NCBI RefSeq assembly: GCF_000153825.1
Contig: NZ_DS022299.1
Location: 2,196,869 to 2,260,868, forward strand
Source: Synechococcus sp. RS9916
GTDB lineage: Bacteria; Cyanobacteriota; Cyanobacteriia; PCC-6307; Cyanobiaceae
DNA length: 64,000 bases
Direction of reading: 5' to 3'
In this document: one piece after another, positions 1-64,000 of the stretch
How the letters are laid out: the number at the start of each line of letters is the position of its first letter
How positions within the stretch are numbered: the first letter of the stretch is position 1
Program-made: the position numbers and the translations under genes
The notes under the pieces: generated by a model
What the model was told of the DNA's origin: nothing
The model's database searches: none
The model's input: the letters and a program-made list of their open reading frames with translations, nothing else

Positions 1-2
1 GT

Positions 3-461
3 GAGCAGTCAGCCTTTGTGGTGCGCTCCCTCAGTTGCAGTGGTCTGGGCATGCGCCGCAATGAGCAGGGTTGGGCTGTGTTGACCCGGTTGGTGTCTGC
101 GGATGAGGACGCCAATGTGCGCGCGGAAGCCGCCAATGCCCTGGCCAGTTTTGGGGTGGAGCGCTCCTGGACCTTGCTGCGCGAGCGCTTTGTCGTTGAT
201 GACGCCTGGCTGGTGCGCTGCAGCATCCTGTCGGCCTTCGCCGAGGACCCGTCGATCAACCCGGCCTGGTTGTTGGACCTGGCGCAGCTGGCGATCAACG
301 ATGGCGATGGCACCGTTCGGGTGGGTGGCGCTGAAATCCTGGGGCGCCTGGTCCATGACAGCGCTCCCCAGGCGGCCGAGGCCCGCGCTTTGCTGCAGGA
401 GTTGCAGCGGGACGGGGATCACCGGGTGGTGGCTGCTGCCCTGAATGGGTTGCAGAGCTGA
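3..461 (+). CDS. HEAT-repeat protein, 3' part only
   Basis: The window opens inside this gene. The frame is open from base 3 and ends with TGA at 459-461, leaving about 152 residues of the C-terminal part. The translation has the helix-turn-helix pattern of HEAT / phycobilisome-lyase-like repeats: repeated stretches such as D-E-D-A-N-V-R-A-E-A-A-N-A-L and D-G-T-V-R-V-G-G-A-E-I-L about 30-40 residues apart. Such repeats form superhelical protein-binding scaffolds; in cyanobacteria they occur in bilin lyases and in many proteins of unknown role. Nothing visible here proves lyase activity. It ends 28 bases before the riboswitch, so it is probably a separate transcript from thiC. Confidence 0.75.
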   Translation, partial: EQSAFVVRSLSCSGLGMRRNEQGWAVLTRLVSADEDANVRAEAANALASFGVERSWTLLRERFVVDDAWLVRCSILSAFAEDPSINPAWLLDLAQLAINDGDGTVRVGGAEILGRLVHDSAPQAAEARALLQELQRDGDHRVVAAALNGLQS

Positions 462-488
462 GCAGGCGGCGCTTGCTAGGTTTTACGT

Positions 489-2031
<1,543 letters not shown>

Positions 2032-2069
2032 TCCTCAGCCCTCAGGAGGCTTCAGCTCAAACGTCTTCA

Positions 2070-2097
2070 CCCCCGGTGTCACCACCGGGGGTTTTTT
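2070..2097 (+). terminator. Intrinsic terminator of thiC
   Basis: A 9-bp GC-rich stem (CCCCCGGTG at 2070-2078 with CACCGGGGG at 2083-2091), a four-base loop and six T residues lie about 40 bases after the thiC stop. Confidence 0.93.
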
Positions 2098-2265
2098 GAT
2101 GGCGAGGACTGCACTGATGGTTCTCATGTCTTGTGTGCAGCCCCGCGTCTGGATTGCGTGAGGGCCTGTCATTGGGCTGGATGAGCCCTGGGGCGGATGG
2201 GCTTTGCGCTTTCAGTGCTCCCGTGAACCCTTGGCAGCACGTTGCCGAAACAGGTTGTAGCCATG

Positions 2266-2290
2266 AAAAAAGCCCTCCCGAAGGAGGGCT
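2266..2290 (-). terminator. Intrinsic terminator of transketolase gene
   Basis: Read on the minus strand, AGCCCTCC pairs with GGAGGGCT around a four-base loop (2271-2290) and is followed by a run of T (A run at 2266-2271 on the plus strand). It lies about 30 bases after the tkt stop. The 168 bases between this and the thiC terminator hold no supportable gene. Confidence 0.92.
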
Positions 2291-2321
2291 GAAGCATTCA
2301 ACAGAACGCGGGTGTGTGGGC

Positions 2322-4331
2322 TCAGCCCAGCAGTGCCTTGGACTTGGCCACCACGTTGTCGACAGTGAAGCCAAACTTCTCCATGCAGACGCCGCCGGGG
2401 GCGGAAGCACCAAAGCGGTTCATGGTCACGCTGTCGCCATCGAGGCCGATGAAACGGTGCCAACCGAAGGCTTCTGCTGCTTCCACCACGATGCGCTTGC
2501 GCACGGCGGAGGGGAGCACCTGCTCCTTGTAGGCGTCGCTTTGCTCGTCGAACAGCTCCACACAGGGCATGGACACCACGCGCACTTTCTTGCCTTCAGC
2601 GCTCAGCTGCTTGGCAGCCTGGACGCAGAGGTCGAGTTCGGTGCCGGTACCGATCAGGATCAGCTCAGGGGTGCCCTCGCAGTCTTCGAGGATGTAGCCG
2701 CCGAAGGCCACTTTCTCGATCGAGGAGTTGGCCTGGTTGACCATTCCCTGACGGCTGAGGCACAGAGCGCTGGGGCGTTTGCGGTTCTCAATCGCCAGCT
2801 TGTAGGAACCGCTGGTTTCGTTGCCGTCGCCCGGGCGGAACACCAGCATGTTGGGCATCGCCCGTAGGGAGGGGATGGTCTCGATCGGCTGGTGGGTGGG
2901 GCCGTCTTCGCCCACGCCGATGGAGTCGTGGGTGAGCACGTAGATCACGCCCAGTTCGCTCAGCGCCGAGAGGCGCATGGAGCCGCGCATGTAATCGGCG
3001 AAGACCAGGAACGTGCCGCCGTAGGGGATCAGACCGCTGTTGTGGTACGCGATGCCGTTGAGGATCGCGGCCATGGCGTGCTCGCGCACACCGAAGTGCA
3101 GATAGCGCTTGTCGGGGCTGTCGGCCTGGAAGGAACCGGTCTCGCCCTTGATGTCGGTGTAGTTGGAGTGGGTGAGGTCAGCGGAGCCGCCAATCAGTTC
3201 GGGCAGGTTGGGGCCCAGAGCACCCAGACAGATCTGGGAGTGCTTACGAGTGGCTAAGCCGCCATCTTCAGGGGTGTAGGTGGGGAGATCCTTGTCCCAG
3301 CCCTCAGGCAGTTCGCCGCGCAGCATGCGCTCGAACAGTGCTGCTTCAGCGGGGTACTGCGTGCGGTAGGTGGCCAGGGTCTGGTTCCACTCGGCCTCGA
3401 GGCTGGCGCCGCGCTCGATGGCTTGGCGGAACTGGTCGTAGGCCTCCTGGGGCACCTCGAAGGGGCCGTAGTTCCAGTTGAGCTGCTGACGGGTCAGAGC
3501 GGTTTCGTCATCACCCAGAGGAGCACCGTGCACACCGGCGGTGTCGCTCTTGTTGGGGGAGCCGTAGCCGATGGTGGTGGTCACCTTGATGATCGAAGGC
3601 TTGTCGGTGACAGCCTTGGCGGCCTCAATCGCCTTGGCGATGGCATCTACATCAGTGTTGCCATCGGCCACGTGCTGAACATGCCAGCCATAGGCCTCGT
3701 AGCGCTTGAGAACGTCCTCGGTAAAGGAGACGTCGGTGCGCCCATCAATGGTGATGTTGTTGTCGTCGTAGAGGGCGATCAGCTTGCCCAGCTTCAGGTG
3801 ACCAGCGAGGGAGGCAGCTTCCGACGACACACCTTCTTGGTTGCAGCCGTCACCCATCACCACATACGTGTAGTGGTCGACGAGGTTGGCGTCGGGCTTG
3901 TTGAACTTGGCGGCCAGGTGGGCTTCAGCGATAGCCAGACCAACGGCGTTGGAGATGCCAGCGCCGAGAGGGCCGGTAGTCACTTCGACACCAGGTGTCT
4001 CAAAGGTTTCGGGGTGACCGGGTGCCTTGGAGCCCCACTGGCGGAAGGTCTTGATGTCGTCGATGGTCACCGAGTCGTACCCGGTGAGGTGGAGCAGTGC
4101 GTACAGCAGCATGCAGCCATGGCCGGCCGACAGCACGAAGCGGTCACGGTTGAACCACTTGGGGTTCTTGGGGTTGTGCTTCAGGAACTTGTCCCACAGC
4201 GCGTAGCCCATGGGTGCGCAGCCCATCGGGAGGCCGGGGTGGCCGCTCTTGGACTTGTTGATGGCGTCAACGGCCAGCATGCGGATGCTGTTGACGCAGA
4301 GCGTGTCGATGGATGCGGGCGCGGCGACCAT
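2322..4331 (-). CDS. tktA: Transketolase
   Basis: Transketolase moves two-carbon ketol units between sugar phosphates in the Calvin cycle and the pentose phosphate pathway, with thiamine pyrophosphate and Mg2+. The 669-residue length is normal for the family. Visible features are the N-terminal SGHPGLPMG stretch, the cofactor motif GDGCNQEG followed about 30 residues later by YDDNNIT, and the pyrimidine-binding domain with GVREHAM and [16 protein letters not shown]. It is a single gene with its own terminator and lies upstream of no other minus-strand gene. Its need for TPP makes the neighbouring thiC a suggestive but probably incidental neighbour. Confidence 0.97.
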
Positions 4332-4419
4332 GGCGTTGTGATGAAAAAGCGGTAAAAGATGTCGTCAGTCTGAAACAACGCGGTCAGCGGCCATGGAAGG
4401 CACGCTGATCGCTGCAGAT

Positions 4420-5667
4420 TCAGGCCATGCGACGGAAGGCGAGGCAGACGTTGTGGCCGCCGAAGCCGAAGGAGTTGGACAGCACAGTGCCCAGTTTGAG
4501 CTCACGGGCCTGGTTGGGCACGACATCCAGATCACAGTCGGGATCGGGATTGCTGTGGTTGATGGTGGGAGGCACGACGCCGTTCTGCAGAGCCAGAACA
4601 CAGGCCACAGCTTCAATGCCGCCAGAACCACCCAAGAGGTGACCGGTCATCGACTTGGTCGAACTGACTGCAATCTCCAAGGCCCTGGATCCGAGGGCGC
4701 TCTTGATAGCAGAGGTTTCGTTCTTGTCGTTGGCGGGGGTACTGGTGCCGTGGGCGTTGACGTAGTCGACGCTGTCAGCACTGATCTGGCCGTCCTCGAG
4801 GGCGAGGCGAATGGCGGCGGCGCCACCAACACCCCCTGGTGTTGGTGCGGTGATGTGGTGCGCATCGCAGGTGGTGCCGTAGCCGACCACTTCGGCCAAG
4901 ATCGTGGCGCCACGGGCTTCCGCATGGGCCAGGGTCTCGAGCACGAGCACACCGGCGCCCTCGCCGATCACAAATCCATCGCGCTCCTTGTCGAACGGAC
5001 GGCTTGCGGTGGCAGGGTCGTCGTTGCGGAATGACAGGGCCTTGGCACTGGCAAAACCGGCAACGCCAAGAGGCGTGATGGCGGATTCGGCTCCGCCGCA
5101 GACCATCACGTCAGCTTTGCCCAACTGCAGCAGTCGGAATGCATCGCCGATGGCATTGGAGCCGGCAGCGCAGGCGGTGGCCACAGCTGAACTGGGGCCT
5201 TTGGCACCCAAAGCAATCGCCGCGAGGCCTGTGGCCATGTTCGGGATCATCATCGGCACCGTGAACGGGCTCACCCGTCCAGGGCCTTTGCCTTCCAGCA
5301 CGTGGGCTTGGGTCTCCATGGTGAGCAAGCCACCCACGCCGGAACCGATGCTGACGCCGATGCGATCCGCGTTGGCGTCGGTGATCGCTAGCCCGGCATC
5401 GGCCACGGCTTGCTTGGCCGCAACGACACCGAACTTGCAAAACCGATCCCAGCGTTTCGCTTCCTTGGCTTCGAGAAAGCCAGTGGGGTCAAAATCCTTG
5501 ACCTCTGCGGCGAAGCGACAGGCGTGGGCAGAGGCATCAAACAGGGTGATTCCTGCGACGCCATTGCGACCTGAGCTGAGACCGTCCCAGTAGTCGGAGA
5601 CGGTATTGCCAATTGGTGTCACCGCGCCGAGGCCGGTGACCACGACGCGTTGAAGACCCTCCACCAT
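4420..5667 (-). CDS. fabF: Beta-ketoacyl-ACP synthase II (FabF)
   Basis: FabF condenses malonyl-ACP with growing acyl-ACP chains in type II fatty acid synthesis. The 415-residue protein shows the thiolase-fold catalytic triad of the family: the nucleophilic Cys in VATACAAGSN (about residue 165), His in NAHGTSTPANDKNE (about 305) and His in SMTGHLLGGSGGIEA (about 342). It starts with VVVTGLGAVTPIGN as is typical. It lies 8 bases downstream of acpP on the same strand, so enzyme and carrier protein are co-transcribed, an arrangement common in bacteria. Confidence 0.97.
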   Translation of the reverse strand: MVEGLQRVVVTGLGAVTPIGNTVSDYWDGLSSGRNGVAGITLFDASAHACRFAAEVKDFDPTGFLEAKEAKRWDRFCKFGVVAAKQAVADAGLAITDANADRIGVSIGSGVGGLLTMETQAHVLEGKGPGRVSPFTVPMMIPNMATGLAAIALGAKGPSSAVATACAAGSNAIGDAFRLLQLGKADVMVCGGAESAITPLGVAGFASAKALSFRNDDPATASRPFDKERDGFVIGEGAGVLVLETLAHAEARGATILAEVVGYGTTCDAHHITAPTPGGVGGAAAIRLALEDGQISADSVDYVNAHGTSTPANDKNETSAIKSALGSRALEIAVSSTKSMTGHLLGGSGGIEAVACVLALQNGVVPPTINHSNPDPDCDLDVVPNQARELKLGTVLSNSFGFGGHNVCLAFRRMA

Positions 5668-5675
5668 GCCGATCC

Positions 5676-5918
5676 TCAGGCCTGCTTGTCTTCGATGTAC
5701 TTGACGGCGTCACCGACGGTGGTGATGCCCTCAGCGGCCTCATCGGGGATTTCGATGTCGAAGGCCTCTTCCAGGGCCATCACCAGTTCAACGGTGTCGA
5801 GGGAGTCAGCGCCCAGATCGTTCTGGAAGTTGGACTCCGGCTTGACCTCGCCGGCGTCGACGCTGAGCTGCTCCGCCACGATCGAACGGACTTTTTCGAG
5901 GATCGCTTCCTGGGACAT
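5676..5918 (-). CDS. acpP: Acyl carrier protein
   Basis: This small acidic protein (80 residues) carries fatty acyl chains on a phosphopantetheine arm. The attachment serine is in the classic motif [17 protein letters not shown] chose the ATG at 5918, giving [18 protein letters not shown]; an in-frame upstream start at 5942 would add eight residues with no family resemblance. It is the first gene of an acpP-fabF operon. The 163-base gap to psaC is a divergent promoter region. Confidence 0.97.
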
Positions 5919-6003
5919 ATCCGTGAAGACGGGACGACGCATCCTACGGGCTTGACCAAGGCTGCTCTCGCACTGACGCCCGGTTTGTCGTTAACAACAG
6001 TGA

Positions 6004-6327
<324 letters not shown>

Positions 6328-6352
6328 TCACTGCCAAATAGGCCATAAGCTC

Positions 6353-6378
6353 AGCCCGGCGGACGCCGGGCTTTTTTT
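6353..6378 (+). terminator. Intrinsic terminator of psaC, abutting glmS
   Basis: A perfect 8-bp stem, AGCCCGGC (6353-6360) with GCCGGGCT (6365-6372), a GGAC loop and a run of seven T (6372-6378). The glmS start codon begins only two bases later at 6381. Confidence 0.93.
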
Positions 6379-6380
6379 AT

Positions 6381-8267
<1,887 letters not shown>

Positions 8268-8282
8268 CGCGAAAGCTCGAGG

Positions 8283-9404
8283 TCACTGGGGTCTGTTCAA
8301 TCCCAGGCGACCGCCGTCGTAGTTGGCTTGATCACGGACTTTGGAGCACCAATCCTGATGCTGTAGGTACCAGGCAACGGTGGCTGCCAGGCCTTGCTCC
8401 ACGTTGTGCCGCGGCTGCCAGCCCAGTTCCTCAGTGATGCGGGTGGGATCGATGGCGTAGCGGCGATCGTGGCCGGGGCGATCGATCACCCGGGTGATCA
8501 GGTGTGCGTGTGGAGCGTTGTTGGGGTGATGCTGATCTAGCTGGTTGCAGATGGTCGTGACCACTTCCTTGTTGGTTTTCTCCCCATGGCCGCCAACGCA
8601 GTAGCTGCGTCCTGATTGGCCTCGACAAGCCGCCAGTAGCAGGGCGTCAACGTGATCTTCCACATAGAGCCAATCGCGCACATTCAGGCCATCGCCGTAG
8701 AGGGGGATGGGTTCACCGGCGGCGGCCTTAAGGGTGACCACGGGGATCAGTTTCTCGGGAAATTGCCACGGCCCGTAGTTGTTGGAGCAGTTGGTTAGCA
8801 CCACCGGCAGGCCGAAGGTGTGATGCCAGGCCTGCACCAGGTGGTCGCTGGCTGCTTTGCTGGCTGAGTAGGGGCTCCTTGGGTCGTAAGGGGTTGTCTC
8901 AGAAAAGCGACCTTCAGCGCCGAGGGACCCGAATACCTCGTCGGTGCTGATGTGGTGCAACCGGAATGCTGCGGCCCTGGCCTCACTCAACCGCTCGACA
9001 TGGCTGCGGACCGCCTGCAGCAGGTTGTAAGTGCCGGTGATGTTGCTGGAGATGAATTCGCCGGGGCCGGAGATCGAACGGTCGACATGGCTTTCGGCCG
9101 CTAAATGCATCACCAGGTCTGGATTGGCCTCGCGAACGGCGGCGTCCACGGCCTCTGCATCCTTGAGGTCGACGCATTGGAGCCGATGCCGGACGCCATC
9201 GGCCTCACCCTGCTCGGCCAGAACCTCCTGAATCGATGTCAGGTCGCTGGCGTATCCCATCTTGTCGAGATTGAACACGGTGGCGTCGCTGTCGCGCAGC
9301 AGCCGGCGCACCACTGCACCACCGATGAAGCCCGCACCACCGGTGACAAGGATGCGGCGGCGGTTCCCGAGCAGGTCTGCGGTGGAGGGCATGGTCTGGC
9401 TCAT
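8283..9404 (-). CDS. rfbB: dTDP-glucose 4,6-dehydratase (RmlB)
   Basis: RmlB is the second enzyme of dTDP-L-rhamnose synthesis, oxidising and dehydrating dTDP-glucose. The extended short-chain dehydrogenase fold is clear: NAD motif GGAGFIG, catalytic Tyr-Lys in YSASKAASD, and the substrate region STDEVFG. The frame is open upstream to 9545, but that would run into rfbD, so I take the ATG at 9404 (MSQTMPSTADLL, 373 residues); the ATG at 9392 is also possible. It is the last gene of the rfbA-C-D-B series and converges on glmS with a 15-base gap. Confidence 0.95.
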   Translation of the reverse strand: MSQTMPSTADLLGNRRRILVTGGAGFIGGAVVRRLLRDSDATVFNLDKMGYASDLTSIQEVLAEQGEADGVRHRLQCVDLKDAEAVDAAVREANPDLVMHLAAESHVDRSISGPGEFISSNITGTYNLLQAVRSHVERLSEARAAAFRLHHISTDEVFGSLGAEGRFSETTPYDPRSPYSASKAASDHLVQAWHHTFGLPVVLTNCSNNYGPWQFPEKLIPVVTLKAAAGEPIPLYGDGLNVRDWLYVEDHVDALLLAACRGQSGRSYCVGGHGEKTNKEVVTTICNQLDQHHPNNAPHAHLITRVIDRPGHDRRYAIDPTRITEELGWQPRHNVEQGLAATVAWYLQHQDWCSKVRDQANYDGGRLGLNRPQ

Positions 9405-9454
9405 GAGGCAGGGAAAAGGACTGGAGGATTGCGAGGGGAGTGAGTCGAAATGCT

Positions 9455-10342
9455 TCAGGCGTTGGGGACCCGCTGGAGGATGTCGTGCAGGGCAGCTTGC
9501 CAGTGCTGGCAAGGCAGCTGCAGTGCGGCGCGCGTGCTGCAGCAATCGAGCAGGGAGTAGCTGGGCCGGCGTGCCGGTGTTGGGTAGTCGGCGGTCGTGA
9601 TGGGTTTGACGTGGGCGGGTTGATCCAGCAGCCCCAGGTTCTGGCTGATGTCGCCAACCGCTACTGCGACGTCGTACCAGCTCGCCGCACCGGCATCACT
9701 CCAGTGCATTACAGGCGGCAGTTCAACGCCTTTGTTGTTGATGTTGATCGCCTGCCAGCAGGCCTGGGCGAGGTTGAGTGTGCTGCTGGGACAGCCCACT
9801 TGATCCGCCACCACAGCTAGCTCGTCACGTTCGCGGTGCAAGCGCAGCATGGTGAGGGCGAAATTCTTGCCTACGGGCCCGATCACCCAGCTGGTGCGCA
9901 GCACGAACCCTGTCCCCTGTCGTCCCAGTCGCTCTTGCACAGCCGCTTCTCCCGCGGCTTTCGACGCGCCATAAACGCCCAGGGGATCGCGGGCCTGGTC
10001 GACGGTGTAGGGGGAGCCTTGGTTGCCGTTGAAGACGAAATCAGTGCTCAGTTGCAGCATCCGACCGCCTCGCTCTCCCAAGGCATTAGCGAAGGCTTCC
10101 GGTGCTCCCGAATTGACGGCGTGGGCAAGATCCCGCTCCGATTCAGCCTTGTCCACAGCGGTGTAGGCACCGGCATTAAGCACCCAGTCGGGTTGATGGT
10201 GAAACACCGCATCGCGGCAGGCTTCTGCATCCGCTAAGTCAAACTCCTGGCGGCTGGTGGCGATCAGCTCAACACCCTCTGGGACTGAGGCGATAAGGGC
10301 TTGCCCCAGCTGACCGGCCGCTCCGGTGAGCAGAATTTTCAT
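9455..10342 (-). CDS. rfbD: dTDP-4-dehydrorhamnose reductase (RmlD)
   Basis: RmlD performs the final NAD(P)H-dependent reduction to dTDP-L-rhamnose. The 295-residue protein opens with the nucleotide motif GAAGQLGQAL and has the SDR catalytic YGASK and the conserved ST-D-F-V-F-N-G region. Its ATG overlaps the rfbC stop in a TGATG junction, which indicates translational coupling. It lies 50 bases upstream of rfbB. Confidence 0.95.
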   Translation of the reverse strand: MKILLTGAAGQLGQALIASVPEGVELIATSRQEFDLADAEACRDAVFHHQPDWVLNAGAYTAVDKAESERDLAHAVNSGAPEAFANALGERGGRMLQLSTDFVFNGNQGSPYTVDQARDPLGVYGASKAAGEAAVQERLGRQGTGFVLRTSWVIGPVGKNFALTMLRLHRERDELAVVADQVGCPSSTLNLAQACWQAININNKGVELPPVMHWSDAGAASWYDVAVAVGDISQNLGLLDQPAHVKPITTADYPTPARRPSYSLLDCCSTRAALQLPCQHWQAALHDILQRVPNA

Positions 10343-10929
10343 CAGAACACATCTCCGGTGCTGGTGGCAGCCTGAAAACTCGCAGCGTCTGCGTCTTTGT
10401 CAGACAGGCTCACAGCCGTGCCTTTCAGCTGGTGCACCGGCCAGGTAATCGCAAGGCTGGGATCGTCCCAGCGGATGGCGCGTTCGCAGTCTTTGTTCCA
10501 GAAGCCACGGGCCTTGTATTGCACTTCGGCTACTTCGCTGAGGGTGAGAAACCCATGGGCGAATCCTTCTGGAATCCAGAGCTGCGCTTTGTTTTCTGCC
10601 GTCAGCTCAGCGCCGACCCAGTGGCCGAAGGTCGGCGACTTTTGGCGGAGATCCACTGCCACATCAAAAACGGCTCCGAGGCTGACGCGCACCAACTTGG
10701 CCTGGGGTTGCGGTGCCAACTGGTAGTGGAGGCCGCGTAGCACTCCGCGACTGGAACGGGAATGGTTGTCCTGGGAGAACACCACCGGGCTGCCAACGGC
10801 ATCGTCAAAGCGCTGCTGGTTCCAGCTTTCAAAAAACCAGCCGCGATCGTCACCAAAAACGCTGGGTTGGATCAGAAGCGGGCCATCCATGACTGCCCCT
10901 TGGGGGCTGGAGAGTTGTTCAAACTGCAT
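10342..10929 (-). CDS. rfbC: dTDP-4-dehydrorhamnose 3,5-epimerase (RmlC)
   Basis: RmlC epimerises the 4-keto sugar at C3 and C5. It is a cupin-fold enzyme of 195 residues with the family signatures [23 protein letters not shown] (catalytic His) and [16 protein letters not shown] chose the ATG at 10929 ([12 protein letters not shown]); it overlaps the end of rfbA by 11 bases. The longer frame to 10968 has no family resemblance. Confidence 0.95.
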
Positions 10930-11845
10930 GGGATTCTTCCAGGCTGCGTTGCAGTGCCGTGTGGTCACTCACGCTTTCTTCGAGCATTTGAAGGAGGTAA
11001 CCGCCGTAGCCGCTTTTCTGCAGCGGTTGGGCCAGGGCCTCCAATTCGGCGCTGCTGATCCAGCCTTGCCGCCAGGCCACTTCTTCAGGGCAGCCCACCT
11101 TGAGTCCCTGGCGGTGCTCCAGGGTGCGGATGTAGCCGCTGGCATCGTTGAGGGAATCGCAGGTGCCTGTGTCCAACCACGCCATGCCACGTCCCATCAC
11201 TTCCACCCGAAGTAGCCCGTCTTTCAGATACATCTGATTGAGGTCAGTGATTTCCAGCTCCCCCCGTAGAGAGGGCATTACCTGCTGCGCTCGCTCCACC
11301 ACGCTGGAGTCGTAGAAATACAGGCCGGTCACGGCATAGCGGCTCTTGGGCTGTTGAGGCTTTTCCTCAAGGCACAAGACCCTTCCCTGGGCATCGAACT
11401 CGGCCACGCCGTAACGCTCCGGATCACTTACCGGGTAGGCAAAGACGGTGGCGCCTGCTTGGTTGGCGTTGCTGCGCACGAGCTGAGGAACCAGATCGTG
11501 GCCGTGGAACAGATTGTCCCCGAGAATTAGGGCGGCAGGTGCACTCGCCAGGAACTCGGCGCCGATCACAAAGGCTTGGGCCAGACCATCGGGGCTGGGT
11601 TGCACCGCATAGGTGATCTCCATCCCCCACTTGCTGCCATCTCCCAGTAAGCGCTGGAAAGCTGCCTGGTCATGAGGTGTGGTGATCAGAAGCACTTCGC
11701 GAATCCCGGCCAGCATCAGCGTGCTGAGCGGGTAATAAATCATCGGCTTGTCGTACACCGGGAGGAGTTGCTTGCTCACCGCCTGAGTGATCGGATGTAG
11801 TCGACTGCCAGATCCACCCGCGAGGACGATGCCTTTCCTTTGCAT
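10919..11845 (-). CDS. rfbA: Glucose-1-phosphate thymidylyltransferase (RmlA)
   Basis: RmlA makes dTDP-glucose from glucose-1-phosphate and dTTP, the first step to dTDP-rhamnose. The 308-residue protein begins with the nucleotidyltransferase signature [16 protein letters not shown] and has the pyrophosphorylase lysine region [18 protein letters not shown]. It is followed with overlaps by rfbC and rfbD, so the complete dTDP-rhamnose pathway is encoded in one run. Confidence 0.96.
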
Positions 11846-11902
11846 TTGCTTAATTCGTCTTTTGAATTGAAAGATTCTTGTCAGGCAGGAGATAAAGCTG
11901 GT

Positions 11903-13393
11903 TTAGCTGGCTATGGATTTTTGGTCGCTGCGCCCGTAAACGTCGTCGAAGCGCACGATGTCGTCTTCGCCGAGATATTCGCCGCTCTGCACTTCGATCA
12001 TTTCCACAGCGATGCGGCCAGGGTTGCTGAGGCGGTGGTGGCAGCCCATGGGGATGTAAGTGCTTTGGTTTTCGCCCACCAGTTGCTCTTCGCCGTCGCG
12101 CTCCACTAGGGCAGTGCCGCGCACCACCACCCAGTGCTCCGCCCGGTGGTGGTGCATCTGGAGCGACAGGCTGGCCCCCGGTTTCACCGAGATGCGTTTC
12201 ACCTGCCAGCGGCTGCCTTCCATTACCCCGGTGTAGTGGCCCCAGGGGCGGTAAATCCGCCGGTGGGCCTTGCCCTCGGGGCTGCCGTCGGCTTCCAGTT
12301 GGCCCACCACGCGCTTCACGTTCTGGGCTTGATCGCGGCTGGCCACCAGGACGGCGTCGTCGGTTTCCACCACCACCAGGTTGTCGATGCCCAACCCCAC
12401 CACCAGCCGGTGTTCGCTGCGCAGATAGCAATTGCTGCTGCCTTCGCTGATTACCCGGCCGCGCAGCACATTGCCCTCACTGTCTTTGTCGGAGGTGTCC
12501 CAGAGCGCGCTCCAGCTGCCCACGTCACTCCAGCCGGCATCCAGCGGCAGTACAGCGCCCAGCTGGGTTTGTTCCATCACGGCCACGTCGATGGCCACGT
12601 TGGGGCAGCGGGCAAAGGCACTCTTGTCGAGGCGACGGAAGTCGAGGTCGGCAGCGTCCTGTTCCAGGGCGGCTCGGCAGCAACTCACCACCTCGGGTGC
12701 CAGCCGTTCCAGTTCCGCCAACATGGCGCTGGCACGGAACAGGAACATGCCGCTGTTCCAGGTAAAGCGGCCGGTGGCTAGGAAGCCTTCGGCCTTAGCC
12801 CGATCCGGCTTTTCCACAAAGCGGGCGATCGGTGTGGGACTGAGGGTGCCGGCTTGAAGTGGTGCGGTGGCTTCGATGTAGCCATAGCCGGTCTCCGGTG
12901 CGGTGGGCACGATCCCGAACGTCACCAATTGGCCGGCCTCAGCTGCGGCACGGCCCGCCTCCACCGTGGTTCGGAACTGGGCGCCATCGCGAATCACATG
13001 GTCGGCAGCCAACACCAGTAGCAGTGGGTCTTCGCCACGGGAGGTGGCCTGGAGGGCAGCAATGGCCACTGCCGGAGCTGTGTTGCGGCCCATGGGCTCA
13101 AGCAGAATGGCGCTCGGCTTGATGCCGATCTGGCGCATCTGTTCAGCCACGATGAAGCGGTGATCTTCGTTGCAGATCACAAGGGGATTCGCCAGGTCTT
13201 CAAGGCCTTCTAGTCGCTGCTGGGTCTGTTGCAGCAGAGTGTCATCACCACTGCCGCCGAGAGCCCAGTACTGCTTGGGATAGCTGGCGCGGGACAGAGG
13301 CCAGAGGCGGGTGCCCGTGCCGCCGCAGAGAATGACAGGAATCAGGGGCGTGCTCACCGAAGCCTTGGCGCTTTTGGGCAGATCCTGCCCCAC
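11903..13393 (-). CDS. manC: Mannose-1-phosphate guanylyltransferase / mannose-6-phosphate isomerase
   Basis: This bifunctional enzyme makes mannose-6-phosphate and GDP-mannose. The N-terminal nucleotidyltransferase domain (about 1-340) has GGTGTRLWPLSRASYPKQY and FVEKPDRAKAE; the C-terminal cupin isomerase domain (about 370-490) has RPWGHYTG, KPGASLSLQMHHHRAEHW and a distal GCHHRLSNPG. The length of 496 residues is near the usual 470-480. GDP-mannose feeds the gmd-fcl pair 700 bases upstream on the same strand and can supply mannosyltransferases elsewhere in the window. Confidence 0.95.
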   Translation of the reverse strand: MGQDLPKSAKASVSTPLIPVILCGGTGTRLWPLSRASYPKQYWALGGSGDDTLLQQTQQRLEGLEDLANPLVICNEDHRFIVAEQMRQIGIKPSAILLEPMGRNTAPAVAIAALQATSRGEDPLLLVLAADHVIRDGAQFRTTVEAGRAAAEAGQLVTFGIVPTAPETGYGYIEATAPLQAGTLSPTPIARFVEKPDRAKAEGFLATGRFTWNSGMFLFRASAMLAELERLAPEVVSCCRAALEQDAADLDFRRLDKSAFARCPNVAIDVAVMEQTQLGAVLPLDAGWSDVGSWSALWDTSDKDSEGNVLRGRVISEGSSNCYLRSEHRLVVGLGIDNLVVVETDDAVLVASRDQAQNVKRVVGQLEADGSPEGKAHRRIYRPWGHYTGVMEGSRWQVKRISVKPGASLSLQMHHHRAEHWVVVRGTALVERDGEEQLVGENQSTYIPMGCHHRLSNPGRIAVEMIEVQSGEYLGEDDIVRFDDVYGRSDQKSIAS

Positions 13394-13420
13394 TCCGCAG
13401 GTCCTGTCAGCCCTGGTGGG

Positions 13421-13999
13421 TCACAGCTCCAGCAGGCCAGGTGGTGGCGTGAGCAGCAGCCAGCCGTCGTCGACGTGCACCTCCGGCACGATTGCCTCCA
13501 CGAACGGCACCATCAAGGTGTCGCCGTCGGGTGTTTTCAGCTCGAGGAGCTCGTTGCCGCCGCTGATCAGATCACTCACCGTGCCGATCGCGTCTCCGTC
13601 GGCGCTCAGGCGGGCTTCCAGTCCCACCAGATCCAGCAGGTGGAATTCCCCTTCTTCCAGTTCGGGGCGGTCGTCGGCCGGCACCATCAAGGTTTGGCCG
13701 ATCAGGGCTTCGGCTGCTTCGCGGTTGTCGATTCCTGCAAAGCGCACCACAAATACGCTCCTACCCGGCAGTTGACGACCACTTTTCAGTTCCATTTCTC
13801 TGGGGGCGGATCCCCGTGCTTTCAGCCAGCGGCTGCCGGGATCAGTGAACCGCTCTGGAAACTCACTGGCGGGGTTAATGCGCAGCTCGCCCTTCAGACC
13901 CTGAACACCCACCACCTTGCCCACCGGCAACCAGTCTTCGGAGGATGTGGGAACCGCGGGGGCGCCGGCGCTGAACATGGCCACAAGAGGAGACGTCAC
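13421..13999 (-). CDS. rimM: Ribosome maturation factor RimM
   Basis: RimM assists late assembly of the 30S subunit and binds ribosomal protein S19. The 192-residue protein has an N-terminal RimM domain starting [18 protein letters not shown] and a C-terminal PRC-barrel ending in [20 protein letters not shown]. It is a housekeeping gene placed between manC (28 bases away) and fcl on the same strand, interrupting the nucleotide-sugar genes. Confidence 0.93.
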
Positions 14000-14088
14000 T
14001 CAATAATCCAGCTTGGCGATACGAGAGCTTTGTTCATTTCTTGACTCTGCCAACCAGCCAGAGGCTGAATTGGTTTTTGAAAATGCAA

Positions 14089-15120
14089 TTACTCTCTGAG
14101 CCGGCCTAATGAAAGGTTTCGTTCAAAATCCTGTACCGCTGATAGGAGACCCTCTGATAGTGGAATCCGAGCCGACCATCCTAATTCACTTAGCCGGCTC
14201 ACATTGAGTTGTTTTTTTGGTGTGCCGTCGGGTTTGCTGGTGTCCCAGTGAATGGTGCCGCTGTAGCCGACTGCTTCGGCTACTTGCTCGGCGAGTTCGC
14301 GGATACTGAGGTCGATACCGGTACCTACGTTGAGAAAGGCGAGCGGTGCGCCCTGATCGTCTTTCGGTGCATTGGCGGATAGAGCTGACCAGTTCTCGAG
14401 GGCAAAGACGCAGGCCTCACCCAGGTCATCGGCGTGCAGGAATTCGCGAAGGGGCGTGCCGCTCCCCCAGCAGGTCACCGAGGGGGCGTTTGCTTGCTTG
14501 GCTTCATGGAAGCGGCGGATGAGGGCTGGCAGAACATGGCTGCCGGTGGGATGATAGTTGTCACCGGGCCCGTAGAGATTGGTGGGCATCAGGCTGATGG
14601 CATCAAAGCCATGCTGTTGGCGCAGGGCTTCCGCGAGCTTGATCCCGGCGATTTTGGCGATGGCGTACCACTCGTTTGTGGGCTCCAGAGCGCCGGTGAG
14701 CAGTGTTTCTTCTCGGATCGGTTGCTCGGCGAATTTGGGGTAGATGCAGCTGCTGCCGAGAAACAGCAGCCGGCGGGTGCCGGCTTGCCAGGCCGCTTCC
14801 ATCACGTTGGTCTGCAGACTGAGATTCTGCAGCAGGAAATCGGCGGGACGGCTGCGGTTGGCCTCAATGCCGCCGACGGTGGCGGCCGCCAGCACCACCA
14901 CATCAGGGTGGTTGGTTTGCATCCAGGTGCTGACGGCCTGGCCATCGAGCAGATCGAGCTTTTGACGCGTGGGGGTGAGTAGTGCCCCGCCGCGCGCTGC
15001 ATCGCCATAGCCCTTGCGCGTCAGCCCGCGGCTGATGGCACTGCCGGCCATGCCGCGGGCACCGGCAATGAAGATGCGGTCGCTTGCGCGGAGCAGAGAT
15101 TTTGAGGAAGTGTTTGTCAT
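14089..15120 (-). CDS. fcl: GDP-L-fucose synthase
   Basis: This enzyme epimerises and reduces GDP-4-keto-6-deoxymannose to GDP-L-fucose. The 343-residue protein has the NADP motif [10 protein letters not shown], the SDR Tyr-Lys in [11 protein letters not shown], and conserved stretches [16 protein letters not shown] and [15 protein letters not shown]. It overlaps gmd by 4 bases (ATGA), so the two pathway enzymes are translated together. Confidence 0.95.
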
Positions 15121-16220
15121 TCCCGTGCCCCCACCACCTGGAAGCCTTTGGCTTGGAGGTAGGCCTCTTTACGGGCTTCTTCCTGGTCGACGGCGATCAT
15201 CTCGTTGACCAGTTCTTCCAGGGTGGTGGTGGGCGTCCAGCCAAGCTTCTCGCGGGCGTTGGTGGGATCCCCGAGCAGGGTCTCCACTTCCGCGGGGCGG
15301 AAATAACGAGGATCGATGCGCACCACGATGGCTCCGGTGTCGCTGCGGCGGCCGGTTTCTCTTACACCTGAGCCCTCCCATTGGAGCTGACCCCAACCGA
15401 GGGCCTGGGCGGCGAGCTCAATGAAGCGGCGCACCGATTCTTGGCGGCCGGTGGCAATCACGAAGTCTTCTGGGGTCTCCTGCTGGAGCATGCGCCACTG
15501 CATTTCGACGTAGTCGCGGGCGTGGCCCCAGTCGCGCAGGGAATCGAGGTTGCCCATGTAGAGGCACTGGTCGAGGCCGGCATCAATGCGGGCCAGGCCA
15601 CGGGTGATCTTGCGGGTGACGAAGGTTTCACCCCGCCTGGGGCTCTCGTGATTGAACAGCAGGCCATTGCAGGCATACATGCCGTAGGCCTCGCGGTAGT
15701 TGACGGTGATCCAGTAGGCGTAAAGCTTGGCCACGCCGTAGGGACTACGGGGGTGAAACGGGGTGGTTTCCTTTTGCGGGACCTCCTGAACCAGGCCGTA
15801 GAGCTCGGAGGTGGAGGCTTGATAGATGCGCGTTTTTGCTGTGAGACCGCAGATCCGCACGGCCTCGAGGATGCGCAGGGTGCCGAGGGCATCGACGTTG
15901 GCGGTGTATTCAGGTGCCTCGAAACTCACGGCCACATGGCTCTGTGCGCCGAGGTTGTAGATCTCATCGGGTTGAACCTGCTCGATGATGCGCTGCAGGT
16001 TGCTGCCGTCAGAGAGATCTCCGTAATGAAGGGTGAGGCGCGGAGGCTGTCCTGACCGATCAGTCTCGTGAGGATCTTGATAGAGGTGATCGATGCGGGT
16101 GGTGTTGAAGGAGGAGGCGCGGCGTTTGATGCCGTGGACGGCGTAGCCCTTCTCCAGGAGGAGCTCAGCGAGATAGGAGCCGTCCTGGCCGGTGATCCCA
16201 GTGATCAGAGCTTTTTTCAT
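15117..16220 (-). CDS. gmd: GDP-mannose 4,6-dehydratase
   Basis: Gmd converts GDP-mannose to GDP-4-keto-6-deoxymannose, the precursor of GDP-fucose. The 367-residue protein begins [19 protein letters not shown], has the catalytic region [11 protein letters not shown] and family stretches such as [12 protein letters not shown] and [20 protein letters not shown]. It is the promoter-proximal gene of the minus-strand nucleotide-sugar run and is preceded by a 411-base AT-richer spacer. Confidence 0.96.
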
Positions 16221-16631
16221 CGTCGAACTTTATCGTCGTTGCAGCCTTTGACAGTCACCTGGACGTAAGGATGTGACTTCTTTCATTCATGGTTTGAATC
16301 TCGATCGATGAGCATTGAGGTTTTAAACAATGTTTTACCTGGGCAGGGGTTGCTCTGGAGCTTTTGGATTGTTCCAGAATGCAGTTGCCCTTTAGCTACG
16401 AGGCCAATATCCACTCTTTGTCCGCTTTATTTTGAGTTTTTTAGTGTCTACGGGTCACCTCATTTTTCTGATCTTGTCCGCTGCTCACTAAGGCTGCTAA
16501 GAACTTTTGACCCTGATGAGGTTCCCGCTTTCTTGGGGATCAGTAGCTGAACACTCTGGCTCCTGCTGCGAGAGGGGTTATCGCTTCATCATCCCGCCGG
16601 GCGATACTGGGCCTCAGATCAGCCCATTGCT
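16221..16631. other. AT-rich spacer between gmd and ndhS
   Basis: This 411-base divergent gap must hold the promoters for gmd (minus) and ndhS (plus). By hand count bases 16381-16500 are 45% GC, well below the surrounding genes. An 80-codon plus-strand frame at 16308-16550 has no recognisable protein features and is not accepted. I see no convincing RNA gene or strong hairpin. Confidence 0.6.
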
Positions 16632-16814
16632 ATGGCCAGCGCCACTCCGATTCTTCCTGGCGCCACGGTGAAAGTGGTCGATGCCACTTCGATTTACAAC
16701 GGCTACACCGGGTTTGTGCAACGCATCAGCGGCGATCGCGCTGCTGTGCTGTTTGAAGGCGGCAACTGGGACAAGCTCATCACCATGCGGCTGCGCGACC
16801 TTCAAGCCGCCTGA
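16632..16814 (+). CDS. ndhS: NDH-1 complex subunit NdhS
   Basis: NdhS is the small peripheral subunit of the cyanobacterial/chloroplast NDH-1 complex with an SH3-like fold that helps ferredoxin dock. The 60-residue protein has the family signature, an ILPGATVKVV start, an Y-x-G-Y/F-x-G-F-V-Q-R region and the highly conserved VLFEGGNWDKLITMRLRDL. It is slightly shorter than many homologues. Its TGA overlaps an ATG (TGATG at 16812-16816) that probably begins the following channel gene. Confidence 0.85.
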   Translation: MASATPILPGATVKVVDATSIYNGYTGFVQRISGDRAAVLFEGGNWDKLITMRLRDLQAA

Positions 16815-16850
16815 TGCCAGCCCCCCACCGTCCGCGACCGCCTGGCGCGG

Positions 16851-17648
16851 GTGGTGCTCGAATCCGACACGCGTGCCGGCAGGCTTTACAACCTGGTCGT
16901 TTTCGGCGCGATCCTGCTCAGCGTCGTGGGTCTGCTGTTCGAGCCTGCTCCAGGTCTGGCTTCGGCTTCGTCCGCACTAGTGCCTGCGTGGGTTGACTGG
17001 ATCGACCGTCTGGCCCTGGCGATTTTCGCCGCCGATCTGGTGTTGCATCTGATCGCAAGCCCTAGGCCTCTGGCCTATCTGCGCAGCGTGTATGGCCTGA
17101 TTGATCTGTCGGCGGTGTTGTTTTTTGCCGTGCCGCAGATCAACAGCGGCTTAGTGCTGTGGGTGTTCAAGTTCGGTCGCATCCTGCGGGTCTTTAAGCA
17201 GCTGCGCTTCATGGATGAGGCCCGCGCCCTCGGGGCAGCCCTCAAGGCCAGTGCCCGGCGTATCAGCGTGTTCATTCTGTTTGTGCTGATCCTCCAGGTG
17301 GTGCTCGGCTACGTGATGGTGGTAGTGGAGAGCTTCCATCCACAAAGCCAGTTCCGCTCTGTCGCTCAGGGCGTGTATTGGGCTGTGGTCACCATGACCA
17401 CCGTTGGTTACGGCGACATCGTGCCGCAGACGGCCCTGGGCCGAATCCTTGCCATGGCTGTGATGCTGCTCGGTTTCGGAATCATTGCGATTCCCACAGG
17501 CATCGTCACGGTGGAGGGGCTGCGCCGGGCTGGGGTCCGGGCTGATCTCCGAACGTTCAACTGCGACCAGTGCGGGCAGCCCAATCACCGCGCTAAGGCT
17601 CGGTATTGCGATCGCTGTGGGGCTCAGCTGCCACCTTCAAGACTCTGA
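16851..17648 (+). CDS. Voltage-gated-type potassium channel with C-terminal zinc ribbon
   Basis: A six-transmembrane ion channel. The pore helix and selectivity filter TMTTVGYGD (TVGYGD at residues 184-189 from the GTG) mark it as K+ selective, preceded by S1-S5-like hydrophobic helices and an S4-like segment with FKFGRILRVFKQLRF. The end (about 238-256) has paired CxxC motifs, CDQC and CDRC, typical of a zinc ribbon. The only standard start in frame is GTG at 16851, but coding-like sequence (TVRDRLAR) extends upstream. Removing one C from the C6 run at 16821-16826 would join it to the ATG at 16814 that overlaps the ndhS stop. It overlaps rnc tail to tail by 25 bases. Confidence 0.88.
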   Translation: MVLESDTRAGRLYNLVVFGAILLSVVGLLFEPAPGLASASSALVPAWVDWIDRLALAIFAADLVLHLIASPRPLAYLRSVYGLIDLSAVLFFAVPQINSGLVLWVFKFGRILRVFKQLRFMDEARALGAALKASARRISVFILFVLILQVVLGYVMVVVESFHPQSQFRSVAQGVYWAVVTMTTVGYGDIVPQTALGRILAMAVMLLGFGIIAIPTGIVTVEGLRRAGVRADLRTFNCDQCGQPNHRAKARYCDRCGAQLPPSRL

Positions 17649-18367
17649 AGCGCCGCCTGGGCTGCGCGCTGTTCAGCGTCACGCCGTGATCCTCCCCAGC
17701 CTTCCGCCAGGGTTTTGCCTTGCAGTTCCACCTGGCAGCGGAACCGTTTTGGGTCGCCATGGCGTTGACTTTGCTCCTCACTGCAATAGGTGGGTAGGCC
17801 GAGCTTGCGGGCTTGGCTCCACTCCTGCAGAGCCGACTTGGCATTGCCCTTGTGGGGGTCGGCCAGCACTGCTGCACTGGTCCGCTGCCAGTGAGGGGTG
17901 AGCCAGCTGTGCACGGGCTCGATGGATCCCCATCCCTGATACAGCGCTCCGATCAGGGCCTCGGTGGCTTCTGCTCGCAGGGTCGCGCGCGCCGCGTCGT
18001 CCCCGCGGGCCTTGGCGCCGATGGTTTGCACTGCTTCGATGCCGATGCTGTCGCCGAGGGCGGCAAGCCAACGGTCGCTCACCAGTTGAGCCCGCAGGGC
18101 GGAGCGCTCGCCAACGGGGAGTTGGGGGTGGTGCTGTTCGATGTATTCACTGGCTGCCAGTCGAAGAACGGCATCCCCGAGAAATTCGAGACGCTCGTGG
18201 TTGATGTGCCTGCCGGTGGAGGTGTGGGTCAGCGCTTCATCCACCAGCGCCAGGGTTCGGGCTGCATTTGGGCTAGTGGAGGGGTTCAATCCCAGGTCTG
18301 CGCAGAAGCGCATCAGTTGCTCATCGCGCAGAGGTGAGGGATCGGATGGGGCCGAATCGATGGGCAC
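17624..18367 (-). CDS. rnc: Ribonuclease III
   Basis: RNase III cleaves double-stranded RNA in rRNA processing and regulation. The signature HERLEFLGDAVLRLAASEY (about residues 56-74) holds the metal-binding Glu and Asp, the second acidic site is in ATEALIGALYQGWG, and a double-stranded RNA-binding domain fills the C-terminus (KSALQEWSQ ... AEGWGGSRRDAEQRAAQAALQSL). I chose GTG at 18367 (247 residues, the usual size); the ATG at 18463 lies inside the RNase P RNA gene. It is 57 bases downstream of rnpB on the same strand, so two RNA-processing activities are encoded side by side. Confidence 0.93.
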   Translation of the reverse strand: MPIDSAPSDPSPLRDEQLMRFCADLGLNPSTSPNAARTLALVDEALTHTSTGRHINHERLEFLGDAVLRLAASEYIEQHHPQLPVGERSALRAQLVSDRWLAALGDSIGIEAVQTIGAKARGDDAARATLRAEATEALIGALYQGWGSIEPVHSWLTPHWQRTSAAVLADPHKGNAKSALQEWSQARKLGLPTYCSEEQSQRHGDPKRFRCQVELQGKTLAEGWGGSRRDAEQRAAQAALQSLEGGS

Positions 18368-18424
18368 GGATCTGGACCTAACAGGAGCGCAGCGGATGGC
18401 GTCAGCTGGGGCGCCAAAGGGGGT

Positions 18425-18814
18425 GAAAGCAGGACATAAGCCGGGTTCTGTTCTCCCTTCCAAAGAAGGGGGGTGATCATCTATCTGGGATCGCCGTTAC
18501 CGGCGACCTCGAGCGGCGCACATCAGCGGAACGGGGTTGATGGCCAACCGTCGTTCCTCGGCCTTGCTCCCAGCCGGGGTTTACCGAGCCAGCACCTCTC
18601 GATGCTGCTGGTGCGCTCTTACCGCACCTTTGCACCCTTGCCTGTGCCGGCAAGCCGGCCATCGGCGGTGTGTTTCTGTGGCACTCTCCTCACGGTCACC
18701 CGCACTGGGCGTTACCCAGCAAGCCTGGCCATCGGGGAGCCCGGACTTTCCTCAACCAAGCGCCTCGGGGCCGAAGCCACCGATGCCCTGATCGCGATCA
18801 CCTCGCCTGCTTTC
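18425..18814 (-). ncRNA. rnpB: RNase P RNA (type A)
   Basis: The catalytic RNA of RNase P, which matures tRNA 5' ends. Read on the minus strand it shows the universal blocks GAGGAAAGTCCGGGCTCCC near the 5' end, AAGGGTGCAAAGGTGCGGTAAGAGCGCACC in the middle, and CAGAACCCGGCTTATG near the 3' end. I set the ends at a 9-bp P1 helix, GAAAGCAGG (18806-18814) with CCTGCTTTC (18425-18433). The length of about 390 bases fits cyanobacterial RNase P RNA. Exact ends may differ by several bases. Confidence 0.96.
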
Positions 18815-18819
18815 AACCC

Positions 18820-18828
18820 CCATAATGG
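18820..18828. promoter_or_regulatory. Possible shared -10 element of rnpB and tRNA-Arg
   Basis: CCATAATGG is nearly palindromic. On the plus strand CATAAT (5 of 6 to TATAAT) sits 10 bases before tRNA-Arg; on the minus strand CATTAT (4 of 6) sits a few bases before the rnpB 5' end. Only 21 bases separate the two divergent RNA genes, so each promoter must overlap the other gene. Confidence 0.45.
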
Positions 18829-18835
18829 CTTTTAG

Positions 18836-18909
<74 letters not shown>

Positions 18910-19005
18910 TTGTCCGTGGGTTTGTGATCCCGTAGCCGCCACTACATCTGGGGGGGTGGCGGGACCGCACTCTGTCGCTAGCGTTAACGCAGTGAATCCG
19001 GTGCC

Positions 19006-19371
19006 ATGACCCAGCTTCACGATCTGCGGCTTCGGCTCTTGGTGCAGCAGGAAAGCGAGCGCATTGCTGATTCCCAGCCCACCGATCTCGATCTCTCGGT
19101 GGTTCAGGCCCGTTGCCTCTGCTGGCTGGCGTTGCTGGCGGAGGCCCATGAAGACCAGGCCAGCGATGCGGAACGTCGTGGCGACACTGAGCAGGCCATG
19201 GGTTGGTTTGCCGATTCGATGCGTCTTCGTGACGTGATTCAGGTCGTGTCATCCATTGAGATTCCGCTGCCGGGAATGTCCGACCTCACTGACGACGACA
19301 ACGGCGAGGGGCCGCGTGGTCCGTCCGCCGATGACGGCGGATTTTCAGGGGAGCCGCCTCTGGCTGCTTAA
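19006..19371 (+). CDS. Hypothetical protein (121 aa)
   Basis: I do not recognise this protein. It is soluble and acidic, with a helical N-terminal two thirds (QLHDLRLRLLVQQESERIAD, then AEAHEDQASDAERRGDTEQAMGWFADSMRLRDV) and a low-complexity Asp/Gly/Pro-rich tail after residue 95. There is no signal peptide or membrane segment. It begins at ATG 19006, about 97 bases after the tRNA, and the next gene follows 38 bases later on the same strand, so they may be co-transcribed. Confidence 0.7.
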   Translation: MTQLHDLRLRLLVQQESERIADSQPTDLDLSVVQARCLCWLALLAEAHEDQASDAERRGDTEQAMGWFADSMRLRDVIQVVSSIEIPLPGMSDLTDDDNGEGPRGPSADDGGFSGEPPLAA

Positions 19372-19409
19372 TCAGATGTCATGATGGGAATTGATCTTGA
19401 GGGTGTGAC

Positions 19410-19865
19410 GTGCCTGAAGAGCCCTGTCAATGCCCTGACTGTCAGCGCTTTTATCGCGAGCACGATCGCCTCATTCGTGAATCTCCCACCCTGCGTCAGC
19501 AGCAGGAGCTGAGTTGGGCTGCACTTCAGGCCTTCCGCACCCTCTCGGGTCGTGTGCTGGAGGATCTCCAGAAGCAGCACGGTCCCCGTCCGGCTGAAAC
19601 CCAGGCTCATGCCACGCCTGTCGGTGCCACTGAAGAGCCCGTTGATGCGCTTCATCAGGCCATGGCGGATCTCGAAAACATCAATGCGCATCTGTTTTCG
19701 ATCGAGGCCTTGATGGAGCGCATCTTTGATGTGCGCGTTCCTGAAGCGATTGAACAGAAGTTCCGCGAGCTGGCTGGCGAGTTGGCGCCCGATCCCCTCA
19801 ATGCTGATCGTCTGCGTTTAAACCGTCTGCTCCACCAGACTCCTGATCTGCCGGATCGCAGCTGA
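19410..19865 (+). CDS. Hypothetical protein with N-terminal CxCPxC motif (151 aa)
   Basis: Starts at GTG 19410. The N-terminus has a compact cysteine motif, PCQCPDCQRFY, that could bind a metal as half of a zinc ribbon, though no second CxxC is present. The rest is predicted helical and charged (QQQELSWAALQAFRTL, DLENINAHLFSIEALMERIFDVRVPEAIEQKFREL) and looks like a coiled-coil or oligomerisation region. No known family is recognised. It follows the 121-residue hypothetical gene and converges on glgP. Confidence 0.7.
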   Translation: MPEEPCQCPDCQRFYREHDRLIRESPTLRQQQELSWAALQAFRTLSGRVLEDLQKQHGPRPAETQAHATPVGATEEPVDALHQAMADLENINAHLFSIEALMERIFDVRVPEAIEQKFRELAGELAPDPLNADRLRLNRLLHQTPDLPDRS

Positions 19866-19920
19866 TCGTTTGATTTCTCCTGTGTCAGCAGGGCTTGTCG
19901 TCGCCTTCCCACCAGCTGGT

Positions 19921-19949
19921 TGATGCTCCCGATTTACTCAGGGGCATCA
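19921..19949. terminator. Hairpin between convergent genes, possible weak terminator
   Basis: TGATGCTCC at 19921-19929 can pair with GGGGCATCA at 19941-19949 (nine pairs, one G-U) around a short loop. It lies between two convergent stops but has no T run on either side, so a terminator role is only inferred. Confidence 0.35.
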
Positions 19950-20003
19950 GGTGGCTTGTGTGGTTTGACTTGCTCAGCTTGATCGCCAGGCAGGTCTCAG
20001 CCG

Positions 20004-22526
<2,523 letters not shown>

Positions 22527-22916
22527 CGCTCTCAGATATGACGGAACCGGGTGTGATCCAAGTGTGAGTCGGTTTGCCCTTGACTGGTTCACACGGTGCA
22601 GGAACTGTGACCGAGGCTTCAGCGCCAATGGTTGATTTCTGGTGAGTTGTTGCCTTGCTCGCCGGCATCAGCCCGGTGCCGCAGGATTTTTCCCTTGATT
22701 TGTTCTTTCGATTGGGGCGCCCTGGATCTACCGAAAAGCACCTGCTTGCTGCCATTGATCACCAGAGTGAAGCGATCGATTTGGGTACTGATCGCACGTG
22801 CCAACGGCGTGTTGATGTTGCCTTGCTCTCTGTGCCCACGCCGCAGCAGGTTGATCTGAACGGTTGCTGGAGGGGATCTCTTATAAGGTCCCTGGCATCA
22901 GGACCTGTTGATCTCG
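22527..22916. other. Divergent spacer between glgP and antiporter gene
   Basis: A 390-base gap holding the divergent promoters. TTATAAG at 22881-22887, about 30 bases before the antiporter start, resembles a -10 box, without a clear -35. Several short frames on both strands (for example 22655-22963 plus and 22619-22804 minus) cross it, but none looks like a known protein. No RNA gene is recognised. Confidence 0.5.
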
Positions 22917-24311
22917 ATGCTTGTGCCCTTGGAGCTGGCCCAGCTCTCTCCGATGCTGAGTGAGCTCAGCAGCCACGATCTGGAGGTGGCTGAAACCCTG
23001 ATCGGGGTGGTGCGCTTCCTGTTGATCTTCGTGGCTGCCCGCACTCTGGCGGAGGTGTTGGTGCGGTTTCAGCTGCCCACGATCCTCGGGGAACTGTTGG
23101 CCGGCGTGATCATCGGTGCGTCGGGCTTGCATCTGCTGGTGCCGCCTGAAACCCAGGCCCATCTCAGCGACAGCTTCAGCCAGCTCATCGGTGGACTGGC
23201 CTCGATTCCGCCGGATGCCATTCCGGAGATCTACAACGAGACCTTCCCCTCGTTGCAGGCGGTCGCCACCCTTGGCCTCTATGCCCTGCTGTTCCTCACC
23301 GGTCTTGAGAGTGAATTAGATGAGCTCGTGGCGGTTGGTGGTCAGGCCTTCACGGTTGCAGTCGCCGGTGTTGTGTTGCCCTTTGCCATTGGCACCGCAG
23401 GCCTGATGGCCATTTTCCACGTGGATCTGATTCCGGCAGTGTTCGCTGGTGCCTCGATGACCGCCACCAGCATCGGTATTACCGCCAGCGTGTTTGGCGA
23501 ACTGGGTTACCTGAAAACCCGTGAGGGCCAGATCGTGATTGGCGCTGCTGTGCTTGACGACATCCTCGGCATCGTGATCTTGGCGGTGGTGGTGTCCGTG
23601 GCGGCTGGAGGCACCTTCTCGATGGCTCCGATCCTCAAGCTGGTGGTGGCAGCGATCGTTTTTGTGGTGGCGGCCATTGGCCTCAGCCGCACGGCAGCGC
23701 CTGCTTTCGACTGGCTGATCGACAAACTTAAAGCCCCGGGGGAAGTGCTCGTGGCGTCCTTTGTGATCCTTACGCTCAGCTGCTTTGCCGCCACAGCCAT
23801 CGGTCTGGAGGCTGCCCTGGGCGCGTTCGCGGCTGGCTTGATTCTGAGCGGCTCGAAGCACAACCACGCCATTCAGCAGGCGGTGCTGCCGATCGTGACC
23901 CTGTTCGCCACGATTTTCTTTGTGCTGGTGGGTGCCGGCATGGATCTGTCGGTGATCAATCCGTTGGATCCCGCCAGCCGTTCGGCTCTTGTGGTGGCCG
24001 GCTTCCTGTTGGTGATTGCCATCCTCGGCAAGATCGCTGCAGGTTGGGCCTTTGTGAGCAAACAGCCCACCAACCGTTTGGTGGTGGGCTTGGGAATGAT
24101 GCCCCGGGGTGAAGTGGGCCTGATCTTCCTCGGGCTCGGTACGAGTGCGGGTCTGCTCTCGCCCTCTCTGGAGGCCGCCATCCTTGTGATGGTGATCGGC
24201 ACCACCTTCCTGGCACCGGTGCTGTTGCGTCTGGTGCTTGGTGGCAACACCCCCGATGGGGGCGACAAGGTGGACGACTCGGTTGCCGCCGATCCAGTCG
24301 GATTGGTCTGA
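22917..24311 (+). CDS. CPA2-family cation/proton antiporter
   Basis: A Na+ (or K+)/H+ exchanger of the KefB/NapA type in the cytoplasmic or thylakoid membrane. The 464-residue protein is almost wholly hydrophobic, with about 12-13 membrane segments. Family marks are LPTILGELLAGVIIGASGLHLL, GLYALLFLTGLESELDEL, the discontinuous-helix region MTATSIGITASVFGELG with VLDDILGIVIL (paired Asp of electroneutral or electrogenic CPA2 transport), and a final MMPRGEVGLIFLGLG. There is no C-terminal RCK/TrkA-N domain. I chose ATG 22917 over the in-frame TTG at 22908. Confidence 0.92.
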   Translation: MLVPLELAQLSPMLSELSSHDLEVAETLIGVVRFLLIFVAARTLAEVLVRFQLPTILGELLAGVIIGASGLHLLVPPETQAHLSDSFSQLIGGLASIPPDAIPEIYNETFPSLQAVATLGLYALLFLTGLESELDELVAVGGQAFTVAVAGVVLPFAIGTAGLMAIFHVDLIPAVFAGASMTATSIGITASVFGELGYLKTREGQIVIGAAVLDDILGIVILAVVVSVAAGGTFSMAPILKLVVAAIVFVVAAIGLSRTAAPAFDWLIDKLKAPGEVLVASFVILTLSCFAATAIGLEAALGAFAAGLILSGSKHNHAIQQAVLPIVTLFATIFFVLVGAGMDLSVINPLDPASRSALVVAGFLLVIAILGKIAAGWAFVSKQPTNRLVVGLGMMPRGEVGLIFLGLGTSAGLLSPSLEAAILVMVIGTTFLAPVLLRLVLGGNTPDGGDKVDDSVAADPVGLV

Positions 24312-24327
24312 TCAGCGAGACACCAGG

Positions 24328-24681
24328 TCAGTCCTTCGTTCTGTCCTGTCCCTGACTGCGGGCCAGGAGTAGGAACAGGCTCCAACCCACCGTGATCAAA
24401 GCCAGGCTCGATGCCCAGCCTGGTCCAAGGGTCCAGCTCAGGACGAGCTGGACCACCACGCCCACCCCCAGGGCGAGCACAAGGCTGCTGATCACTAGGG
24501 CAATCTGCTGCCAGCCGGCGCTTAGCGGACTGTTGAGCAGGCTGGCTTCGAAGCGGCTGAGGGGCCCGCTCAGGGGGAGATACAGCGCCAGGGCCCAGAA
24601 CACGGCGCCACGCAGAGTGGCCGGATCATTGAAAGGGCCGTAGCCGAGAGCGAAGGCGTCCAAAGGAACAAGCGCTGGCAA
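24328..24681 (-). CDS. Hypothetical membrane protein (117 aa)
   Basis: Three hydrophobic stretches are visible, about residues 25-40, 58-80 and 88-106, separated by short polar loops; the C-terminus RSQGQDRTKD is polar. The N-terminal PLDAFALGYGPFNDPATLRGAVFWALALYLPLSGPLSR resembles small conserved picocyanobacterial membrane proteins, but I cannot name a family. It is divergent from the hydrolase gene (36 bases apart) and converges on the antiporter gene. Confidence 0.72.
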   Translation of the reverse strand: MPALVPLDAFALGYGPFNDPATLRGAVFWALALYLPLSGPLSRFEASLLNSPLSAGWQQIALVISSLVLALGVGVVVQLVLSWTLGPGWASSLALITVGWSLFLLLARSQGQDRTKD

Positions 24682-24717
24682 GGCTCCTTAGCATCACCGC
24701 TCAAGGCCTGATCTGTC

Positions 24718-25680
24718 GTGACCCTTGCTCCAGAAGCCGCTCCGGAAGTGGTCAGCGACCTGGTCAGCCAGCGGCTGCCCCAGACCGTGTGTGAACCCTG
24801 GGAACACCTGGGCGCGTTTGTGCATTGCCTGCACTGCGCCCCCACCGACCCTGCTGCTGCGGCCTTGGCGAAGGAGCGTCCGGCCCTGTTGTTGGTCCAT
24901 GGCTTCGGGGCCTCCACCGATCACTGGCGACACAACATCCCAGTGCTGGCGCGCACCCACGAGGTGCATGCCCTTGACCTGCTCGGGTTTGGTCGCAGCG
25001 CCAAGCCGGCCGGCCTCACCTATGGCGGTGCCCTCTGGCGGGATCAGCTCGTGGCCTACGTCAAGGAACGGATCGGTCGCCCCATCGTGATCGCCGGGAA
25101 TTCCCTGGGTGGTTTCGCGGCCCTCGCTGCTGGTGCTGCACTGGGGAATGACTGCGCTGGCGTGGTGCTGCTCAATGCCGCAGGCCCGTTCAGTGATGAG
25201 CAGCGGGAACCTAAAGGTTGGGGTGCCATTGCCCGTCAGACCATCGGCATGGCTCTGCTGAAGAGTCCGGTGCTGCAGCGTCTGCTGTTCGAGAACATGC
25301 GCCGCCCGGCCACCGTTCGACGCACCCTCAATCAGGTGTATGTCGATCGCACCAATGTGGATGAGGAACTGGTGGAGGCGATCCTTCTCCCATCCCGTGA
25401 TCCCGGCGCCTTTGGCGTGTTCCGCACTGTGTTCGACATTCCCCGCGGGCAACCCCTCGATGAATTGTTCGCGGATTTGACTGCTCCTCTGCTGTTGCTC
25501 TGGGGAATTCGCGACCCCTGGATCAATGCGGCGGGCCGGCGCGCCAGTTTTCAACGTCATGCACCGGAGGCGACGACGGAAGTGGTGCTGGAGGCGGGCC
25601 ATTGCCCCCACGATGAGGTGCCGGAGCAGGTGAATGCTGCCCTGCTGGAGTGGCTCAAAACCTTGGAACAGTGGGCATGA
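24718..25680 (+). CDS. Alpha/beta hydrolase, pheophytinase-like
   Basis: An alpha/beta-hydrolase of 320 residues starting at GTG 24718. It has the oxyanion HGFGAS, the nucleophile elbow GNSLGG with Ser at about residue 130, an acid candidate in WGIRDPWIN and the final His in EAGHCPHDE. The combination LLVHGFGASTDHWRHNIPVLA ... VHALDLLGFGRSAKP resembles plant pheophytinase and its cyanobacterial relatives, which remove phytol from pheophytin; that substrate is inferred from resemblance only. It lies alone, 88 bases upstream of the mutarotase gene. Confidence 0.88.
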   Translation: MTLAPEAAPEVVSDLVSQRLPQTVCEPWEHLGAFVHCLHCAPTDPAAAALAKERPALLLVHGFGASTDHWRHNIPVLARTHEVHALDLLGFGRSAKPAGLTYGGALWRDQLVAYVKERIGRPIVIAGNSLGGFAALAAGAALGNDCAGVVLLNAAGPFSDEQREPKGWGAIARQTIGMALLKSPVLQRLLFENMRRPATVRRTLNQVYVDRTNVDEELVEAILLPSRDPGAFGVFRTVFDIPRGQPLDELFADLTAPLLLLWGIRDPWINAAGRRASFQRHAPEATTEVVLEAGHCPHDEVPEQVNAALLEWLKTLEQWA

Positions 25681-25768
25681 CTGTGAGTGATCGATCGGTG
25701 TTGGCTGCACGACAGCCGGTCCTCGGTCAGCTCGTTACGGTCGCGCCACACTTGGACTGCCCAAGCCG

Positions 25769-26635
25769 ATGGCCATGACGCTCATTCAGCAGTCCGCGCC
25801 CTACCCCCACTGGGAATTTGTTCACCCCAGCAGTGGCGATCGCTTGCGGGTGGTGCCTGAGCGTGGCGGGCTGGTGACGGAGTGGAGCTGTGGTGGCCGC
25901 GAGTGGCTGTATTTCGATCGAGAGCGCTATGCCAATCCCGCCAACAGCATTCGCGGCGGGATCCCTGTGCTGTTCCCAATTTGCGGCAATCTCCCCGGTG
26001 ATGTGTTGCCGGTGAATGGGGTTGATCACACCCTCAAGCAACACGGTTTTGCCCGCGATCTGCCTTGGCAACTGCAGCTGCTCGAGGATCAGAGCGGTAT
26101 CCAGCTCAGCCTGACGGACACCGCCCAGACCCGTGAGGCCTTCCCGTTCCCTTTCCGCGTGGTGATGGCGGTGCGGCCGCTGGCGCAGGCCCTGGAGATT
26201 CGCACCACCATCAGCCACACCGGTGACGGTGCGGTGGCCATGCCGTTCAGCTTTGGTCTGCACCCTTACTTCACCATCAGCGATCTGAGCCGCACCCGTC
26301 TGGAGGGCCTCGCACCCCGTTGCCTCAATCACCTGGAGATGGCGGAGACCGACACCGCCGGGCAGCTGGAGCGATTGGCCCAGGGGGTGGATCTGCTGAG
26401 TCGCCCCTCCGGCCCCGTGACCCTGGTGGATGATCTGGCTGGCACCCGGGTTCAGCTCGACCATCCGGCACCGATGGATCTCACCGTGGTCTGGACCGAG
26501 CCGCCCCGCGCCATGGTGTGCCTGGAGCCTTGGACGGGTCCGCGTCAGTCCCTGATCAGTGGCGACCGCAAGCTGGAGCTGGCGGCCGGAGAGAGCCTCG
26601 AGCTCTGCTGCACCTATCGGGTTAGTCAGGGCTGA
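25769..26635 (+). CDS. Aldose 1-epimerase / hexose-6-phosphate mutarotase-like protein
   Basis: Belongs to the galactose-mutarotase fold that interconverts alpha and beta sugar anomers. The 288-residue protein has the family elements RVVPERGGLVTEW, IRGGIPVLFPICG with HGFARDLPW (catalytic His), SFGLHPYFTI (second His) and ending CLEPWTGPR with a Glu position. This arrangement is closer to the YeaD/hexose-6-phosphate 1-epimerase branch than to GalM. It begins at ATG 25769 and converges on glcE with a 17-base gap. Confidence 0.88.
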   Translation: MAMTLIQQSAPYPHWEFVHPSSGDRLRVVPERGGLVTEWSCGGREWLYFDRERYANPANSIRGGIPVLFPICGNLPGDVLPVNGVDHTLKQHGFARDLPWQLQLLEDQSGIQLSLTDTAQTREAFPFPFRVVMAVRPLAQALEIRTTISHTGDGAVAMPFSFGLHPYFTISDLSRTRLEGLAPRCLNHLEMAETDTAGQLERLAQGVDLLSRPSGPVTLVDDLAGTRVQLDHPAPMDLTVVWTEPPRAMVCLEPWTGPRQSLISGDRKLELAAGESLELCCTYRVSQG

Positions 26636-26652
26636 TTCTTCCCGGTCAGCCG

Positions 26653-27828
26653 TTATCCGTAGGGATGGGCGACCCCAGGAAGCCGACCGCGGTTGAGTTG
26701 CTGCAGGGGGTCGAACTGGCGCTTCACCGCCTCGATCAGCGGCCTGGATGGAGCATCCGTCCAGGCGTCAATCGCCTTGGTGCTTGCCGAGGGTTGTCGC
26801 AGCACACTCAGCCTGCCCCCCAGGGTCTCGACGCGCTGACGCAAGCTCTTCAGCTGATCGCATCGGGTTGCCCCGTCCGTCGGGACCCAGCCATCACCAC
26901 TGCCGGCGGCGGCGGCCACCTGCCAGTGCCATCCCTGCAGCGCCTGCAGTTCCGCGCTGCGGAACAGGGCCTGGACTTGGGTGGGGGCCAGGGCGAGTCG
27001 CAGCAACCAGGGTGGTGTGGCCGTAGTGCTGCTCTCTGCGGGTGGTAAGGGTCCCTCCCAGGGGTGTGGTTCCGCGCTCAGCTGGTGGTGCTCGGCAAGG
27101 GACCGCAGGCGGTTCAGCTGGTCCTCCACTGCCGCATCACTGACGCTGGCGACCCCCACCTGGATGCGCAGCGGTTGCGCTGGGCCGCACTGCCAATTGA
27201 GCAGCTCGGGGGTGAGGGTGCTGGCCACCACGTCGGCGCGCCAGGCCTCCAGCGCTTCGAGGGGGCCGTGAATCATGAGTAGGGCCCGTGCGGGACGAAT
27301 CGGTTGCACCCGCAGGGTGAGTTCGCTGATCAGGGCGAGGCTGCCCCAGCTGCCGCAGAGCAGGCGCATCAGGTCGTAGCCGGCCACGTTCTTCACCACC
27401 CGGCCGCCGGCATGGGCTTCGGTGCCGTCGCTGCGAATCAGTCCGATGCCGATGATCTGGTCGCGAACCCCCAGGTGGCGGTGACGCAGGCCTCCGGCCA
27501 GTCCTCGGGCCACCAGCCCTCCCACGCTGCCTGCTGAGTCAGTGCCTGCGGAATCATTGCCCGCTGAATCAGCGTCCTTCAGGTTCGTGCCAAAAGGCCA
27601 GTCGACGGGGAGCCATTGCTGGTGTTCCGCCAATTGCGCTTGCAGATCGGCCAGGGGCAGTCCCGCCTGCAAGGTGATCGTGAGGTCGTCGACGGCATGG
27701 TCGAGCACGGCCTTGCAGTGGCGCAGGCTGAGCACCGGTGCCGGTTTGAGCGGGGCTCCCCAGCTGAGGCGGCTGCCCAGACCGGAGGGGATCCAGGGGC
27801 TGGCGCTGGCGTGCAGATCACGCACCAC
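26653..27828 (-). CDS. glcE: Glycolate dehydrogenase FAD-binding subunit GlcE (start uncertain)
   Basis: GlcE is the second flavin subunit of glycolate dehydrogenase, which oxidises photorespiratory glycolate to glyoxylate. The FAD_binding_4 fold is visible: IPSGLGSRLSWG, VGGLVARGLAGGLRHRHLGVRDQIIG, and GGRVVKNVAGYDLMRLLCGSWGSLALISELTLRV, with the short-C-terminus GlcE architecture. GTG 27828 is the first standard start after the upstream divergent gene, but the conserved N-terminus (DNLAAVQDV) lies beyond it, and the frame stays open to 28167 with GTG at 28041. A three-unit repeat is inserted before the VGGLV motif. GlcF is encoded 2 kb upstream on the same strand; GlcD is not in the window. 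Confidence 0.87.
   Translation of the reverse strand: MVRDLHASASPWIPSGLGSRLSWGAPLKPAPVLSLRHCKAVLDHAVDDLTITLQAGLPLADLQAQLAEHQQWLPVDWPFGTNLKDADSAGNDSAGTDSAGSVGGLVARGLAGGLRHRHLGVRDQIIGIGLIRSDGTEAHAGGRVVKNVAGYDLMRLLCGSWGSLALISELTLRVQPIRPARALLMIHGPLEALEAWRADVVASTLTPELLNWQCGPAQPLRIQVGVASVSDAAVEDQLNRLRSLAEHHQLSAEPHPWEGPLPPAESSTTATPPWLLRLALAPTQVQALFRSAELQALQGWHWQVAAAAGSGDGWVPTDGATRCDQLKSLRQRVETLGGRLSVLRQPSASTKAIDAWTDAPSRPLIEAVKRQFDPLQQLNRGRLPGVAHPYG
27529..27573 (-). repeat. Tandem 15-bp repeat inside glcE (x-D-S-A-G)3
   Basis: Three imperfect 15-bp units (27529-27543, 27544-27558, 27559-27573) encode A-D-S-A-G, N-D-S-A-G and T-D-S-A-G directly before the VGGLV flavin-binding motif. Unit length is a multiple of three, so copy number can vary without breaking the frame. 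Confidence 0.8.
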
Positions 27829-27932
27829 GTCCTGGACCGCGGCCAGGTTGTCTGGCGCGATGGTCTGGGGTGAGCTGGTGTTGGCGACGAACGTATCGAT
27901 AACCGGTGGGTTCTGCCGAGAATGATGGTGCC

Positions 27933-28430
27933 ATGGGCCTTGCTGCCATGACTCGACAAGTGCGCCGATTGGTCCACAGTGTGCTCCTGCTCCATCTGGG
28001 GATCTGTGGTCAGGGCGCTTTGGCTCAGAGGGCTGAACCACCGTTGCCCAACGCCAGTGGTGACTTTTTGAGCAGCCAGACCCAGGGCAATCGCGGGCTT
28101 TACGAGGTGCGCCATTGGCTGATGGTGGAGCGGGATCCAGAGGGAACCCACTGCCGGTCTTTGGCAACCCATCAACCGATTGCCCGGCTTCACTACGGGG
28201 ATGTGGTGGTCACCGACACCCCGGAGCATGGCCTTCAGCAGGCGGTGCTGATGGTGAACGGTCGCCCCTGGCTGCGCGTGCGTCTGCCGGGCTGGCGTCA
28301 GTTGGATGTTGCGCAGCGCAGTCAAGCTTCCGTTGTTTGTCTGGTGCGTGCCAATGCAGGGTTTATTGCTCCAGTGAATGGGTCTGATCTGATCGAGATT
28401 GAGGAGCGCGCGAGGCGGAGTCCTCGGTGA
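27933..28430 (+). CDS. Hypothetical secreted protein (165 aa)
   Basis: The N-terminus looks like a Sec signal peptide: basic TRQVRR, a hydrophobic run VHSVLLLHLGICG, and a likely cleavage after QGALAQ. The mature part (YEVRHWLMVERDPEGTHCRSLATHQPIARLHYGDVVVTD ... NGRPWLRVRLPG) has the beta-strand pattern of a small SH3-like domain, as in periplasmic proteins of unknown role. Possible starts are ATG 27933 and 27948. It overlaps the kinase gene by four bases (GTGA), so they are coupled. Confidence 0.75.
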   Translation: MGLAAMTRQVRRLVHSVLLLHLGICGQGALAQRAEPPLPNASGDFLSSQTQGNRGLYEVRHWLMVERDPEGTHCRSLATHQPIARLHYGDVVVTDTPEHGLQQAVLMVNGRPWLRVRLPGWRQLDVAQRSQASVVCLVRANAGFIAPVNGSDLIEIEERARRSPR

Positions 28431-29839
28431 AGGTTGTGGTGATCGACGACGACCCCACGGGGTCGCAAACGGTTCACAGCTGTCCGTTGTTGCTGCGCTG
28501 GGACCGGGAGACCTTGCGCCGTGGTTTGCGCCATCCCTCGCGATTGCTGTTTGTGCTGGCCAACACCCGGGCGCTGTCGCCGTCTGAGGCCGCCGCACGG
28601 AACCGAGAGATTGTGGAGGAATTGGCTGCAGCGATGGCTGCGGACAACATGCGCCCTGATCAGGTGCAGTTGGTCAGCCGAGGTGACTCCACCCTGCGGG
28701 GCCATGGCGTGTTGGAGCCCCAGGTGCTGGCGGAGGCCTGGCAGGCACGCTTTGAGCCCGTGGACGCCACGTTGCATGTGCCGGCGTTCCTGCCGGGGGG
28801 GCGCACGACCGTGGACGGGGTGCATCTTCTGCATGGGGATCCTGTTCACACCACCGCGTTTGCCCAGGACCGGTTGTTTGGTTTCAGCACCAGCGATCTG
28901 GCCGCCTGGCTGGAGGAGAAAAGTGGTGGCGCGATTGCACAGGCCTCAGTGATGCGGCTGGGCTGGGGGGTGTTGGATCGGGCTGCTGAAGGGCGCCGTG
29001 GTGGTGAACCTGCAGGTTTCACGGCTCTGCTCCACTGGCTTGAGGGTCTTGAGGACAATCAACCCGTGGTGGTTGATGCCACCCGCGTCGAGCAATTGGA
29101 GGCCCTTGGGGCGGCCGTTCATCAGTTGCAGGGCCGCAAACGCTTTCTGTTTCGTTCCGCCGCCAGCCTCCTTAATGGCCTGGTGGATGGTGGATCCTGC
29201 CCCCTAGGGCCTCAGCCTTTGGATGCGACTGGCCTGGCAGGTTTGCGGCGTCAGCATTCAGGCAGGCCTCAGCCTGGGTTGGTGCTGGTGGGTTCCCATG
29301 TGCCGTTGGCGGATCAGCAGCTGCAGCAGCTGTTGCGGGAGCCTGCATGCGAAGGGCTGGAGTTGCCCGTGGCCCGCATCGCCCGAGTGCTGGAAGGGGG
29401 CCAGGCCGACTGGTTGTTGCCGGATCTGGAACTGGAGTGGCGCACGCGGCTGGAGGCGCTGCTGGCCCGAGGTTGCACCCCCGTGCTGTTCACCAGCCGC
29501 GGCGAGCTGGGGTTTGGCGAGGGGGAAGGGGCGGTGCTCCGGCGGCTCCGGTTTGGGATGGAGTTGGCCCGGGTGATGGGGCGTCTGGTGGCGGCCCTGG
29601 CACCGCAGCTGGGTTATGTGATTAGCAAGGGCGGCATCACCACCGGCACCCTGCTGGCGGAGGGGCTCGGGCTCGAAGCGGTGCAGCTGGAGGGACAGTT
29701 GCTGCCGGGACTGTCGTTGGTGCGGCCGTTGCCTTCGGCTGGTTCAGCGCATCAGGGGCTGCCGATCATCACCTTCCCAGGAAATCTTGGCGACGCCGAC
29801 ACGCTGGCGCAGGCCTGGCGGCAGATGGAGGGGCGCTAG
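28427..29839 (+). CDS. Four-carbon acid sugar kinase family protein (DUF1537)
   Basis: Belongs to the DUF1537 family, whose studied members phosphorylate four-carbon sugar acids such as threonate, erythronate or 4-hydroxythreonine. The 470-residue protein begins VVVIDDDPTGSQTVH, has the signature SRGDSTLRGHGVLE (about residues 84-97), and ends with the nucleotide-binding region FTSRGELG ... SKGGITTGTLL and FPGNLGD. It starts with GTG in a GTGA overlap with the secreted-protein gene. It ends tail to tail with glcF, both stops sharing the palindrome CTAG at 29836-29839. The substrate here is unknown. Confidence 0.87.
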   Translation: MKVVVIDDDPTGSQTVHSCPLLLRWDRETLRRGLRHPSRLLFVLANTRALSPSEAAARNREIVEELAAAMAADNMRPDQVQLVSRGDSTLRGHGVLEPQVLAEAWQARFEPVDATLHVPAFLPGGRTTVDGVHLLHGDPVHTTAFAQDRLFGFSTSDLAAWLEEKSGGAIAQASVMRLGWGVLDRAAEGRRGGEPAGFTALLHWLEGLEDNQPVVVDATRVEQLEALGAAVHQLQGRKRFLFRSAASLLNGLVDGGSCPLGPQPLDATGLAGLRRQHSGRPQPGLVLVGSHVPLADQQLQQLLREPACEGLELPVARIARVLEGGQADWLLPDLELEWRTRLEALLARGCTPVLFTSRGELGFGEGEGAVLRRLRFGMELARVMGRLVAALAPQLGYVISKGGITTGTLLAEGLGLEAVQLEGQLLPGLSLVRPLPSAGSAHQGLPIITFPGNLGDADTLAQAWRQMEGR

Positions 29840-31140
29840 AGCAGTCCGGCTGAGGTCGCCAGCAGTTCCATCGGGTGACGCACCGCGGGGGCCTGGTCGT
29901 CTGGAGGCAGGTGGCGGCGCAATTGCAGCGTGCAACCGATGTTGGCGCTGGCAATCAGCCCGGCGCCTGTGCTCTGCAGGTCGTTGGCTTTGATCCGCCC
30001 CAGGGCGGCGGCTTCGTCGGGTTGCACCAGGTTGTAGATGCCGGCACTGCCGCAGCAGACACCGGCTTCCGTGGCCTCGCGCAGTTGCAGGTGGGGAATC
30101 GCCTGCAGCAGGGCCCGCGGTTGCGCCGTGATTCCCTGGCCATGGATCATGTGGCAGGCATCGTGATACGCCACTGACAGGGGCTCGGCGGGGCTGGCCT
30201 GCTGTCCCTCTGGGTGTTGGAGGGGCATCAGGGCTGCGCGGAACTCTTCACTCAGCCCGCGTTCCATCAGGAATTCATGCACGTCCTGCACGGGGCAGGG
30301 GAATCCGCTGGCGCCTGGTTCGAGCAGTTCTCCATAGGCCTTGAGGGTGTGGCCGCAGCCGGAAGCAGCCACGAGGACGGCATCCAAGGGCTGTGGATTG
30401 GGGATGGCCTGGAAGCTGGCCACCAAGGTGGTGGCCAGCTCGCGGGTCTGGTCCATCTGGCCCTGGTGATGGCTCACGGCACCACAACAGCCCTGGTTCG
30501 GCGGGATCACCACCTCGAAACCATTGGCCTGGAGCACCGCCACGGTGGCTGCGTTGACCTTGGGGTCAAAGCACCGCTGCACGCACCCCAGCACCAGCCC
30601 GACCCGGCCGCGGCGTTGTCCATGGGCCGGCGACACGGTGGGGAAGCGATCGGCGAAGCCTTCCGGGGCCAGAGCTGGCAACAGAGCATCCATGGCATTC
30701 AGCTGCGGCCCAAGCAGCTTCAGCACGCCGCTGCGGCGCACGAGGGATTGCAGTGGGGTGCCGGCATAGGCCCGCAGCGGAGTGAGCAGGGCTCTCAATC
30801 GGCGGGGATAGGGGAGCACGGCCAGTAGCAGCTGCCGGAATGTGTGCTGCCAAGGGCTGCGCAGCTCAGGGTTGTTGAGGCGCGGACGGGTGGCCTCGAT
30901 CAGCTGGTCGTAACGCACGCCGGACGGGCAGGCGCTGACGCAAGCGAAGCACCCGAGGCAGCTGTCGAAATGCCCGGCAACGGTGGCATCCAGGCTCAGT
31001 TCACCGGTATCGATCGCCTTGAGGGTGTGGATGCGACCGCGCGGCGAGTCCATTTCCGTCCCCAGCACCCGGTAGCTGGCGCAGGTGGGCAGGCAGAAGC
31101 CGCAGTGAACGCAGGGATCGGAAGGATCAGGACTGGCCAT
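29836..31140 (-). CDS. glcF: Glycolate dehydrogenase iron-sulfur subunit GlcF
   Basis: GlcF carries two 4Fe-4S clusters that move electrons from the GlcD/GlcE flavins to the quinone pool. The N-terminal ferredoxin domain has CVHCGFCLPTC and CLGCFACVSACPSG; the rest contains two CCG domains (NQGCCGAVSHHQGQ and EAGVCCGSAGIYNL), as expected. At 434 residues it has the usual length. It overlaps the upstream dioxygenase-like gene by 14 bases and may be co-transcribed with it. Confidence 0.95.
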   Translation of the reverse strand: MASPDPSDPCVHCGFCLPTCASYRVLGTEMDSPRGRIHTLKAIDTGELSLDATVAGHFDSCLGCFACVSACPSGVRYDQLIEATRPRLNNPELRSPWQHTFRQLLLAVLPYPRRLRALLTPLRAYAGTPLQSLVRRSGVLKLLGPQLNAMDALLPALAPEGFADRFPTVSPAHGQRRGRVGLVLGCVQRCFDPKVNAATVAVLQANGFEVVIPPNQGCCGAVSHHQGQMDQTRELATTLVASFQAIPNPQPLDAVLVAASGCGHTLKAYGELLEPGASGFPCPVQDVHEFLMERGLSEEFRAALMPLQHPEGQQASPAEPLSVAYHDACHMIHGQGITAQPRALLQAIPHLQLREATEAGVCCGSAGIYNLVQPDEAAALGRIKANDLQSTGAGLIASANIGCTLQLRRHLPPDDQAPAVRHPMELLATSAGLL

Positions 31141-31894
31141 GGCGCCATTGTGCTGGGCTGAATGGGGTACCTGGCTGCTGCAGGCGTCGCCCGAGGCTGT
31201 GCTGGTTGGTGCGGCGCAGCACGTTCACGATTTCCGGGTGGTGGGAACCGTTGAGCGCTGACTCGGCGTTGAGAGTGAGTGGGCCGCTGAGGTAATTGAC
31301 GATCAGTGCCAGGCGCGGAGCGGCGGTGCGGTTGCTGCAGGATCCATGCAGGGTCCAGGGCGTGTGGATGGTTGCATCCCCGAAGGCCATGGGTGTGGCC
31401 ACACAAGGAGAGGTCTCCGGTAGGCCAATGGGAGGGCTGCTGGCCTGTTGGGGTTGCTCCAGGAGGCAGTGGCGGTGGCTCCCGGGCAGAAACTGAATCG
31501 GTGCGTTGGCGGCATCGATCGCTTGCAGTGGCAACCACACCGTGAAGGCGGCGAGTTGGTCGCTTGGGATGAAGCGGGCGTCTTGATGCCAGGCGGTGCC
31601 GGGTTCACCGGTGCGTTTTCTGTAGAGAGTTGCGGCTAGAAGCTTCACGGGAGCTTGGCCCAGGCCACACGTGCTTTGGAGCCGTGCCAGCAAGCTGGGT
31701 TGTTGCAGGAGATCGGCGAGCTCGGGCAGGTCGTCCTGCAGAAACCAGAGGGGCTCTCCCTGGCTTTCCCAGCGCTTGGCTGCTTCCAGGATGGGAGCTG
31801 TGAGTCGACGCAGTCTGGTGCGGCTGGCCTGGTCCAGCAGCTCAGGCACCCAGGTGAAACCATCCCGCTCCAGGCAGGCGTCAGCGAGGCGCAT
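31127..31894 (-). CDS. Phytanoyl-CoA dioxygenase (PhyH)-like protein
   Basis: A non-heme Fe(II)/2-oxoglutarate-dependent oxygenase of the PhyH superfamily. The 255-residue protein has the iron motif HxD in GTAWHQDARFI (about residues 101-103), FLPGSHRHC typical of the family, and a distal His with Arg in TPWTLHGSCSNRTAAPRLALIVNY. The substrate cannot be read from sequence; relatives act on lipids, ectoine or halogenated metabolites. It overlaps glcF (14 bases) and the next upstream gene (14 bases), so translation is tightly linked. Confidence 0.87.
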   Translation of the reverse strand: MRLADACLERDGFTWVPELLDQASRTRLRRLTAPILEAAKRWESQGEPLWFLQDDLPELADLLQQPSLLARLQSTCGLGQAPVKLLAATLYRKRTGEPGTAWHQDARFIPSDQLAAFTVWLPLQAIDAANAPIQFLPGSHRHCLLEQPQQASSPPIGLPETSPCVATPMAFGDATIHTPWTLHGSCSNRTAAPRLALIVNYLSGPLTLNAESALNGSHHPEIVNVLRRTNQHSLGRRLQQPGTPFSPAQWRHGQS

Positions 31895-32696
31895 GGCTCA
31901 GCAGATACAACTTCATCGACCAGGTGCCATCGCTCTCAGGGCTCAGTTTGAGATGGCTGAAGCCGTCTTGATGGCTCGGACTCTGCTGTTGACGCCAGTT
32001 GTGATGGTGTCGCTGGCATTCCGTGATGGTCTCAGGCGAACACCAGGGCTCCAGTGCTTGCAGCAGGGTCTGCACCAGTGGGTCATTGATCGCGCTGCCA
32101 CGCTGCAGCCGTCCTACGGGGAACAATTCGAACCCCAGGCGTTGGATGCCATCCGCTCCCCAGTCACATGTGGCGGACCAGCAGAACGTTTCTGCCTGGA
32201 GGAGTTCTGCCAGGGTGTCTCTGCATAGGTTTGGTGCCTGGCGTGTCAGCCAGGCCCACTGATCGGGGCCGGTGAGGTTGAGGCGAATGGCCCCGTGTTG
32301 GTGGTCGGTTCTGCTGGGGAAGAATCCGCAGTGACTGATCCCCAGGTCCAGGTCGTCGCTGCTGGGCCAGTACAGCGGTTGCTCGACCTGGGGTATGAGC
32401 TGCTGGCGCGCTGCCCCCACACCTTCGGCCAGCGCTCCTTTGCGGTGATCGAGGCGAAAGAACACACCCGGGGGATGCGCAAAGGGATGGTCGAATTCCA
32501 GCCAGGGTTCCCGCAGCACGCCCCCGGCCACCTGCAGGCTCCGGTCGATGCGATCGCACAGGTCGCTCCAGGCGTCCCAGCCATGGCGCTGCCGGGGTGG
32601 TGGCAGCGGGAAGGACAGGTCTGCAGGCCTCTTGGGATCGTCCAGGCGGTACTCGCAGAGAACGACCCTGGCGATTGGTGGCGTTAGACGTAGCAA
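31881..32696 (-). CDS. Hypothetical protein (271 aa)
   Basis: I do not recognise a family. The protein is soluble with no signal peptide or membrane segment. The most striking part is a histidine- and aromatic-rich middle (EFDHPFAHPPGVFFRLDHRKGA ... DLDLGISHCGFFPSRTDHQHGAIRLNLT), and a tail with HHHNWRQQQSPSHQDGFSHLKL that may bind metal, although no catalytic motif is clear. It sits between two 2-oxoglutarate-oxygenase-like genes, overlapping each by 13-14 bases, so a role with them is likely. Confidence 0.72.
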   Translation of the reverse strand: MLRLTPPIARVVLCEYRLDDPKRPADLSFPLPPPRQRHGWDAWSDLCDRIDRSLQVAGGVLREPWLEFDHPFAHPPGVFFRLDHRKGALAEGVGAARQQLIPQVEQPLYWPSSDDLDLGISHCGFFPSRTDHQHGAIRLNLTGPDQWAWLTRQAPNLCRDTLAELLQAETFCWSATCDWGADGIQRLGFELFPVGRLQRGSAINDPLVQTLLQALEPWCSPETITECQRHHHNWRQQQSPSHQDGFSHLKLSPESDGTWSMKLYLLSHAPR

Positions 32697-33268
32697 TGCA
32701 GTCGGGTGTGGCTGCGATTGAGACGCAGGAATCCTCCCAGCACCACCCGCAGTTCCGGTCCTGATGTGGGCAGCACCTGATGGCGGCGGCAGCCGGCGTT
32801 AAACAGCAGCAGCTCGCCAGGGGATAGGGGCACGCAGGTCTCATCGGCGCTGATCTGCAGCTCTCCTCCCTGGGTGGCGGAGCGGACGCCGTACAGAAAG
32901 CTCAGTTGAAACGCGGGCTCCAGGGCCACGTCGCAGAGGGTGCCGTTTTCGATCAGGTTGAGGGGATTCCAGTCCTGCTCGCAGTGCTCTGGAATGCGGC
33001 CTCCGCTGGCCATTTCCCGCAGCGCCCACCCCGGCAGTTGGCTTCCGTCGCTGCTGCTGAGCAGGTCCAGGGGTAGGCCGAAGTGTTGGCTGAACAACGC
33101 AGCCACCGGTGCAAAAAACAGTTGCTCGAGTTGGTCCACGGCGGCGAGCTTGCAGCGCAGCTGGAGATGGTCGAGGTAGCGCTGAGGATCGGTGCCCACG
33201 CAACTGCGTGGCAAGGTGCGCCCCCAAGGTGTTGGCGCCCAGGTGCCGCTGTCATCGAGCCCCTGCAA
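32684..33268 (-). CDS. Probable 2-oxoglutarate/Fe(II) oxygenase-like protein (start uncertain)
   Basis: The C-terminal half resembles the double-stranded beta-helix of prolyl-hydroxylase-like oxygenases: FQLSFLYGVRSATQGGELQI, LSPGELLLFNAGCRRHQVLP with a distal His, and a following Arg in LRVVLGGFLRL. The proximal HxD is not obvious; HCEQDWNP (about residues 93-100) is a candidate with wider spacing, so activity is doubtful. The only standard start is TTG 33268, yet coding-like sequence continues upstream to near the icd stop. It begins an overlapping set with the 271-residue protein, the PhyH-like protein and glcF. Confidence 0.7.
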   Translation of the reverse strand: MQGLDDSGTWAPTPWGRTLPRSCVGTDPQRYLDHLQLRCKLAAVDQLEQLFFAPVAALFSQHFGLPLDLLSSSDGSQLPGWALREMASGGRIPEHCEQDWNPLNLIENGTLCDVALEPAFQLSFLYGVRSATQGGELQISADETCVPLSPGELLLFNAGCRRHQVLPTSGPELRVVLGGFLRLNRSHTRLHCYV

Positions 33269-33375
33269 TGCATTGCAGAGGGCGGCGATGGCGGAATGGT
33301 CCAGAGCGGGTTGCCAGCGTCTCAGCGCCAGCTCCCCCCTCAGGACTGCGGCAACGGCTTCGGCGGTTTGCGGGC

Positions 33376-34800
33376 TCAGAACCGTTCGATGATGGCCTCG
33401 GCGAAGCCGCTGCAGCTGACGGCATCCACTTTGGGCTCCATCAGTCGGGCCAGGTCATAGGTGACCTGCTGGTCGGCAATGGCGGCGCTGAGCCCTTTGG
33501 TAATCAGATCGGCGGCCTCTTGCCAGCCGAGGAATTCCAGCATCATCACGCCGCTGAGGATCACCGAGCCGGGGTTGATGCGGTCGAGGCCGGCATGCTT
33601 CGGGGCGGTGCCGTGGGTGGCTTCGAAGATGGCCGCATTCGCTCCGATGTTGGCGCCGGGGGCCATCCCCAGACCGCCCACCATGGCGGCCGCGGCATCG
33701 GAGATGTAGTCGCCGTTGAGGTTCAGGGTGGCGAGGATCGAATACTCCTGAGGGCGGGTCTGAATCTGCTGGAAGATGCTGTCGGCGATACGGTCGTCCA
33801 CCAGCACCATCTCCCTCCACTTGCCGTTGCCATGGCTGGCGCCGATGGTGTCAATCACGGCCTGAACTTCGGCGTCGATCGCCCCTTTCTTTTCCGGGGT
33901 GAGGCTGTCGTAGCCCGGTTCGATCATGCGGGCATTGGCCTGCACGCTCAGGTTCGCATCGTTATCGAGGTTGCCCAGGATCCAGCTTTCCCGCTCGGTG
34001 ATGCACACGTCGCGGAATTCGGTGGTGGCCAGTTCATAGCCCCAGTCGCGGAAGGCGCCTTCCGTGAATTTCATGATGTTGCCCTTGTGCACCAGAGTCA
34101 CGTGGCGCTTGTCGCCCTGGAGGCGCAGGGCGTGCTGGATGGCCTTGCGGATGTGGCGCTGGCTGCCGTGCTTGCTCACTGGCTTGATGCCGATGCCGGC
34201 CCCTTCAGGAATCTGGCGCTTGCCCAGCTTGCCGTTGGCGGGGATTACCACCTCGTTGAGATGTTTCCGTAGTTCCTGGCCCACGGCGTCATCGGCTTCC
34301 CACTCGATCCCCATGTAGATGTCTTCGGTGTTCTCCCGGTAGACGATCACGTCCAGATCCTGGGGACGCTTGTGGGGGCTGGGGGTGCCTTCGTAGTAAC
34401 GGCAGGGGCGCACGCAGCAGTAGAGATCAAAGATCTGGCGCAGGGCCACATTCAACGACCGGATCCCGCCTCCGACCGGCGTGGTGAGAGGGCCCTTGAT
34501 GGCGACGCCGTAGGTGCGGATCGCCTCGAGGGTGTCTTCGGGCAGGTACTGGTAGGTGCCATAGAGGTCGCAGGCTTCATCACCGGCGTAGACCTTGAAC
34601 CACTCGATTCGCTTGGCGCCGCCATAGGCCTTGGCCACAGCCGCATCCAGCACTTTCTGGGTGGCTGGCCAGATGTCCACGCCGGTGCCATCGCCGCGGA
34701 TAAACGGAATGATCGGGTCGTTGGCCACTACGGGCTGGCCGTTCTCGAAGCGGACCGGTGTGCCCTGGGTGGGGGCGGTGAGCTTCTCGAACTGAGCCAT
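33376..34800 (-). CDS. icd: NADP-dependent isocitrate dehydrogenase
   Basis: Converts isocitrate to 2-oxoglutarate and CO2 with NADPH; in cyanobacteria this is the main source of 2-oxoglutarate, the nitrogen-status signal. The 474-residue length matches the cyanobacterial enzyme, longer than that of E. coli. Substrate-binding IRSLNVALRQ, the YREN-T-E-D-I-Y-M-G-I-E-W region, the Lys/Tyr in KGNIMKFTEGAFRDWGYE and the Asp pair in LNLNGDYISDAAAAMVGGLGMAPGANIG are visible. NadP-specific residues follow in TAPKHAGLDRINPGS. It lies just upstream of the oxygenase-like genes on the same strand. Confidence 0.97.
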   Translation of the reverse strand: MAQFEKLTAPTQGTPVRFENGQPVVANDPIIPFIRGDGTGVDIWPATQKVLDAAVAKAYGGAKRIEWFKVYAGDEACDLYGTYQYLPEDTLEAIRTYGVAIKGPLTTPVGGGIRSLNVALRQIFDLYCCVRPCRYYEGTPSPHKRPQDLDVIVYRENTEDIYMGIEWEADDAVGQELRKHLNEVVIPANGKLGKRQIPEGAGIGIKPVSKHGSQRHIRKAIQHALRLQGDKRHVTLVHKGNIMKFTEGAFRDWGYELATTEFRDVCITERESWILGNLDNDANLSVQANARMIEPGYDSLTPEKKGAIDAEVQAVIDTIGASHGNGKWREMVLVDDRIADSIFQQIQTRPQEYSILATLNLNGDYISDAAAAMVGGLGMAPGANIGANAAIFEATHGTAPKHAGLDRINPGSVILSGVMMLEFLGWQEAADLITKGLSAAIADQQVTYDLARLMEPKVDAVSCSGFAEAIIERF

Positions 34801-34895
34801 GGAGAACGGGAGCCGTGGGGCGTTAGTGCAATGGGGCGAGCCTATGACTTAGACGGCGATCCCTAAAGTTCCCTTTGATCAGCCTCCGGTGACCC

Positions 34896-35849
34896 ATGGT
34901 GAAACCTGCAGGGGTTTGGGTTGTGGCTGCCTGTTTCAACGAGCAGGCCGTGATCACCCATTTCATCGAACGGGTGCTGGCGGTGCCCGGGGTGGAGCGG
35001 TTGGTGCTGATCGATGACGGGTCCCGAGACGGCACCGTTGATCAGATCCGCGCGTTTCAAAAGCATCAACAGCAGCTTGGCGAGCCTGTTCCCGTCACCC
35101 TGTTGGAGCTCACCCGCAATTTCGGCAAGGAGGCGGCGATGCTGGCAGGCCTCGACCATGCCCGAGGGAACTGTGCTGCCGCGGTGTTGATCGATTCCGA
35201 TCTGCAGCACCCGCCCGAGCTGATCGAAGCGATGATCGACCAGTGGAAGGCTGGTGCAGAAGTGGTCACGGCGGTCCGCGATGACAGGGATCAGGAATCC
35301 CGCCTCAAGGTGGCCAGTGCTTCCTGGTTTTACCGGGTGTTCAACAAGCTGGTGGATTCAATTCAGCTCCAGGAAGGGGCCGGCGACTACAGGCTGCTGG
35401 ATGCACCGGTGCTCGAGGCGCTGACCCGGCTGCGGGAATCCAGCCGGTTCTCCAAAGGTCTGTTGCCTTGGACTGGGTTCCGCAGTGTTGAACTGCCTTA
35501 CCAGCGGGTGAGCCGCAGCGGCGGTGCCAGCTCCTGGAGTCCGCTCAAGCTCTGGAGCTATGCCCTTGACGGCATCTTTTCCTTTTCCGTGCTTCCTCTG
35601 AAGGTGTGGAGTGTCATCGGGGTGCTGGTGTCGCTGCTCAGCCTGATCTATGCCCTGGTGATCGTGCTCGACACTGTTTTCACCGGCGTTGATGCTCCAG
35701 GCTTCGCCACCTTGATCGTCGCCATCCTCTTTTTGGGCGGTATTCAGCTGATCGGGATTGGGGTCTTGGGGGAATACATCGGTCGGATTTATGTGGAGGC
35801 CAAGGCCCGCCCCCACTACTTCATCCGCGCGATTGACCGCACCGATTGA
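34896..35849 (+). CDS. GT2 polyprenyl-phosphate sugar synthase (GtrB/ArnC-like)
   Basis: A membrane-anchored family 2 glycosyltransferase that loads a sugar onto undecaprenyl phosphate. The GT-A domain (about residues 1-220) shows NEQAVI, LIDDGSRDGT, LTRNFGKEAAMLAGLDHA and the metal-binding DSDLQHPPEL; conserved GDYRLLDAPV and YQRVSRSGGASSW follow. Two membrane helices (about 230-255 and 267-292) end in GVLGEYIGRIYVEAKARPHYF, the classic tail of this subfamily. It is convergent with, and overlaps by 29 bases, a GtrA-deacetylase fusion gene. That neighbour suggests a lipid-linked aminosugar route. Confidence 0.92.
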   Translation: MVKPAGVWVVAACFNEQAVITHFIERVLAVPGVERLVLIDDGSRDGTVDQIRAFQKHQQQLGEPVPVTLLELTRNFGKEAAMLAGLDHARGNCAAAVLIDSDLQHPPELIEAMIDQWKAGAEVVTAVRDDRDQESRLKVASASWFYRVFNKLVDSIQLQEGAGDYRLLDAPVLEALTRLRESSRFSKGLLPWTGFRSVELPYQRVSRSGGASSWSPLKLWSYALDGIFSFSVLPLKVWSVIGVLVSLLSLIYALVIVLDTVFTGVDAPGFATLIVAILFLGGIQLIGIGVLGEYIGRIYVEAKARPHYFIRAIDRTD

Positions 35850-37128
35850 GGGTGCGCACGGCCTCCCATTCCCGTTGGCGCCAAGGGGAACCGGCGAATG
35901 GAGCTGACACCCCAAACCCATCCCTCTGCAGGTCGCGCTCGAGCGGAGCGCCTGGATGAACCAGCACTTGGGGTGGCGTTTGCGACGGGTTCTGAGCTGG
36001 AGCTCGACTGCTCAGTTCCCTCCACCCGGCCTCCAAGGCCAGGGGCCCCATCTGCCCGGTGAACAGCACGCCCGCAAATCCGTCATTGCTGGCGATGCCC
36101 TGTCTGCGCTGACGCCCTGCTGCCCGGGTGGTGAGCACTTGCAGGACTCCCCATTTCAGCAGCCCAGCACTGCGGATTGCGGCACGCCAGCTGCTGAGGG
36201 GGAGCCCTGTGGGCAGTGGCTCAGCGGTGCTGCGCATCCAGGTGATGCCTTTCTCCTGCGCCAGGTTGAGCAGGGTGTCGTGGATCAGGGGGACGAGGTG
36301 GATGTGCTGGTGGCCGTCTAGAGCCAGTGGCGCGACACCGCCCACCAGTTGCTCGAAGCGTTCGATCTGAGCGTTGATTTCGGCTCGCAGCTGGCGCCTG
36401 ACCCTGCGGCGACGCGGGTGCCTAGGCGGGAGCAATGAGATCAGCAGCCACTGTCCGAACGACAGCATCAGATGGCCATTGGCGTCGACCAGATCAGGGA
36501 TGCTCGCAGCCGGTGCACAGCAGGGACCTTCGGTGAGGCAGAGATGCAGGCAAAGTTGCAGATCGCTCCGTCTTGCCTCCAGGTTTTTCCAGCGCCTGAC
36601 GGCAGGTTGCACCTCAGCACCCTGCACCAGCAGGCTGGCGCCATCGAGCTGGCCTGCTTCGATCAACGCCAGGATCGCTTCGTTGCTGGCCTCACTCAGC
36701 CCCAGGTCATCGGCATGGAGGCGGGGCCGGCTGCCGCTCTGACGGCGGCGTTGACTGAACCGGGCCGCTCGTGACCAGATCAGGGCATTGAGCACGGTGG
36801 GGGTGAACACCAGCATGGCGAGCCGCACGGGTGCGGGAACCAGTGCCGGCAGCACCAGAGGCAACAGGCTGCAGATGGTGAGATTGACCGCGTATTGCAG
36901 CACCAGCCAGCGGCGCGCAAAGCGGGCGCCGCCGGTTTCCGGGCGGAAGGTGAAGCGGGCATGGCCGAGATACCCCGCCAGGGATGCGGCCAGGAAGGCC
37001 AGGGGATTGGCGAGCCACAGCGGCATCACCACACCGAGGGCCAGCAGCACCCCTGCATGAACCGCGGCGGCCGCGACGCCGACGAGGCCATAGAGGCTGA
37101 TTCGGGTGCTGATGGAGCGCAAAGCCAT
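35821..37128 (-). CDS. GtrA-like flippase fused to YdjC/ChbG-type deacetylase
   Basis: Two domains in one 435-residue protein. Residues 5-130 form four membrane segments of the GtrA family, thought to flip polyprenyl-phosphate sugars (RISLYGLVGVAAAAVHAG, then YLGHARFTFR). From about 135 a YdjC/ChbG/HpnK deacetylase domain follows, with HADDLGLSEASN (138-149), metal-site histidines in DGHQHIHLVP (273, 275, 277) and a late LVHPGAP. These hydrolases remove N-acetyl groups from sugars. I chose ATG 37128 because GtrA similarity begins there and AAGGGGGG lies 8 bases upstream. It pairs with the overlapping GT2 gene. Confidence 0.88.
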   Translation of the reverse strand: MALRSISTRISLYGLVGVAAAAVHAGVLLALGVVMPLWLANPLAFLAASLAGYLGHARFTFRPETGGARFARRWLVLQYAVNLTICSLLPLVLPALVPAPVRLAMLVFTPTVLNALIWSRAARFSQRRRQSGSRPRLHADDLGLSEASNEAILALIEAGQLDGASLLVQGAEVQPAVRRWKNLEARRSDLQLCLHLCLTEGPCCAPAASIPDLVDANGHLMLSFGQWLLISLLPPRHPRRRRVRRQLRAEINAQIERFEQLVGGVAPLALDGHQHIHLVPLIHDTLLNLAQEKGITWMRSTAEPLPTGLPLSSWRAAIRSAGLLKWGVLQVLTTRAAGRQRRQGIASNDGFAGVLFTGQMGPLALEAGWRELSSRAPAQNPSQTPPQVLVHPGAPLERDLQRDGFGVSAPFAGSPWRQREWEAVRTLNRCGQSRG

Positions 37129-37244
37129 GGTTGGCCCCCCTTCGACCAGAACCGTTCCGGTTTGAACACTGTGGTCGCAACCGTAACGGTCGCTGGCACG
37201 TGCGCTCAGCACCCTTCATCCTGAACGCATCGCCTTCGACAGTC

Positions 37245-37670
37245 GTGAACGCAGCTGAAGCCATTCACAGCGTTCCACAGGCCCAGGCGCTGGCGTCGTC
37301 CGTGACGCTGGTGCGGCAGCACTTCCCTGCAGCGAAGCCCAACCTCAGCCCCTGGCGCGATGACCCGCAAACACGCCAGTGGACGGAAGAGGAAACCCTC
37401 GACCTGGCCTTCCACTTCCCTGGCTGGAGTCCGCGCCTGCAGTGCCGCAGTCTGTTGTTGCAGCTGCGTCTTCGGGTGGACCCGCGGGAAGAGAGCTCTC
37501 CGTTGCTGGGCGTGCTGATGCGCGGGATGACCTACGACGGTGAACGCTGGCGATTGGCCACGGTGGGCGACTGGCAGCCGAGTGGCTCCCATCTGCCTCA
37601 GCCCGATCAAGTGCTGCGCTTGCAGCAGATCTGCCGTGAACTGCACACCGTGTTTGCCGTGGCCTCGTAA
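37245..37670 (+). CDS. Hypothetical protein upstream of heme oxygenase (141 aa)
   Basis: No family recognised. The protein is soluble and rich in Gln, Arg and Trp, with LVRQHFPAAKPNLSPWRDD and FHFPGWSPRLQCRSLLLQLRLR followed by GVLMRGMTYDGERWRLATVGDWQP, a beta-rich pattern. I take GTG 37245 as start (VVNAAEAIHSVPQAQ); the frame is open to an ATG at 37131 but that would overlap the divergent gene's start region. The stop is 73 bases before the heme oxygenase gene on the same strand. Confidence 0.68.
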   Translation: MNAAEAIHSVPQAQALASSVTLVRQHFPAAKPNLSPWRDDPQTRQWTEEETLDLAFHFPGWSPRLQCRSLLLQLRLRVDPREESSPLLGVLMRGMTYDGERWRLATVGDWQPSGSHLPQPDQVLRLQQICRELHTVFAVAS

Positions 37671-37743
37671 CCCTTCGCAAACCAGAGGGCTTCTGGCGGG
37701 AAATGGCTTTTATGGTTCTCTTCTGTGCCACAAGGTCTGTTCC

Positions 37744-38457
37744 ATGTCTGTCGCTTTGGCTGCCCAGCTGCGTGAAGGCACCAAGAAGTCGCACACCATG
37801 GCCGAAAACACCGGCTTTGTGAGCTGCTTCCTCAAGGGTGTGGTCGACAAGGCCAGTTATCGAAAACTGGTGGCCGACCTTTATTTCGTGTACACGGCGA
37901 TGGAGGAGGAGATCGCCAAGCTGGGTGATCACCCTGTGGTGGGCCCCGTGGGGATGAAAGAGCTCAACCGCAGCGAAGCGCTGGAGCAAGACCTCACCTA
38001 TTACTTCGGTGCCAACTGGAAGGACGAGATCAAGCCATCCCCTTCCGCAGCTGCCTATGTGGAGAGGATTCACGCCGTCGCCCAAGAGTCACCTGAGCTG
38101 TTGGTGGGTCATCACTACACCCGTTACCTGGGTGATCTCTCCGGTGGCCAGATCCTCAAGAACATCGCTCAAAAGGCGATGAACATGGATGGCGATGACG
38201 GACTGCGTTTCTACGTCTTCGATGACATCGCTGACGAGAAGGCGTTTAAAACCACCTATCGCTCAACGATGGATGAGCTTCCTATCGATCAGGCCATGGC
38301 TGATCGCATCGTGGAAGAGGCCAACCATGCGTTCCACCTGAACATGAACATGTTCAAAGAGCTGGAAGGCAACCTGGTGGCCGCCATCGGCAAGGTGTTG
38401 TTTGGTTTCCTCACCCGTCGTCAGCGGGCTGGCAGCACGGAGGCCGCCACCGCCTGA
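37744..38457 (+). CDS. ho1: Heme oxygenase
   Basis: Opens heme to biliverdin IX-alpha with ferredoxin and O2, the first step to the phycobilins of the phycobilisome. The 237-residue protein has the proximal His in REGTKKSHTMAENTGF (about residue 17), a conserved VGHHYTRYLGDLSGGQIL (distal helix, about 119-136), and typical FHLNMNMFKELEGNL near the end. The ATG at 37744 gives MSVALAAQLREG, as in other cyanobacteria. No biliverdin reductase or pebA/B lies in the window. Confidence 0.97.
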   Translation: MSVALAAQLREGTKKSHTMAENTGFVSCFLKGVVDKASYRKLVADLYFVYTAMEEEIAKLGDHPVVGPVGMKELNRSEALEQDLTYYFGANWKDEIKPSPSAAAYVERIHAVAQESPELLVGHHYTRYLGDLSGGQILKNIAQKAMNMDGDDGLRFYVFDDIADEKAFKTTYRSTMDELPIDQAMADRIVEEANHAFHLNMNMFKELEGNLVAAIGKVLFGFLTRRQRAGSTEAATA

Positions 38458-38500
38458 TTTCAGGCTTGCTTGAGCGGGATGGTTTCGTCACCCTGAGCTG

Positions 38501-39583
38501 ATGCCATCCGCTCCTCCGTCGATTCCACAACGACTCACTCCCATCAGGGTTCTGGTGCCTGGCACCGGAACCCGTTTTCGTTGTGGTGGGTTGAGTGTTG
38601 CACTGCAAACGGCCCGGCTGTTATCGCAGTTGCGGCCCATGCAGCTGGTCACCTACCGCCAGCGCCAGGCCGATCATCCGTTTCTCGATGACCTGTTGCG
38701 ACAGGAGAAGGCTCCAGCCGACGCGCTCTGGCTGGTGAGCTGGGGCTTTGACGTGCCCATGCTGTTGCGCCGGCTGCACGGTCGACCCGTCATTTACCAG
38801 GCCCATAGCAGTGGCTACGGCTTTGACCTGCCGCCAGGCGTGCCGGTGTTGGCGGTCAGTCGAAACACCCTCGGGTATTGGGGCGACCGTGCTCCACGAA
38901 ACCCCCTGTTCTTTCTTCCGAACGCCCTGGAGCCGCAGTGGTTTGAGCGGGGTGCTCGCCACCAAGCATCGGACGCGCGTTCCCTCGATGTGCTGGTGCA
39001 GCGGCGCAAAAGCAGTGACTACGTGCTTCGGCAGCTTGTGCCTGCCTTGCGAGCCAGGGGGCTGCGGGTGGAGGTGCAGGACGGCTGGGTCGACGATCTG
39101 GTGGATCTGTTCAACAGCGCCAAGGTGTATGTCTATGACTCGGCAGAGCACTGGCGTGCTGCGGGGGTCAGTGAAGGGTTTGGCTTGCCTCCATTGGAGG
39201 CGATGGCTTGCGGGTGTGTGGTGTTCAGCAGTGTCAACCACGCCCTTGCCGACACTCTCACGCCTGGAGAGATCGGGCATCAGATCGGTTGCGGAAGTCT
39301 GGACCACGACGTCAATCGCATTGCTGCTGCCGTGGCTGATCCAGCCGCTTGGCGTCCGCCTGCGGAGGTGTTGGATCCATTCCTCGAGCCCTATTCCGAG
39401 CCCGCTTTGATGGCTCGCTGGCAGAGGGTGCTCCAGCACTTGGATGACCTTCTTCCTGCCCTTGCCACTGGCTCAGTGTTGCAGTCGCAATCGCTCTGGC
39501 GCCTGCGCTGGAACCGCCGCCGTCGCGGGCTGCTGCGGGTGGTCAATCGGTTGCCTGGCTGGCCTGCAGGCCGGAAAGGTTGA
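38501..39583 (+). CDS. GT4-like glycosyltransferase
   Basis: A GT-B-fold glycosyltransferase, probably for surface polysaccharide. The C-terminal half has the donor-site signature AGVSEGFGLPPLEAMACGCVVFSSVNHA (residues about 221-248) with its E-x7-E-like Glu pair; the N-terminal half has GGLSVALQTARLL and VIYQAHSSGYGFDLPPGVPVLAVSRNT. The N-terminal half is shorter than in typical GT4 enzymes. It is the first gene of a plus-strand glycan operon that continues with an ABC exporter and four more transferases. Acceptor and donor are unknown. Confidence 0.85.
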   Translation: MPSAPPSIPQRLTPIRVLVPGTGTRFRCGGLSVALQTARLLSQLRPMQLVTYRQRQADHPFLDDLLRQEKAPADALWLVSWGFDVPMLLRRLHGRPVIYQAHSSGYGFDLPPGVPVLAVSRNTLGYWGDRAPRNPLFFLPNALEPQWFERGARHQASDARSLDVLVQRRKSSDYVLRQLVPALRARGLRVEVQDGWVDDLVDLFNSAKVYVYDSAEHWRAAGVSEGFGLPPLEAMACGCVVFSSVNHALADTLTPGEIGHQIGCGSLDHDVNRIAAAVADPAAWRPPAEVLDPFLEPYSEPALMARWQRVLQHLDDLLPALATGSVLQSQSLWRLRWNRRRRGLLRVVNRLPGWPAGRKG

Positions 39584-39661
39584 GGGTTCGAGCGGTCTAA
39601 GGTCCAATGATCTGGAAATGGATCGCCTTGTGATCAGCAAGGTGGATCCCTGACGGTCTCC

Positions 39662-41479
39662 ATGCCCTTGCAAAGTCAGACCTGGAGCAATCTCCGTCAG
39701 CTGCTGCGTGAGTTGCCGAAGCGGCGCGTCCGCTTGCTGATCCTGGTTCTGCTGGCCTCCCTGGTGCAGGGCCTGCTGGACGTGTTTTTGGTGGCTCTGT
39801 TGGCCCGCCTTGTGGGTCTGTTGGCAGGTGCGCGACTGGAGGACTACTTGCCCGGGATCAAGGTCTTTGGCGGTGGTTTCCTTGATCAGTCGGGATGGCT
39901 TGTGGCGCTGCTAATCGCGTCCTTCTGGCTGGCGTCGGCGATTCGTTTTGTCGTTGCGTTGATGCAGAGCCTTCTCAGCGCTGAGGTTTGGAACGATCTG
40001 GTGAACAAGGTGTATGACAACCTCATGCGCCAGAAATACGAATTCTTTATTCGTCAGCGCACTGCCAATCTCTCTGAAAAGTTCAACCGAATTCTCAATA
40101 GCGTTTCTACTGGCGTCATTAGTCCGATTCTGCTGATTGCTGGAAATCTGGTTTCGGTTGCGTCGCTCCTGGTGGGCGTGGTGGTGGTGCTGGGGGTCAA
40201 AGCTTTGGCGGTGTTTGCGCTGATGTTGCTGGCCTATGTGATCTCCTCCAAGATCATTACCCCTTATCTCCGCCTTGCCACCAAGCAGCGCATTCGTTAC
40301 GGGCGTCGGATCAATTTGTTGTTGATGGAATCTCTGCGTTCGATGCGCGAGGTTCAGCTGTATTCCGCCGAGCAGTATTTCGTCTCCCGCTTTGCTCGCG
40401 ATGGGGTCATTGCCAAGCGTTACGACCGAATTGGTCGCTTGCTCCCCGATGTGCCTCGTCTGGTGATCGAACCAGCAGGGATCACGATTCTGTTCGTGGT
40501 GGGCATTGTTCCCGCCATGCTCAGTGGTGATTCGGAGGGCATCAAAAATGCCATCCCGGCGCTGTCAGCGGTGTTGGTGGCCCTGCTGAGGATTTCAGGT
40601 CCGTTGCAGTCGATGTTCCGCAGTATCAATCGCTTGCGGGGCGGCTTGCCAGAAATTGCCGATGCTTTGGAGTTGCTCAGCCTCAAGCCCGAGCGTTATC
40701 TCCTTGATTCGCCAGGAGTGCCCACGCCTGATGGCGTGATGCCGCGCCGCTATATCCAGCTGCAGGATGTGAGTTTCGCCTACGCCAGTGATGCCAAGCC
40801 CGTGATCAATGGCATCAACCTTTCCATTCCGATTGGGGCTCGCATTGCCCTGGTGGGGCGAACCGGCAGTGGAAAAACCACGCTGGCCCATTTGATTTTG
40901 GGATTGTTTCAGCCCACGCAAGGGGAGCTGTTGCTCGATGGCATTGAAGTATCCGATCAGGAAGTGCCGGCTTGGCAGGCCAACTGTGCGTTCGTTCCTC
41001 AGACCATCCGTCTGATTGATGGCAGCATTCGCGACAATGTGGCCTTCGGTTGTGACGGCGACTCCATTGATGATGACCAGGTGTGGGCTGCTTTAGAGGC
41101 GGCTCAATTTGATGAATACGTCGCGGGAATGACCTACGGCCTCTACACCATGATTGGAGAAAACGGCATCAAGCTGTCTGGTGGGCAGCGTCAACGTCTT
41201 TCTCTCGCCAGAGCCTTTTTCCGTGGGGCCAAGGTGTTGGTCTTGGATGAGGCCACAAGCGCTTTAGACAACAAGACTGAGCACGATGTGATGCAGGCTC
41301 TCGATATTGTTGGTCGCCGCTGCACCACGATTGTGATTGCTCACCGTCTCTCCACGGTGAAAAAGTGTGACCTGATTTATGAAATGGCCAACGGTGAAAT
41401 TATTGCCAGCGGCGATTTTCAGCAGTTGCAGGAACGTTCGCCCTCGTTCCGTGAGATGGCCCTGATCGAGGGCGACTGA
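39662..41479 (+). CDS. ABC exporter, permease fused to ATPase (MsbA-like)
   Basis: A half-transporter of 605 residues: six-helix export permease (about residues 20-330) followed by the nucleotide-binding domain, with Walker A GRTGSGKTT (about 398), signature LSGGQRQRLSLA (about 504), Walker B VLVLDEATSALD (about 526) and H-loop IAHRLSTV. By context it probably exports a lipid-linked glycan or polysaccharide. Bases 40021-40140 are 45% GC by hand count, lower than the flanking transferase genes, and the codon choice looks different, which may mean a separate origin. It is 8 bases upstream of the next gene. Confidence 0.93.
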   Translation: MPLQSQTWSNLRQLLRELPKRRVRLLILVLLASLVQGLLDVFLVALLARLVGLLAGARLEDYLPGIKVFGGGFLDQSGWLVALLIASFWLASAIRFVVALMQSLLSAEVWNDLVNKVYDNLMRQKYEFFIRQRTANLSEKFNRILNSVSTGVISPILLIAGNLVSVASLLVGVVVVLGVKALAVFALMLLAYVISSKIITPYLRLATKQRIRYGRRINLLLMESLRSMREVQLYSAEQYFVSRFARDGVIAKRYDRIGRLLPDVPRLVIEPAGITILFVVGIVPAMLSGDSEGIKNAIPALSAVLVALLRISGPLQSMFRSINRLRGGLPEIADALELLSLKPERYLLDSPGVPTPDGVMPRRYIQLQDVSFAYASDAKPVINGINLSIPIGARIALVGRTGSGKTTLAHLILGLFQPTQGELLLDGIEVSDQEVPAWQANCAFVPQTIRLIDGSIRDNVAFGCDGDSIDDDQVWAALEAAQFDEYVAGMTYGLYTMIGENGIKLSGGQRQRLSLARAFFRGAKVLVLDEATSALDNKTEHDVMQALDIVGRRCTTIVIAHRLSTVKKCDLIYEMANGEIIASGDFQQLQERSPSFREMALIEGD

Positions 41480-41486
41480 GGCGGCG

Positions 41487-43748
41487 ATGGCGGATTTTGT
41501 TGTGCTCGCCACCGCGGATTGGGACCATCCGCTCTGGACCAACAAACAGCACACGGCGCTGACTTTGGCCGCAGCGGGACACCGGGTGCTCTATGTGGAG
41601 TCCCTCGGGATTCGTCCGCCGCGGGTGGGTGCTGCCGATCGAACCCGAATTGTTCGGCGTCTGCGCCGCCTGCTGCAACTGCCTCGTCAGCGGCGTGAAC
41701 GACTCTGGGTGTGGTCACCTCCTGTGTTGCCCGGCGGCCACAGCGGAAAGGTGCTCCAGCTCAATCGCCGCCTTCTCCAGGGTGGGCTCGAGCTCGTTTG
41801 CCGTTGGCTCGGCTTCACCAATCCGATCCTCTGGACCTACAACCCGCTCACCACCCTCTATCTCGATCCAGAGAGCTACGCAGGCAGTGTTTATCACTGC
41901 GTTGATCGCATTCAGGATCAGCCGTGCATGCCTGTGGCGCGCATCGAAGCCAGTGAGCAAGAGCTCTCTCGGGTTGTGGATGTGGTGTTCGCCACGTCGC
42001 CCCAACTGCAGATCAGCCATCGCCAGTGGAATCACCACACCCTGCTGTTCGGGAACGTGGCGGATCACGGCCATTTCAGTCGCGCCCGCTTGGGGGATGA
42101 CATGGGGCCCTTGCGGTGCCCTGAGCCCCTTGACGCATTGCCCCGGCCAAGGTTGCTGTTCATGGGGGCGATCGATGCCTACAAGCTCGATCTGGCCTTG
42201 CTGCTTCAGTTGGCGCAGCGCAATCCTGCCTGGCGGTTTGTGCTGATCGGACCCGTGGGGGAGTGTGATCCCTCTACCGACGTGGCCGCGCTGATGGCCT
42301 GCCCAAATGTGGACTTGATGGGGCCTGTGGCCTATGGCGACCTGCCTGCCTGGCTGGCCCATGCCGATTTGGCGTTGTTGCCGTTGCAGGTGAACGGCTA
42401 CACCCGCCACATGTTCCCGATGAAGTTCTTCGAATACCTTTCGTCGGGACTGCCGGTGGTGGCCACGGCCATTCCCGCCTTGGAGGCCCACGCCGATGTG
42501 GCTTGGCTATGTCCGCCGGAGACTGAGGCGTTTGAGCAGGCGATTCAGGCTGCTCTAGTAGGGCAGGGCCCGAGCATGCAGCAGCGCTTGGGGCGGGCGG
42601 CGACCCAGACCTATGAGGCACGCACGGATTCAATGCTGGCCTATCTGGATCGGGTGGGTCTGCTTGCGGAGGCCGAGCGCAATCAACCGGATTCTTGTGG
42701 CGGGCAACCGTCGCTGCTCCAGCGTGCTGGTCTCTGGTTGCGGGGCCTCAGCAGTCGGGGGCTGGTGTGGATTAGTCACCGGCTGATGCGGGCCGGCCAC
42801 CCTCGTGCTGCTGTGGCGGTGCTTCAGGGGCTGGCAAAAAGCCGCTGGGGCGATTGCATCCTGCGGGGAGGGCTGGTGTTGCCGCTTGTGCGCTGCGGTG
42901 ACTACCGCCAGGCCCGATTGGTGATGGAACAGCTCTGGCAGGCCTATGGCCACGTGGGCGAACTCAAGCAGCTGTTGTTTCGTCGCGGCAATCGCCCGTC
43001 GGAGCGCAGTGAGCAGGTGTTGCTGTTCGAGGAACTGGTCACGAGCACGGTGCTTCCCCTGTATGCCCTCAACTACTGCCAGGTGGTGCTGGCCCATCGC
43101 TGTGTGGATGTGAAGGACAAAGTGCGCATGCGCCAGTCGGCGATGGCGATTGCCGCCATGGCAACCGCTCTAGAGCAGGATCCCGGCACGCTTTTTTGCT
43201 TGCGCTCGAATCGCCGCAACCGCAGCAAGCTGTTGGTGTCGTGTTACGCCACGCTGCTGCGTTTGCAGCTGGGGTTGCAGCAGTTTGATGCCCTGTCGGC
43301 TCTGGGTCTGCGTTGCCTGAGCTGGGCTGAGCAGTTGGATCTGAATGCGATTGATGCCGATACGTCGTATCGGCTGACGCGCAACATCCTGCGGGTGTTG
43401 TTGATCAACGTGTTGGAGGCTTGGACCGAGCGGGATCCTGCCCTGATGCAACGCACAGCTCGGGTGATCGAGCGCGTGCACCATCACTGCCATCGTGGCT
43501 TGTTTGACCAGCAATCGGCTCAGGAGAACCACCGCGGGTTTGCTGATGCTGTGCTGGCGCGGGTGCAGCGGTTGGAGCAGGCGCAGCTTCAGAGCGATCC
43601 AGAAGGCGCGTTTGAGGAGGCGCTGCCCAGCCTGATGCTGCTGATGCTCAAGAGTGAACGGGAGCTGGCCAGTGAAGCGATCCGCCAAGACCGTCTGACC
43701 AACGTGTTGCCTCTGTTCAGCCCCTATCTCGCTGGAGTTCCGTTGTGA
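41487..43748 (+). CDS. Glycosyltransferase with C-terminal helical extension (753 aa)
   Basis: The first half (about residues 1-395) is a GT-B glycosyltransferase: WDHPLWTNKQHTALTLAAAGHRVLYVES, a middle DRIQDQP, RPRLLFMGAIDAYKLDLALL, and the donor motif PMKFFEYLSSGLPVVATAIPALEAHAD. The second half (about 400-753) has no recognised domain, is helical, and its pattern (AAVAVLQGLAKSRWGDCILRGGLVLPLVRCGDYRQARLVMEQLWQAYG) looks like TPR- or SEL1-type repeats. It overlaps the following gene by 4 bases (GTGA). Such a two-part enzyme is unusual; the extension may hold a partner. Confidence 0.8.
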   Translation: MADFVVLATADWDHPLWTNKQHTALTLAAAGHRVLYVESLGIRPPRVGAADRTRIVRRLRRLLQLPRQRRERLWVWSPPVLPGGHSGKVLQLNRRLLQGGLELVCRWLGFTNPILWTYNPLTTLYLDPESYAGSVYHCVDRIQDQPCMPVARIEASEQELSRVVDVVFATSPQLQISHRQWNHHTLLFGNVADHGHFSRARLGDDMGPLRCPEPLDALPRPRLLFMGAIDAYKLDLALLLQLAQRNPAWRFVLIGPVGECDPSTDVAALMACPNVDLMGPVAYGDLPAWLAHADLALLPLQVNGYTRHMFPMKFFEYLSSGLPVVATAIPALEAHADVAWLCPPETEAFEQAIQAALVGQGPSMQQRLGRAATQTYEARTDSMLAYLDRVGLLAEAERNQPDSCGGQPSLLQRAGLWLRGLSSRGLVWISHRLMRAGHPRAAVAVLQGLAKSRWGDCILRGGLVLPLVRCGDYRQARLVMEQLWQAYGHVGELKQLLFRRGNRPSERSEQVLLFEELVTSTVLPLYALNYCQVVLAHRCVDVKDKVRMRQSAMAIAAMATALEQDPGTLFCLRSNRRNRSKLLVSCYATLLRLQLGLQQFDALSALGLRCLSWAEQLDLNAIDADTSYRLTRNILRVLLINVLEAWTERDPALMQRTARVIERVHHHCHRGLFDQQSAQENHRGFADAVLARVQRLEQAQLQSDPEGAFEEALPSLMLLMLKSERELASEAIRQDRLTNVLPLFSPYLAGVPL

Positions 43749-44923
43749 GTCCCCCGAAGCGAGTGGTGCTCTATATCGACAGCCTCAAGCTGGGAGGCGC
43801 CGAACGGGTCACCCTGACCTGGGCCCGCTGGCTCTACCAGGCGGGATGGCAGCCCATGGTGCTGACTCGTCAGCCCGTCAGCTGGGATTTCTATCCCGTT
43901 CCTCCAGATGTGGAGCGGGCTGTGGAGCCCGCTGATGTGTCTTGGATGCGGCGGTTGGGCCCGTTGGCGTTTCCCTTTCGGGTGTTGCGTCTGCAGCGCT
44001 GGCTGAATGACCAGAACGTGGACCTCGCCATTGGTGTGACCTCACTCCCGGCCATCAAGTTGCTGTTTGCTGCACGCCTCTTGGGAGTGCCGTGTGTGGT
44101 GTCGGAGCGCAATTATCCCCCGCTGAAGCGGATTGGCCGGATCTGGAGTGGGTTGCGCCGGCTCAGTTATCCCTGGGCTGCTCTCCACCTCGTGCAGACC
44201 CGCGCGGTCGGAACCTGGATGGCAGCCCATCTGGGCGCCCATCGACAGTTGTTGTTGCCTAACCCCGTGCAATGGCCTTTGGCCCGCTTTCATCCCAGCC
44301 TTGAGCCCAAGCACTGGCTGGCGCAACGGGGCTGTCAAGCCTCCGATCATGTGGTGTTAGCGGTAGGAACAAAAGCCGACCAGAAGGGTTTCGATCGACT
44401 GGTGCGCTGGTGGATTCCCCTTGCTCAGGCGGATGCTCGGCTGCAGTTAGTGATTGTGGGTCTCGATGAACGGCCTTATCACGGTCGGGATCAACAGGCC
44501 GAGCTGCGGGCGTTGCTGGTGGATCATCCTGAGCTCCAAGGCCGGCTGCAGTTCCCCGGCCGCGTGGGCAACCTGGCGGATTGGTATGCCCGAGCCCAGC
44601 TGTTTGTGCTCTCGTCGCGTTACGAGGGATTCCCCAATGTGCTGTTGGAGGCGATGGCTGCAGGTTGCTGTTGTGTGGCGGCCGATTGCCCTCAGGGGCC
44701 TGCCGACCTGATCCAAGACGGGGTCAACGGTCGTCTGCTTCCTGATACGGCTTCGGACTCGCAATGGCTGCAGGTGCTGGCGGAGTTGTTGGCGAATGGG
44801 GCAGAGCGGCAACGCCTGGCCGCTAACGCGGTGGAGGTGCGGGAGCTGTATGCCCCAGCAGCGTTGCAGCAGCGATTGATGCAAGCTCTTGAACGGGTGA
44901 TGCAGGAGGCGGCCGCGAACTGA
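43745..44923 (+). CDS. GT4 glycosyltransferase
   Basis: A typical 392-residue GT4 enzyme with GGAERVTLTWARWLYQAGW at the N-terminus, VVSERNYPP in the acceptor domain, a catalytic/donor loop VVLAVGTKADQKGFDRLVRWW and the signature FVLSSRYEGFPNVLLEAMAAGCCCVAADCPQGPAD. Starts at GTG 43745 in a GTGA overlap with the previous gene and ends one base before the next start, so it is tightly coupled in the operon. Resembles enzymes that add hexoses to capsular or O-antigen repeats; donor unknown. Confidence 0.92.
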   Translation: MSPPKRVVLYIDSLKLGGAERVTLTWARWLYQAGWQPMVLTRQPVSWDFYPVPPDVERAVEPADVSWMRRLGPLAFPFRVLRLQRWLNDQNVDLAIGVTSLPAIKLLFAARLLGVPCVVSERNYPPLKRIGRIWSGLRRLSYPWAALHLVQTRAVGTWMAAHLGAHRQLLLPNPVQWPLARFHPSLEPKHWLAQRGCQASDHVVLAVGTKADQKGFDRLVRWWIPLAQADARLQLVIVGLDERPYHGRDQQAELRALLVDHPELQGRLQFPGRVGNLADWYARAQLFVLSSRYEGFPNVLLEAMAAGCCCVAADCPQGPADLIQDGVNGRLLPDTASDSQWLQVLAELLANGAERQRLAANAVEVRELYAPAALQQRLMQALERVMQEAAAN

Positions 44924-44924
44924 G

Positions 44925-46202
44925 ATGCAGCACGCAGCACCTGAGCAAACCGATGATCTCTGGCTGGTCTTGCCTCACCTAGGGCCTGGTGGAGCCCAGA
45001 AAGTGGCGTTGCTGGCGGCCGGTTTTTTTATGGCCAAAGGCTGGCGCGTGCGCCTGGTGACGATGCTGCCGGGTCCGGCTCAGGCCCATGCCATTCCAGA
45101 GGGATTGCTGGTCACCGATCTCGCCCCTGCCGTGGATGCGCTCTGGAAGCGGGACCACTGGAACCGTTCGCTGTTGGCACGCGGTCGCCGCTTTCTTGCG
45201 CCGCAGCGACGGCTGCATCGCGCGCTGGCGCGTCTGGTGATGGGACCACTGGTGGGACTGTTGGAGCCGGTGCAGCCCGGCCCGCGTGACTGGCGCTCGC
45301 GTTTGCTCCGTTGGTGTGTGCAGGGCATTGACGGACCGCCCTCCTGGGAGCTGGAACGATTGCTTCAGTCCCATCGCCCCAGACGGGTGGTGTCGTTTCT
45401 GAGTCGCACCAACATGCGCATCTGCAGTGCCCTTTGGTGGCGGGATTGCCATCTCGTGGTTTCGGAACGCAATGACCTGCGCAAGCAGCAGTTGCCCTTC
45501 CCCTGGCCGCGCTTTCGCCGTCTGCTGTACCGCCGAGCGGATGTACTCACGGCGAATACAGCTGGTGTGATGGACAGCCTGGTGCCCTTGTTTCAGGCCC
45601 GTCAGCTGGCCCTGCTTCCCAACCCGCTGCCGATGCCGGTGGTGCCTGCTGCGGTGGGGTCGGCAGGCGATCGCCAGGGGTTTGTGACCGTGGCGCGGCT
45701 GGTGCCGCAAAAGGGCATTGATGTGCTGATTCGTGCCCTAGCTCAAAGTGCTGGTGCGGCGCGCAACTGGACGCTGACCCTGGTGGGGGATGGGCCGGAA
45801 CGGGCGGCGCTGGAGCACCAAGTGCAGCAGGTTGGTTTGCAGGAGCGGGTGCACTTTCTTGGCTTTTGCACGGATCCCCAGACGTTTCTGCTGAGGTCCG
45901 GAGTGTTTGTCTTGCCCTCCCGCTTCGAGGGCATGCCCAATGCCTTGTTGGAAGCGATGGCCGCGGGCCTGGCGGTGGTGGTGACGGATGCGTCGCCCGG
46001 GCCGCTGGAGGTGGTGGAGAACGGTGTCAGCGGGTTGGTGGTGCCCAGCGATGATCCGTTTGCTTTGGCCGAAGCCCTTGATCGTTTGGCGCTCGACCCT
46101 GCGTTGCGGGAGCGCTTGGGTGCTGCGGCGCGAGACACCCTGCGTCAGTTGGATTGGCCTGTGGTCGGTCCGATCTGGGAGTCGTTGGTGGATCAGCCAT
46201 GA
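44925..46202 (+). CDS. GT4 glycosyltransferase
   Basis: A 425-residue GT4 enzyme related to its upstream neighbour: LPHLGPGGAQKVALLAAGFF, VVSERNDLRKQQLPFPWPRF, GFVTVARLVPQKGIDVLIRALA and FVLPSRFEGMPNALLEAMAAGLAVVVTDASPGPLEVV. The N-terminal half is longer and contains extra arginine-rich segments. Its last bases overlap the next ATG (ATGA at 46199-46202). The paired GT4 genes may have arisen by tandem duplication. Confidence 0.92.
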   Translation: MQHAAPEQTDDLWLVLPHLGPGGAQKVALLAAGFFMAKGWRVRLVTMLPGPAQAHAIPEGLLVTDLAPAVDALWKRDHWNRSLLARGRRFLAPQRRLHRALARLVMGPLVGLLEPVQPGPRDWRSRLLRWCVQGIDGPPSWELERLLQSHRPRRVVSFLSRTNMRICSALWWRDCHLVVSERNDLRKQQLPFPWPRFRRLLYRRADVLTANTAGVMDSLVPLFQARQLALLPNPLPMPVVPAAVGSAGDRQGFVTVARLVPQKGIDVLIRALAQSAGAARNWTLTLVGDGPERAALEHQVQQVGLQERVHFLGFCTDPQTFLLRSGVFVLPSRFEGMPNALLEAMAAGLAVVVTDASPGPLEVVENGVSGLVVPSDDPFALAEALDRLALDPALRERLGAAARDTLRQLDWPVVGPIWESLVDQP

Positions 46203-47317
46203 CCCTGCGACGGTTGCTGGTGTTTGCTCCCACCCGCCGGGCGGCATCGGAAACCTTTGTGCGCGCCAATTTGGCGGGGTTGCCGTTTGAGGTGCAGGCC
46301 TACTTCGGTGATGAACGACCTTGGAACCAACCGGCACGCTTGGCCTATGGCCTTGCGGTGGTGTTGAGCAAGGCCTGCACGCGTCTAGGGCTGTTGCGTC
46401 TGGCGGGCTGGCCGGCTGCGGTGGTAGCGCGGGGGTTGATTGCTCGCCATCGGCCCGATCTGGTGTTGGCGGAGTTTGGCTTCCATGCGGTGCGGGTGAT
46501 GGAGGTGGCCCCGGTGATGGCGGTGCCCTTGGTGGTGCACTTTCGTGGCTCCGATCTCTCTGCCCAGTGCAAATTGGGCGTGTTGCGCGGCCGGTATCGC
46601 CGCTTGATGGGGTTGGCGGCCGGGTTGATCTGCAAATCCAAGCCCATGGCCCAGACCTTGCAGACACTGGGTGCGCCTGCGGATCGCATCTTGATCAGTG
46701 CATCCGGAGCAAATGCCCAGTTGTTCCATGGCAGTGCGCCGGCAGCGGCGCCTCCGGTTTGTCTGGCGGTGGGACGGTTTGTGGCGAAGAAAGGACCGTT
46801 GCAGACGATTCGAGCCTTCGCAGCCCAGCCCCAGGGTCAGCTCTGGATGGTTGGGGAGGGGCCCTTGTTGGCGGAGGCAAAAGCGTTGGCAGAGGATCTG
46901 GATCTGGGGGAGCGGATTCGTTTCCTGGGGGTGTGCAGTCAGGTTGAAGTGGCGGCGCTCATGCGGCAGGTGCGGGTGTTCGTGCAGCATTCCCTGGTGG
47001 CTGCTGATGGCGATAGTGAGGGCAATCCTGTGGCGGTGATGGAAGCGCAGCTGAGTGGTTTGCCCGTGGTGGCCACGCGCCATGCCGGCATCCCGGAAGT
47101 GGTGATCGATGGTCAGACCGGACTGCTGGTGGCGGAAGGGGATGTGCAGGGAATGGCCGCGGCGATGGAACGGCTGCTGCAGGATCCAGCGTTGTGCTCC
47201 CGGTTCGGAGCCGCAGGCCGTTGCCATGTGGAGCAAGGATTCACCCTGGACAAGCACTTGGCCGATCTCAGCCGCTTCCTGATCCAGACCCATGCGCAGG
47301 CGGTTAAGGGCGCATGA
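46199..47317 (+). CDS. GT4 glycosyltransferase
   Basis: A 372-residue GT4 enzyme with a shorter N-terminal region (APTRRAASETFVRANLAGL), VLAEFGFHAVRVM, VHFRGSDLSAQCKL, AVGRFVAKKGPLQTIRAFA and EGNPVAVMEAQLSGLPVVATRHAGIPEVVIDGQTGLL. This pattern fits colanic-acid-type transferases (WcaL/WcaC-like). I chose ATG 46199, in an ATGA overlap with the previous gene; the longer frame starting 46154 lies in that gene. It is followed in an ATGA overlap by a sulfotransferase. Confidence 0.92.
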   Translation: MTLRRLLVFAPTRRAASETFVRANLAGLPFEVQAYFGDERPWNQPARLAYGLAVVLSKACTRLGLLRLAGWPAAVVARGLIARHRPDLVLAEFGFHAVRVMEVAPVMAVPLVVHFRGSDLSAQCKLGVLRGRYRRLMGLAAGLICKSKPMAQTLQTLGAPADRILISASGANAQLFHGSAPAAAPPVCLAVGRFVAKKGPLQTIRAFAAQPQGQLWMVGEGPLLAEAKALAEDLDLGERIRFLGVCSQVEVAALMRQVRVFVQHSLVAADGDSEGNPVAVMEAQLSGLPVVATRHAGIPEVVIDGQTGLLVAEGDVQGMAAAMERLLQDPALCSRFGAAGRCHVEQGFTLDKHLADLSRFLIQTHAQAVKGA

Positions 47318-48177
47318 GTGGCATGAAACAACGGTTGTTGTTGATTCGGGGGCTGGGCCACAGCGGCACCACGATCCTCGATCTCGCCCTTGGGGCCCAT
47401 CCCAAGATCACCGGTCTTGGTGAAGCGGTGCGCTTGCTGGAGAAACCGGCTGTCCAAGACAGCCACCGTGGCCCGGCCCAGTTGCGTGGTGAGCTGCGTC
47501 ATCAGCGCCGGTGCACCTGCGGCCTGGTGGCCGATGCCTGTCCGGTGTGGGGGCCGATCTTGCGCTGGCTGCCGTCTCACGACGAGCAACCGCTTCCCGA
47601 CAAACTTAAGCGTCTGCTGGCAGCCCTGAAGCCTCCAGAGGAGGGCTCCTCCATCAACTCCTGGGTGGTGGAGTCGTATCAAGACGATTTCGTGCTGCCC
47701 TTCCTGGAGGATCCGGCCTTGGACATCCGCGTGCTCCATCTCACCCGTGACGTGCGCAGTTGGGTGCATTCCCGTTCCCGCGACGGACGCCAACGGGGGC
47801 GTTGGCTGCCAGGACTCCAGCCGTTGTTGCGCTGGTGGCGTCTCAGTGCACGGCACGAACGGCAGCTGCAGTGTTGCGGCAAGCCGGTGTTCCGGCTCGG
47901 CTACGAGGAGCTGGCCCTGCGGCCTGAGCAGACTCTGCGCCGTCTGTGTGACTGGTTGGAGCTGGAGTTCGACCCGGCGATGCTGGCGCCTGTGGCCCAG
48001 TCGGGTAGCCACATTCTCTCGGGCAATCGGGTGCGCTTCGATGCGGAGAAAGGGGCGGCCATTCATTACGACGCTGCTTGGATGACCCATGGGGCCGGGA
48101 TCGCCCAGCTCGCCTTGGCCTGGCCGCCGCTGGCGGCCCTCAATCGGCGTCTGGTTTACTCCGCTTCTCGCCGGTAG
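47314..48177 (+). CDS. PAPS-dependent sulfotransferase, cysteine-motif type
   Basis: Transfers sulfate from PAPS to a sugar or lipid hydroxyl. The 287-residue protein begins with the 5'-phosphosulfate loop LLLIRGLGHSGTTILDLALGAHP and has the 3'-phosphate motif HLTRDVRSWVHSRSRDG near residue 144. A cysteine set, RRCTCGLVADACPVW (C-x-C-x6-C-P), follows about 50 residues after the loop. It closes the glycosyltransferase operon, starting in an ATGA overlap, so the operon product is probably sulfated. It meets a large membrane-protein gene tail to tail with a 22-base overlap. Confidence 0.88.
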   Translation: MSGMKQRLLLIRGLGHSGTTILDLALGAHPKITGLGEAVRLLEKPAVQDSHRGPAQLRGELRHQRRCTCGLVADACPVWGPILRWLPSHDEQPLPDKLKRLLAALKPPEEGSSINSWVVESYQDDFVLPFLEDPALDIRVLHLTRDVRSWVHSRSRDGRQRGRWLPGLQPLLRWWRLSARHERQLQCCGKPVFRLGYEELALRPEQTLRRLCDWLELEFDPAMLAPVAQSGSHILSGNRVRFDAEKGAAIHYDAAWMTHGAGIAQLALAWPPLAALNRRLVYSASRR

Positions 48178-49940
48178 ATGTGGCCGTTGCTGACCGCTGG
48201 ATCGAAGTCATAGATCAGCCGATAGGCGCTCAGATCAATGCCATATTTTTTGAGCTTTTTGCCCGAATCGAGATCCAGTAGCAGGTCTCCTGGCTGCGCT
48301 TGGTAAGCATCGCCCCGGTCGATGCCATCGATGATCTCGGCCTGGTGGGTGTCTGGGTCGAGGTAGATCAGGCGGTCGTAGGGGAGGGAGCGCAGGTAAT
48401 CGGAGTGTTTGAACCACGACTTCGAGAGAATCAGATTCACCGGTTCCCCCCGGCGCTTCATTTCCAGTGCCAGTGTTTGGGCGGCATCAAAGGTGGCGCG
48501 CCAGGAGTGTTGGGTGTTGCGAATGGAGCTGAAGCGCTCCTGGAAGTGATGGGCGAAGCGGTGCTCTACGGCCACAATCGACAGGCTGAGTCCCACGCCA
48601 ATGGCCCCGGTGATCCTGCGGCTGGAGCGGTTGAGGAGCCAGGGGCTGATCGCGACGGCCCACACCACCAACATGTCGAGCACCGCCACCCAATTCACGG
48701 GAAGCGCCATGTAGCTCGTGCTTTTGAATCCCACCAGTGCCCAAAGGGCCAGGGCATAGGCGAGGGCTCCGAGATTGAGACCGTCGATCACTGAGAACGA
48801 AAAGTCGTTGCGCTGGCGGCACCACTGGGTCAGACGCACCACGATGAACAGCAGCACCACCACCGTGCGGATGTCGAGCTCGAAGGTCGAGAAGCGCAGG
48901 CTGGCGTCGTAGCGCTGATCGCCGAGGTAAAGGCTGGGCAATAGGCTGAGCCAGGTGGCGCTCGCCAGAAAGAACGGCACCAAGCAGAGCAGATTTCGTT
49001 CCAGCTGGTTGTGCTGGTTCCATTGGTTTGGAGCCCGGCTGAGTAGAGACGCCAGGGCGGGCACCGCGAACCAGAGGATCGCCGTGTCTTTGAGGAAGCT
49101 GCCCAGGAGTGCCCAGATCAATGCGAGGAGAGCGGCCCGGTGGTCTCCTGTCTCGCGAGATCGAAGCCAGTGGAAGGTGAACAGCGCCAGCAGCAGGCTC
49201 AGCAGCCGTTCGCTGTAGATGAACTGGAAATAGTTGTAAGCCGCGGAGCTCGTGAACAGGTAAAGGATGCAACTGATCAACAGCAGTGCTGGAGCCTTGG
49301 CGGCTTGAGGCTTGGTGAGCCTGAGGCTTTGCTGCACCACGGCCACGCTCAGGCCGATGGTGGCCACCAGCTCCGCTGCACTGATCAGGGCCCAGACCTT
49401 GGGATAGGGCGTGAACCAACTGAGGATGTGGAGGTCTTGGTGGGAGAGGGGAAAGAAGCGGAAGTCGTTTCGGCCCATGGCTTCACCGATGAAGCTGGGC
49501 CGGGGGCCGAAGTTGTCGAGGAGTAGTCCGTTGTGGATGTCGTCGAACCAGGTGACGATTTCCTTGTAAAACCAGCTGCTCTCGCTCACCATCAGCAGCG
49601 CGTAGACGGTCAGCAACCCGCAGGCGATCGGGTGGCGGCGGATGAACGTCCAGGTTTGGTGGAGCAAGCTCTTGTTCTGACCCGATGCCTGAGCTGGAGC
49701 AGGGAGCCGTTGGATGGCCAGCACCAGCACACCGATCAGCAGAAGCATCACCATCAACCAGAGCTGGTGGGCCAGGGCGTTGTAGTGCTCCAGCAGTGCC
49801 GATCCCTCAGGCAGCAGGGGGTCGGGCAGTTGCTGGCGGTGTTGCACCAGCCAGGTGCTCAGGCCCAGACCGAGCAGCAGAATCCCGCTCGAGAGGCCTG
49901 CCAGCCAGGCCATCAGCCGGTTGATCCTGGCCATCGTCAT
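48156..49940 (-). CDS. Large polytopic membrane protein, copy A of three paralogues (594 aa)
   Basis: A protein I cannot assign to a known family. About ten membrane segments: two near the N-terminus (about 11-32 and 60-76), one at 104-120, then several after residue 185. Between the third and fourth lies an invariant block (residues 156-190), E-x-M-x-R-N-D-x-R-F-F-P-L-x-H-Q-D-L-H and SWFTPYPKVWALISAAEL. The last ~110 residues are soluble, with LPYDRLIYLDPD and QPGDLLLDLD. Copy B is just upstream (ATGA overlap) and copy C is at 61688-63457. The hydrophilic loop suggests a GT-C-like or polymerase-like glycan enzyme, which is inference. Confidence 0.75.
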   Translation of the reverse strand: MTMARINRLMAWLAGLSSGILLLGLGLSTWLVQHRQQLPDPLLPEGSALLEHYNALAHQLWLMVMLLLIGVLVLAIQRLPAPAQASGQNKSLLHQTWTFIRRHPIACGLLTVYALLMVSESSWFYKEIVTWFDDIHNGLLLDNFGPRPSFIGEAMGRNDFRFFPLSHQDLHILSWFTPYPKVWALISAAELVATIGLSVAVVQQSLRLTKPQAAKAPALLLISCILYLFTSSAAYNYFQFIYSERLLSLLLALFTFHWLRSRETGDHRAALLALIWALLGSFLKDTAILWFAVPALASLLSRAPNQWNQHNQLERNLLCLVPFFLASATWLSLLPSLYLGDQRYDASLRFSTFELDIRTVVVLLFIVVRLTQWCRQRNDFSFSVIDGLNLGALAYALALWALVGFKSTSYMALPVNWVAVLDMLVVWAVAISPWLLNRSSRRITGAIGVGLSLSIVAVEHRFAHHFQERFSSIRNTQHSWRATFDAAQTLALEMKRRGEPVNLILSKSWFKHSDYLRSLPYDRLIYLDPDTHQAEIIDGIDRGDAYQAQPGDLLLDLDSGKKLKKYGIDLSAYRLIYDFDPAVSNGHIYRREAE

Positions 49941-51772
49941 GGCTGAATCCGGTAGACGCGGCCGTTCTCCTGGCCGTCGTTGTCTCGGTAGAGCAGTTGG
50001 GTGGGCCAGCGCTCCAGCAGGGGTTGGAGGGTGCTGGCGTCTTTGTCGATCGTGAACAGAAGATCGCCTGCCTGGGGTGTGTAGAGCTCGCCTTTGCCTG
50101 TTCCTTCCTCGACGCTGAAGCGGTTGTGTTGCTGGTCAAATTCGATTAGGCGGTCAAAGCGAAGCCGGCCCAGGTGGCGTTTGGCCGAGAACCACGATTG
50201 TTTGCTGTAGATCAGGTTGATGGCTTCGCCTTGGGTACGGATTGGAGCGCTGATGGCATCAATGGCTTGGTACGCCTCCAGCCATGACTGCTGACGCACC
50301 TTGATGGTGCTCACGTTGGCGGCGAAGTTTGGAGGCTGCAGATGGTCGATGCCGATGGTCCCCAGCACGACCGCGGACCCCACAGCACCAGCTGTTCGGG
50401 CTGAGCTGTGGCGCTCCAGTGCAGGGCTGATCCAGCAGGCCCAGACGAAACCCAGATCCAGCACCGTCACCCACTGCACGGGCAGGGTCAGGTATTTGTG
50501 CGACTCGAAGCCAATCAGCACCAGCAGGCCGGCGGCGTAGGTGAGTGCAGCCAGGTTGAGACCATCCAGCAGGTTGATGCGGCTGCGGCGCACGCTGATG
50601 GCTGCGGCGCGAATCAGACAAAAGCCGATCAGAAACCAGAAGCGCCAGTCGGGAGCAAATAGGAACCCCTTGTTTTTGTTGTAGGAGCCCTTGTTGGCAA
50701 AGGCGCTGGGCAGCAAGGAGAGCACCACATAAGCCAGCAGAAAGATCAGGGCTAGGGAGCAGAGCCAGAGCTCGAGGCGGTAAGCCTCTGCCCATTCCGA
50801 TCGGGAGCTGTTATCCCAGCTGGGACGACCTTCCACCAACCCCAGGCTGCCAGCGACCAGCATCACCGCGGGGGGCACCACGAACAGCACCACGGCGATG
50901 TCTTTGATGAAGATGCCGATCAGGCCGAACAAGAGAGCGGCATAAAACGACGCCTTGTCGCGGTGCTGGTGATGGTGCAGATAGGCGCCGCAGTAGAGGG
51001 CAAACAGGAACGTGAGGAAGCGTTCGCAATAGGAGAACTGAAAGAAGGCCATCCCGGTGGCGGGATGGAACAACAGCAGCAAGCTGGTGATCAGCAGCAG
51101 CGCTGGAATCTGGCTGCGGCCACTGAGCCTGCGCACAAACCGGGCACTCACCACCACGATGGTGAACAGCTCAGCGGCGCTCACCAGCATCCACACCTTC
51201 ACGTAGGCCGTGAACCAACTGAGGATGTGAAGATCCTGGTGGGCGAGGGGAAAGAAGCGGTAGTCGTCCCGCCGCATCGTTTCGCGCAGAAAGTCCTGAC
51301 GGAACGAGAAGTTATTGAGCAGGTGCTCGCCTGGAATGCCTCTGTACCAGCCCACCAACTCGGGATACATCCAGTTGGTGCCATGCACCATTGCCACTGT
51401 GTACCCGGCGAACAGGGCCACTACCAGGGGATGGGCACGGGCAAAGCGCAGCAGCGGATTGCCCGGGGTTGCCTGTTGCTGTGTCGGCTGCTGTTGGCGT
51501 TGTTCGTTTTGGGCCCGGCGGATCAGCACCAGCAGGGTGAGCACGCTCAGGGCAAGCAGCGCTAGAAACAGGTCGTGGGAGGTGGCCTGGTACTGCCTGA
51601 GCAGGGTTTTGCCGGCACGCACCTCCGGGGAGTGCAACTGGTCGCGGTGCTGCAGCAGCCAGATCCAGCAGCCCAGCCCCAGACCGATCAGCACACTGGC
51701 GACGGCATCGATCCAGGCCAGCAGGGGAATGGGTCTGTTGTGGCCTTTTGGTTCGCTCAGCTGCGTGCTCAT
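49937..51772 (-). CDS. Large polytopic membrane protein, copy B (611 aa)
   Basis: Paralogue of the neighbouring copy A, sharing the same plan: two N-terminal membrane helices, the block RETMRRDDYRFFPLAHQDLHILSW and YVKVWMLVSAAELF (about residues 155-195), further membrane segments, and a soluble tail with LRFDRLIEFDQQ and TPQAGDLLFTID. It precedes copy A with a four-base overlap, so both are made from one message. The degree of divergence between copies suggests an old duplication. It starts at ATG 51772, 22 bases after the end of kdsA. Confidence 0.75.
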   Translation of the reverse strand: MSTQLSEPKGHNRPIPLLAWIDAVASVLIGLGLGCWIWLLQHRDQLHSPEVRAGKTLLRQYQATSHDLFLALLALSVLTLLVLIRRAQNEQRQQQPTQQQATPGNPLLRFARAHPLVVALFAGYTVAMVHGTNWMYPELVGWYRGIPGEHLLNNFSFRQDFLRETMRRDDYRFFPLAHQDLHILSWFTAYVKVWMLVSAAELFTIVVVSARFVRRLSGRSQIPALLLITSLLLLFHPATGMAFFQFSYCERFLTFLFALYCGAYLHHHQHRDKASFYAALLFGLIGIFIKDIAVVLFVVPPAVMLVAGSLGLVEGRPSWDNSSRSEWAEAYRLELWLCSLALIFLLAYVVLSLLPSAFANKGSYNKNKGFLFAPDWRFWFLIGFCLIRAAAISVRRSRINLLDGLNLAALTYAAGLLVLIGFESHKYLTLPVQWVTVLDLGFVWACWISPALERHSSARTAGAVGSAVVLGTIGIDHLQPPNFAANVSTIKVRQQSWLEAYQAIDAISAPIRTQGEAINLIYSKQSWFSAKRHLGRLRFDRLIEFDQQHNRFSVEEGTGKGELYTPQAGDLLFTIDKDASTLQPLLERWPTQLLYRDNDGQENGRVYRIQP

Positions 51773-51794
51773 GGCTGTTTGGTGATGGTCCGCC

Positions 51795-52706
<912 letters not shown>

Positions 52707-52727
52707 TCACAGCCGAGATGCAGGCGA

Positions 52728-53432
52728 ATGGCCGTCGCTCCGATCCCGATTTTCATCGGATACGACCCGCGGGAGCGGGCGGCCACCAATGTGTTGATCG
52801 ACAGCCTTTATCAACACAGTTCTGCGCCCCTGGCGATCACGCCGCTGGTGACGCCCCAATTGGAGGCCCAGGGCTTGTACCGGCGCGAACGTGATCCGAA
52901 ACAGAGCACGGCCTTCTCCTTTACCCGCTTTCTCGTGCCCCACCTGATGGGCTATCAGGGCTGGGCGCTGTTCATGGATTGCGACATGCTCTGCCGCGCT
53001 GACATCCAAGCGCTGTGGGATCAGCGCGATGACCGCTATGGCGCCATGTGCGTGCAGCATGAGCATGTGCCGGGTGAGACGGTGAAATTCCTGGGGGAAG
53101 TACAGAGCGCCTATCCCAAGAAAAACTGGAGTTCGCTGATGCTGCTCAATTGCAGCCGCTGCACCAAACTCACCGTCGATTACGTCAACACCGCCACCGG
53201 CTTGGAGCTGCATCGCTTTCACTGGCTGGAGGGCGACCATGAGATCGGCGCCATCCAGGGGGGCTGGAATCATCTGGTGGATGTGCAGGCTCCGCCCGAG
53301 ACGCAGCAGGCTTCACCGATGCTGCATTGGACGCTCGGTGGGCCATGGTTCCGGGAGCAGCGCACCATGGGTGGTCCTTTGGCGGCGGAATGGTTTTCGG
53401 CCCGCGATGACGCCATGAAGTTGTGGGACTGA
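52728..53432 (+). CDS. DxD glycosyltransferase (GT8-like)
   Basis: A 234-residue GT-A-type transferase. The metal-binding DxD is in ALFMDCDMLCRADI (about residues 82-94); the start PIPIFIGYDPRERAATNVLIDSL and the phrase GWNHLVDVQA ... PMLHWTLGGPWF (about 184-208) recall family 8 or small eukaryote-like transferases that add a sugar to a protein or core. It overlaps kdsB by one base (TGATG), which suggests a Kdo-containing or Kdo-linked glycan. I cannot name the donor. Confidence 0.78.
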   Translation: MAVAPIPIFIGYDPRERAATNVLIDSLYQHSSAPLAITPLVTPQLEAQGLYRRERDPKQSTAFSFTRFLVPHLMGYQGWALFMDCDMLCRADIQALWDQRDDRYGAMCVQHEHVPGETVKFLGEVQSAYPKKNWSSLMLLNCSRCTKLTVDYVNTATGLELHRFHWLEGDHEIGAIQGGWNHLVDVQAPPETQQASPMLHWTLGGPWFREQRTMGGPLAAEWFSARDDAMKLWD

Positions 53433-54250
53433 TGACGATTCAGCGTTCTGTGGTGGCGGTGCCGGCCCGCCTGGCGTCCTCCCGTCTGCCAGACAAGGTG
53501 CTGGCGGAGATCGGCGGCAAGCCGATGATTCAGCGGGTGCTGGAGCAATGCGCCAAGGCCCAGGGGCCGGCGGCGGTGGTGTTGTGCACCGACAGTCCCC
53601 GCTTGCAGCAGTTGGCGGAGAGCTGGGGTTTCCCGGTGTTGATGACTTCGGAGTCCTGCAGTTCCGGCAGTGAACGGATTGCCTCGGTGGCCGATCAGCT
53701 GGTGGCCCGGGCCTGGAGTGAGGCTGCACAGGGCTGGGAGTCAGCCGTTCGCGCCCAGCGCCTGGCCAGCACGGCGGTGATCAATGTGCAGGGGGACCAG
53801 CCATTCCTTGAGCCGGATGTGGTCACCGCGATGGTGGAGGAATTTGGTCGGCGTGATCCTGTGCCCGCAGTGGTGACACCGGTGTATCGGCTCCAGCCCG
53901 AGACCATCCACAACCCGGCGGTGGTGAAGACGCTGTTGGCCCATGACGGACGGGCGCTCTATTTCTCCCGCTCCGCCATTCCCCATGTGCGGGATGTGGA
54001 CCCTGCTGCATGGCATCAGCACACGGATTACTGGGGCCATGTGGGCATGTATGGCTTCCGCGGCGATGTGCTCGCAGCCTGGGATCAGCTCCCGGCGTCT
54101 CCGCTGGAGGATCTTGAGCGGCTGGAACAGTTGCGTCTGATTGAGGCGGGTCACACGATTGCGACCTTCCAGGTGGAGGGCACGTCCCTCTCGGTGGATA
54201 CCGCCGAGCAGCTGGAGCAGGCCCGCCAGATGGCGCTGGCTCAGGCCTGA
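53432..54250 (+). CDS. kdsB: CMP-Kdo synthetase
   Basis: Activates Kdo with CTP. The 272-residue protein begins VVAVPARLASSRLPDKVLAEIGGKPMIQRVLEQC, the KdsB signature, and has NVQGDQPFLEPDVV, ALYFSRSAIPHVRD and GMYGFRGDVLAAW. The ATG overlaps the stop of the DxD transferase. It converges on the sulfotransferase gene with a 10-base overlap. Together with kdsA, C and D the whole route to CMP-Kdo is present; a Kdo transferase (waaA) is not in the window. Confidence 0.95.
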   Translation: MTIQRSVVAVPARLASSRLPDKVLAEIGGKPMIQRVLEQCAKAQGPAAVVLCTDSPRLQQLAESWGFPVLMTSESCSSGSERIASVADQLVARAWSEAAQGWESAVRAQRLASTAVINVQGDQPFLEPDVVTAMVEEFGRRDPVPAVVTPVYRLQPETIHNPAVVKTLLAHDGRALYFSRSAIPHVRDVDPAAWHQHTDYWGHVGMYGFRGDVLAAWDQLPASPLEDLERLEQLRLIEAGHTIATFQVEGTSLSVDTAEQLEQARQMALAQA

Positions 54251-55119
54251 GACCAGCGGCTGGTGGTAGGCCACAGCTGTTGAAGGTCTAGGCCGGGCAG
54301 TGCCTGCTGTGCCCGCTTGAGATCGTCCGCGTGTTGGCGACCCATCTCTGCCAGCAGGTCATCGGGAATCACCGTCTTGGTGGCGCTCACGTTCACCTTC
54401 TCGCCCCAGGCGGGTGCCTGGTACGGGACCCCAAGGAAGTGGCAGAGCTCTGCGTAGGTGGGTTGGGTAAACAGGGTTTCAAACAGTCCTACAAAGCAGT
54501 GCTCCAAGCCAAAGGCCTGATCGAGCGCATCGAGGGTCTGGCCGTAGTCGCTGCGCAGGCCGCGCCCTTTGGCCACCCGTTTGCGCAGGGTGGCCACTTC
54601 CGTGGCGGCATCCCGCAGCCCCTGCTTGCGCAGTTTCATCCGCTGGCTGGAGATCAGCCGTTCGATCGGATCGCGCATCAGAAACACCGGTTTCACGGGG
54701 GTGCCGCGGACCTGGAAGCTGGTGTTGATGCCCTTCAGGGTGTCGGCGCTGAGCAGCGCATAGGAGGGGGTGATGTCTCCCGTGAGCTGGATCTGTGCGC
54801 CCCGCAGACGCGGACGGGTCAGCAGCCACTGGAAATACTCCGCGTAATGCTCGGGGTTGTGGATGAACCACTGGCGCAGCCAGGTGCGCGGTTGAACCCA
54901 GGTGCGCGGTTGCAGAGGCTTGCAATTGAGCTGCCGGAAGCGCTTCAGCTCGGCGATGGTGCGGGCGTCGTGAACGTGATATTCCTTCAGGCAGCCGAAA
55001 TCGGCGTCAGGCCGCGTGTGCAGCTGCTGATGTAGCCAGGAAGTTCCTGCTTTCTGGGCCCCGACCCCCAGCAGGAATACGCCTGGAGGATTGGCATTGG
55101 AATCGAGGGACTTAGTCAT
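54241..55119 (-). CDS. PAPS-dependent sulfotransferase
   Basis: A sulfotransferase of 292 residues of a different subtype: the 5'-phosphosulfate loop GVGAQKAGTSWLHQQL near residue 20, the 3'-phosphate motif FLMRDPIERLISSQRMKLR (about 153-171), and an acidic TGDITPSYALL in between. Unlike the other two sulfotransferases in the window it lacks the C-x-C...CP motif. A duplicated hexapeptide, QPRTWVQPRTWL, marks an 18-bp tandem repeat at 54880-54912. It overlaps kdsC by 8 bases on the same strand, so kdsD-kdsC-sulfotransferase is probably one operon. Confidence 0.87.
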   Translation of the reverse strand: MTKSLDSNANPPGVFLLGVGAQKAGTSWLHQQLHTRPDADFGCLKEYHVHDARTIAELKRFRQLNCKPLQPRTWVQPRTWLRQWFIHNPEHYAEYFQWLLTRPRLRGAQIQLTGDITPSYALLSADTLKGINTSFQVRGTPVKPVFLMRDPIERLISSQRMKLRKQGLRDAATEVATLRKRVAKGRGLRSDYGQTLDALDQAFGLEHCFVGLFETLFTQPTYAELCHFLGVPYQAPAWGEKVNVSATKTVIPDDLLAEMGRQHADDLKRAQQALPGLDLQQLWPTTSRWSQA

Positions 55120-55687
55120 TGCGGTCTCTCCAGCCGTTGCGGCTGAGGTCGGTCCAGAGCCCTCGAGCTTTCAGGATGTGTTCCGCCAGCTCGCGGACGG
55201 CGCCATGGCCACCCCGCCGGAGCAGCACCCCGTCGGCCTGCTGGCGTACAGCAGGGCAGGCATCGGCTGGGGTGATCAGCAGCCTCACCTGATGGTGCAC
55301 GGCCAGGTCGTTGAGGTCGTCGCCGATGAAGGCGGTGCTGGATGGTGTCGCACCCACCTGCTGTTGGAGCCGGGTCAGTGCAGTGGGTTTGTCTTTGATG
55401 CCCACCAGGCAGTACTCAATGTCCAATTGCCGGGCTCGTACTTCGGTGGCTCCTCCTTTGCCGCCGCTCAGGAAGGCCAGCTGCAGGCCAGCCTGTTGCA
55501 GCAGGCGGATGCCCAAACCATCGCGCACGTCAAAGCGTTTCTGCAGGAGCCCATTGGGGTCGAACCAGAGGCCGCCGTCGGTGAGCACGCCATCCACATC
55601 CAGCACCAACAAGTCGATCTGGCGCAACGCGGGCCGTTGGCGTCGCCATTGGAGTGCATTGAGCAGACGTTTCATCAGGCCAGTCAT
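55112..55687 (-). CDS. kdsC: Kdo-8-phosphate phosphatase
   Basis: A small HAD-family phosphatase that gives free Kdo. The 191-residue protein has LLVLDVDGVLTDGGLWFDPNG (motif I with both catalytic Asp), FDVRDGLGIRLLQQAGLQLAFLSGG (motif II) and FIGDDLNDLAVHHQVRL (motif IV), without a cap domain, as in KdsC tetramers. Start TGATG overlaps the kdsD stop by one base. It is followed by a sulfotransferase gene. Confidence 0.94.
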   Translation of the reverse strand: MTGLMKRLLNALQWRRQRPALRQIDLLVLDVDGVLTDGGLWFDPNGLLQKRFDVRDGLGIRLLQQAGLQLAFLSGGKGGATEVRARQLDIEYCLVGIKDKPTALTRLQQQVGATPSSTAFIGDDLNDLAVHHQVRLLITPADACPAVRQQADGVLLRRGGHGAVRELAEHILKARGLWTDLSRNGWRDRND

Positions 55688-56673
55688 CAGGCCAGACCTG
55701 CCTGGACCAGGTCATGGAGTCGCAGTAGTCCGTCCAGCTCCCCAGCGGCATTCACCACGGGCAGCACGGAAATCGGTTTGCGCCGGTTGTGTTCCATCCG
55801 TTGGATCGCATCCACGGCCATCAGCTCTGCCGTCACGGTGATTGGATCCGCCGTCATCAGGTCTTTGGCCTGCAACGATGCCCAGCCTTCAGGGTTTTGG
55901 TCACGCAGGGCTCGCCTGAGATCGCCATCGGTGATCAGGCCCACAAGACGGCCTGCATGCTCTGGGTCCTCCACCCAACCACTACCGATCGCTCCCTGGG
56001 TGAGTTGGCTGATCACATCCGGCAGGGGCGTCTCGGGCCTGAGAGCTGGCAGCTGCTGGGCCGGCACCATCAGGTCGGCCACGGTCATGGTGAGCTGTTT
56101 GCCCAGTGATCCGGCCGGGTGATTGATGGCGAAATCAGCCGGGGAGATGCCGCGCCGTTCCATCCAGACCGCCGCCAGGGCATCGCCAATGGCCATAGCC
56201 ACTGCTGTGCTGGCGGTGGGGGCGAGGTTGAGGGGGCAGACCTCCCGGTCGACGGAGGCTTCCAGCACCACATCACTGCCCAGAGCTAAAGAGGATTCCG
56301 CCCGCCCTACCAGGGCAATGCGCGCGGTGCCCCGGCGTTTGAGGTGGGGCAGCACCTCGAGCAGCTCGCTCGTTTCGCCACTGTTGGAGAGCAGCAGGCA
56401 GACGTCGTCAGGAGCTACCACGCCCAGATCCCCGTGCAGGGCATCGAGGGGATTGAGGTAGAGGGCCATCAGGCCGATGGAGGAAAAGGTGGCGGCGATC
56501 TTGCGGGCCACGATGCCGCTTTTGCCCACGCCGGTGATCACCAGCTTGGCTTTGCGATCCGCGCAGCGTTCCAGGAGGGCCAGGGCTCCTTCCACCTGAT
56601 CAACGCTTAGACGATCAGCCGCAGCAGCGATGGCGGCCGCTTCCTCCTGCAGGCAGCGGGTGAGTGCAGACAA
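55687..56673 (-). CDS. kdsD: Arabinose-5-phosphate isomerase
   Basis: Makes arabinose-5-phosphate, the precursor of Kdo, from ribulose-5-phosphate. An N-terminal SIS domain (about 20-185) has VITGVGKSGIVARKIAATFSS and LLLSNSGETSELLEVLPHL with the conserved DALHGDLG; two CBS domains follow (about 200-328). I chose TTG 56673 (LSALTRCLQEEAAAI, 328 residues, the usual length); no ATG or GTG fits without a long non-conserved extension. It is the first gene of a kdsD-kdsC-sulfotransferase run. Confidence 0.93.
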   Translation of the reverse strand: MSALTRCLQEEAAAIAAAADRLSVDQVEGALALLERCADRKAKLVITGVGKSGIVARKIAATFSSIGLMALYLNPLDALHGDLGVVAPDDVCLLLSNSGETSELLEVLPHLKRRGTARIALVGRAESSLALGSDVVLEASVDREVCPLNLAPTASTAVAMAIGDALAAVWMERRGISPADFAINHPAGSLGKQLTMTVADLMVPAQQLPALRPETPLPDVISQLTQGAIGSGWVEDPEHAGRLVGLITDGDLRRALRDQNPEGWASLQAKDLMTADPITVTAELMAVDAIQRMEHNRRKPISVLPVVNAAGELDGLLRLHDLVQAGLA

Positions 56674-56749
56674 GGCAGATGGCGTCGCGCGTGTGCCGAT
56701 TCTGGGCCCTGGCGCTGCTCGTAAGCTTTTCCAAAGGACAGGCAGGTTC

Positions 56750-56947
56750 GTGAACAAGGCGCTAAAGGCTCTGGTGCTGGTGGCGGAACGCCTTGGCGGC
56801 CCTGGCTTTGTGCAGATGCTGCAGCAAATGCAACTTCCACGTTTTCGCTTCTCGTTCTTTGTTGGGGAGTACTTCGAAGTGGGTGTCGGCAAAGATCTGG
56901 ACTACAAACGTTCCAGCGATCACTGGAAGGTGTGGGTCCGCAGCTGA
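56750..56947 (+). CDS. Small hypothetical protein (65 aa)
   Basis: A short frame starting at GTG 56750, 76 bases from the divergent kdsD start. The product, NKALKALVLVAERLGGPGFVQMLQQMQLPRFRFSFFVGEYFEVGVGKDLDYKR..., is soluble with a helical start and aromatic-rich middle; there is no known family. Its TGA is directly followed by the ATG of the glycosyltransferase gene at 56948, so it is translated just upstream of it. It is rated plausible because its composition looks coding and its ends fit both neighbours. Confidence 0.55.
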   Translation: MNKALKALVLVAERLGGPGFVQMLQQMQLPRFRFSFFVGEYFEVGVGKDLDYKRSSDHWKVWVRS

Positions 56948-58042
56948 ATGGGGATCCGTGCTCAGCTACGCCTCGCTTTCGGTCTTCCGGCCCCCCCGCG
57001 TCGGCCACCACCAGTGCGCTGCTCGGTGGAGGGGCCTCGTCGTCTGATCGCTTACCTGACAGGAGGCTCCCAGGGCTGGATTCTCGAGTTCCTCTGGCGA
57101 GACATCACGGCGATGCCGGTGTGGGGCGAACAGAACGCGCCTGAACTGCTGGTGGCATCCGATCGGGCCAGCCTGGCTGCGGCCATGGACGGGTCCAATG
57201 CTCTGGTGGTGGTGATGTTCCAGGGCCATCTCCAGCGCCTGTTGCGCGATGGCATCCCGGCGGAGCGGGTGATTCTTTATCTCAGCCATTCACGCATTGG
57301 CTTGGCGCTTCCTGATCTCAACCAGCTCCATGCTGTCTTGGCGCTGAATGGTCAGGAACAGGCGCTGCTTCGGGTTGCGGGGGTGGAGTCGCAGCGGTTG
57401 CACTGGTTCCCTGCGGGCTACGACCCTGGCAAATTTTTTCCTGGTCCACCTTTGGCGCAGCGCTCCATTGATGTGCTGCTGGTGGGGCGGTATGTGCCGA
57501 AGACGAACCCGAGTTATCACGAGCGCAAGCGTTTTGGCCTGCTTTGCGAGCTCTCAGGCCTGCTGATTGATCAGGGTCTGCGGGTGGTGGTGCTGGGCAG
57601 CGGCTGGCAGAGCTGTGATTATCCCCTGCCCTCATCCGTTGACGTGAGGGATGTGCCCCACGGCGACTACGGCGCGATCTACCGCCAGGCCCGGCTGGTG
57701 TGCTCCGTTTCTGCCCAGGAGGGTGGACCGGTGTCGTTCCTGGAAGGTTTGGCCAGTGGTTGCCTGATGCTGTCAGTGCCCACTGGCTTTGCTGCTGATT
57801 TTCAGTGTGGGGTGGACGGCATCTGGCATCTGCCGCTGTCGGCGTCAGCAGCGCAGTGGTGTGAACAGATTCAGCACTGCCTGCAGCGCGGTCAGGCGGA
57901 TGCGGGCATGGCGGCTGGTGACGGATCACCGCAGCGGCAGGCCTATCTCCGCCAGGCGCAGTTCGAGCAGTTGGCACGGCAATTGCGCCAGCTCTGTGAT
58001 CAGCCGGTGTCAGACGGCAGCATGGAGCGACCCCATGGCTGA
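56948..58042 (+). CDS. GT-B glycosyltransferase, family uncertain
   Basis: A 364-residue protein with a GT-B look: GSQGWILEFLWRDI in the first domain, ERVILYLSHSRIGL, then DVLLVGRYVPKTNPSYHERKRFGLL and the donor-site region ARLVCSVSAQEGGPVSFLEGLASGCLMLSVPTGFAADF in the second. The first 40 residues are arginine- and proline-rich and may not belong to the fold. It starts directly after the small gene and overlaps the next gene by 8 bases. Assignment to GT1 or GT4 is not possible by eye. Confidence 0.78.
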   Translation: MGIRAQLRLAFGLPAPPRRPPPVRCSVEGPRRLIAYLTGGSQGWILEFLWRDITAMPVWGEQNAPELLVASDRASLAAAMDGSNALVVVMFQGHLQRLLRDGIPAERVILYLSHSRIGLALPDLNQLHAVLALNGQEQALLRVAGVESQRLHWFPAGYDPGKFFPGPPLAQRSIDVLLVGRYVPKTNPSYHERKRFGLLCELSGLLIDQGLRVVVLGSGWQSCDYPLPSSVDVRDVPHGDYGAIYRQARLVCSVSAQEGGPVSFLEGLASGCLMLSVPTGFAADFQCGVDGIWHLPLSASAAQWCEQIQHCLQRGQADAGMAAGDGSPQRQAYLRQAQFEQLARQLRQLCDQPVSDGSMERPHG

Positions 58043-59285
58043 AGCCTCCCCTGTGCAGCTGCCAGGTATTCCAGACAGTGTGTTGCTGGCCTTGCAGGAC
58101 GAGGCGCGGTTGCAGGGTGGCGTGCGGCTGGCGTTGGTGGGGGGTGCGGTGCGCGATGCCCTGCTGCATCACAACCATCGGGATCCCTGGCGTGAGCTGC
58201 CGGATCTGGATCTCGTGGTGGAGGGCAGCACAGAAGCCCTGGCTCAGGGGTTACGCCAACGGCTTGGTGCTGAACGGGTGCCGGAGCTGCGGGTGCATGG
58301 CAGTTTCGGCACGGTGGAGATGGTGCTCGACGGCGTGCTGCTGGATTTGGCCCAGGCTCGTCAGGAGCGTTATCTCGCCCCTGGAGATAACCCTGTGGTG
58401 GAGCCAGGCTCTTTAAGGAACGACCTGGCGCGGCGCGATTTCACGGTCAATGCCATGGCGCTGGTGCTGGGCGTTGGAGACGCTGAGCCTGAATTGCTGG
58501 ATCTGCATGGGGGGCAGGAGGACCTGGAGGCGCGTCAGCTGAACTTCCTGCACGTGGGAAGTGTGCAAGACGATCCCACCCGTGTGGTGCGGGGGGCTCG
58601 TTACGCGGCGCGGCTTGGATTTGGGCTGGCTCCCCAGGCCTTGGAGCAAGTGCAAACCACGGTGGGGGCCTGGCCCTGGCCATGGCGCCAAGGTGATGCC
58701 CTCGATCGGGTGCCGCCAGCTTTGGGCACCCGCTTGCGCATGGAGTTGGAGTTGCTGTTGGGCCGGGAGCCCTGGCGGCAGGCGTTGGGGTATTTGCAGG
58801 CTTGGGGTGCGTTGCCCCTGTTGGACCCATCGCTGCAGAACGATCGCTTGTTGTTGCGTCGTTTGCGCTGGGCCGAGCGGTTGGGTGTTCCTTTGCTCTC
58901 CGCCCTGGTGGCGGCCTCCGCATCGTCCCTGGCCTTGGCCCAGCGGCTGCAGTTGCCCTTGCAGCAGCAACGTTGGATCGAGGAGCGGATGGGGTTTCAG
59001 ATCTGGTTGGCGGAGCAGGTGCTGCCCTGTTCCTGGCAGGACTGGTCTGCGGCCCGCTGGACGGAAGCCTTGGAATCACGCCCCTGGAGTGCGGAGGTGG
59101 TGGCGCTGGAGGTGGCGTTGATGGGCCCCTGCTGGCGGCCGTTGTTGCGTTGGTGGGGGCGTTGGCGCCATGTTCAATCACCGCAGACAGCGCGCGACTT
59201 GATCGCAACGGGCCTCAAACCCGGTCCTCAGCTCGGGGAGACCTTGCGCCAATTGCGTTTGCAGCGTCTGGAGGCGATGCGATGA
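58035..59285 (+). CDS. cca: tRNA nucleotidyltransferase / poly(A) polymerase family (CCA-adding type)
   Basis: Adds or repairs the CCA end of tRNA (class II nucleotidyltransferase). The head has ALVGGAVRDALL, the metal-binding DxD in LPDLDLVVEGS, and the RRDFTVNAMAL motif; the NTP-recognition D-P-T-R-V-V-R-G-A-R-Y-A-A-R-L-G-F helix follows. The C-terminal half is longer and lacks clear HD-type residues. Start ATG 58035 (MAEASPVQLPGIPD, 416 residues) overlaps the upstream gene by 8 bases; the frame open to 57789 lies in that gene. The tRNA in this window lacks encoded CCA, as expected. It is an unusual guest in a glycan operon. Confidence 0.9.
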   Translation: MAEASPVQLPGIPDSVLLALQDEARLQGGVRLALVGGAVRDALLHHNHRDPWRELPDLDLVVEGSTEALAQGLRQRLGAERVPELRVHGSFGTVEMVLDGVLLDLAQARQERYLAPGDNPVVEPGSLRNDLARRDFTVNAMALVLGVGDAEPELLDLHGGQEDLEARQLNFLHVGSVQDDPTRVVRGARYAARLGFGLAPQALEQVQTTVGAWPWPWRQGDALDRVPPALGTRLRMELELLLGREPWRQALGYLQAWGALPLLDPSLQNDRLLLRRLRWAERLGVPLLSALVAASASSLALAQRLQLPLQQQRWIEERMGFQIWLAEQVLPCSWQDWSAARWTEALESRPWSAEVVALEVALMGPCWRPLLRWWGRWRHVQSPQTARDLIATGLKPGPQLGETLRQLRLQRLEAMR

Positions 59286-60778
59286 GCGGAGCGCTCGGGG
59301 TTGTACGCCCACGTCTGGGACTGGTGTTGGTGGTGCTGGTCTGCAGCGTGTTTGCCCTACGGGCGCTGCTGCTGATTGATGCCACAGGCCTCTGGAGTGA
59401 TGAGCTCTACACCGTGGGCAAGAGTTTTCAGCCCAGTTATGCGGCGCTGCTGGCGATGCTGCGGCTGGATACCCATCCGCCGCTCTATTACTCATTGGTG
59501 TGGATCTGGGGGCGGGTGCTGCCGGCTTCGGCCGTCACCTTGCGGCTGTTCTCGTGGTTGGCCTATCTGGCGGGCGGTCTGCTGATCACGGCGCAGGCTG
59601 GAGCTCTGGCCAGGCGGTGGTCTGGGGCCAAGCCGCGGCTGGCGGTGGCTGCTGCAGCGCTGATGGCCTTCTGTTCGCCCTACCCCGTGCGCTTTGCGAT
59701 CGAGGGCAAGGGCTATGCCCTGTTGGTGTTGCTGGTGGCGTTGGCCTGGTGGTGGCGCCAGCGTCACCAGTGGCTGGGCTACGGCATCAGCGTCGTGTTG
59801 GCGGCACTCACCCATTACTACGGACTCTTCCTGTTTGCCGCCGCCGCTGTGTGGGACGGCTGGCGTGGCCGTCGCAGGGCTTCCCTTGTTGCGTCGGTTG
59901 GGTTGGTGCCGGCTTTGCTGTGGATGGTGCAGGCTTCGGCCTACCTAATGCGCAATGGCACAGGTGCCTGGATCGGTCGGCCGGATTTCGCATTGTTAGA
60001 AGACACCCTCGCCAGGGCTCTGGGCCTTTGGCCGCTGCCCAAGCTGGCTTTGCTGCTGCTGGTGGCGGTGGTGGTTGCGCGGGCAGGTCTGCAGGCGAGC
60101 CCACCGGATCAGAACCCCCGTTCAGAGAGTCCTGGTTTGGCTGATCGCAGCGGGCTGACGCCGAGCTTGCTGATGGTCGGCGGCGTCGTGGCGATGTCGT
60201 TCTGGAAACCAATGGCGTTCAGTCGTTATTTCGTCGTGCTGCTCCCGGCTTTGATTCCCTGGTTGGCCGTGCGCCTGTCGGCGTTGCCGTTGACGCAGCG
60301 TGGCCGCGGCGTGGTGGCTTTGGCGGCTGCAGCGCTGGTGCTCAGTTGGTGGTGGCACAGCTTCTGCGAGTTGGATCCGGCCGTGAATGGCCATGGGGCT
60401 CGGGAGGCGGATCAGTTCCAGTTGGTTAGTCGCGCCTTGGCGGCGGAGCCCCATCGCTTCTCGCGGCGAGAACGGCTGTTCAATCTCAGCGACCGCATGG
60501 AGGTGGCGGCTGGTCGGATGGCGCAGCCCGAGGTTCCCTGGGGTGGGGCATCCGAGTTGGATCAACTGCTGGTTTCGTCTGCTTTGCCTGACGAGCTTTG
60601 GCTGGCCGATAGCGGCGATGTTGAGGGAACTCGTCGGCGGCTGAAGGCGTTGCGGCGGCGGGCGGAAGGGGCGAGTTACCGCTGCCAAAAGGCCGAAATC
60701 GCAGGCTCTGGCAGTGCTCCCTATGCCCAGGTGCAGCAGTGCCAGCTGGAGGTACCCCTACATTCAGAGCACCGCTGA
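59282..60778 (+). CDS. GT39-like membrane glycosyltransferase (PMT/ArnT type)
   Basis: A polytopic enzyme of 498 residues that moves a sugar from a polyprenyl-phosphate donor on the periplasmic side. About ten hydrophobic helices are visible. The first loop has the acidic pair in ATGLWSDELYTVGKSFQPSY and the nearby LDTHPPLYYSLVWIWGRV, the hallmark of GT39/ArnT-like enzymes. A soluble tail of about 120 residues (with ELDPAVNGHGAREADQF) follows. It starts in an ATGA overlap with cca. It could take sugars made by the GT2 enzyme at 34.9 kb. Confidence 0.87.
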   Translation: MSGALGVVRPRLGLVLVVLVCSVFALRALLLIDATGLWSDELYTVGKSFQPSYAALLAMLRLDTHPPLYYSLVWIWGRVLPASAVTLRLFSWLAYLAGGLLITAQAGALARRWSGAKPRLAVAAAALMAFCSPYPVRFAIEGKGYALLVLLVALAWWWRQRHQWLGYGISVVLAALTHYYGLFLFAAAAVWDGWRGRRRASLVASVGLVPALLWMVQASAYLMRNGTGAWIGRPDFALLEDTLARALGLWPLPKLALLLLVAVVVARAGLQASPPDQNPRSESPGLADRSGLTPSLLMVGGVVAMSFWKPMAFSRYFVVLLPALIPWLAVRLSALPLTQRGRGVVALAAAALVLSWWWHSFCELDPAVNGHGAREADQFQLVSRALAAEPHRFSRRERLFNLSDRMEVAAGRMAQPEVPWGGASELDQLLVSSALPDELWLADSGDVEGTRRRLKALRRRAEGASYRCQKAEIAGSGSAPYAQVQQCQLEVPLHSEHR

Positions 60779-60780
60779 CC

Positions 60781-61671
60781 ATGCCGGGACTGATGCCGCT
60801 GCAGAGCCAGCAGACGATCAAGCCGCGGGTGCTCTACATCACCAGTCGTGGCCACAGTGGCTCCACCTTGCTGTCGCTGCTGGTGAGTGGTCACAGCCAG
60901 GTGGTGAGCGCCGGTGAGTTGAAGATGCTTTCCAATCCCGACCCGCAACGGCGCCTCTGCAGTTGCCACCGGCAGGTGCCATCGCAGTGCCCCTTCTGGA
61001 GTGTTGTGGAACAGCGTGTGAAAGAGCAGGTGGGCTGTTCACTCGATCAATTGCTGCTGGTGGATGAGGGCGATGACGCCACGTTCCGGCGCCACAACGA
61101 GGCCTTGTTCAGCGCGATCGCGCAGGTGAGCGGCAGTGCGCTGATCGTCGATTCCTCGAAATCCCTGCCCCGGCTGTCTCGCCTGCTCTCGGTTGAGGCC
61201 CAGGGGGCGGCATTCGAGTTTCATCCTGTGCATCTGCATCGCGGCCCATTTGGCTCGATGAACAGCGCTCGCAAACGGGGGGATGCCCTCCGTCAAGCGG
61301 CCTACAACTACACCCGTTTGTTTTTTCTCACCCGGGAGCGGTTGCGTGGAGTTCGCGCGCTGCGTGTCTATTACGAGAATCTGGCGGCCGATCCCCGCGC
61401 GGAGATGCGCCGGGTGATGGCCTGGCTCAATCTCCCGCTCGAGGAGGGTCAGTTTCAGTGGCGTGATGGCGTCCGCCGGGACATCCACGGCAACGACATG
61501 CGCTTTGGCAGTTCAGATCAGATCCGTGTGGATCAGAGTTGGCGACAGCAACTCACCTGGACGCAGAAGCTGGGGGTGTTGGCCTGGACCCTGCCGGTGC
61601 GGTTGCGCTCTGCCTGGTTGTTCCGCCGCGTGCGGCTGTGGATCAAGCCTGGCGTGGATCCCTTCCCCTGA
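60781..61671 (+). CDS. PAPS-dependent sulfotransferase, cysteine-motif type
   Basis: A second member (296 residues) of the cysteine-motif type: 5'-phosphosulfate loop YITSRGHSGSTLLSLLVSGHS, then RRLCSCHRQVPSQCPFW (C-x-C-x7-C-P), the 3'-phosphate region HLHRGPFGSMNSARKRGD and a late YYENLAADPRAEMRRVMAWLNL. It starts 2 bases after the GT39 stop and ends 16 bases from membrane-protein copy C on the opposite strand, repeating the arrangement at 48 kb. I chose ATG 60781; the frame open to 60739 lies in the previous gene. Confidence 0.87.
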   Translation: MPGLMPLQSQQTIKPRVLYITSRGHSGSTLLSLLVSGHSQVVSAGELKMLSNPDPQRRLCSCHRQVPSQCPFWSVVEQRVKEQVGCSLDQLLLVDEGDDATFRRHNEALFSAIAQVSGSALIVDSSKSLPRLSRLLSVEAQGAAFEFHPVHLHRGPFGSMNSARKRGDALRQAAYNYTRLFFLTRERLRGVRALRVYYENLAADPRAEMRRVMAWLNLPLEEGQFQWRDGVRRDIHGNDMRFGSSDQIRVDQSWRQQLTWTQKLGVLAWTLPVRLRSAWLFRRVRLWIKPGVDPFP

Positions 61672-61687
61672 AATCTGCGGATCGCGC

Positions 61688-63457
61688 TTAGGGCTTGCGT
61701 TCGTAAATGGCGCCGTAGTTCATCCCAGGGCGGAAGCGATAGATCTCGGCATAGCGCTGGCTTTCATTGCCCAGCACTGACAGCCGGCGTTTGTCGATGT
61801 TGGCGAGCAAGTCCCCTGGTTTGGGTTCGTAGGCCTGCCCGGCACCGATGCCATCGATCACCGTGTAGGTGACCTGATCGGGGTTGAGTTCGATCAGCCG
61901 CTCATAGGGAAGGCGTTCGTATTCGCTGCGGCCAAACCAGGTCTGCATGAAGATTAGGTTGCGTGGTTGGCCGGTCTCTCGCCGCTTCTTCAACAAGTGA
62001 TCCAGCTGCTCGAAGGTGGATTGCCACTTCTGTTGGTTGGTTTGGATCTTGCTGATGCGTTTCCGGAAATTCTTTGGCTGACCGCCTTCCAGAGCGAGCA
62101 CCCCTCCACCGATCCCTATGGCGATCGCTCCCACAAGGGCGGGGTTGGCTCTGCTGCCCAGTGACGGGGCGACCCACTGGCTCCAGATAAAGGCCAGATC
62201 CAGCACGGTGATCAGTTGTACTGGCAGGGTCCAGAAACTTTCGTAGGGGTAGCCAACGCTCAGCCACAGCCCCGTGGCATAGGCCAGGGCAGCCAGGTTC
62301 AGGCCATCGGTCAGATGGGCTTGGCAGCGTTGCTTCGCGATCAGAAGCCAGCGACTGAAGGCAAACAGCAGCAGTGCCACCAGGCGCCAGTCAGCCATCA
62401 GCGTGAAGCGGTCACCACTGTCGAAGCCACCGTTGGCGGCGTAGAGGCTAGGCAGCAAGCTGAGCACTCCATAGGCCGCGATCGCTACGAGGCTGAGGCC
62501 CATCAACCACCACTCGAGGGCATAGGAGGTGCGCTGTTGCCCGCCCCGGCCCGTGGCTGCCAGCAGCAGGGTGAAGGCGGCGGGGGCGACGAACAGCACC
62601 ACAGCGATGTCTTTCACGAACACGCCCACCAGGGCGCAGCTGAAGGCGAGCGCAAACGAGCTCCTGCCCTCATGGGTCTGATGGGTCAGCAGGGCTGTAA
62701 TGAAAACGGCTAACAACAGGGTGAGCAGCCGTTCGCTGTAGATCAACTGGAAGAATCCCCAGCCGATGGCGGGGTGGAAAAGCAGCAGCAGGCTGATCAG
62801 CCAGAACTGGCCGGGTCGTTCGTGTCCGTCTGATAACTCGCTCACCGCGCGGTTGGCTAAGTGCACGATTGCCACCAGCTCCAAGGCACTCACCAGGGCC
62901 CAGACCTTCACGTAGGGCGTGAACCAGCTGAGGAGGTGCAGGTCCTGGTGGGCGAGGGGAAAAAAGCGAAAGCTGTTGGCCCGCATCGTTTCGTTGATCA
63001 GGCCATCGCGAAGCTGGAAATGGTCCAGCAGCGGGGGTGCCTGAATCTCCCGGAGCCAGCCCTGTAGTTCGGGGTAAAACCCCGAGGTGCTTTGCACCAT
63101 GGCAATGGTGTAAGTGCTGAACAGGATCAGCAACAGCGGATGCTCGCGGCACCAGCGCAGCACCCGTTCCCCCCGTAGGAGTGGAGGTTCGAGGTAGTGC
63201 TCGGTGTTGGTCGTGGTTGCTTGTTGTGCCCCGCGCCAGAGGCCGGCGATGGTCAGCCCTACGCCGCTCAGCAACAGGCCATGGGAGAGGTGGTTGTAGT
63301 GCCGCAGCAATGCTCGGCCGGCATCTGATGAAGGTGTGGGGAGGCCGCTGTGACCACTGAGTAACACCATGGCGGCCGCCAGGACGCTGACCCCGACCAG
63401 GCCGGAGGCGATCAGGAGCCAGCGCAGGGACGGAGGTGGTTGCAGTGCCGGAACCAT
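61688..63457 (-). CDS. Large polytopic membrane protein, copy C (589 aa)
   Basis: The third paralogue of the copies at 48-51.8 kb. It shows the same N-terminal helices, the block NETMRANSFRFFPLAHQDLHLLSWF and YVKVWALVSALELV (about residues 153-190), later membrane helices, and the soluble tail with LPYERLIELNPD and KPGDLLANIDK. It meets the cysteine-motif sulfotransferase gene tail to tail with a 16-base gap. The absence of a recognised family and three copies near sulfotransferases point to a role in sulfated glycan assembly (inference). Confidence 0.75.
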   Translation of the reverse strand: MVPALQPPPSLRWLLIASGLVGVSVLAAAMVLLSGHSGLPTPSSDAGRALLRHYNHLSHGLLLSGVGLTIAGLWRGAQQATTTNTEHYLEPPLLRGERVLRWCREHPLLLILFSTYTIAMVQSTSGFYPELQGWLREIQAPPLLDHFQLRDGLINETMRANSFRFFPLAHQDLHLLSWFTPYVKVWALVSALELVAIVHLANRAVSELSDGHERPGQFWLISLLLLFHPAIGWGFFQLIYSERLLTLLLAVFITALLTHQTHEGRSSFALAFSCALVGVFVKDIAVVLFVAPAAFTLLLAATGRGGQQRTSYALEWWLMGLSLVAIAAYGVLSLLPSLYAANGGFDSGDRFTLMADWRLVALLLFAFSRWLLIAKQRCQAHLTDGLNLAALAYATGLWLSVGYPYESFWTLPVQLITVLDLAFIWSQWVAPSLGSRANPALVGAIAIGIGGGVLALEGGQPKNFRKRISKIQTNQQKWQSTFEQLDHLLKKRRETGQPRNLIFMQTWFGRSEYERLPYERLIELNPDQVTYTVIDGIGAGQAYEPKPGDLLANIDKRRLSVLGNESQRYAEIYRFRPGMNYGAIYERKP

Positions 63458-63543
63458 GGGCAGAGAAGCGTTCAGGCCCTGCTTTCGTTGGAATCGAGGC
63501 TACGTCCGGCGCTGGGGCTAGTCGTGAGCGATAGCCTCACCCC

Positions 63544-64000
63544 ATGAGTTTTCTTGCCGGTCTCAACGACGCCCAGCGCCGGGCGGTGGATCACCATGAG
63601 GGGCCCCTGTTGGTGGTGGCTGGAGCTGGCAGTGGCAAAACCCGGGCCCTGACCCATCGCATCGCCCATCTGATCGGTGAGCACGGGGCCGACCCAGCCC
63701 AGATCCTGGCGGTGACCTTCACCAACAAAGCCGCCCGTGAGATGAAGGAGCGGCTCGAGTTGCTTCTGGCCCAGCGTTTGGCGTCCAGTCAATTCGGCCA
63801 GCCCTGGAGCACCCTGCCGGCGGTGGAGCAGCGGCAGCTGCGGTCGCGTATTTATCGGGAGGTGACCAAGGAGCTGTGGATCGGCACCTTCCATGCGCTG
63901 TTTGCGCGCATGCTGCGCTTTGACATCGACAAGTTCAAAGATGCGGAGGGCCTCACCTGGACCAAGCAGTTCTCGATCTACGACGAGGCCGATGCCCAGA
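63544..64000 (+). CDS. uvrD: UvrD/PcrA-type DNA helicase, 5' part only
   Basis: The window ends after about 152 residues of an SF1 helicase. Visible are the Q motif LNDAQRRAVDHHEGPLL, Walker A VVAGAGSGKTRALTHRIAHLI, motif Ia LAVTFTNKAAREMKERL and WIGTFHALFARMLR. UvrD and PcrA cannot be told apart from this part. It is divergent from membrane-protein copy C; the 86-base gap holds both promoters. Confidence 0.93.
   Translation, partial: MSFLAGLNDAQRRAVDHHEGPLLVVAGAGSGKTRALTHRIAHLIGEHGADPAQILAVTFTNKAAREMKERLELLLAQRLASSQFGQPWSTLPAVEQRQLRSRIYREVTKELWIGTFHALFARMLRFDIDKFKDAEGLTWTKQFSIYDEADAQ

Follow-up and report, generated by a model that had tools for sequence, protein, structure and literature searches.

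A GT2 glycosyltransferase gene of Synechococcus sp. RS9916 and the gene that converges on it, in which a GtrA flippase is fused to a YdjC-type deacetylase, constitute a real and conserved pair, largely as the original prediction had proposed from the DNA letters alone. We consider it probable (roughly 0.75) that the two genes work together in a lipid-linked aminosugar route that resembles the NaxD/FlmF2/FlmK and Lgm routes but has its flippase and its deacetylase in one chain. Read from sequence, both the set of genes and the deacetylase active site would place the pair within the NaxD/FlmF2/FlmK route. The features concerned, numbered along the whole 64,000-nucleotide stretch of DNA analysed (the window), are as follows.

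34896-35849, forward strand: GT2 gene, a polyprenyl-phosphate sugar synthase of the GtrB/FlmF2 type with predicted UDP-HexNAc donor (PF00535, E 1.3e-25)
35208-35210, forward strand: codon of GT2 His105, the residue after D-x-D-L-Q, aligned with the position of PfDPMS His94
35821-35849, unstranded: 29-base overlap of the convergent GT2 and fusion genes, from the ORF coordinates
35821-37128, reverse strand: GtrA-YdjC fusion gene, 435 residues, ATG at 37128 (ORF calls, Pfam and relatives)
35860-36720, reverse strand: YdjC deacetylase domain, residues 137-423 (PF04794, E 1.9e-41; ChbG-type fold)
36742-37128, reverse strand: GtrA flippase domain, residues 1-129 (PF04138, E 2.4e-9; helices in the predicted model)

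The open reading frames, their strands and their overlap were all found as first described, and the Pfam match bears out the assignment of the forward gene to the GT2 family. Its product is an FlmF2 homologue, ~36% identical to the FlmF2-like protein of a Francisella endosymbiont, and its closest solved enzyme is GtrB Sll0501 (5EKP, E 1.9e-82). The 435-residue protein, for which both GtrA and YdjC matches had been expected, indeed matched PF04138 at residues 13-91 (37.8 bits, cut-off 26.1) and PF04794 at residues 137-423 (143.1 bits, curated score 29.7); the start codon is backed by the alignment of fusion relatives, and a genome search indicated that the fusion is the sole YdjC protein of RS9916. 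In the model predicted from 34 homologues (mean pLDDT 93.3, pTM 0.87), the GtrA part forms four helices (2-32, 37-59, 72-92 and 99-129), and a PDB fold search relates the YdjC half to ChbG (7vi8, E 7.9e-10) and other deacetylases. Residues D140, D141, H195, H273, H277 and H391, which in this family should be the metal-binding and catalytic residues, are invariant in 34 of 34 aligned sequences, so that the C-terminal domain matches YdjC and also keeps the catalytic Asp and His residues whose conservation had been in question.

Near-full-length fusions, down to ~40% identity, were present in 46 of the 201 Cyanobiaceae genomes surveyed. One of these copies, in G120 (L034:4708-5757), is degenerate: several stops interrupt its frame, and the GT2 next to it is intact. 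Because the fusion recurs at full length in this number of genomes, with the GT2 adjoining it in each locus opened, it is not a chance joining. In every such locus the GT2 converges on the fusion, and the pair is flanked by icd and the heme oxygenase gene in the window and likewise in the majority of close relatives opened. Synechococcus WH7803 is among the strains that have the pair (L063). The proposed survey of co-occurrence was favorable from the side of the GT2 as well: its fusion-type clade, delimited by at least 57% identity, occurs in 46 genomes (the next GT2s reach at most 51%), and 45 of them also carry the fusion. The view that such a route would be new in a picocyanobacterium is better stated as a candidate route widespread in the family; the two-gene unit occurs in many ocean and some freshwater picocyanobacteria. 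When 386 genomes from across the phylum were surveyed, the matches listed outside the family consisted essentially of the YdjC part alone. The joined form appears, on sequence, to be particular to these picocyanobacteria, its separate parts being known from proteobacteria; none of the papers searched mentions GtrA and YdjC together.

The only genome with the GT2 clade and no fusion, G131, has a gene (L032:7772-8164) in which GtrA runs directly into the fusion tail KEWTSAQQL: the YdjC domain has been lost in frame, and the GT2 is kept together with its His. Such a case, together with the degenerate fusion beside an intact GT2 in G120, would fit YdjC being an optional, tuning component that sets charge in most lineages, upon a core of N-acetylhexosamine decoration of the CsbB/GtcA kind. 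This reading is compatible with the aminosugar route and differs from it in what is regarded as essential, but YdjC is lost or degenerate in only 2 of the 47 genomes with the locus and its active site is otherwise invariant in the 34 aligned sequences, and we hold it to be unlikely. A different rearrangement is found in G052 (L037:8089-10365), where the fusion lies beside a GT2 of another clade (30% identity) that also bears the His, in what is apparently a partner swap.

The donor sugar was the weak point of the original prediction, because the closest solved GT2, GtrB Sll0501 of Synechocystis, makes Und-P-glucose (PMC4728340). In the GT2 tree the fusion GT2s also lie next to the hexose-type GtrB and the GT2s of cyanobacteria with GtrA only, apart from the YdjC partners of proteobacteria. 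Both facts would agree with an ordinary GtrA/GtrB hexose decoration, in which the GT2 makes Und-P-glucose, GtrA serves as an anchor for YdjC and YdjC acts on some other substrate. Against it stand the strict pairing of the GT2 clade with YdjC, the His of the swapped GT2 in G052, and His105 itself, which represents the non-hexose state at a sugar-contacting site; in consequence, we regard hexose decoration as quite improbable.

Upon comparison of the groups, a single column, the residue after D-x-D-L-Q, separates YdjC-linked GT2s from the others. All 81 GT2s adjoining YdjC have His there. Of the other cyanobacterial GT2s, 22 in number, 21 have Asp, the lone His being that of G131, which has lost its YdjC; GtrB Sll0501 has Asp. 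The equivalent residue of PfDPMS, His94, contacts the donor sugar (PMC5526996). Among enzymes of known donor, His is found in Listeria Lmo2550 and S. aureus CsbB, and Asp in Listeria GtlA and the GtrB proteins of SfV and P22; adjoining genes served to identify those from Listeria and S. aureus. Glucose is presumably the donor of both phage enzymes, according to annotation. Lmo2550 and CsbB use GlcNAc, and GtlA uses galactose (PMC8035078). In the Francisella endosymbiont, the YdjC-adjoining GT2 has His and a second, broken GT2 has Asp. This pattern agrees as well, since FlmF1 of Francisella is the glucose enzyme and FlmF2 the GalNAc enzyme.

In a second set of 81 proteobacterial GT2s, His occupied the column in 20 of 20 with YdjC, and those without YdjC comprised 55 Asp, 5 His and 1 Ala. 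Fisher's test gave 1e-14 for the link between His and YdjC, a figure inflated by relatedness, and a phylogeny-corrected test reduced it to ~5 independent concordant pairs with 0 discordant (p ~0.06). Five proteobacterial His-bearing GT2s (L211, L224, L238, L266 and L267) have no YdjC within the stretch read; by their sequence they are possibly Und-P-HexNAc synthases acting without deacetylation or with an unlinked deacetylase. Since the tree places the fusion GT2s beside the hexose-type clade, a separate origin has to be assumed for their His. This residue by itself is no proof of a HexNAc donor, because the mannose-specific DPMS likewise has His at the donor position (PMC5526996); the residue pattern favours an N-acetylhexosamine, GlcNAc or GalNAc, as the donor of the GT2. 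The His/Asp rule offers a simple and testable predictor of the donor sugar for a large and mostly uncharacterised GT2 family.

A hopanoid role, with the YdjC domain as an HpnK-like deacetylase of N-acetylglucosaminyl hopanoid, is very improbable: HpnK is the best-scoring NCBIfam model for this domain (110.7 bits, E 7.4e-32), but the score falls far below the TIGR03473 cut-off of 232.6 bits, so that the fusion is not an HpnK member, a stand-alone YdjC of the family passes that cut-off with 274.5 bits, and the partners are a GtrB/FlmF2-type GT2 and, in the fusion, GtrA.

The lipid-linked aminosugar route is further favored by the company that the same parts keep in other organisms. YdjC relatives of proteobacteria adjoin GT2s of the same family, often with GtrA and an ArnT-like GT-C. 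In Francisella, Und-P-GalNAc is made by a GT2, deacetylated by NaxD and moved by an ArnT-like enzyme. The cyanobacterial pair shares with this FlmF2/NaxD/FlmK system homologous GT2 and YdjC genes side by side and an ArnT-like GT-C in the proposed route, and differs from it in that the Francisella-type locus lacks GtrA, has a free-standing deacetylase of 269 residues and a local GT-C, and serves lipid A as acceptor; the endosymbiont (L121) likewise has GT2 and YdjC side by side and an ArnT-like gene, without GtrA. Closer in content is the Chromobacterium operon, with ArnT, GT2, GtrA and YdjC in a row. Together with its relatives in Alcaligenaceae and Acinetobacter (Lgm-type), it comprises the same activities with GtrA and YdjC close together, but these are separate genes, all four stand in one row, and the cyanobacterial GT2 belongs to another clade. 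Unfused GT2, GtrA and YdjC genes are adjacent also in Herminiimonas, and Acinetobacter has the same parts unfused and adjacent. Most simply, the cyanobacterial form would have arisen when GtrA and YdjC were joined. The gtrA-gtrB-gtrC systems (SfV, P22; CsbB-GtcA-YfhO) share with the pair a GT2 and a GtrA flippase but lack a deacetylase, their phage GtrB being of the Asp type with glucose as the presumed sugar and their CsbB type having His. GtrB Sll0501, with its different product and its Asp in place of the His of the window GT2, is not known to have a YdjC partner.

In Cyanobium-type genomes the GT2, the fusion and an ArnT-like gene share one locus, the latter ending 7 bases before the fusion and being 40% identical to the ArnT of Chromobacterium. 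This ArnT-like gene is also beside the fusion in G081; the Cyanobium lineage was the only one in which an ArnT was seen at the locus, and a search of the RS9916 genome with it gave no match at 1e-12. In a Cyanobium metagenome-assembled genome (L065:1451-7365), a DPM-like GT2, two ArnT-like GT-C genes and the fusion follow one another on one strand.

In the mechanism that we propose, (i) the GT2 would move an N-acetylhexosamine from its UDP form onto undecaprenyl phosphate at the cytoplasmic face, (ii) the cytoplasmic YdjC domain would remove the acetyl group from the lipid-linked sugar, (iii) the GtrA domain of the same chain would carry the resulting Und-P-hexosamine to the outer leaflet, and (iv) an ArnT-type GT-C encoded elsewhere in the genome would pass the amino sugar to an envelope glycan. 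In GtcA, a GtrA protein, helices 2 and 3 are connected on the cytoplasmic side and helices 3 and 4 on the extracellular side (PMC7389260), so that both ends of GtrA should be cytoplasmic; a run of Arg after the fourth helix of the fusion is in keeping with a cytoplasmic C-terminal side. YdjC would thus face the side of the GT2 and would therefore act before flipping. As had been suggested, the fusion may reasonably be read as coupling deacetylation with flipping. More tentatively, and as a proposal against which we would still lean, a single protein may deacetylate the lipid-linked N-acetylhexosamine and flip it in such a way that the sugar leaves the cytoplasm exclusively as the amine, acting as a substrate-editing flippase for an acceptor other than lipid A, with the donor specificity of the GT2 set largely by one Asp-to-His change. 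Were the route confirmed, abundant marine cells of the Synechococcus and Prochlorococcus type would carry a positively charged amino sugar on their envelope through a route so far described in proteobacteria, with possible effects on grazing, phage adsorption and cation binding, and the fusion would be a direct handle on substrate recognition and flipping by GtrA proteins.

Regarding the last step, the original prediction had counted three activities in the window; the GT2 and the fused YdjC and GtrA stand, and the GT39/ArnT-like transferase placed at 59282-60778 falls. This protein matched no Pfam family at 1e-3 (GT87 came at 0.011) and no ArnT sequence. In its predicted fold (pLDDT 81.5), ArnT is the best match but a weak one (E 2.8e-3, TM 0.51), which makes it some GT-C. 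Present in 25 of the 201 family genomes, the gene does not track the pair across them, and it is discarded as the ArnT partner on sequence and distribution, despite its GT-C-like predicted fold. A counterpart from a different genus (G138, L176) shares 75% identity with it, as close as those within the window's own genus, a hint that the gene has passed from one genus to another.

The clear ArnT homologue of the genome (C1:1337820-1339673; 5EZM, E 1e-29) is possible but uninformative as partner, since homologues are near universal in the family (176 of 201 genomes). Regarding acceptors, Synechococcus WH8102 and CC9311 reportedly have a lipid A without phosphate, glucosamine being a minor LPS sugar (PMC4515613), so that the usual acceptor, that used by Francisella and Bordetella, may be missing here. 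Another GT-C gene, C1:1691103-1692740, has homologues in 28 of 30 near-complete fusion genomes vs 51 of 101 others (p 1e-5, kinship ignored), and one of the two fusion genomes without it is G081, which has the local ArnT. Because its match to ArnT is weak and no PDB chain matched it, we treat it as a lead only for the transferase. Beside this GT-C lie a DUF2079 membrane protein (PF09852, E 4.2e-100) and a converging frame for a large membrane protein (L047:14229-15683 and 15556-17172).

Follow-up and report, generated by a model that had tools for sequence, protein, structure and literature searches.

The analysed window, a stretch of 64,000 nucleotides from Synechococcus sp. RS9916, contains three genes for large membrane proteins of one family, called here copies A, B and C, within a glycan locus (Table 1). 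The initial annotation had placed all three at 48156-51772, an interval that holds copies B and A (overlapping by 4 bp), whereas copy C lies separately at 61688-63457. Its reading as three full-length paralogous ORFs of 594, 611 and 589 residues was confirmed by end-to-end alignment, with pairwise identities of 36-41% over the whole length. A search of the 2.66-Mb genome retrieved these three copies only. Between orthologues of related genomes dN/dS is 0.14-0.22, and A, B and C are thus true paralogues under purifying selection; the full-length homologues in many genomes, together with these dN/dS values, exclude a chance origin of the family.

Table 1. Coordinates of the genes, motifs and candidate residues discussed in the text (positions in the window unless another contig is named)
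Feature	Position	Strand	Details
Copy A (P0002), 611 aa	49937-51772	-	Membrane protein with predicted GT-C fold
Copy A architecture (residues)			Extra TM helices 17-45, 52-94; TM1 106-129; EL1 130-190; TM2-TM11; C-terminal alpha/beta domain 478-611
Copy B (P0001), 594 aa	48156-49940	-	Architecture as in copy A
Copy C (P0003), 589 aa	61688-63457	-	Third paralogue
Conserved block, copy A EL1, residues 164-202	51167-51283	-	E164, R172, D180, H182, K192
Conserved block, copy B EL1, residues 153-191	49368-49484	-	
Conserved block, copy C EL1, residues 156-194	62876-62992	-	Ala for first Arg
E138, copy A	51359-51361	-	Acidic, just after TM1; candidate catalytic base; 34 Glu, 5 Asp of 39
E127, copy B	49560-49562	-	Corresponds to E138 of copy A
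E130, copy C	63068-63070	-	Corresponds to E138 of copy A
E250, copy A	51023-51025	-	YxER, start of TM4; candidate equivalent of ArnT D158; 39/39
K290, copy A	50903-50905	-	EL3; candidate equivalent of ArnT K203; 39/39
GtrB, polyprenyl-phosphate glycosyltransferase	34896-35849	+	Proposed donor synthase; phrog_841 E 6.5e-98
GtrA_DPMS fused to YdjC	35821-37212	-	Proposed flippase and donor deacetylase; Pfam GtrA 1.2e-9, YdjC 2.3e-41
Glycan assembly genes	38501-48177	+	Proposed acceptor builder; order conserved in related loci
GT4 genes	38501, 41487, 43745, 44925, 46154	+	
ABC exporter	39662	+	
Sulfotransferase SulfoT1	47314-48177	+	
Second and third sulfotransferases	54241-55119, 60739-61671		
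kdsA	51795-52646	-	DAHP_synth_1 1.5e-69; directly upstream of copy A (22 bp)
kdsA, kdsB, kdsC, kdsD-like	51795-56892		Kdo synthesis
Second GT-C-like membrane protein	59339-60778	+	GT87 E 0.0098 (below cut-off); WSDE motif after TM1
Thiohalocapsa family gene (contig L041)	7908-9713		
Thiohalocapsa GtrA (L041)	9741-10199		
Thiohalocapsa GtrB (L041)	10208-11203		
Thiohalocapsa YdjC (L041)	11196-12059		

The motifs RFFPLxHQDLHxLSWF and KVWxLxSAxEL, together with GDLL in the tail, are found in A, B and C, as first described. The preceding stretch E-x-M-x-R-(N/D)-x-x-R holds for A and B, whereas copy C reads ETMRANSFR. Similarly, the block is invariant only in part: among 39 distinct homologues (copy A numbering), E164, R172, P175, L176, D180 and W186 are present in all, whereas H178, Q179 and H182 are retained in 36, 37 and 35 of them, respectively.

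Copies A and B apparently form an operon with kdsA; the promoter scan found no promoter, terminator-like sites delimited no clear transcription unit and Rfam gave no match. In nearly all Synechococcus loci, the family pair directly ends the GT4/ABC/sulfotransferase cluster. In the window, kdsA, kdsB, kdsC, a kdsD-like gene, two more sulfotransferases and the GT-C-like protein at 59339 lie beyond the pair. This last protein is conserved at the corresponding locus in other strains, and its sequence is unrelated to that of the A/B/C family. The three sulfotransferases of this single locus suggest that the surface glycan is sulfated. The lipopolysaccharide (LPS) of two marine Synechococcus strains was reported to consist mostly of glucose, to contain some glucosamine and to lack Kdo and heptose (PMC4515613), a composition that does not account for the presence of the kds genes.

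The copies gave no acceptable match in Pfam, NCBIfam or PHROGs at E-values up to 1, and the family profile retrieved nothing from the PDB sequences. The Pfam search included the ArnT/PMT_2 domains (PF13231, PF02366; no match at E 1), GT87 (PF09594) and DUF2079 (PF09852). Profile-profile comparisons with sets of DUF2079, PMT_2 (by hhalign, three members from nearby genomes) and the GT-C-like protein at 59339 were not significant, with alignments of only 3-5 rows, and the 22-residue block used alone, a query too short for this purpose, matched nothing. The description as an unrecognised family therefore holds for the four collections searched: the kind of protein is known (GT-C), and the sequence family is new in that it is absent from Pfam, NCBIfam, PHROGs and the PDB sequences.

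The family is sparsely distributed. Within a draw of 201 genomes (59 genera) from the same taxonomic family, 13 genomes in four genera carry it, and eighteen loci with a family gene were gathered in the species collection; the named relatives are marine Synechococcus, among them WH7803, which has two family genes (L035). In a tree of 36 members, A, B and C fall in separate groups, and a further group comprises copies adjoining Iso_dh-GtrB in other strains. Outside the cyanobacteria, one family gene is present in Thiohalocapsa, a purple bacterium unrelated to Synechococcus, and a search of 210 genomes of its order retrieved no further relative of this gene. No relative was found in the phage and plasmid collections or among viral contigs. 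The phylum draw gave one further match of interest (E 1.7e-8), a distant, frameshifted relative from a different family of cyanobacteria (G346, contig L060, 1000-2800) that may lead to a wider superfamily; a weak match in the cyanobacterium G380 looked spurious, as it runs antisense inside the gene of a large soluble protein, and was discarded. Some copies are decaying, as shown by in-frame stops in one genome (G075, contig L095, 13151-14962), and in another (G193, L027/L029) the third family copy is split in two. Four contigs filed under Rhizobiaceae, Gammaproteobacteria and Planctomycetaceae MAGs are probably misbinned: on three of them (L033, L034, L036) there are neighbouring genes from the glycan locus of Synechococcus; the fourth (L046), 3 kb in length, bears a gene that the tree places among Synechococcus copies.

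The AlphaFold2 models of copy A (pLDDT 84.2, pTM 0.86) and copy B (pLDDT 83.8, pTM 0.86) support a GT-C fold. In Foldseek searches of the PDB, the best matches of the copy A model were ArnT (E 9e-4), OST and PMT, with E-values that are modest on their own; in VIA-align, the same model matched yeast STT3 (Z 16.3), Pmt2 (16.1) and ArnT (14.5). For copy B, the best match was Pmt2 (6p25_B, Z 18.2), with ArnT at 16.5, and 42 GT-C entries spanned Z 18.2-10.9 before the first unrelated chain appeared at Z 5.1. The highest-ranking fold matches include STT3, PglB and AglB, and the top structure match in BFVD is an entry without a name (Q684B0, E 5.6e-5). GT-C enzymes were thus the only good matches of both models; the GT-C fold is characterised by 7-13 TM helices and an EL1 domain. 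The aligned part starts at about residue 107 in A and 95 in B; helices one and two are for the most part additional to the fold. With the N-terminus inside and the helices taken from the model, the cytoplasmic loops of 25 sequences are all net positive, and those on the periplasmic side have a net charge that is close to zero or negative; the C-terminal domain has a positive net charge and was left out of this rule. This loop-charge topology places the conserved block in EL1, the large extracytoplasmic loop between TM1 and TM2 and the first loop of the GT-C module on the periplasmic side. The block is also the least certain stretch of both models, with pLDDT of about 50-55 or lower, and below 50 over much of it in copy A.

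GT-C enzymes carry their catalytic base after TM1, in the first periplasmic loop (PMC11127046; PMC12041525). In ArnT, the corresponding sites are D55 after TM1, D158 before TM4, K203 after TM5 and an acidic metal/phosphate site in EL4 (PMC7801869). In our family, E138 was set against ArnT D55 and PMT D77; the GT-C base is usually Asp, and this position is acidic in all 39 homologues but mostly Glu, which is unusual. By the start-residue offsets of the fold alignments, which are arithmetic on alignment ranges rather than a residue alignment, ArnT D55 falls at about residue 137 of copy A, next to E138, and D92 of Pmt2, which we take to be its base, at about 139, on the other side of it. D375 of copy A, kept in 38 of 39 homologues, matches the place of the EL4 acidic site. 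Together, the topology and the post-TM1 acid, EL2 Glu, EL3 Lys and EL4 Asp appear to repeat the active-site plan of ArnT and PMT. The suggestion that the first large loop is GT-C-like and that these proteins may be glycosyltransferases therefore finds support in two models, the PDB fold searches, the topology and this comparison by position.

The gene linkage points to a possible source of sugar. An independent case is a 79-kb Thiohalocapsa contig on which the family gene stands in one uninterrupted row with GtrA, GtrB and YdjC; the aroA-like and cytidylate-kinase-like genes nearby are in keeping with a gammaproteobacterial chromosome. The two parts of a Gtr-type system, GtrB and GtrA, are hence linked to the family in both settings, adjacent in this contig and in the same region of the window. 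A GtrA-YdjC match is present in 12 of the 13 family-positive genomes and in 37 of the 188 negatives (Fisher p 1.5e-7, uncorrected for relatedness); the single positive genome without it is 74% complete. In the 12 genomes having both, the family gene closest to GtrA-YdjC lies at a distance of 2.5-13.5 kb. In most Synechococcus strains, the GT-C genes lie 9-26 kb from GtrA-YdjC, much closer to kdsA and the GT4 cluster. GtrA-YdjC and GtrB are also found in many genomes devoid of the family, and thus serve other enzymes too. The fused form was matched in 49 of the 201 genomes, mostly without the family, GtrA and YdjC being fused in picocyanobacteria and separate neighbours in Thiohalocapsa. In two loci of family-negative genomes (L093, L094), DUF2079 membrane proteins lie beside GtrB and GtrA-YdjC, and might be further enzymes that draw on this donor.

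From these observations, we consider it likely that A, B and C are GT-C glycosyltransferases acting as the last periplasmic enzyme of a Gtr-type three-component system that decorates a surface glycan. GtrB would load a sugar onto polyprenyl phosphate on the cytoplasmic side, the YdjC domain would possibly deacetylate an N-acetylhexosamine before flipping, and the GtrA part of the fusion would flip the lipid-linked sugar. At the outer membrane face, by analogy with the GT-C superfamily, the GT-C enzyme would take this lipid-phosphate sugar, with E138 (or D180/E164 of the block) as the putative base deprotonating the acceptor hydroxyl. The sugar would then become a side group of the surface glycan that the adjacent GT4/ABC/Kdo/sulfotransferase cluster is proposed to assemble, and the paralogues may differ in acceptor or linkage. 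The analysis itself shows the sequence family and its conservation, the fold of the models, the topology, the gene linkage and the optional presence of the genes. The joint working of GtrB, GtrA and the GT-C enzymes is proposed from their neighbourhood, and catalysis, donor and acceptor are likewise predictions.

Known systems offer partial parallels. ArnT (PDB 5ezm/5f15) has the same combination of a GT-C fold and a C-terminal periplasmic domain, together with the acid after TM1, the acid before TM4, the Lys after TM5 and a polyprenyl-phosphate sugar donor, as proposed for A, B and C. In contrast to ArnT, with which no sequence similarity was detected, the copies have mostly Glu at the base, another EL1 signature and two extra N-terminal TM helices, and they are not in a lipid A modification operon. 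PMT provides the best single fold match of copy B, but it gave no sequence match and A, B and C belong to a bacterial glycan locus. The Gtr O-antigen systems (GtrA, GtrB and a serotype-specific Gtr; GtcA/GtlA/GtlB; GT136) similarly combine a synthase, a flippase and a strain-variable GT-C part; here, however, GtrA is fused to YdjC, the genes do not form one operon in Synechococcus, and the copies belong to another sequence family, as far as compared (Pfam, NCBIfam, PHROGs, PDB sequences).

The nature of the donor is more debatable. The transferred sugar could be a free hexosamine (galactosamine or glucosamine), GtrB making polyprenyl-P-HexNAc that YdjC would deacetylate before flipping by GtrA and transfer by the GT-C enzyme, a scheme that we regard as plausible but somewhat short of an even chance. 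It would resemble the lipid A galactosamine modification of Francisella and Acinetobacter, in which the YdjC protein NaxD removes the acetyl group from UndP-GalNAc ahead of its transfer to lipid A (PMC11279074), and it agrees with the association of GtrA with YdjC and with the conserved YdjC metal residues (ADD, H223, H301/303/305 and H419, compared with the Thiohalocapsa YdjC). However, the window GtrB is closest to the UndP-glucose synthase, as it matches the structure of Synechocystis GtrB (sll0501) with an E-value of 1.9e-82, and this best-studied cyanobacterial GtrB makes UndP-glucose (PMC4728340). Lipid-linked glucose needs no deacetylase, so a glucose donor would leave YdjC without a role. 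Marine Synechococcus lipid A is reported to be without phosphate, unlike the NaxD setting. The reported LPS composition, with glucose and some glucosamine (PMC4515613), fits either donor.

Could the GT-C enzymes act instead on a whole oligosaccharide, as an oligosaccharyltransferase, polymerase or ligase for the GT4-built glycan flipped by the ABC exporter at 39662? The position of the pair at the end of the cluster and the fold matches with STT3, PglB and AglB would be in line with such a role, which we consider unlikely: the single-sugar enzymes PMT and ArnT match as well as STT3, and the Thiohalocapsa gene sits with GtrA and GtrB rather than with an ABC exporter. Furthermore, the family is optional. 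Three genomes (G141, G061, G162) retain GtrB, GtrA-YdjC, the GT4/ABC cluster, SulfoT1 and kdsA without any family gene; in G141 SulfoT1 and kdsA are separated by about 20 bp with no gene between them, and in G061 and G162 only a second sulfotransferase occupies this place. The glycan cluster of G112 is also present without the family. The family is therefore accessory and dispensable for completing the glycan, and a role in adding side groups is favoured over one in polymerising or ligating the backbone; the polymerase function proposed in the initial annotation is consequently not favoured.

Tandem family pairs are present in many strains, and GT-C heterodimers are among the matched PDB entries, so the copies might be catalytically dead scaffolds or obligate pairs with one catalyst, like Pmt1-Pmt2 or EmbA-EmbB. 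We judge this improbable, as a single copy is found in genus g5 and Thiohalocapsa and the candidate active-site residues are all retained in A, B and C. Finally, a polytopic transporter or glycan flippase, suggested by the many TM helices and the absence of a family assignment, was rejected on fold evidence as highly improbable, since no transporter fold approaches the GT-C scores (unrelated chains start at Z 5.1 for copy B) and most invariant charged residues are on periplasmic loops, as in GT-C enzymes.

The reading of A, B and C as decorating GT-C glycosyltransferases would thus add a family to a kind of enzyme that is hard to find by sequence, one kept in a group of abundant ocean cyanobacteria with no Pfam or NCBIfam entry. 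It puts forward candidates for the last step in decorating the surface glycan, along with a donor synthase, a flippase and a deacetylase, and allows the strains bearing the modification to be predicted; its value is that of a useful, testable enzyme set rather than of a new principle. More speculatively, and with a fairly low chance of being right in full, this Glu-base GT-C family and GtrA-YdjC may add positively charged free hexosamines to a sulfated, Kdo-associated surface glycan of marine Synechococcus, in strain-specific cassettes possibly selected by phages or grazers. Cyanophages and grazers probably make contact with the cells through surface glycans, and these strain-variable genes may therefore be candidates for explaining differences in host range.
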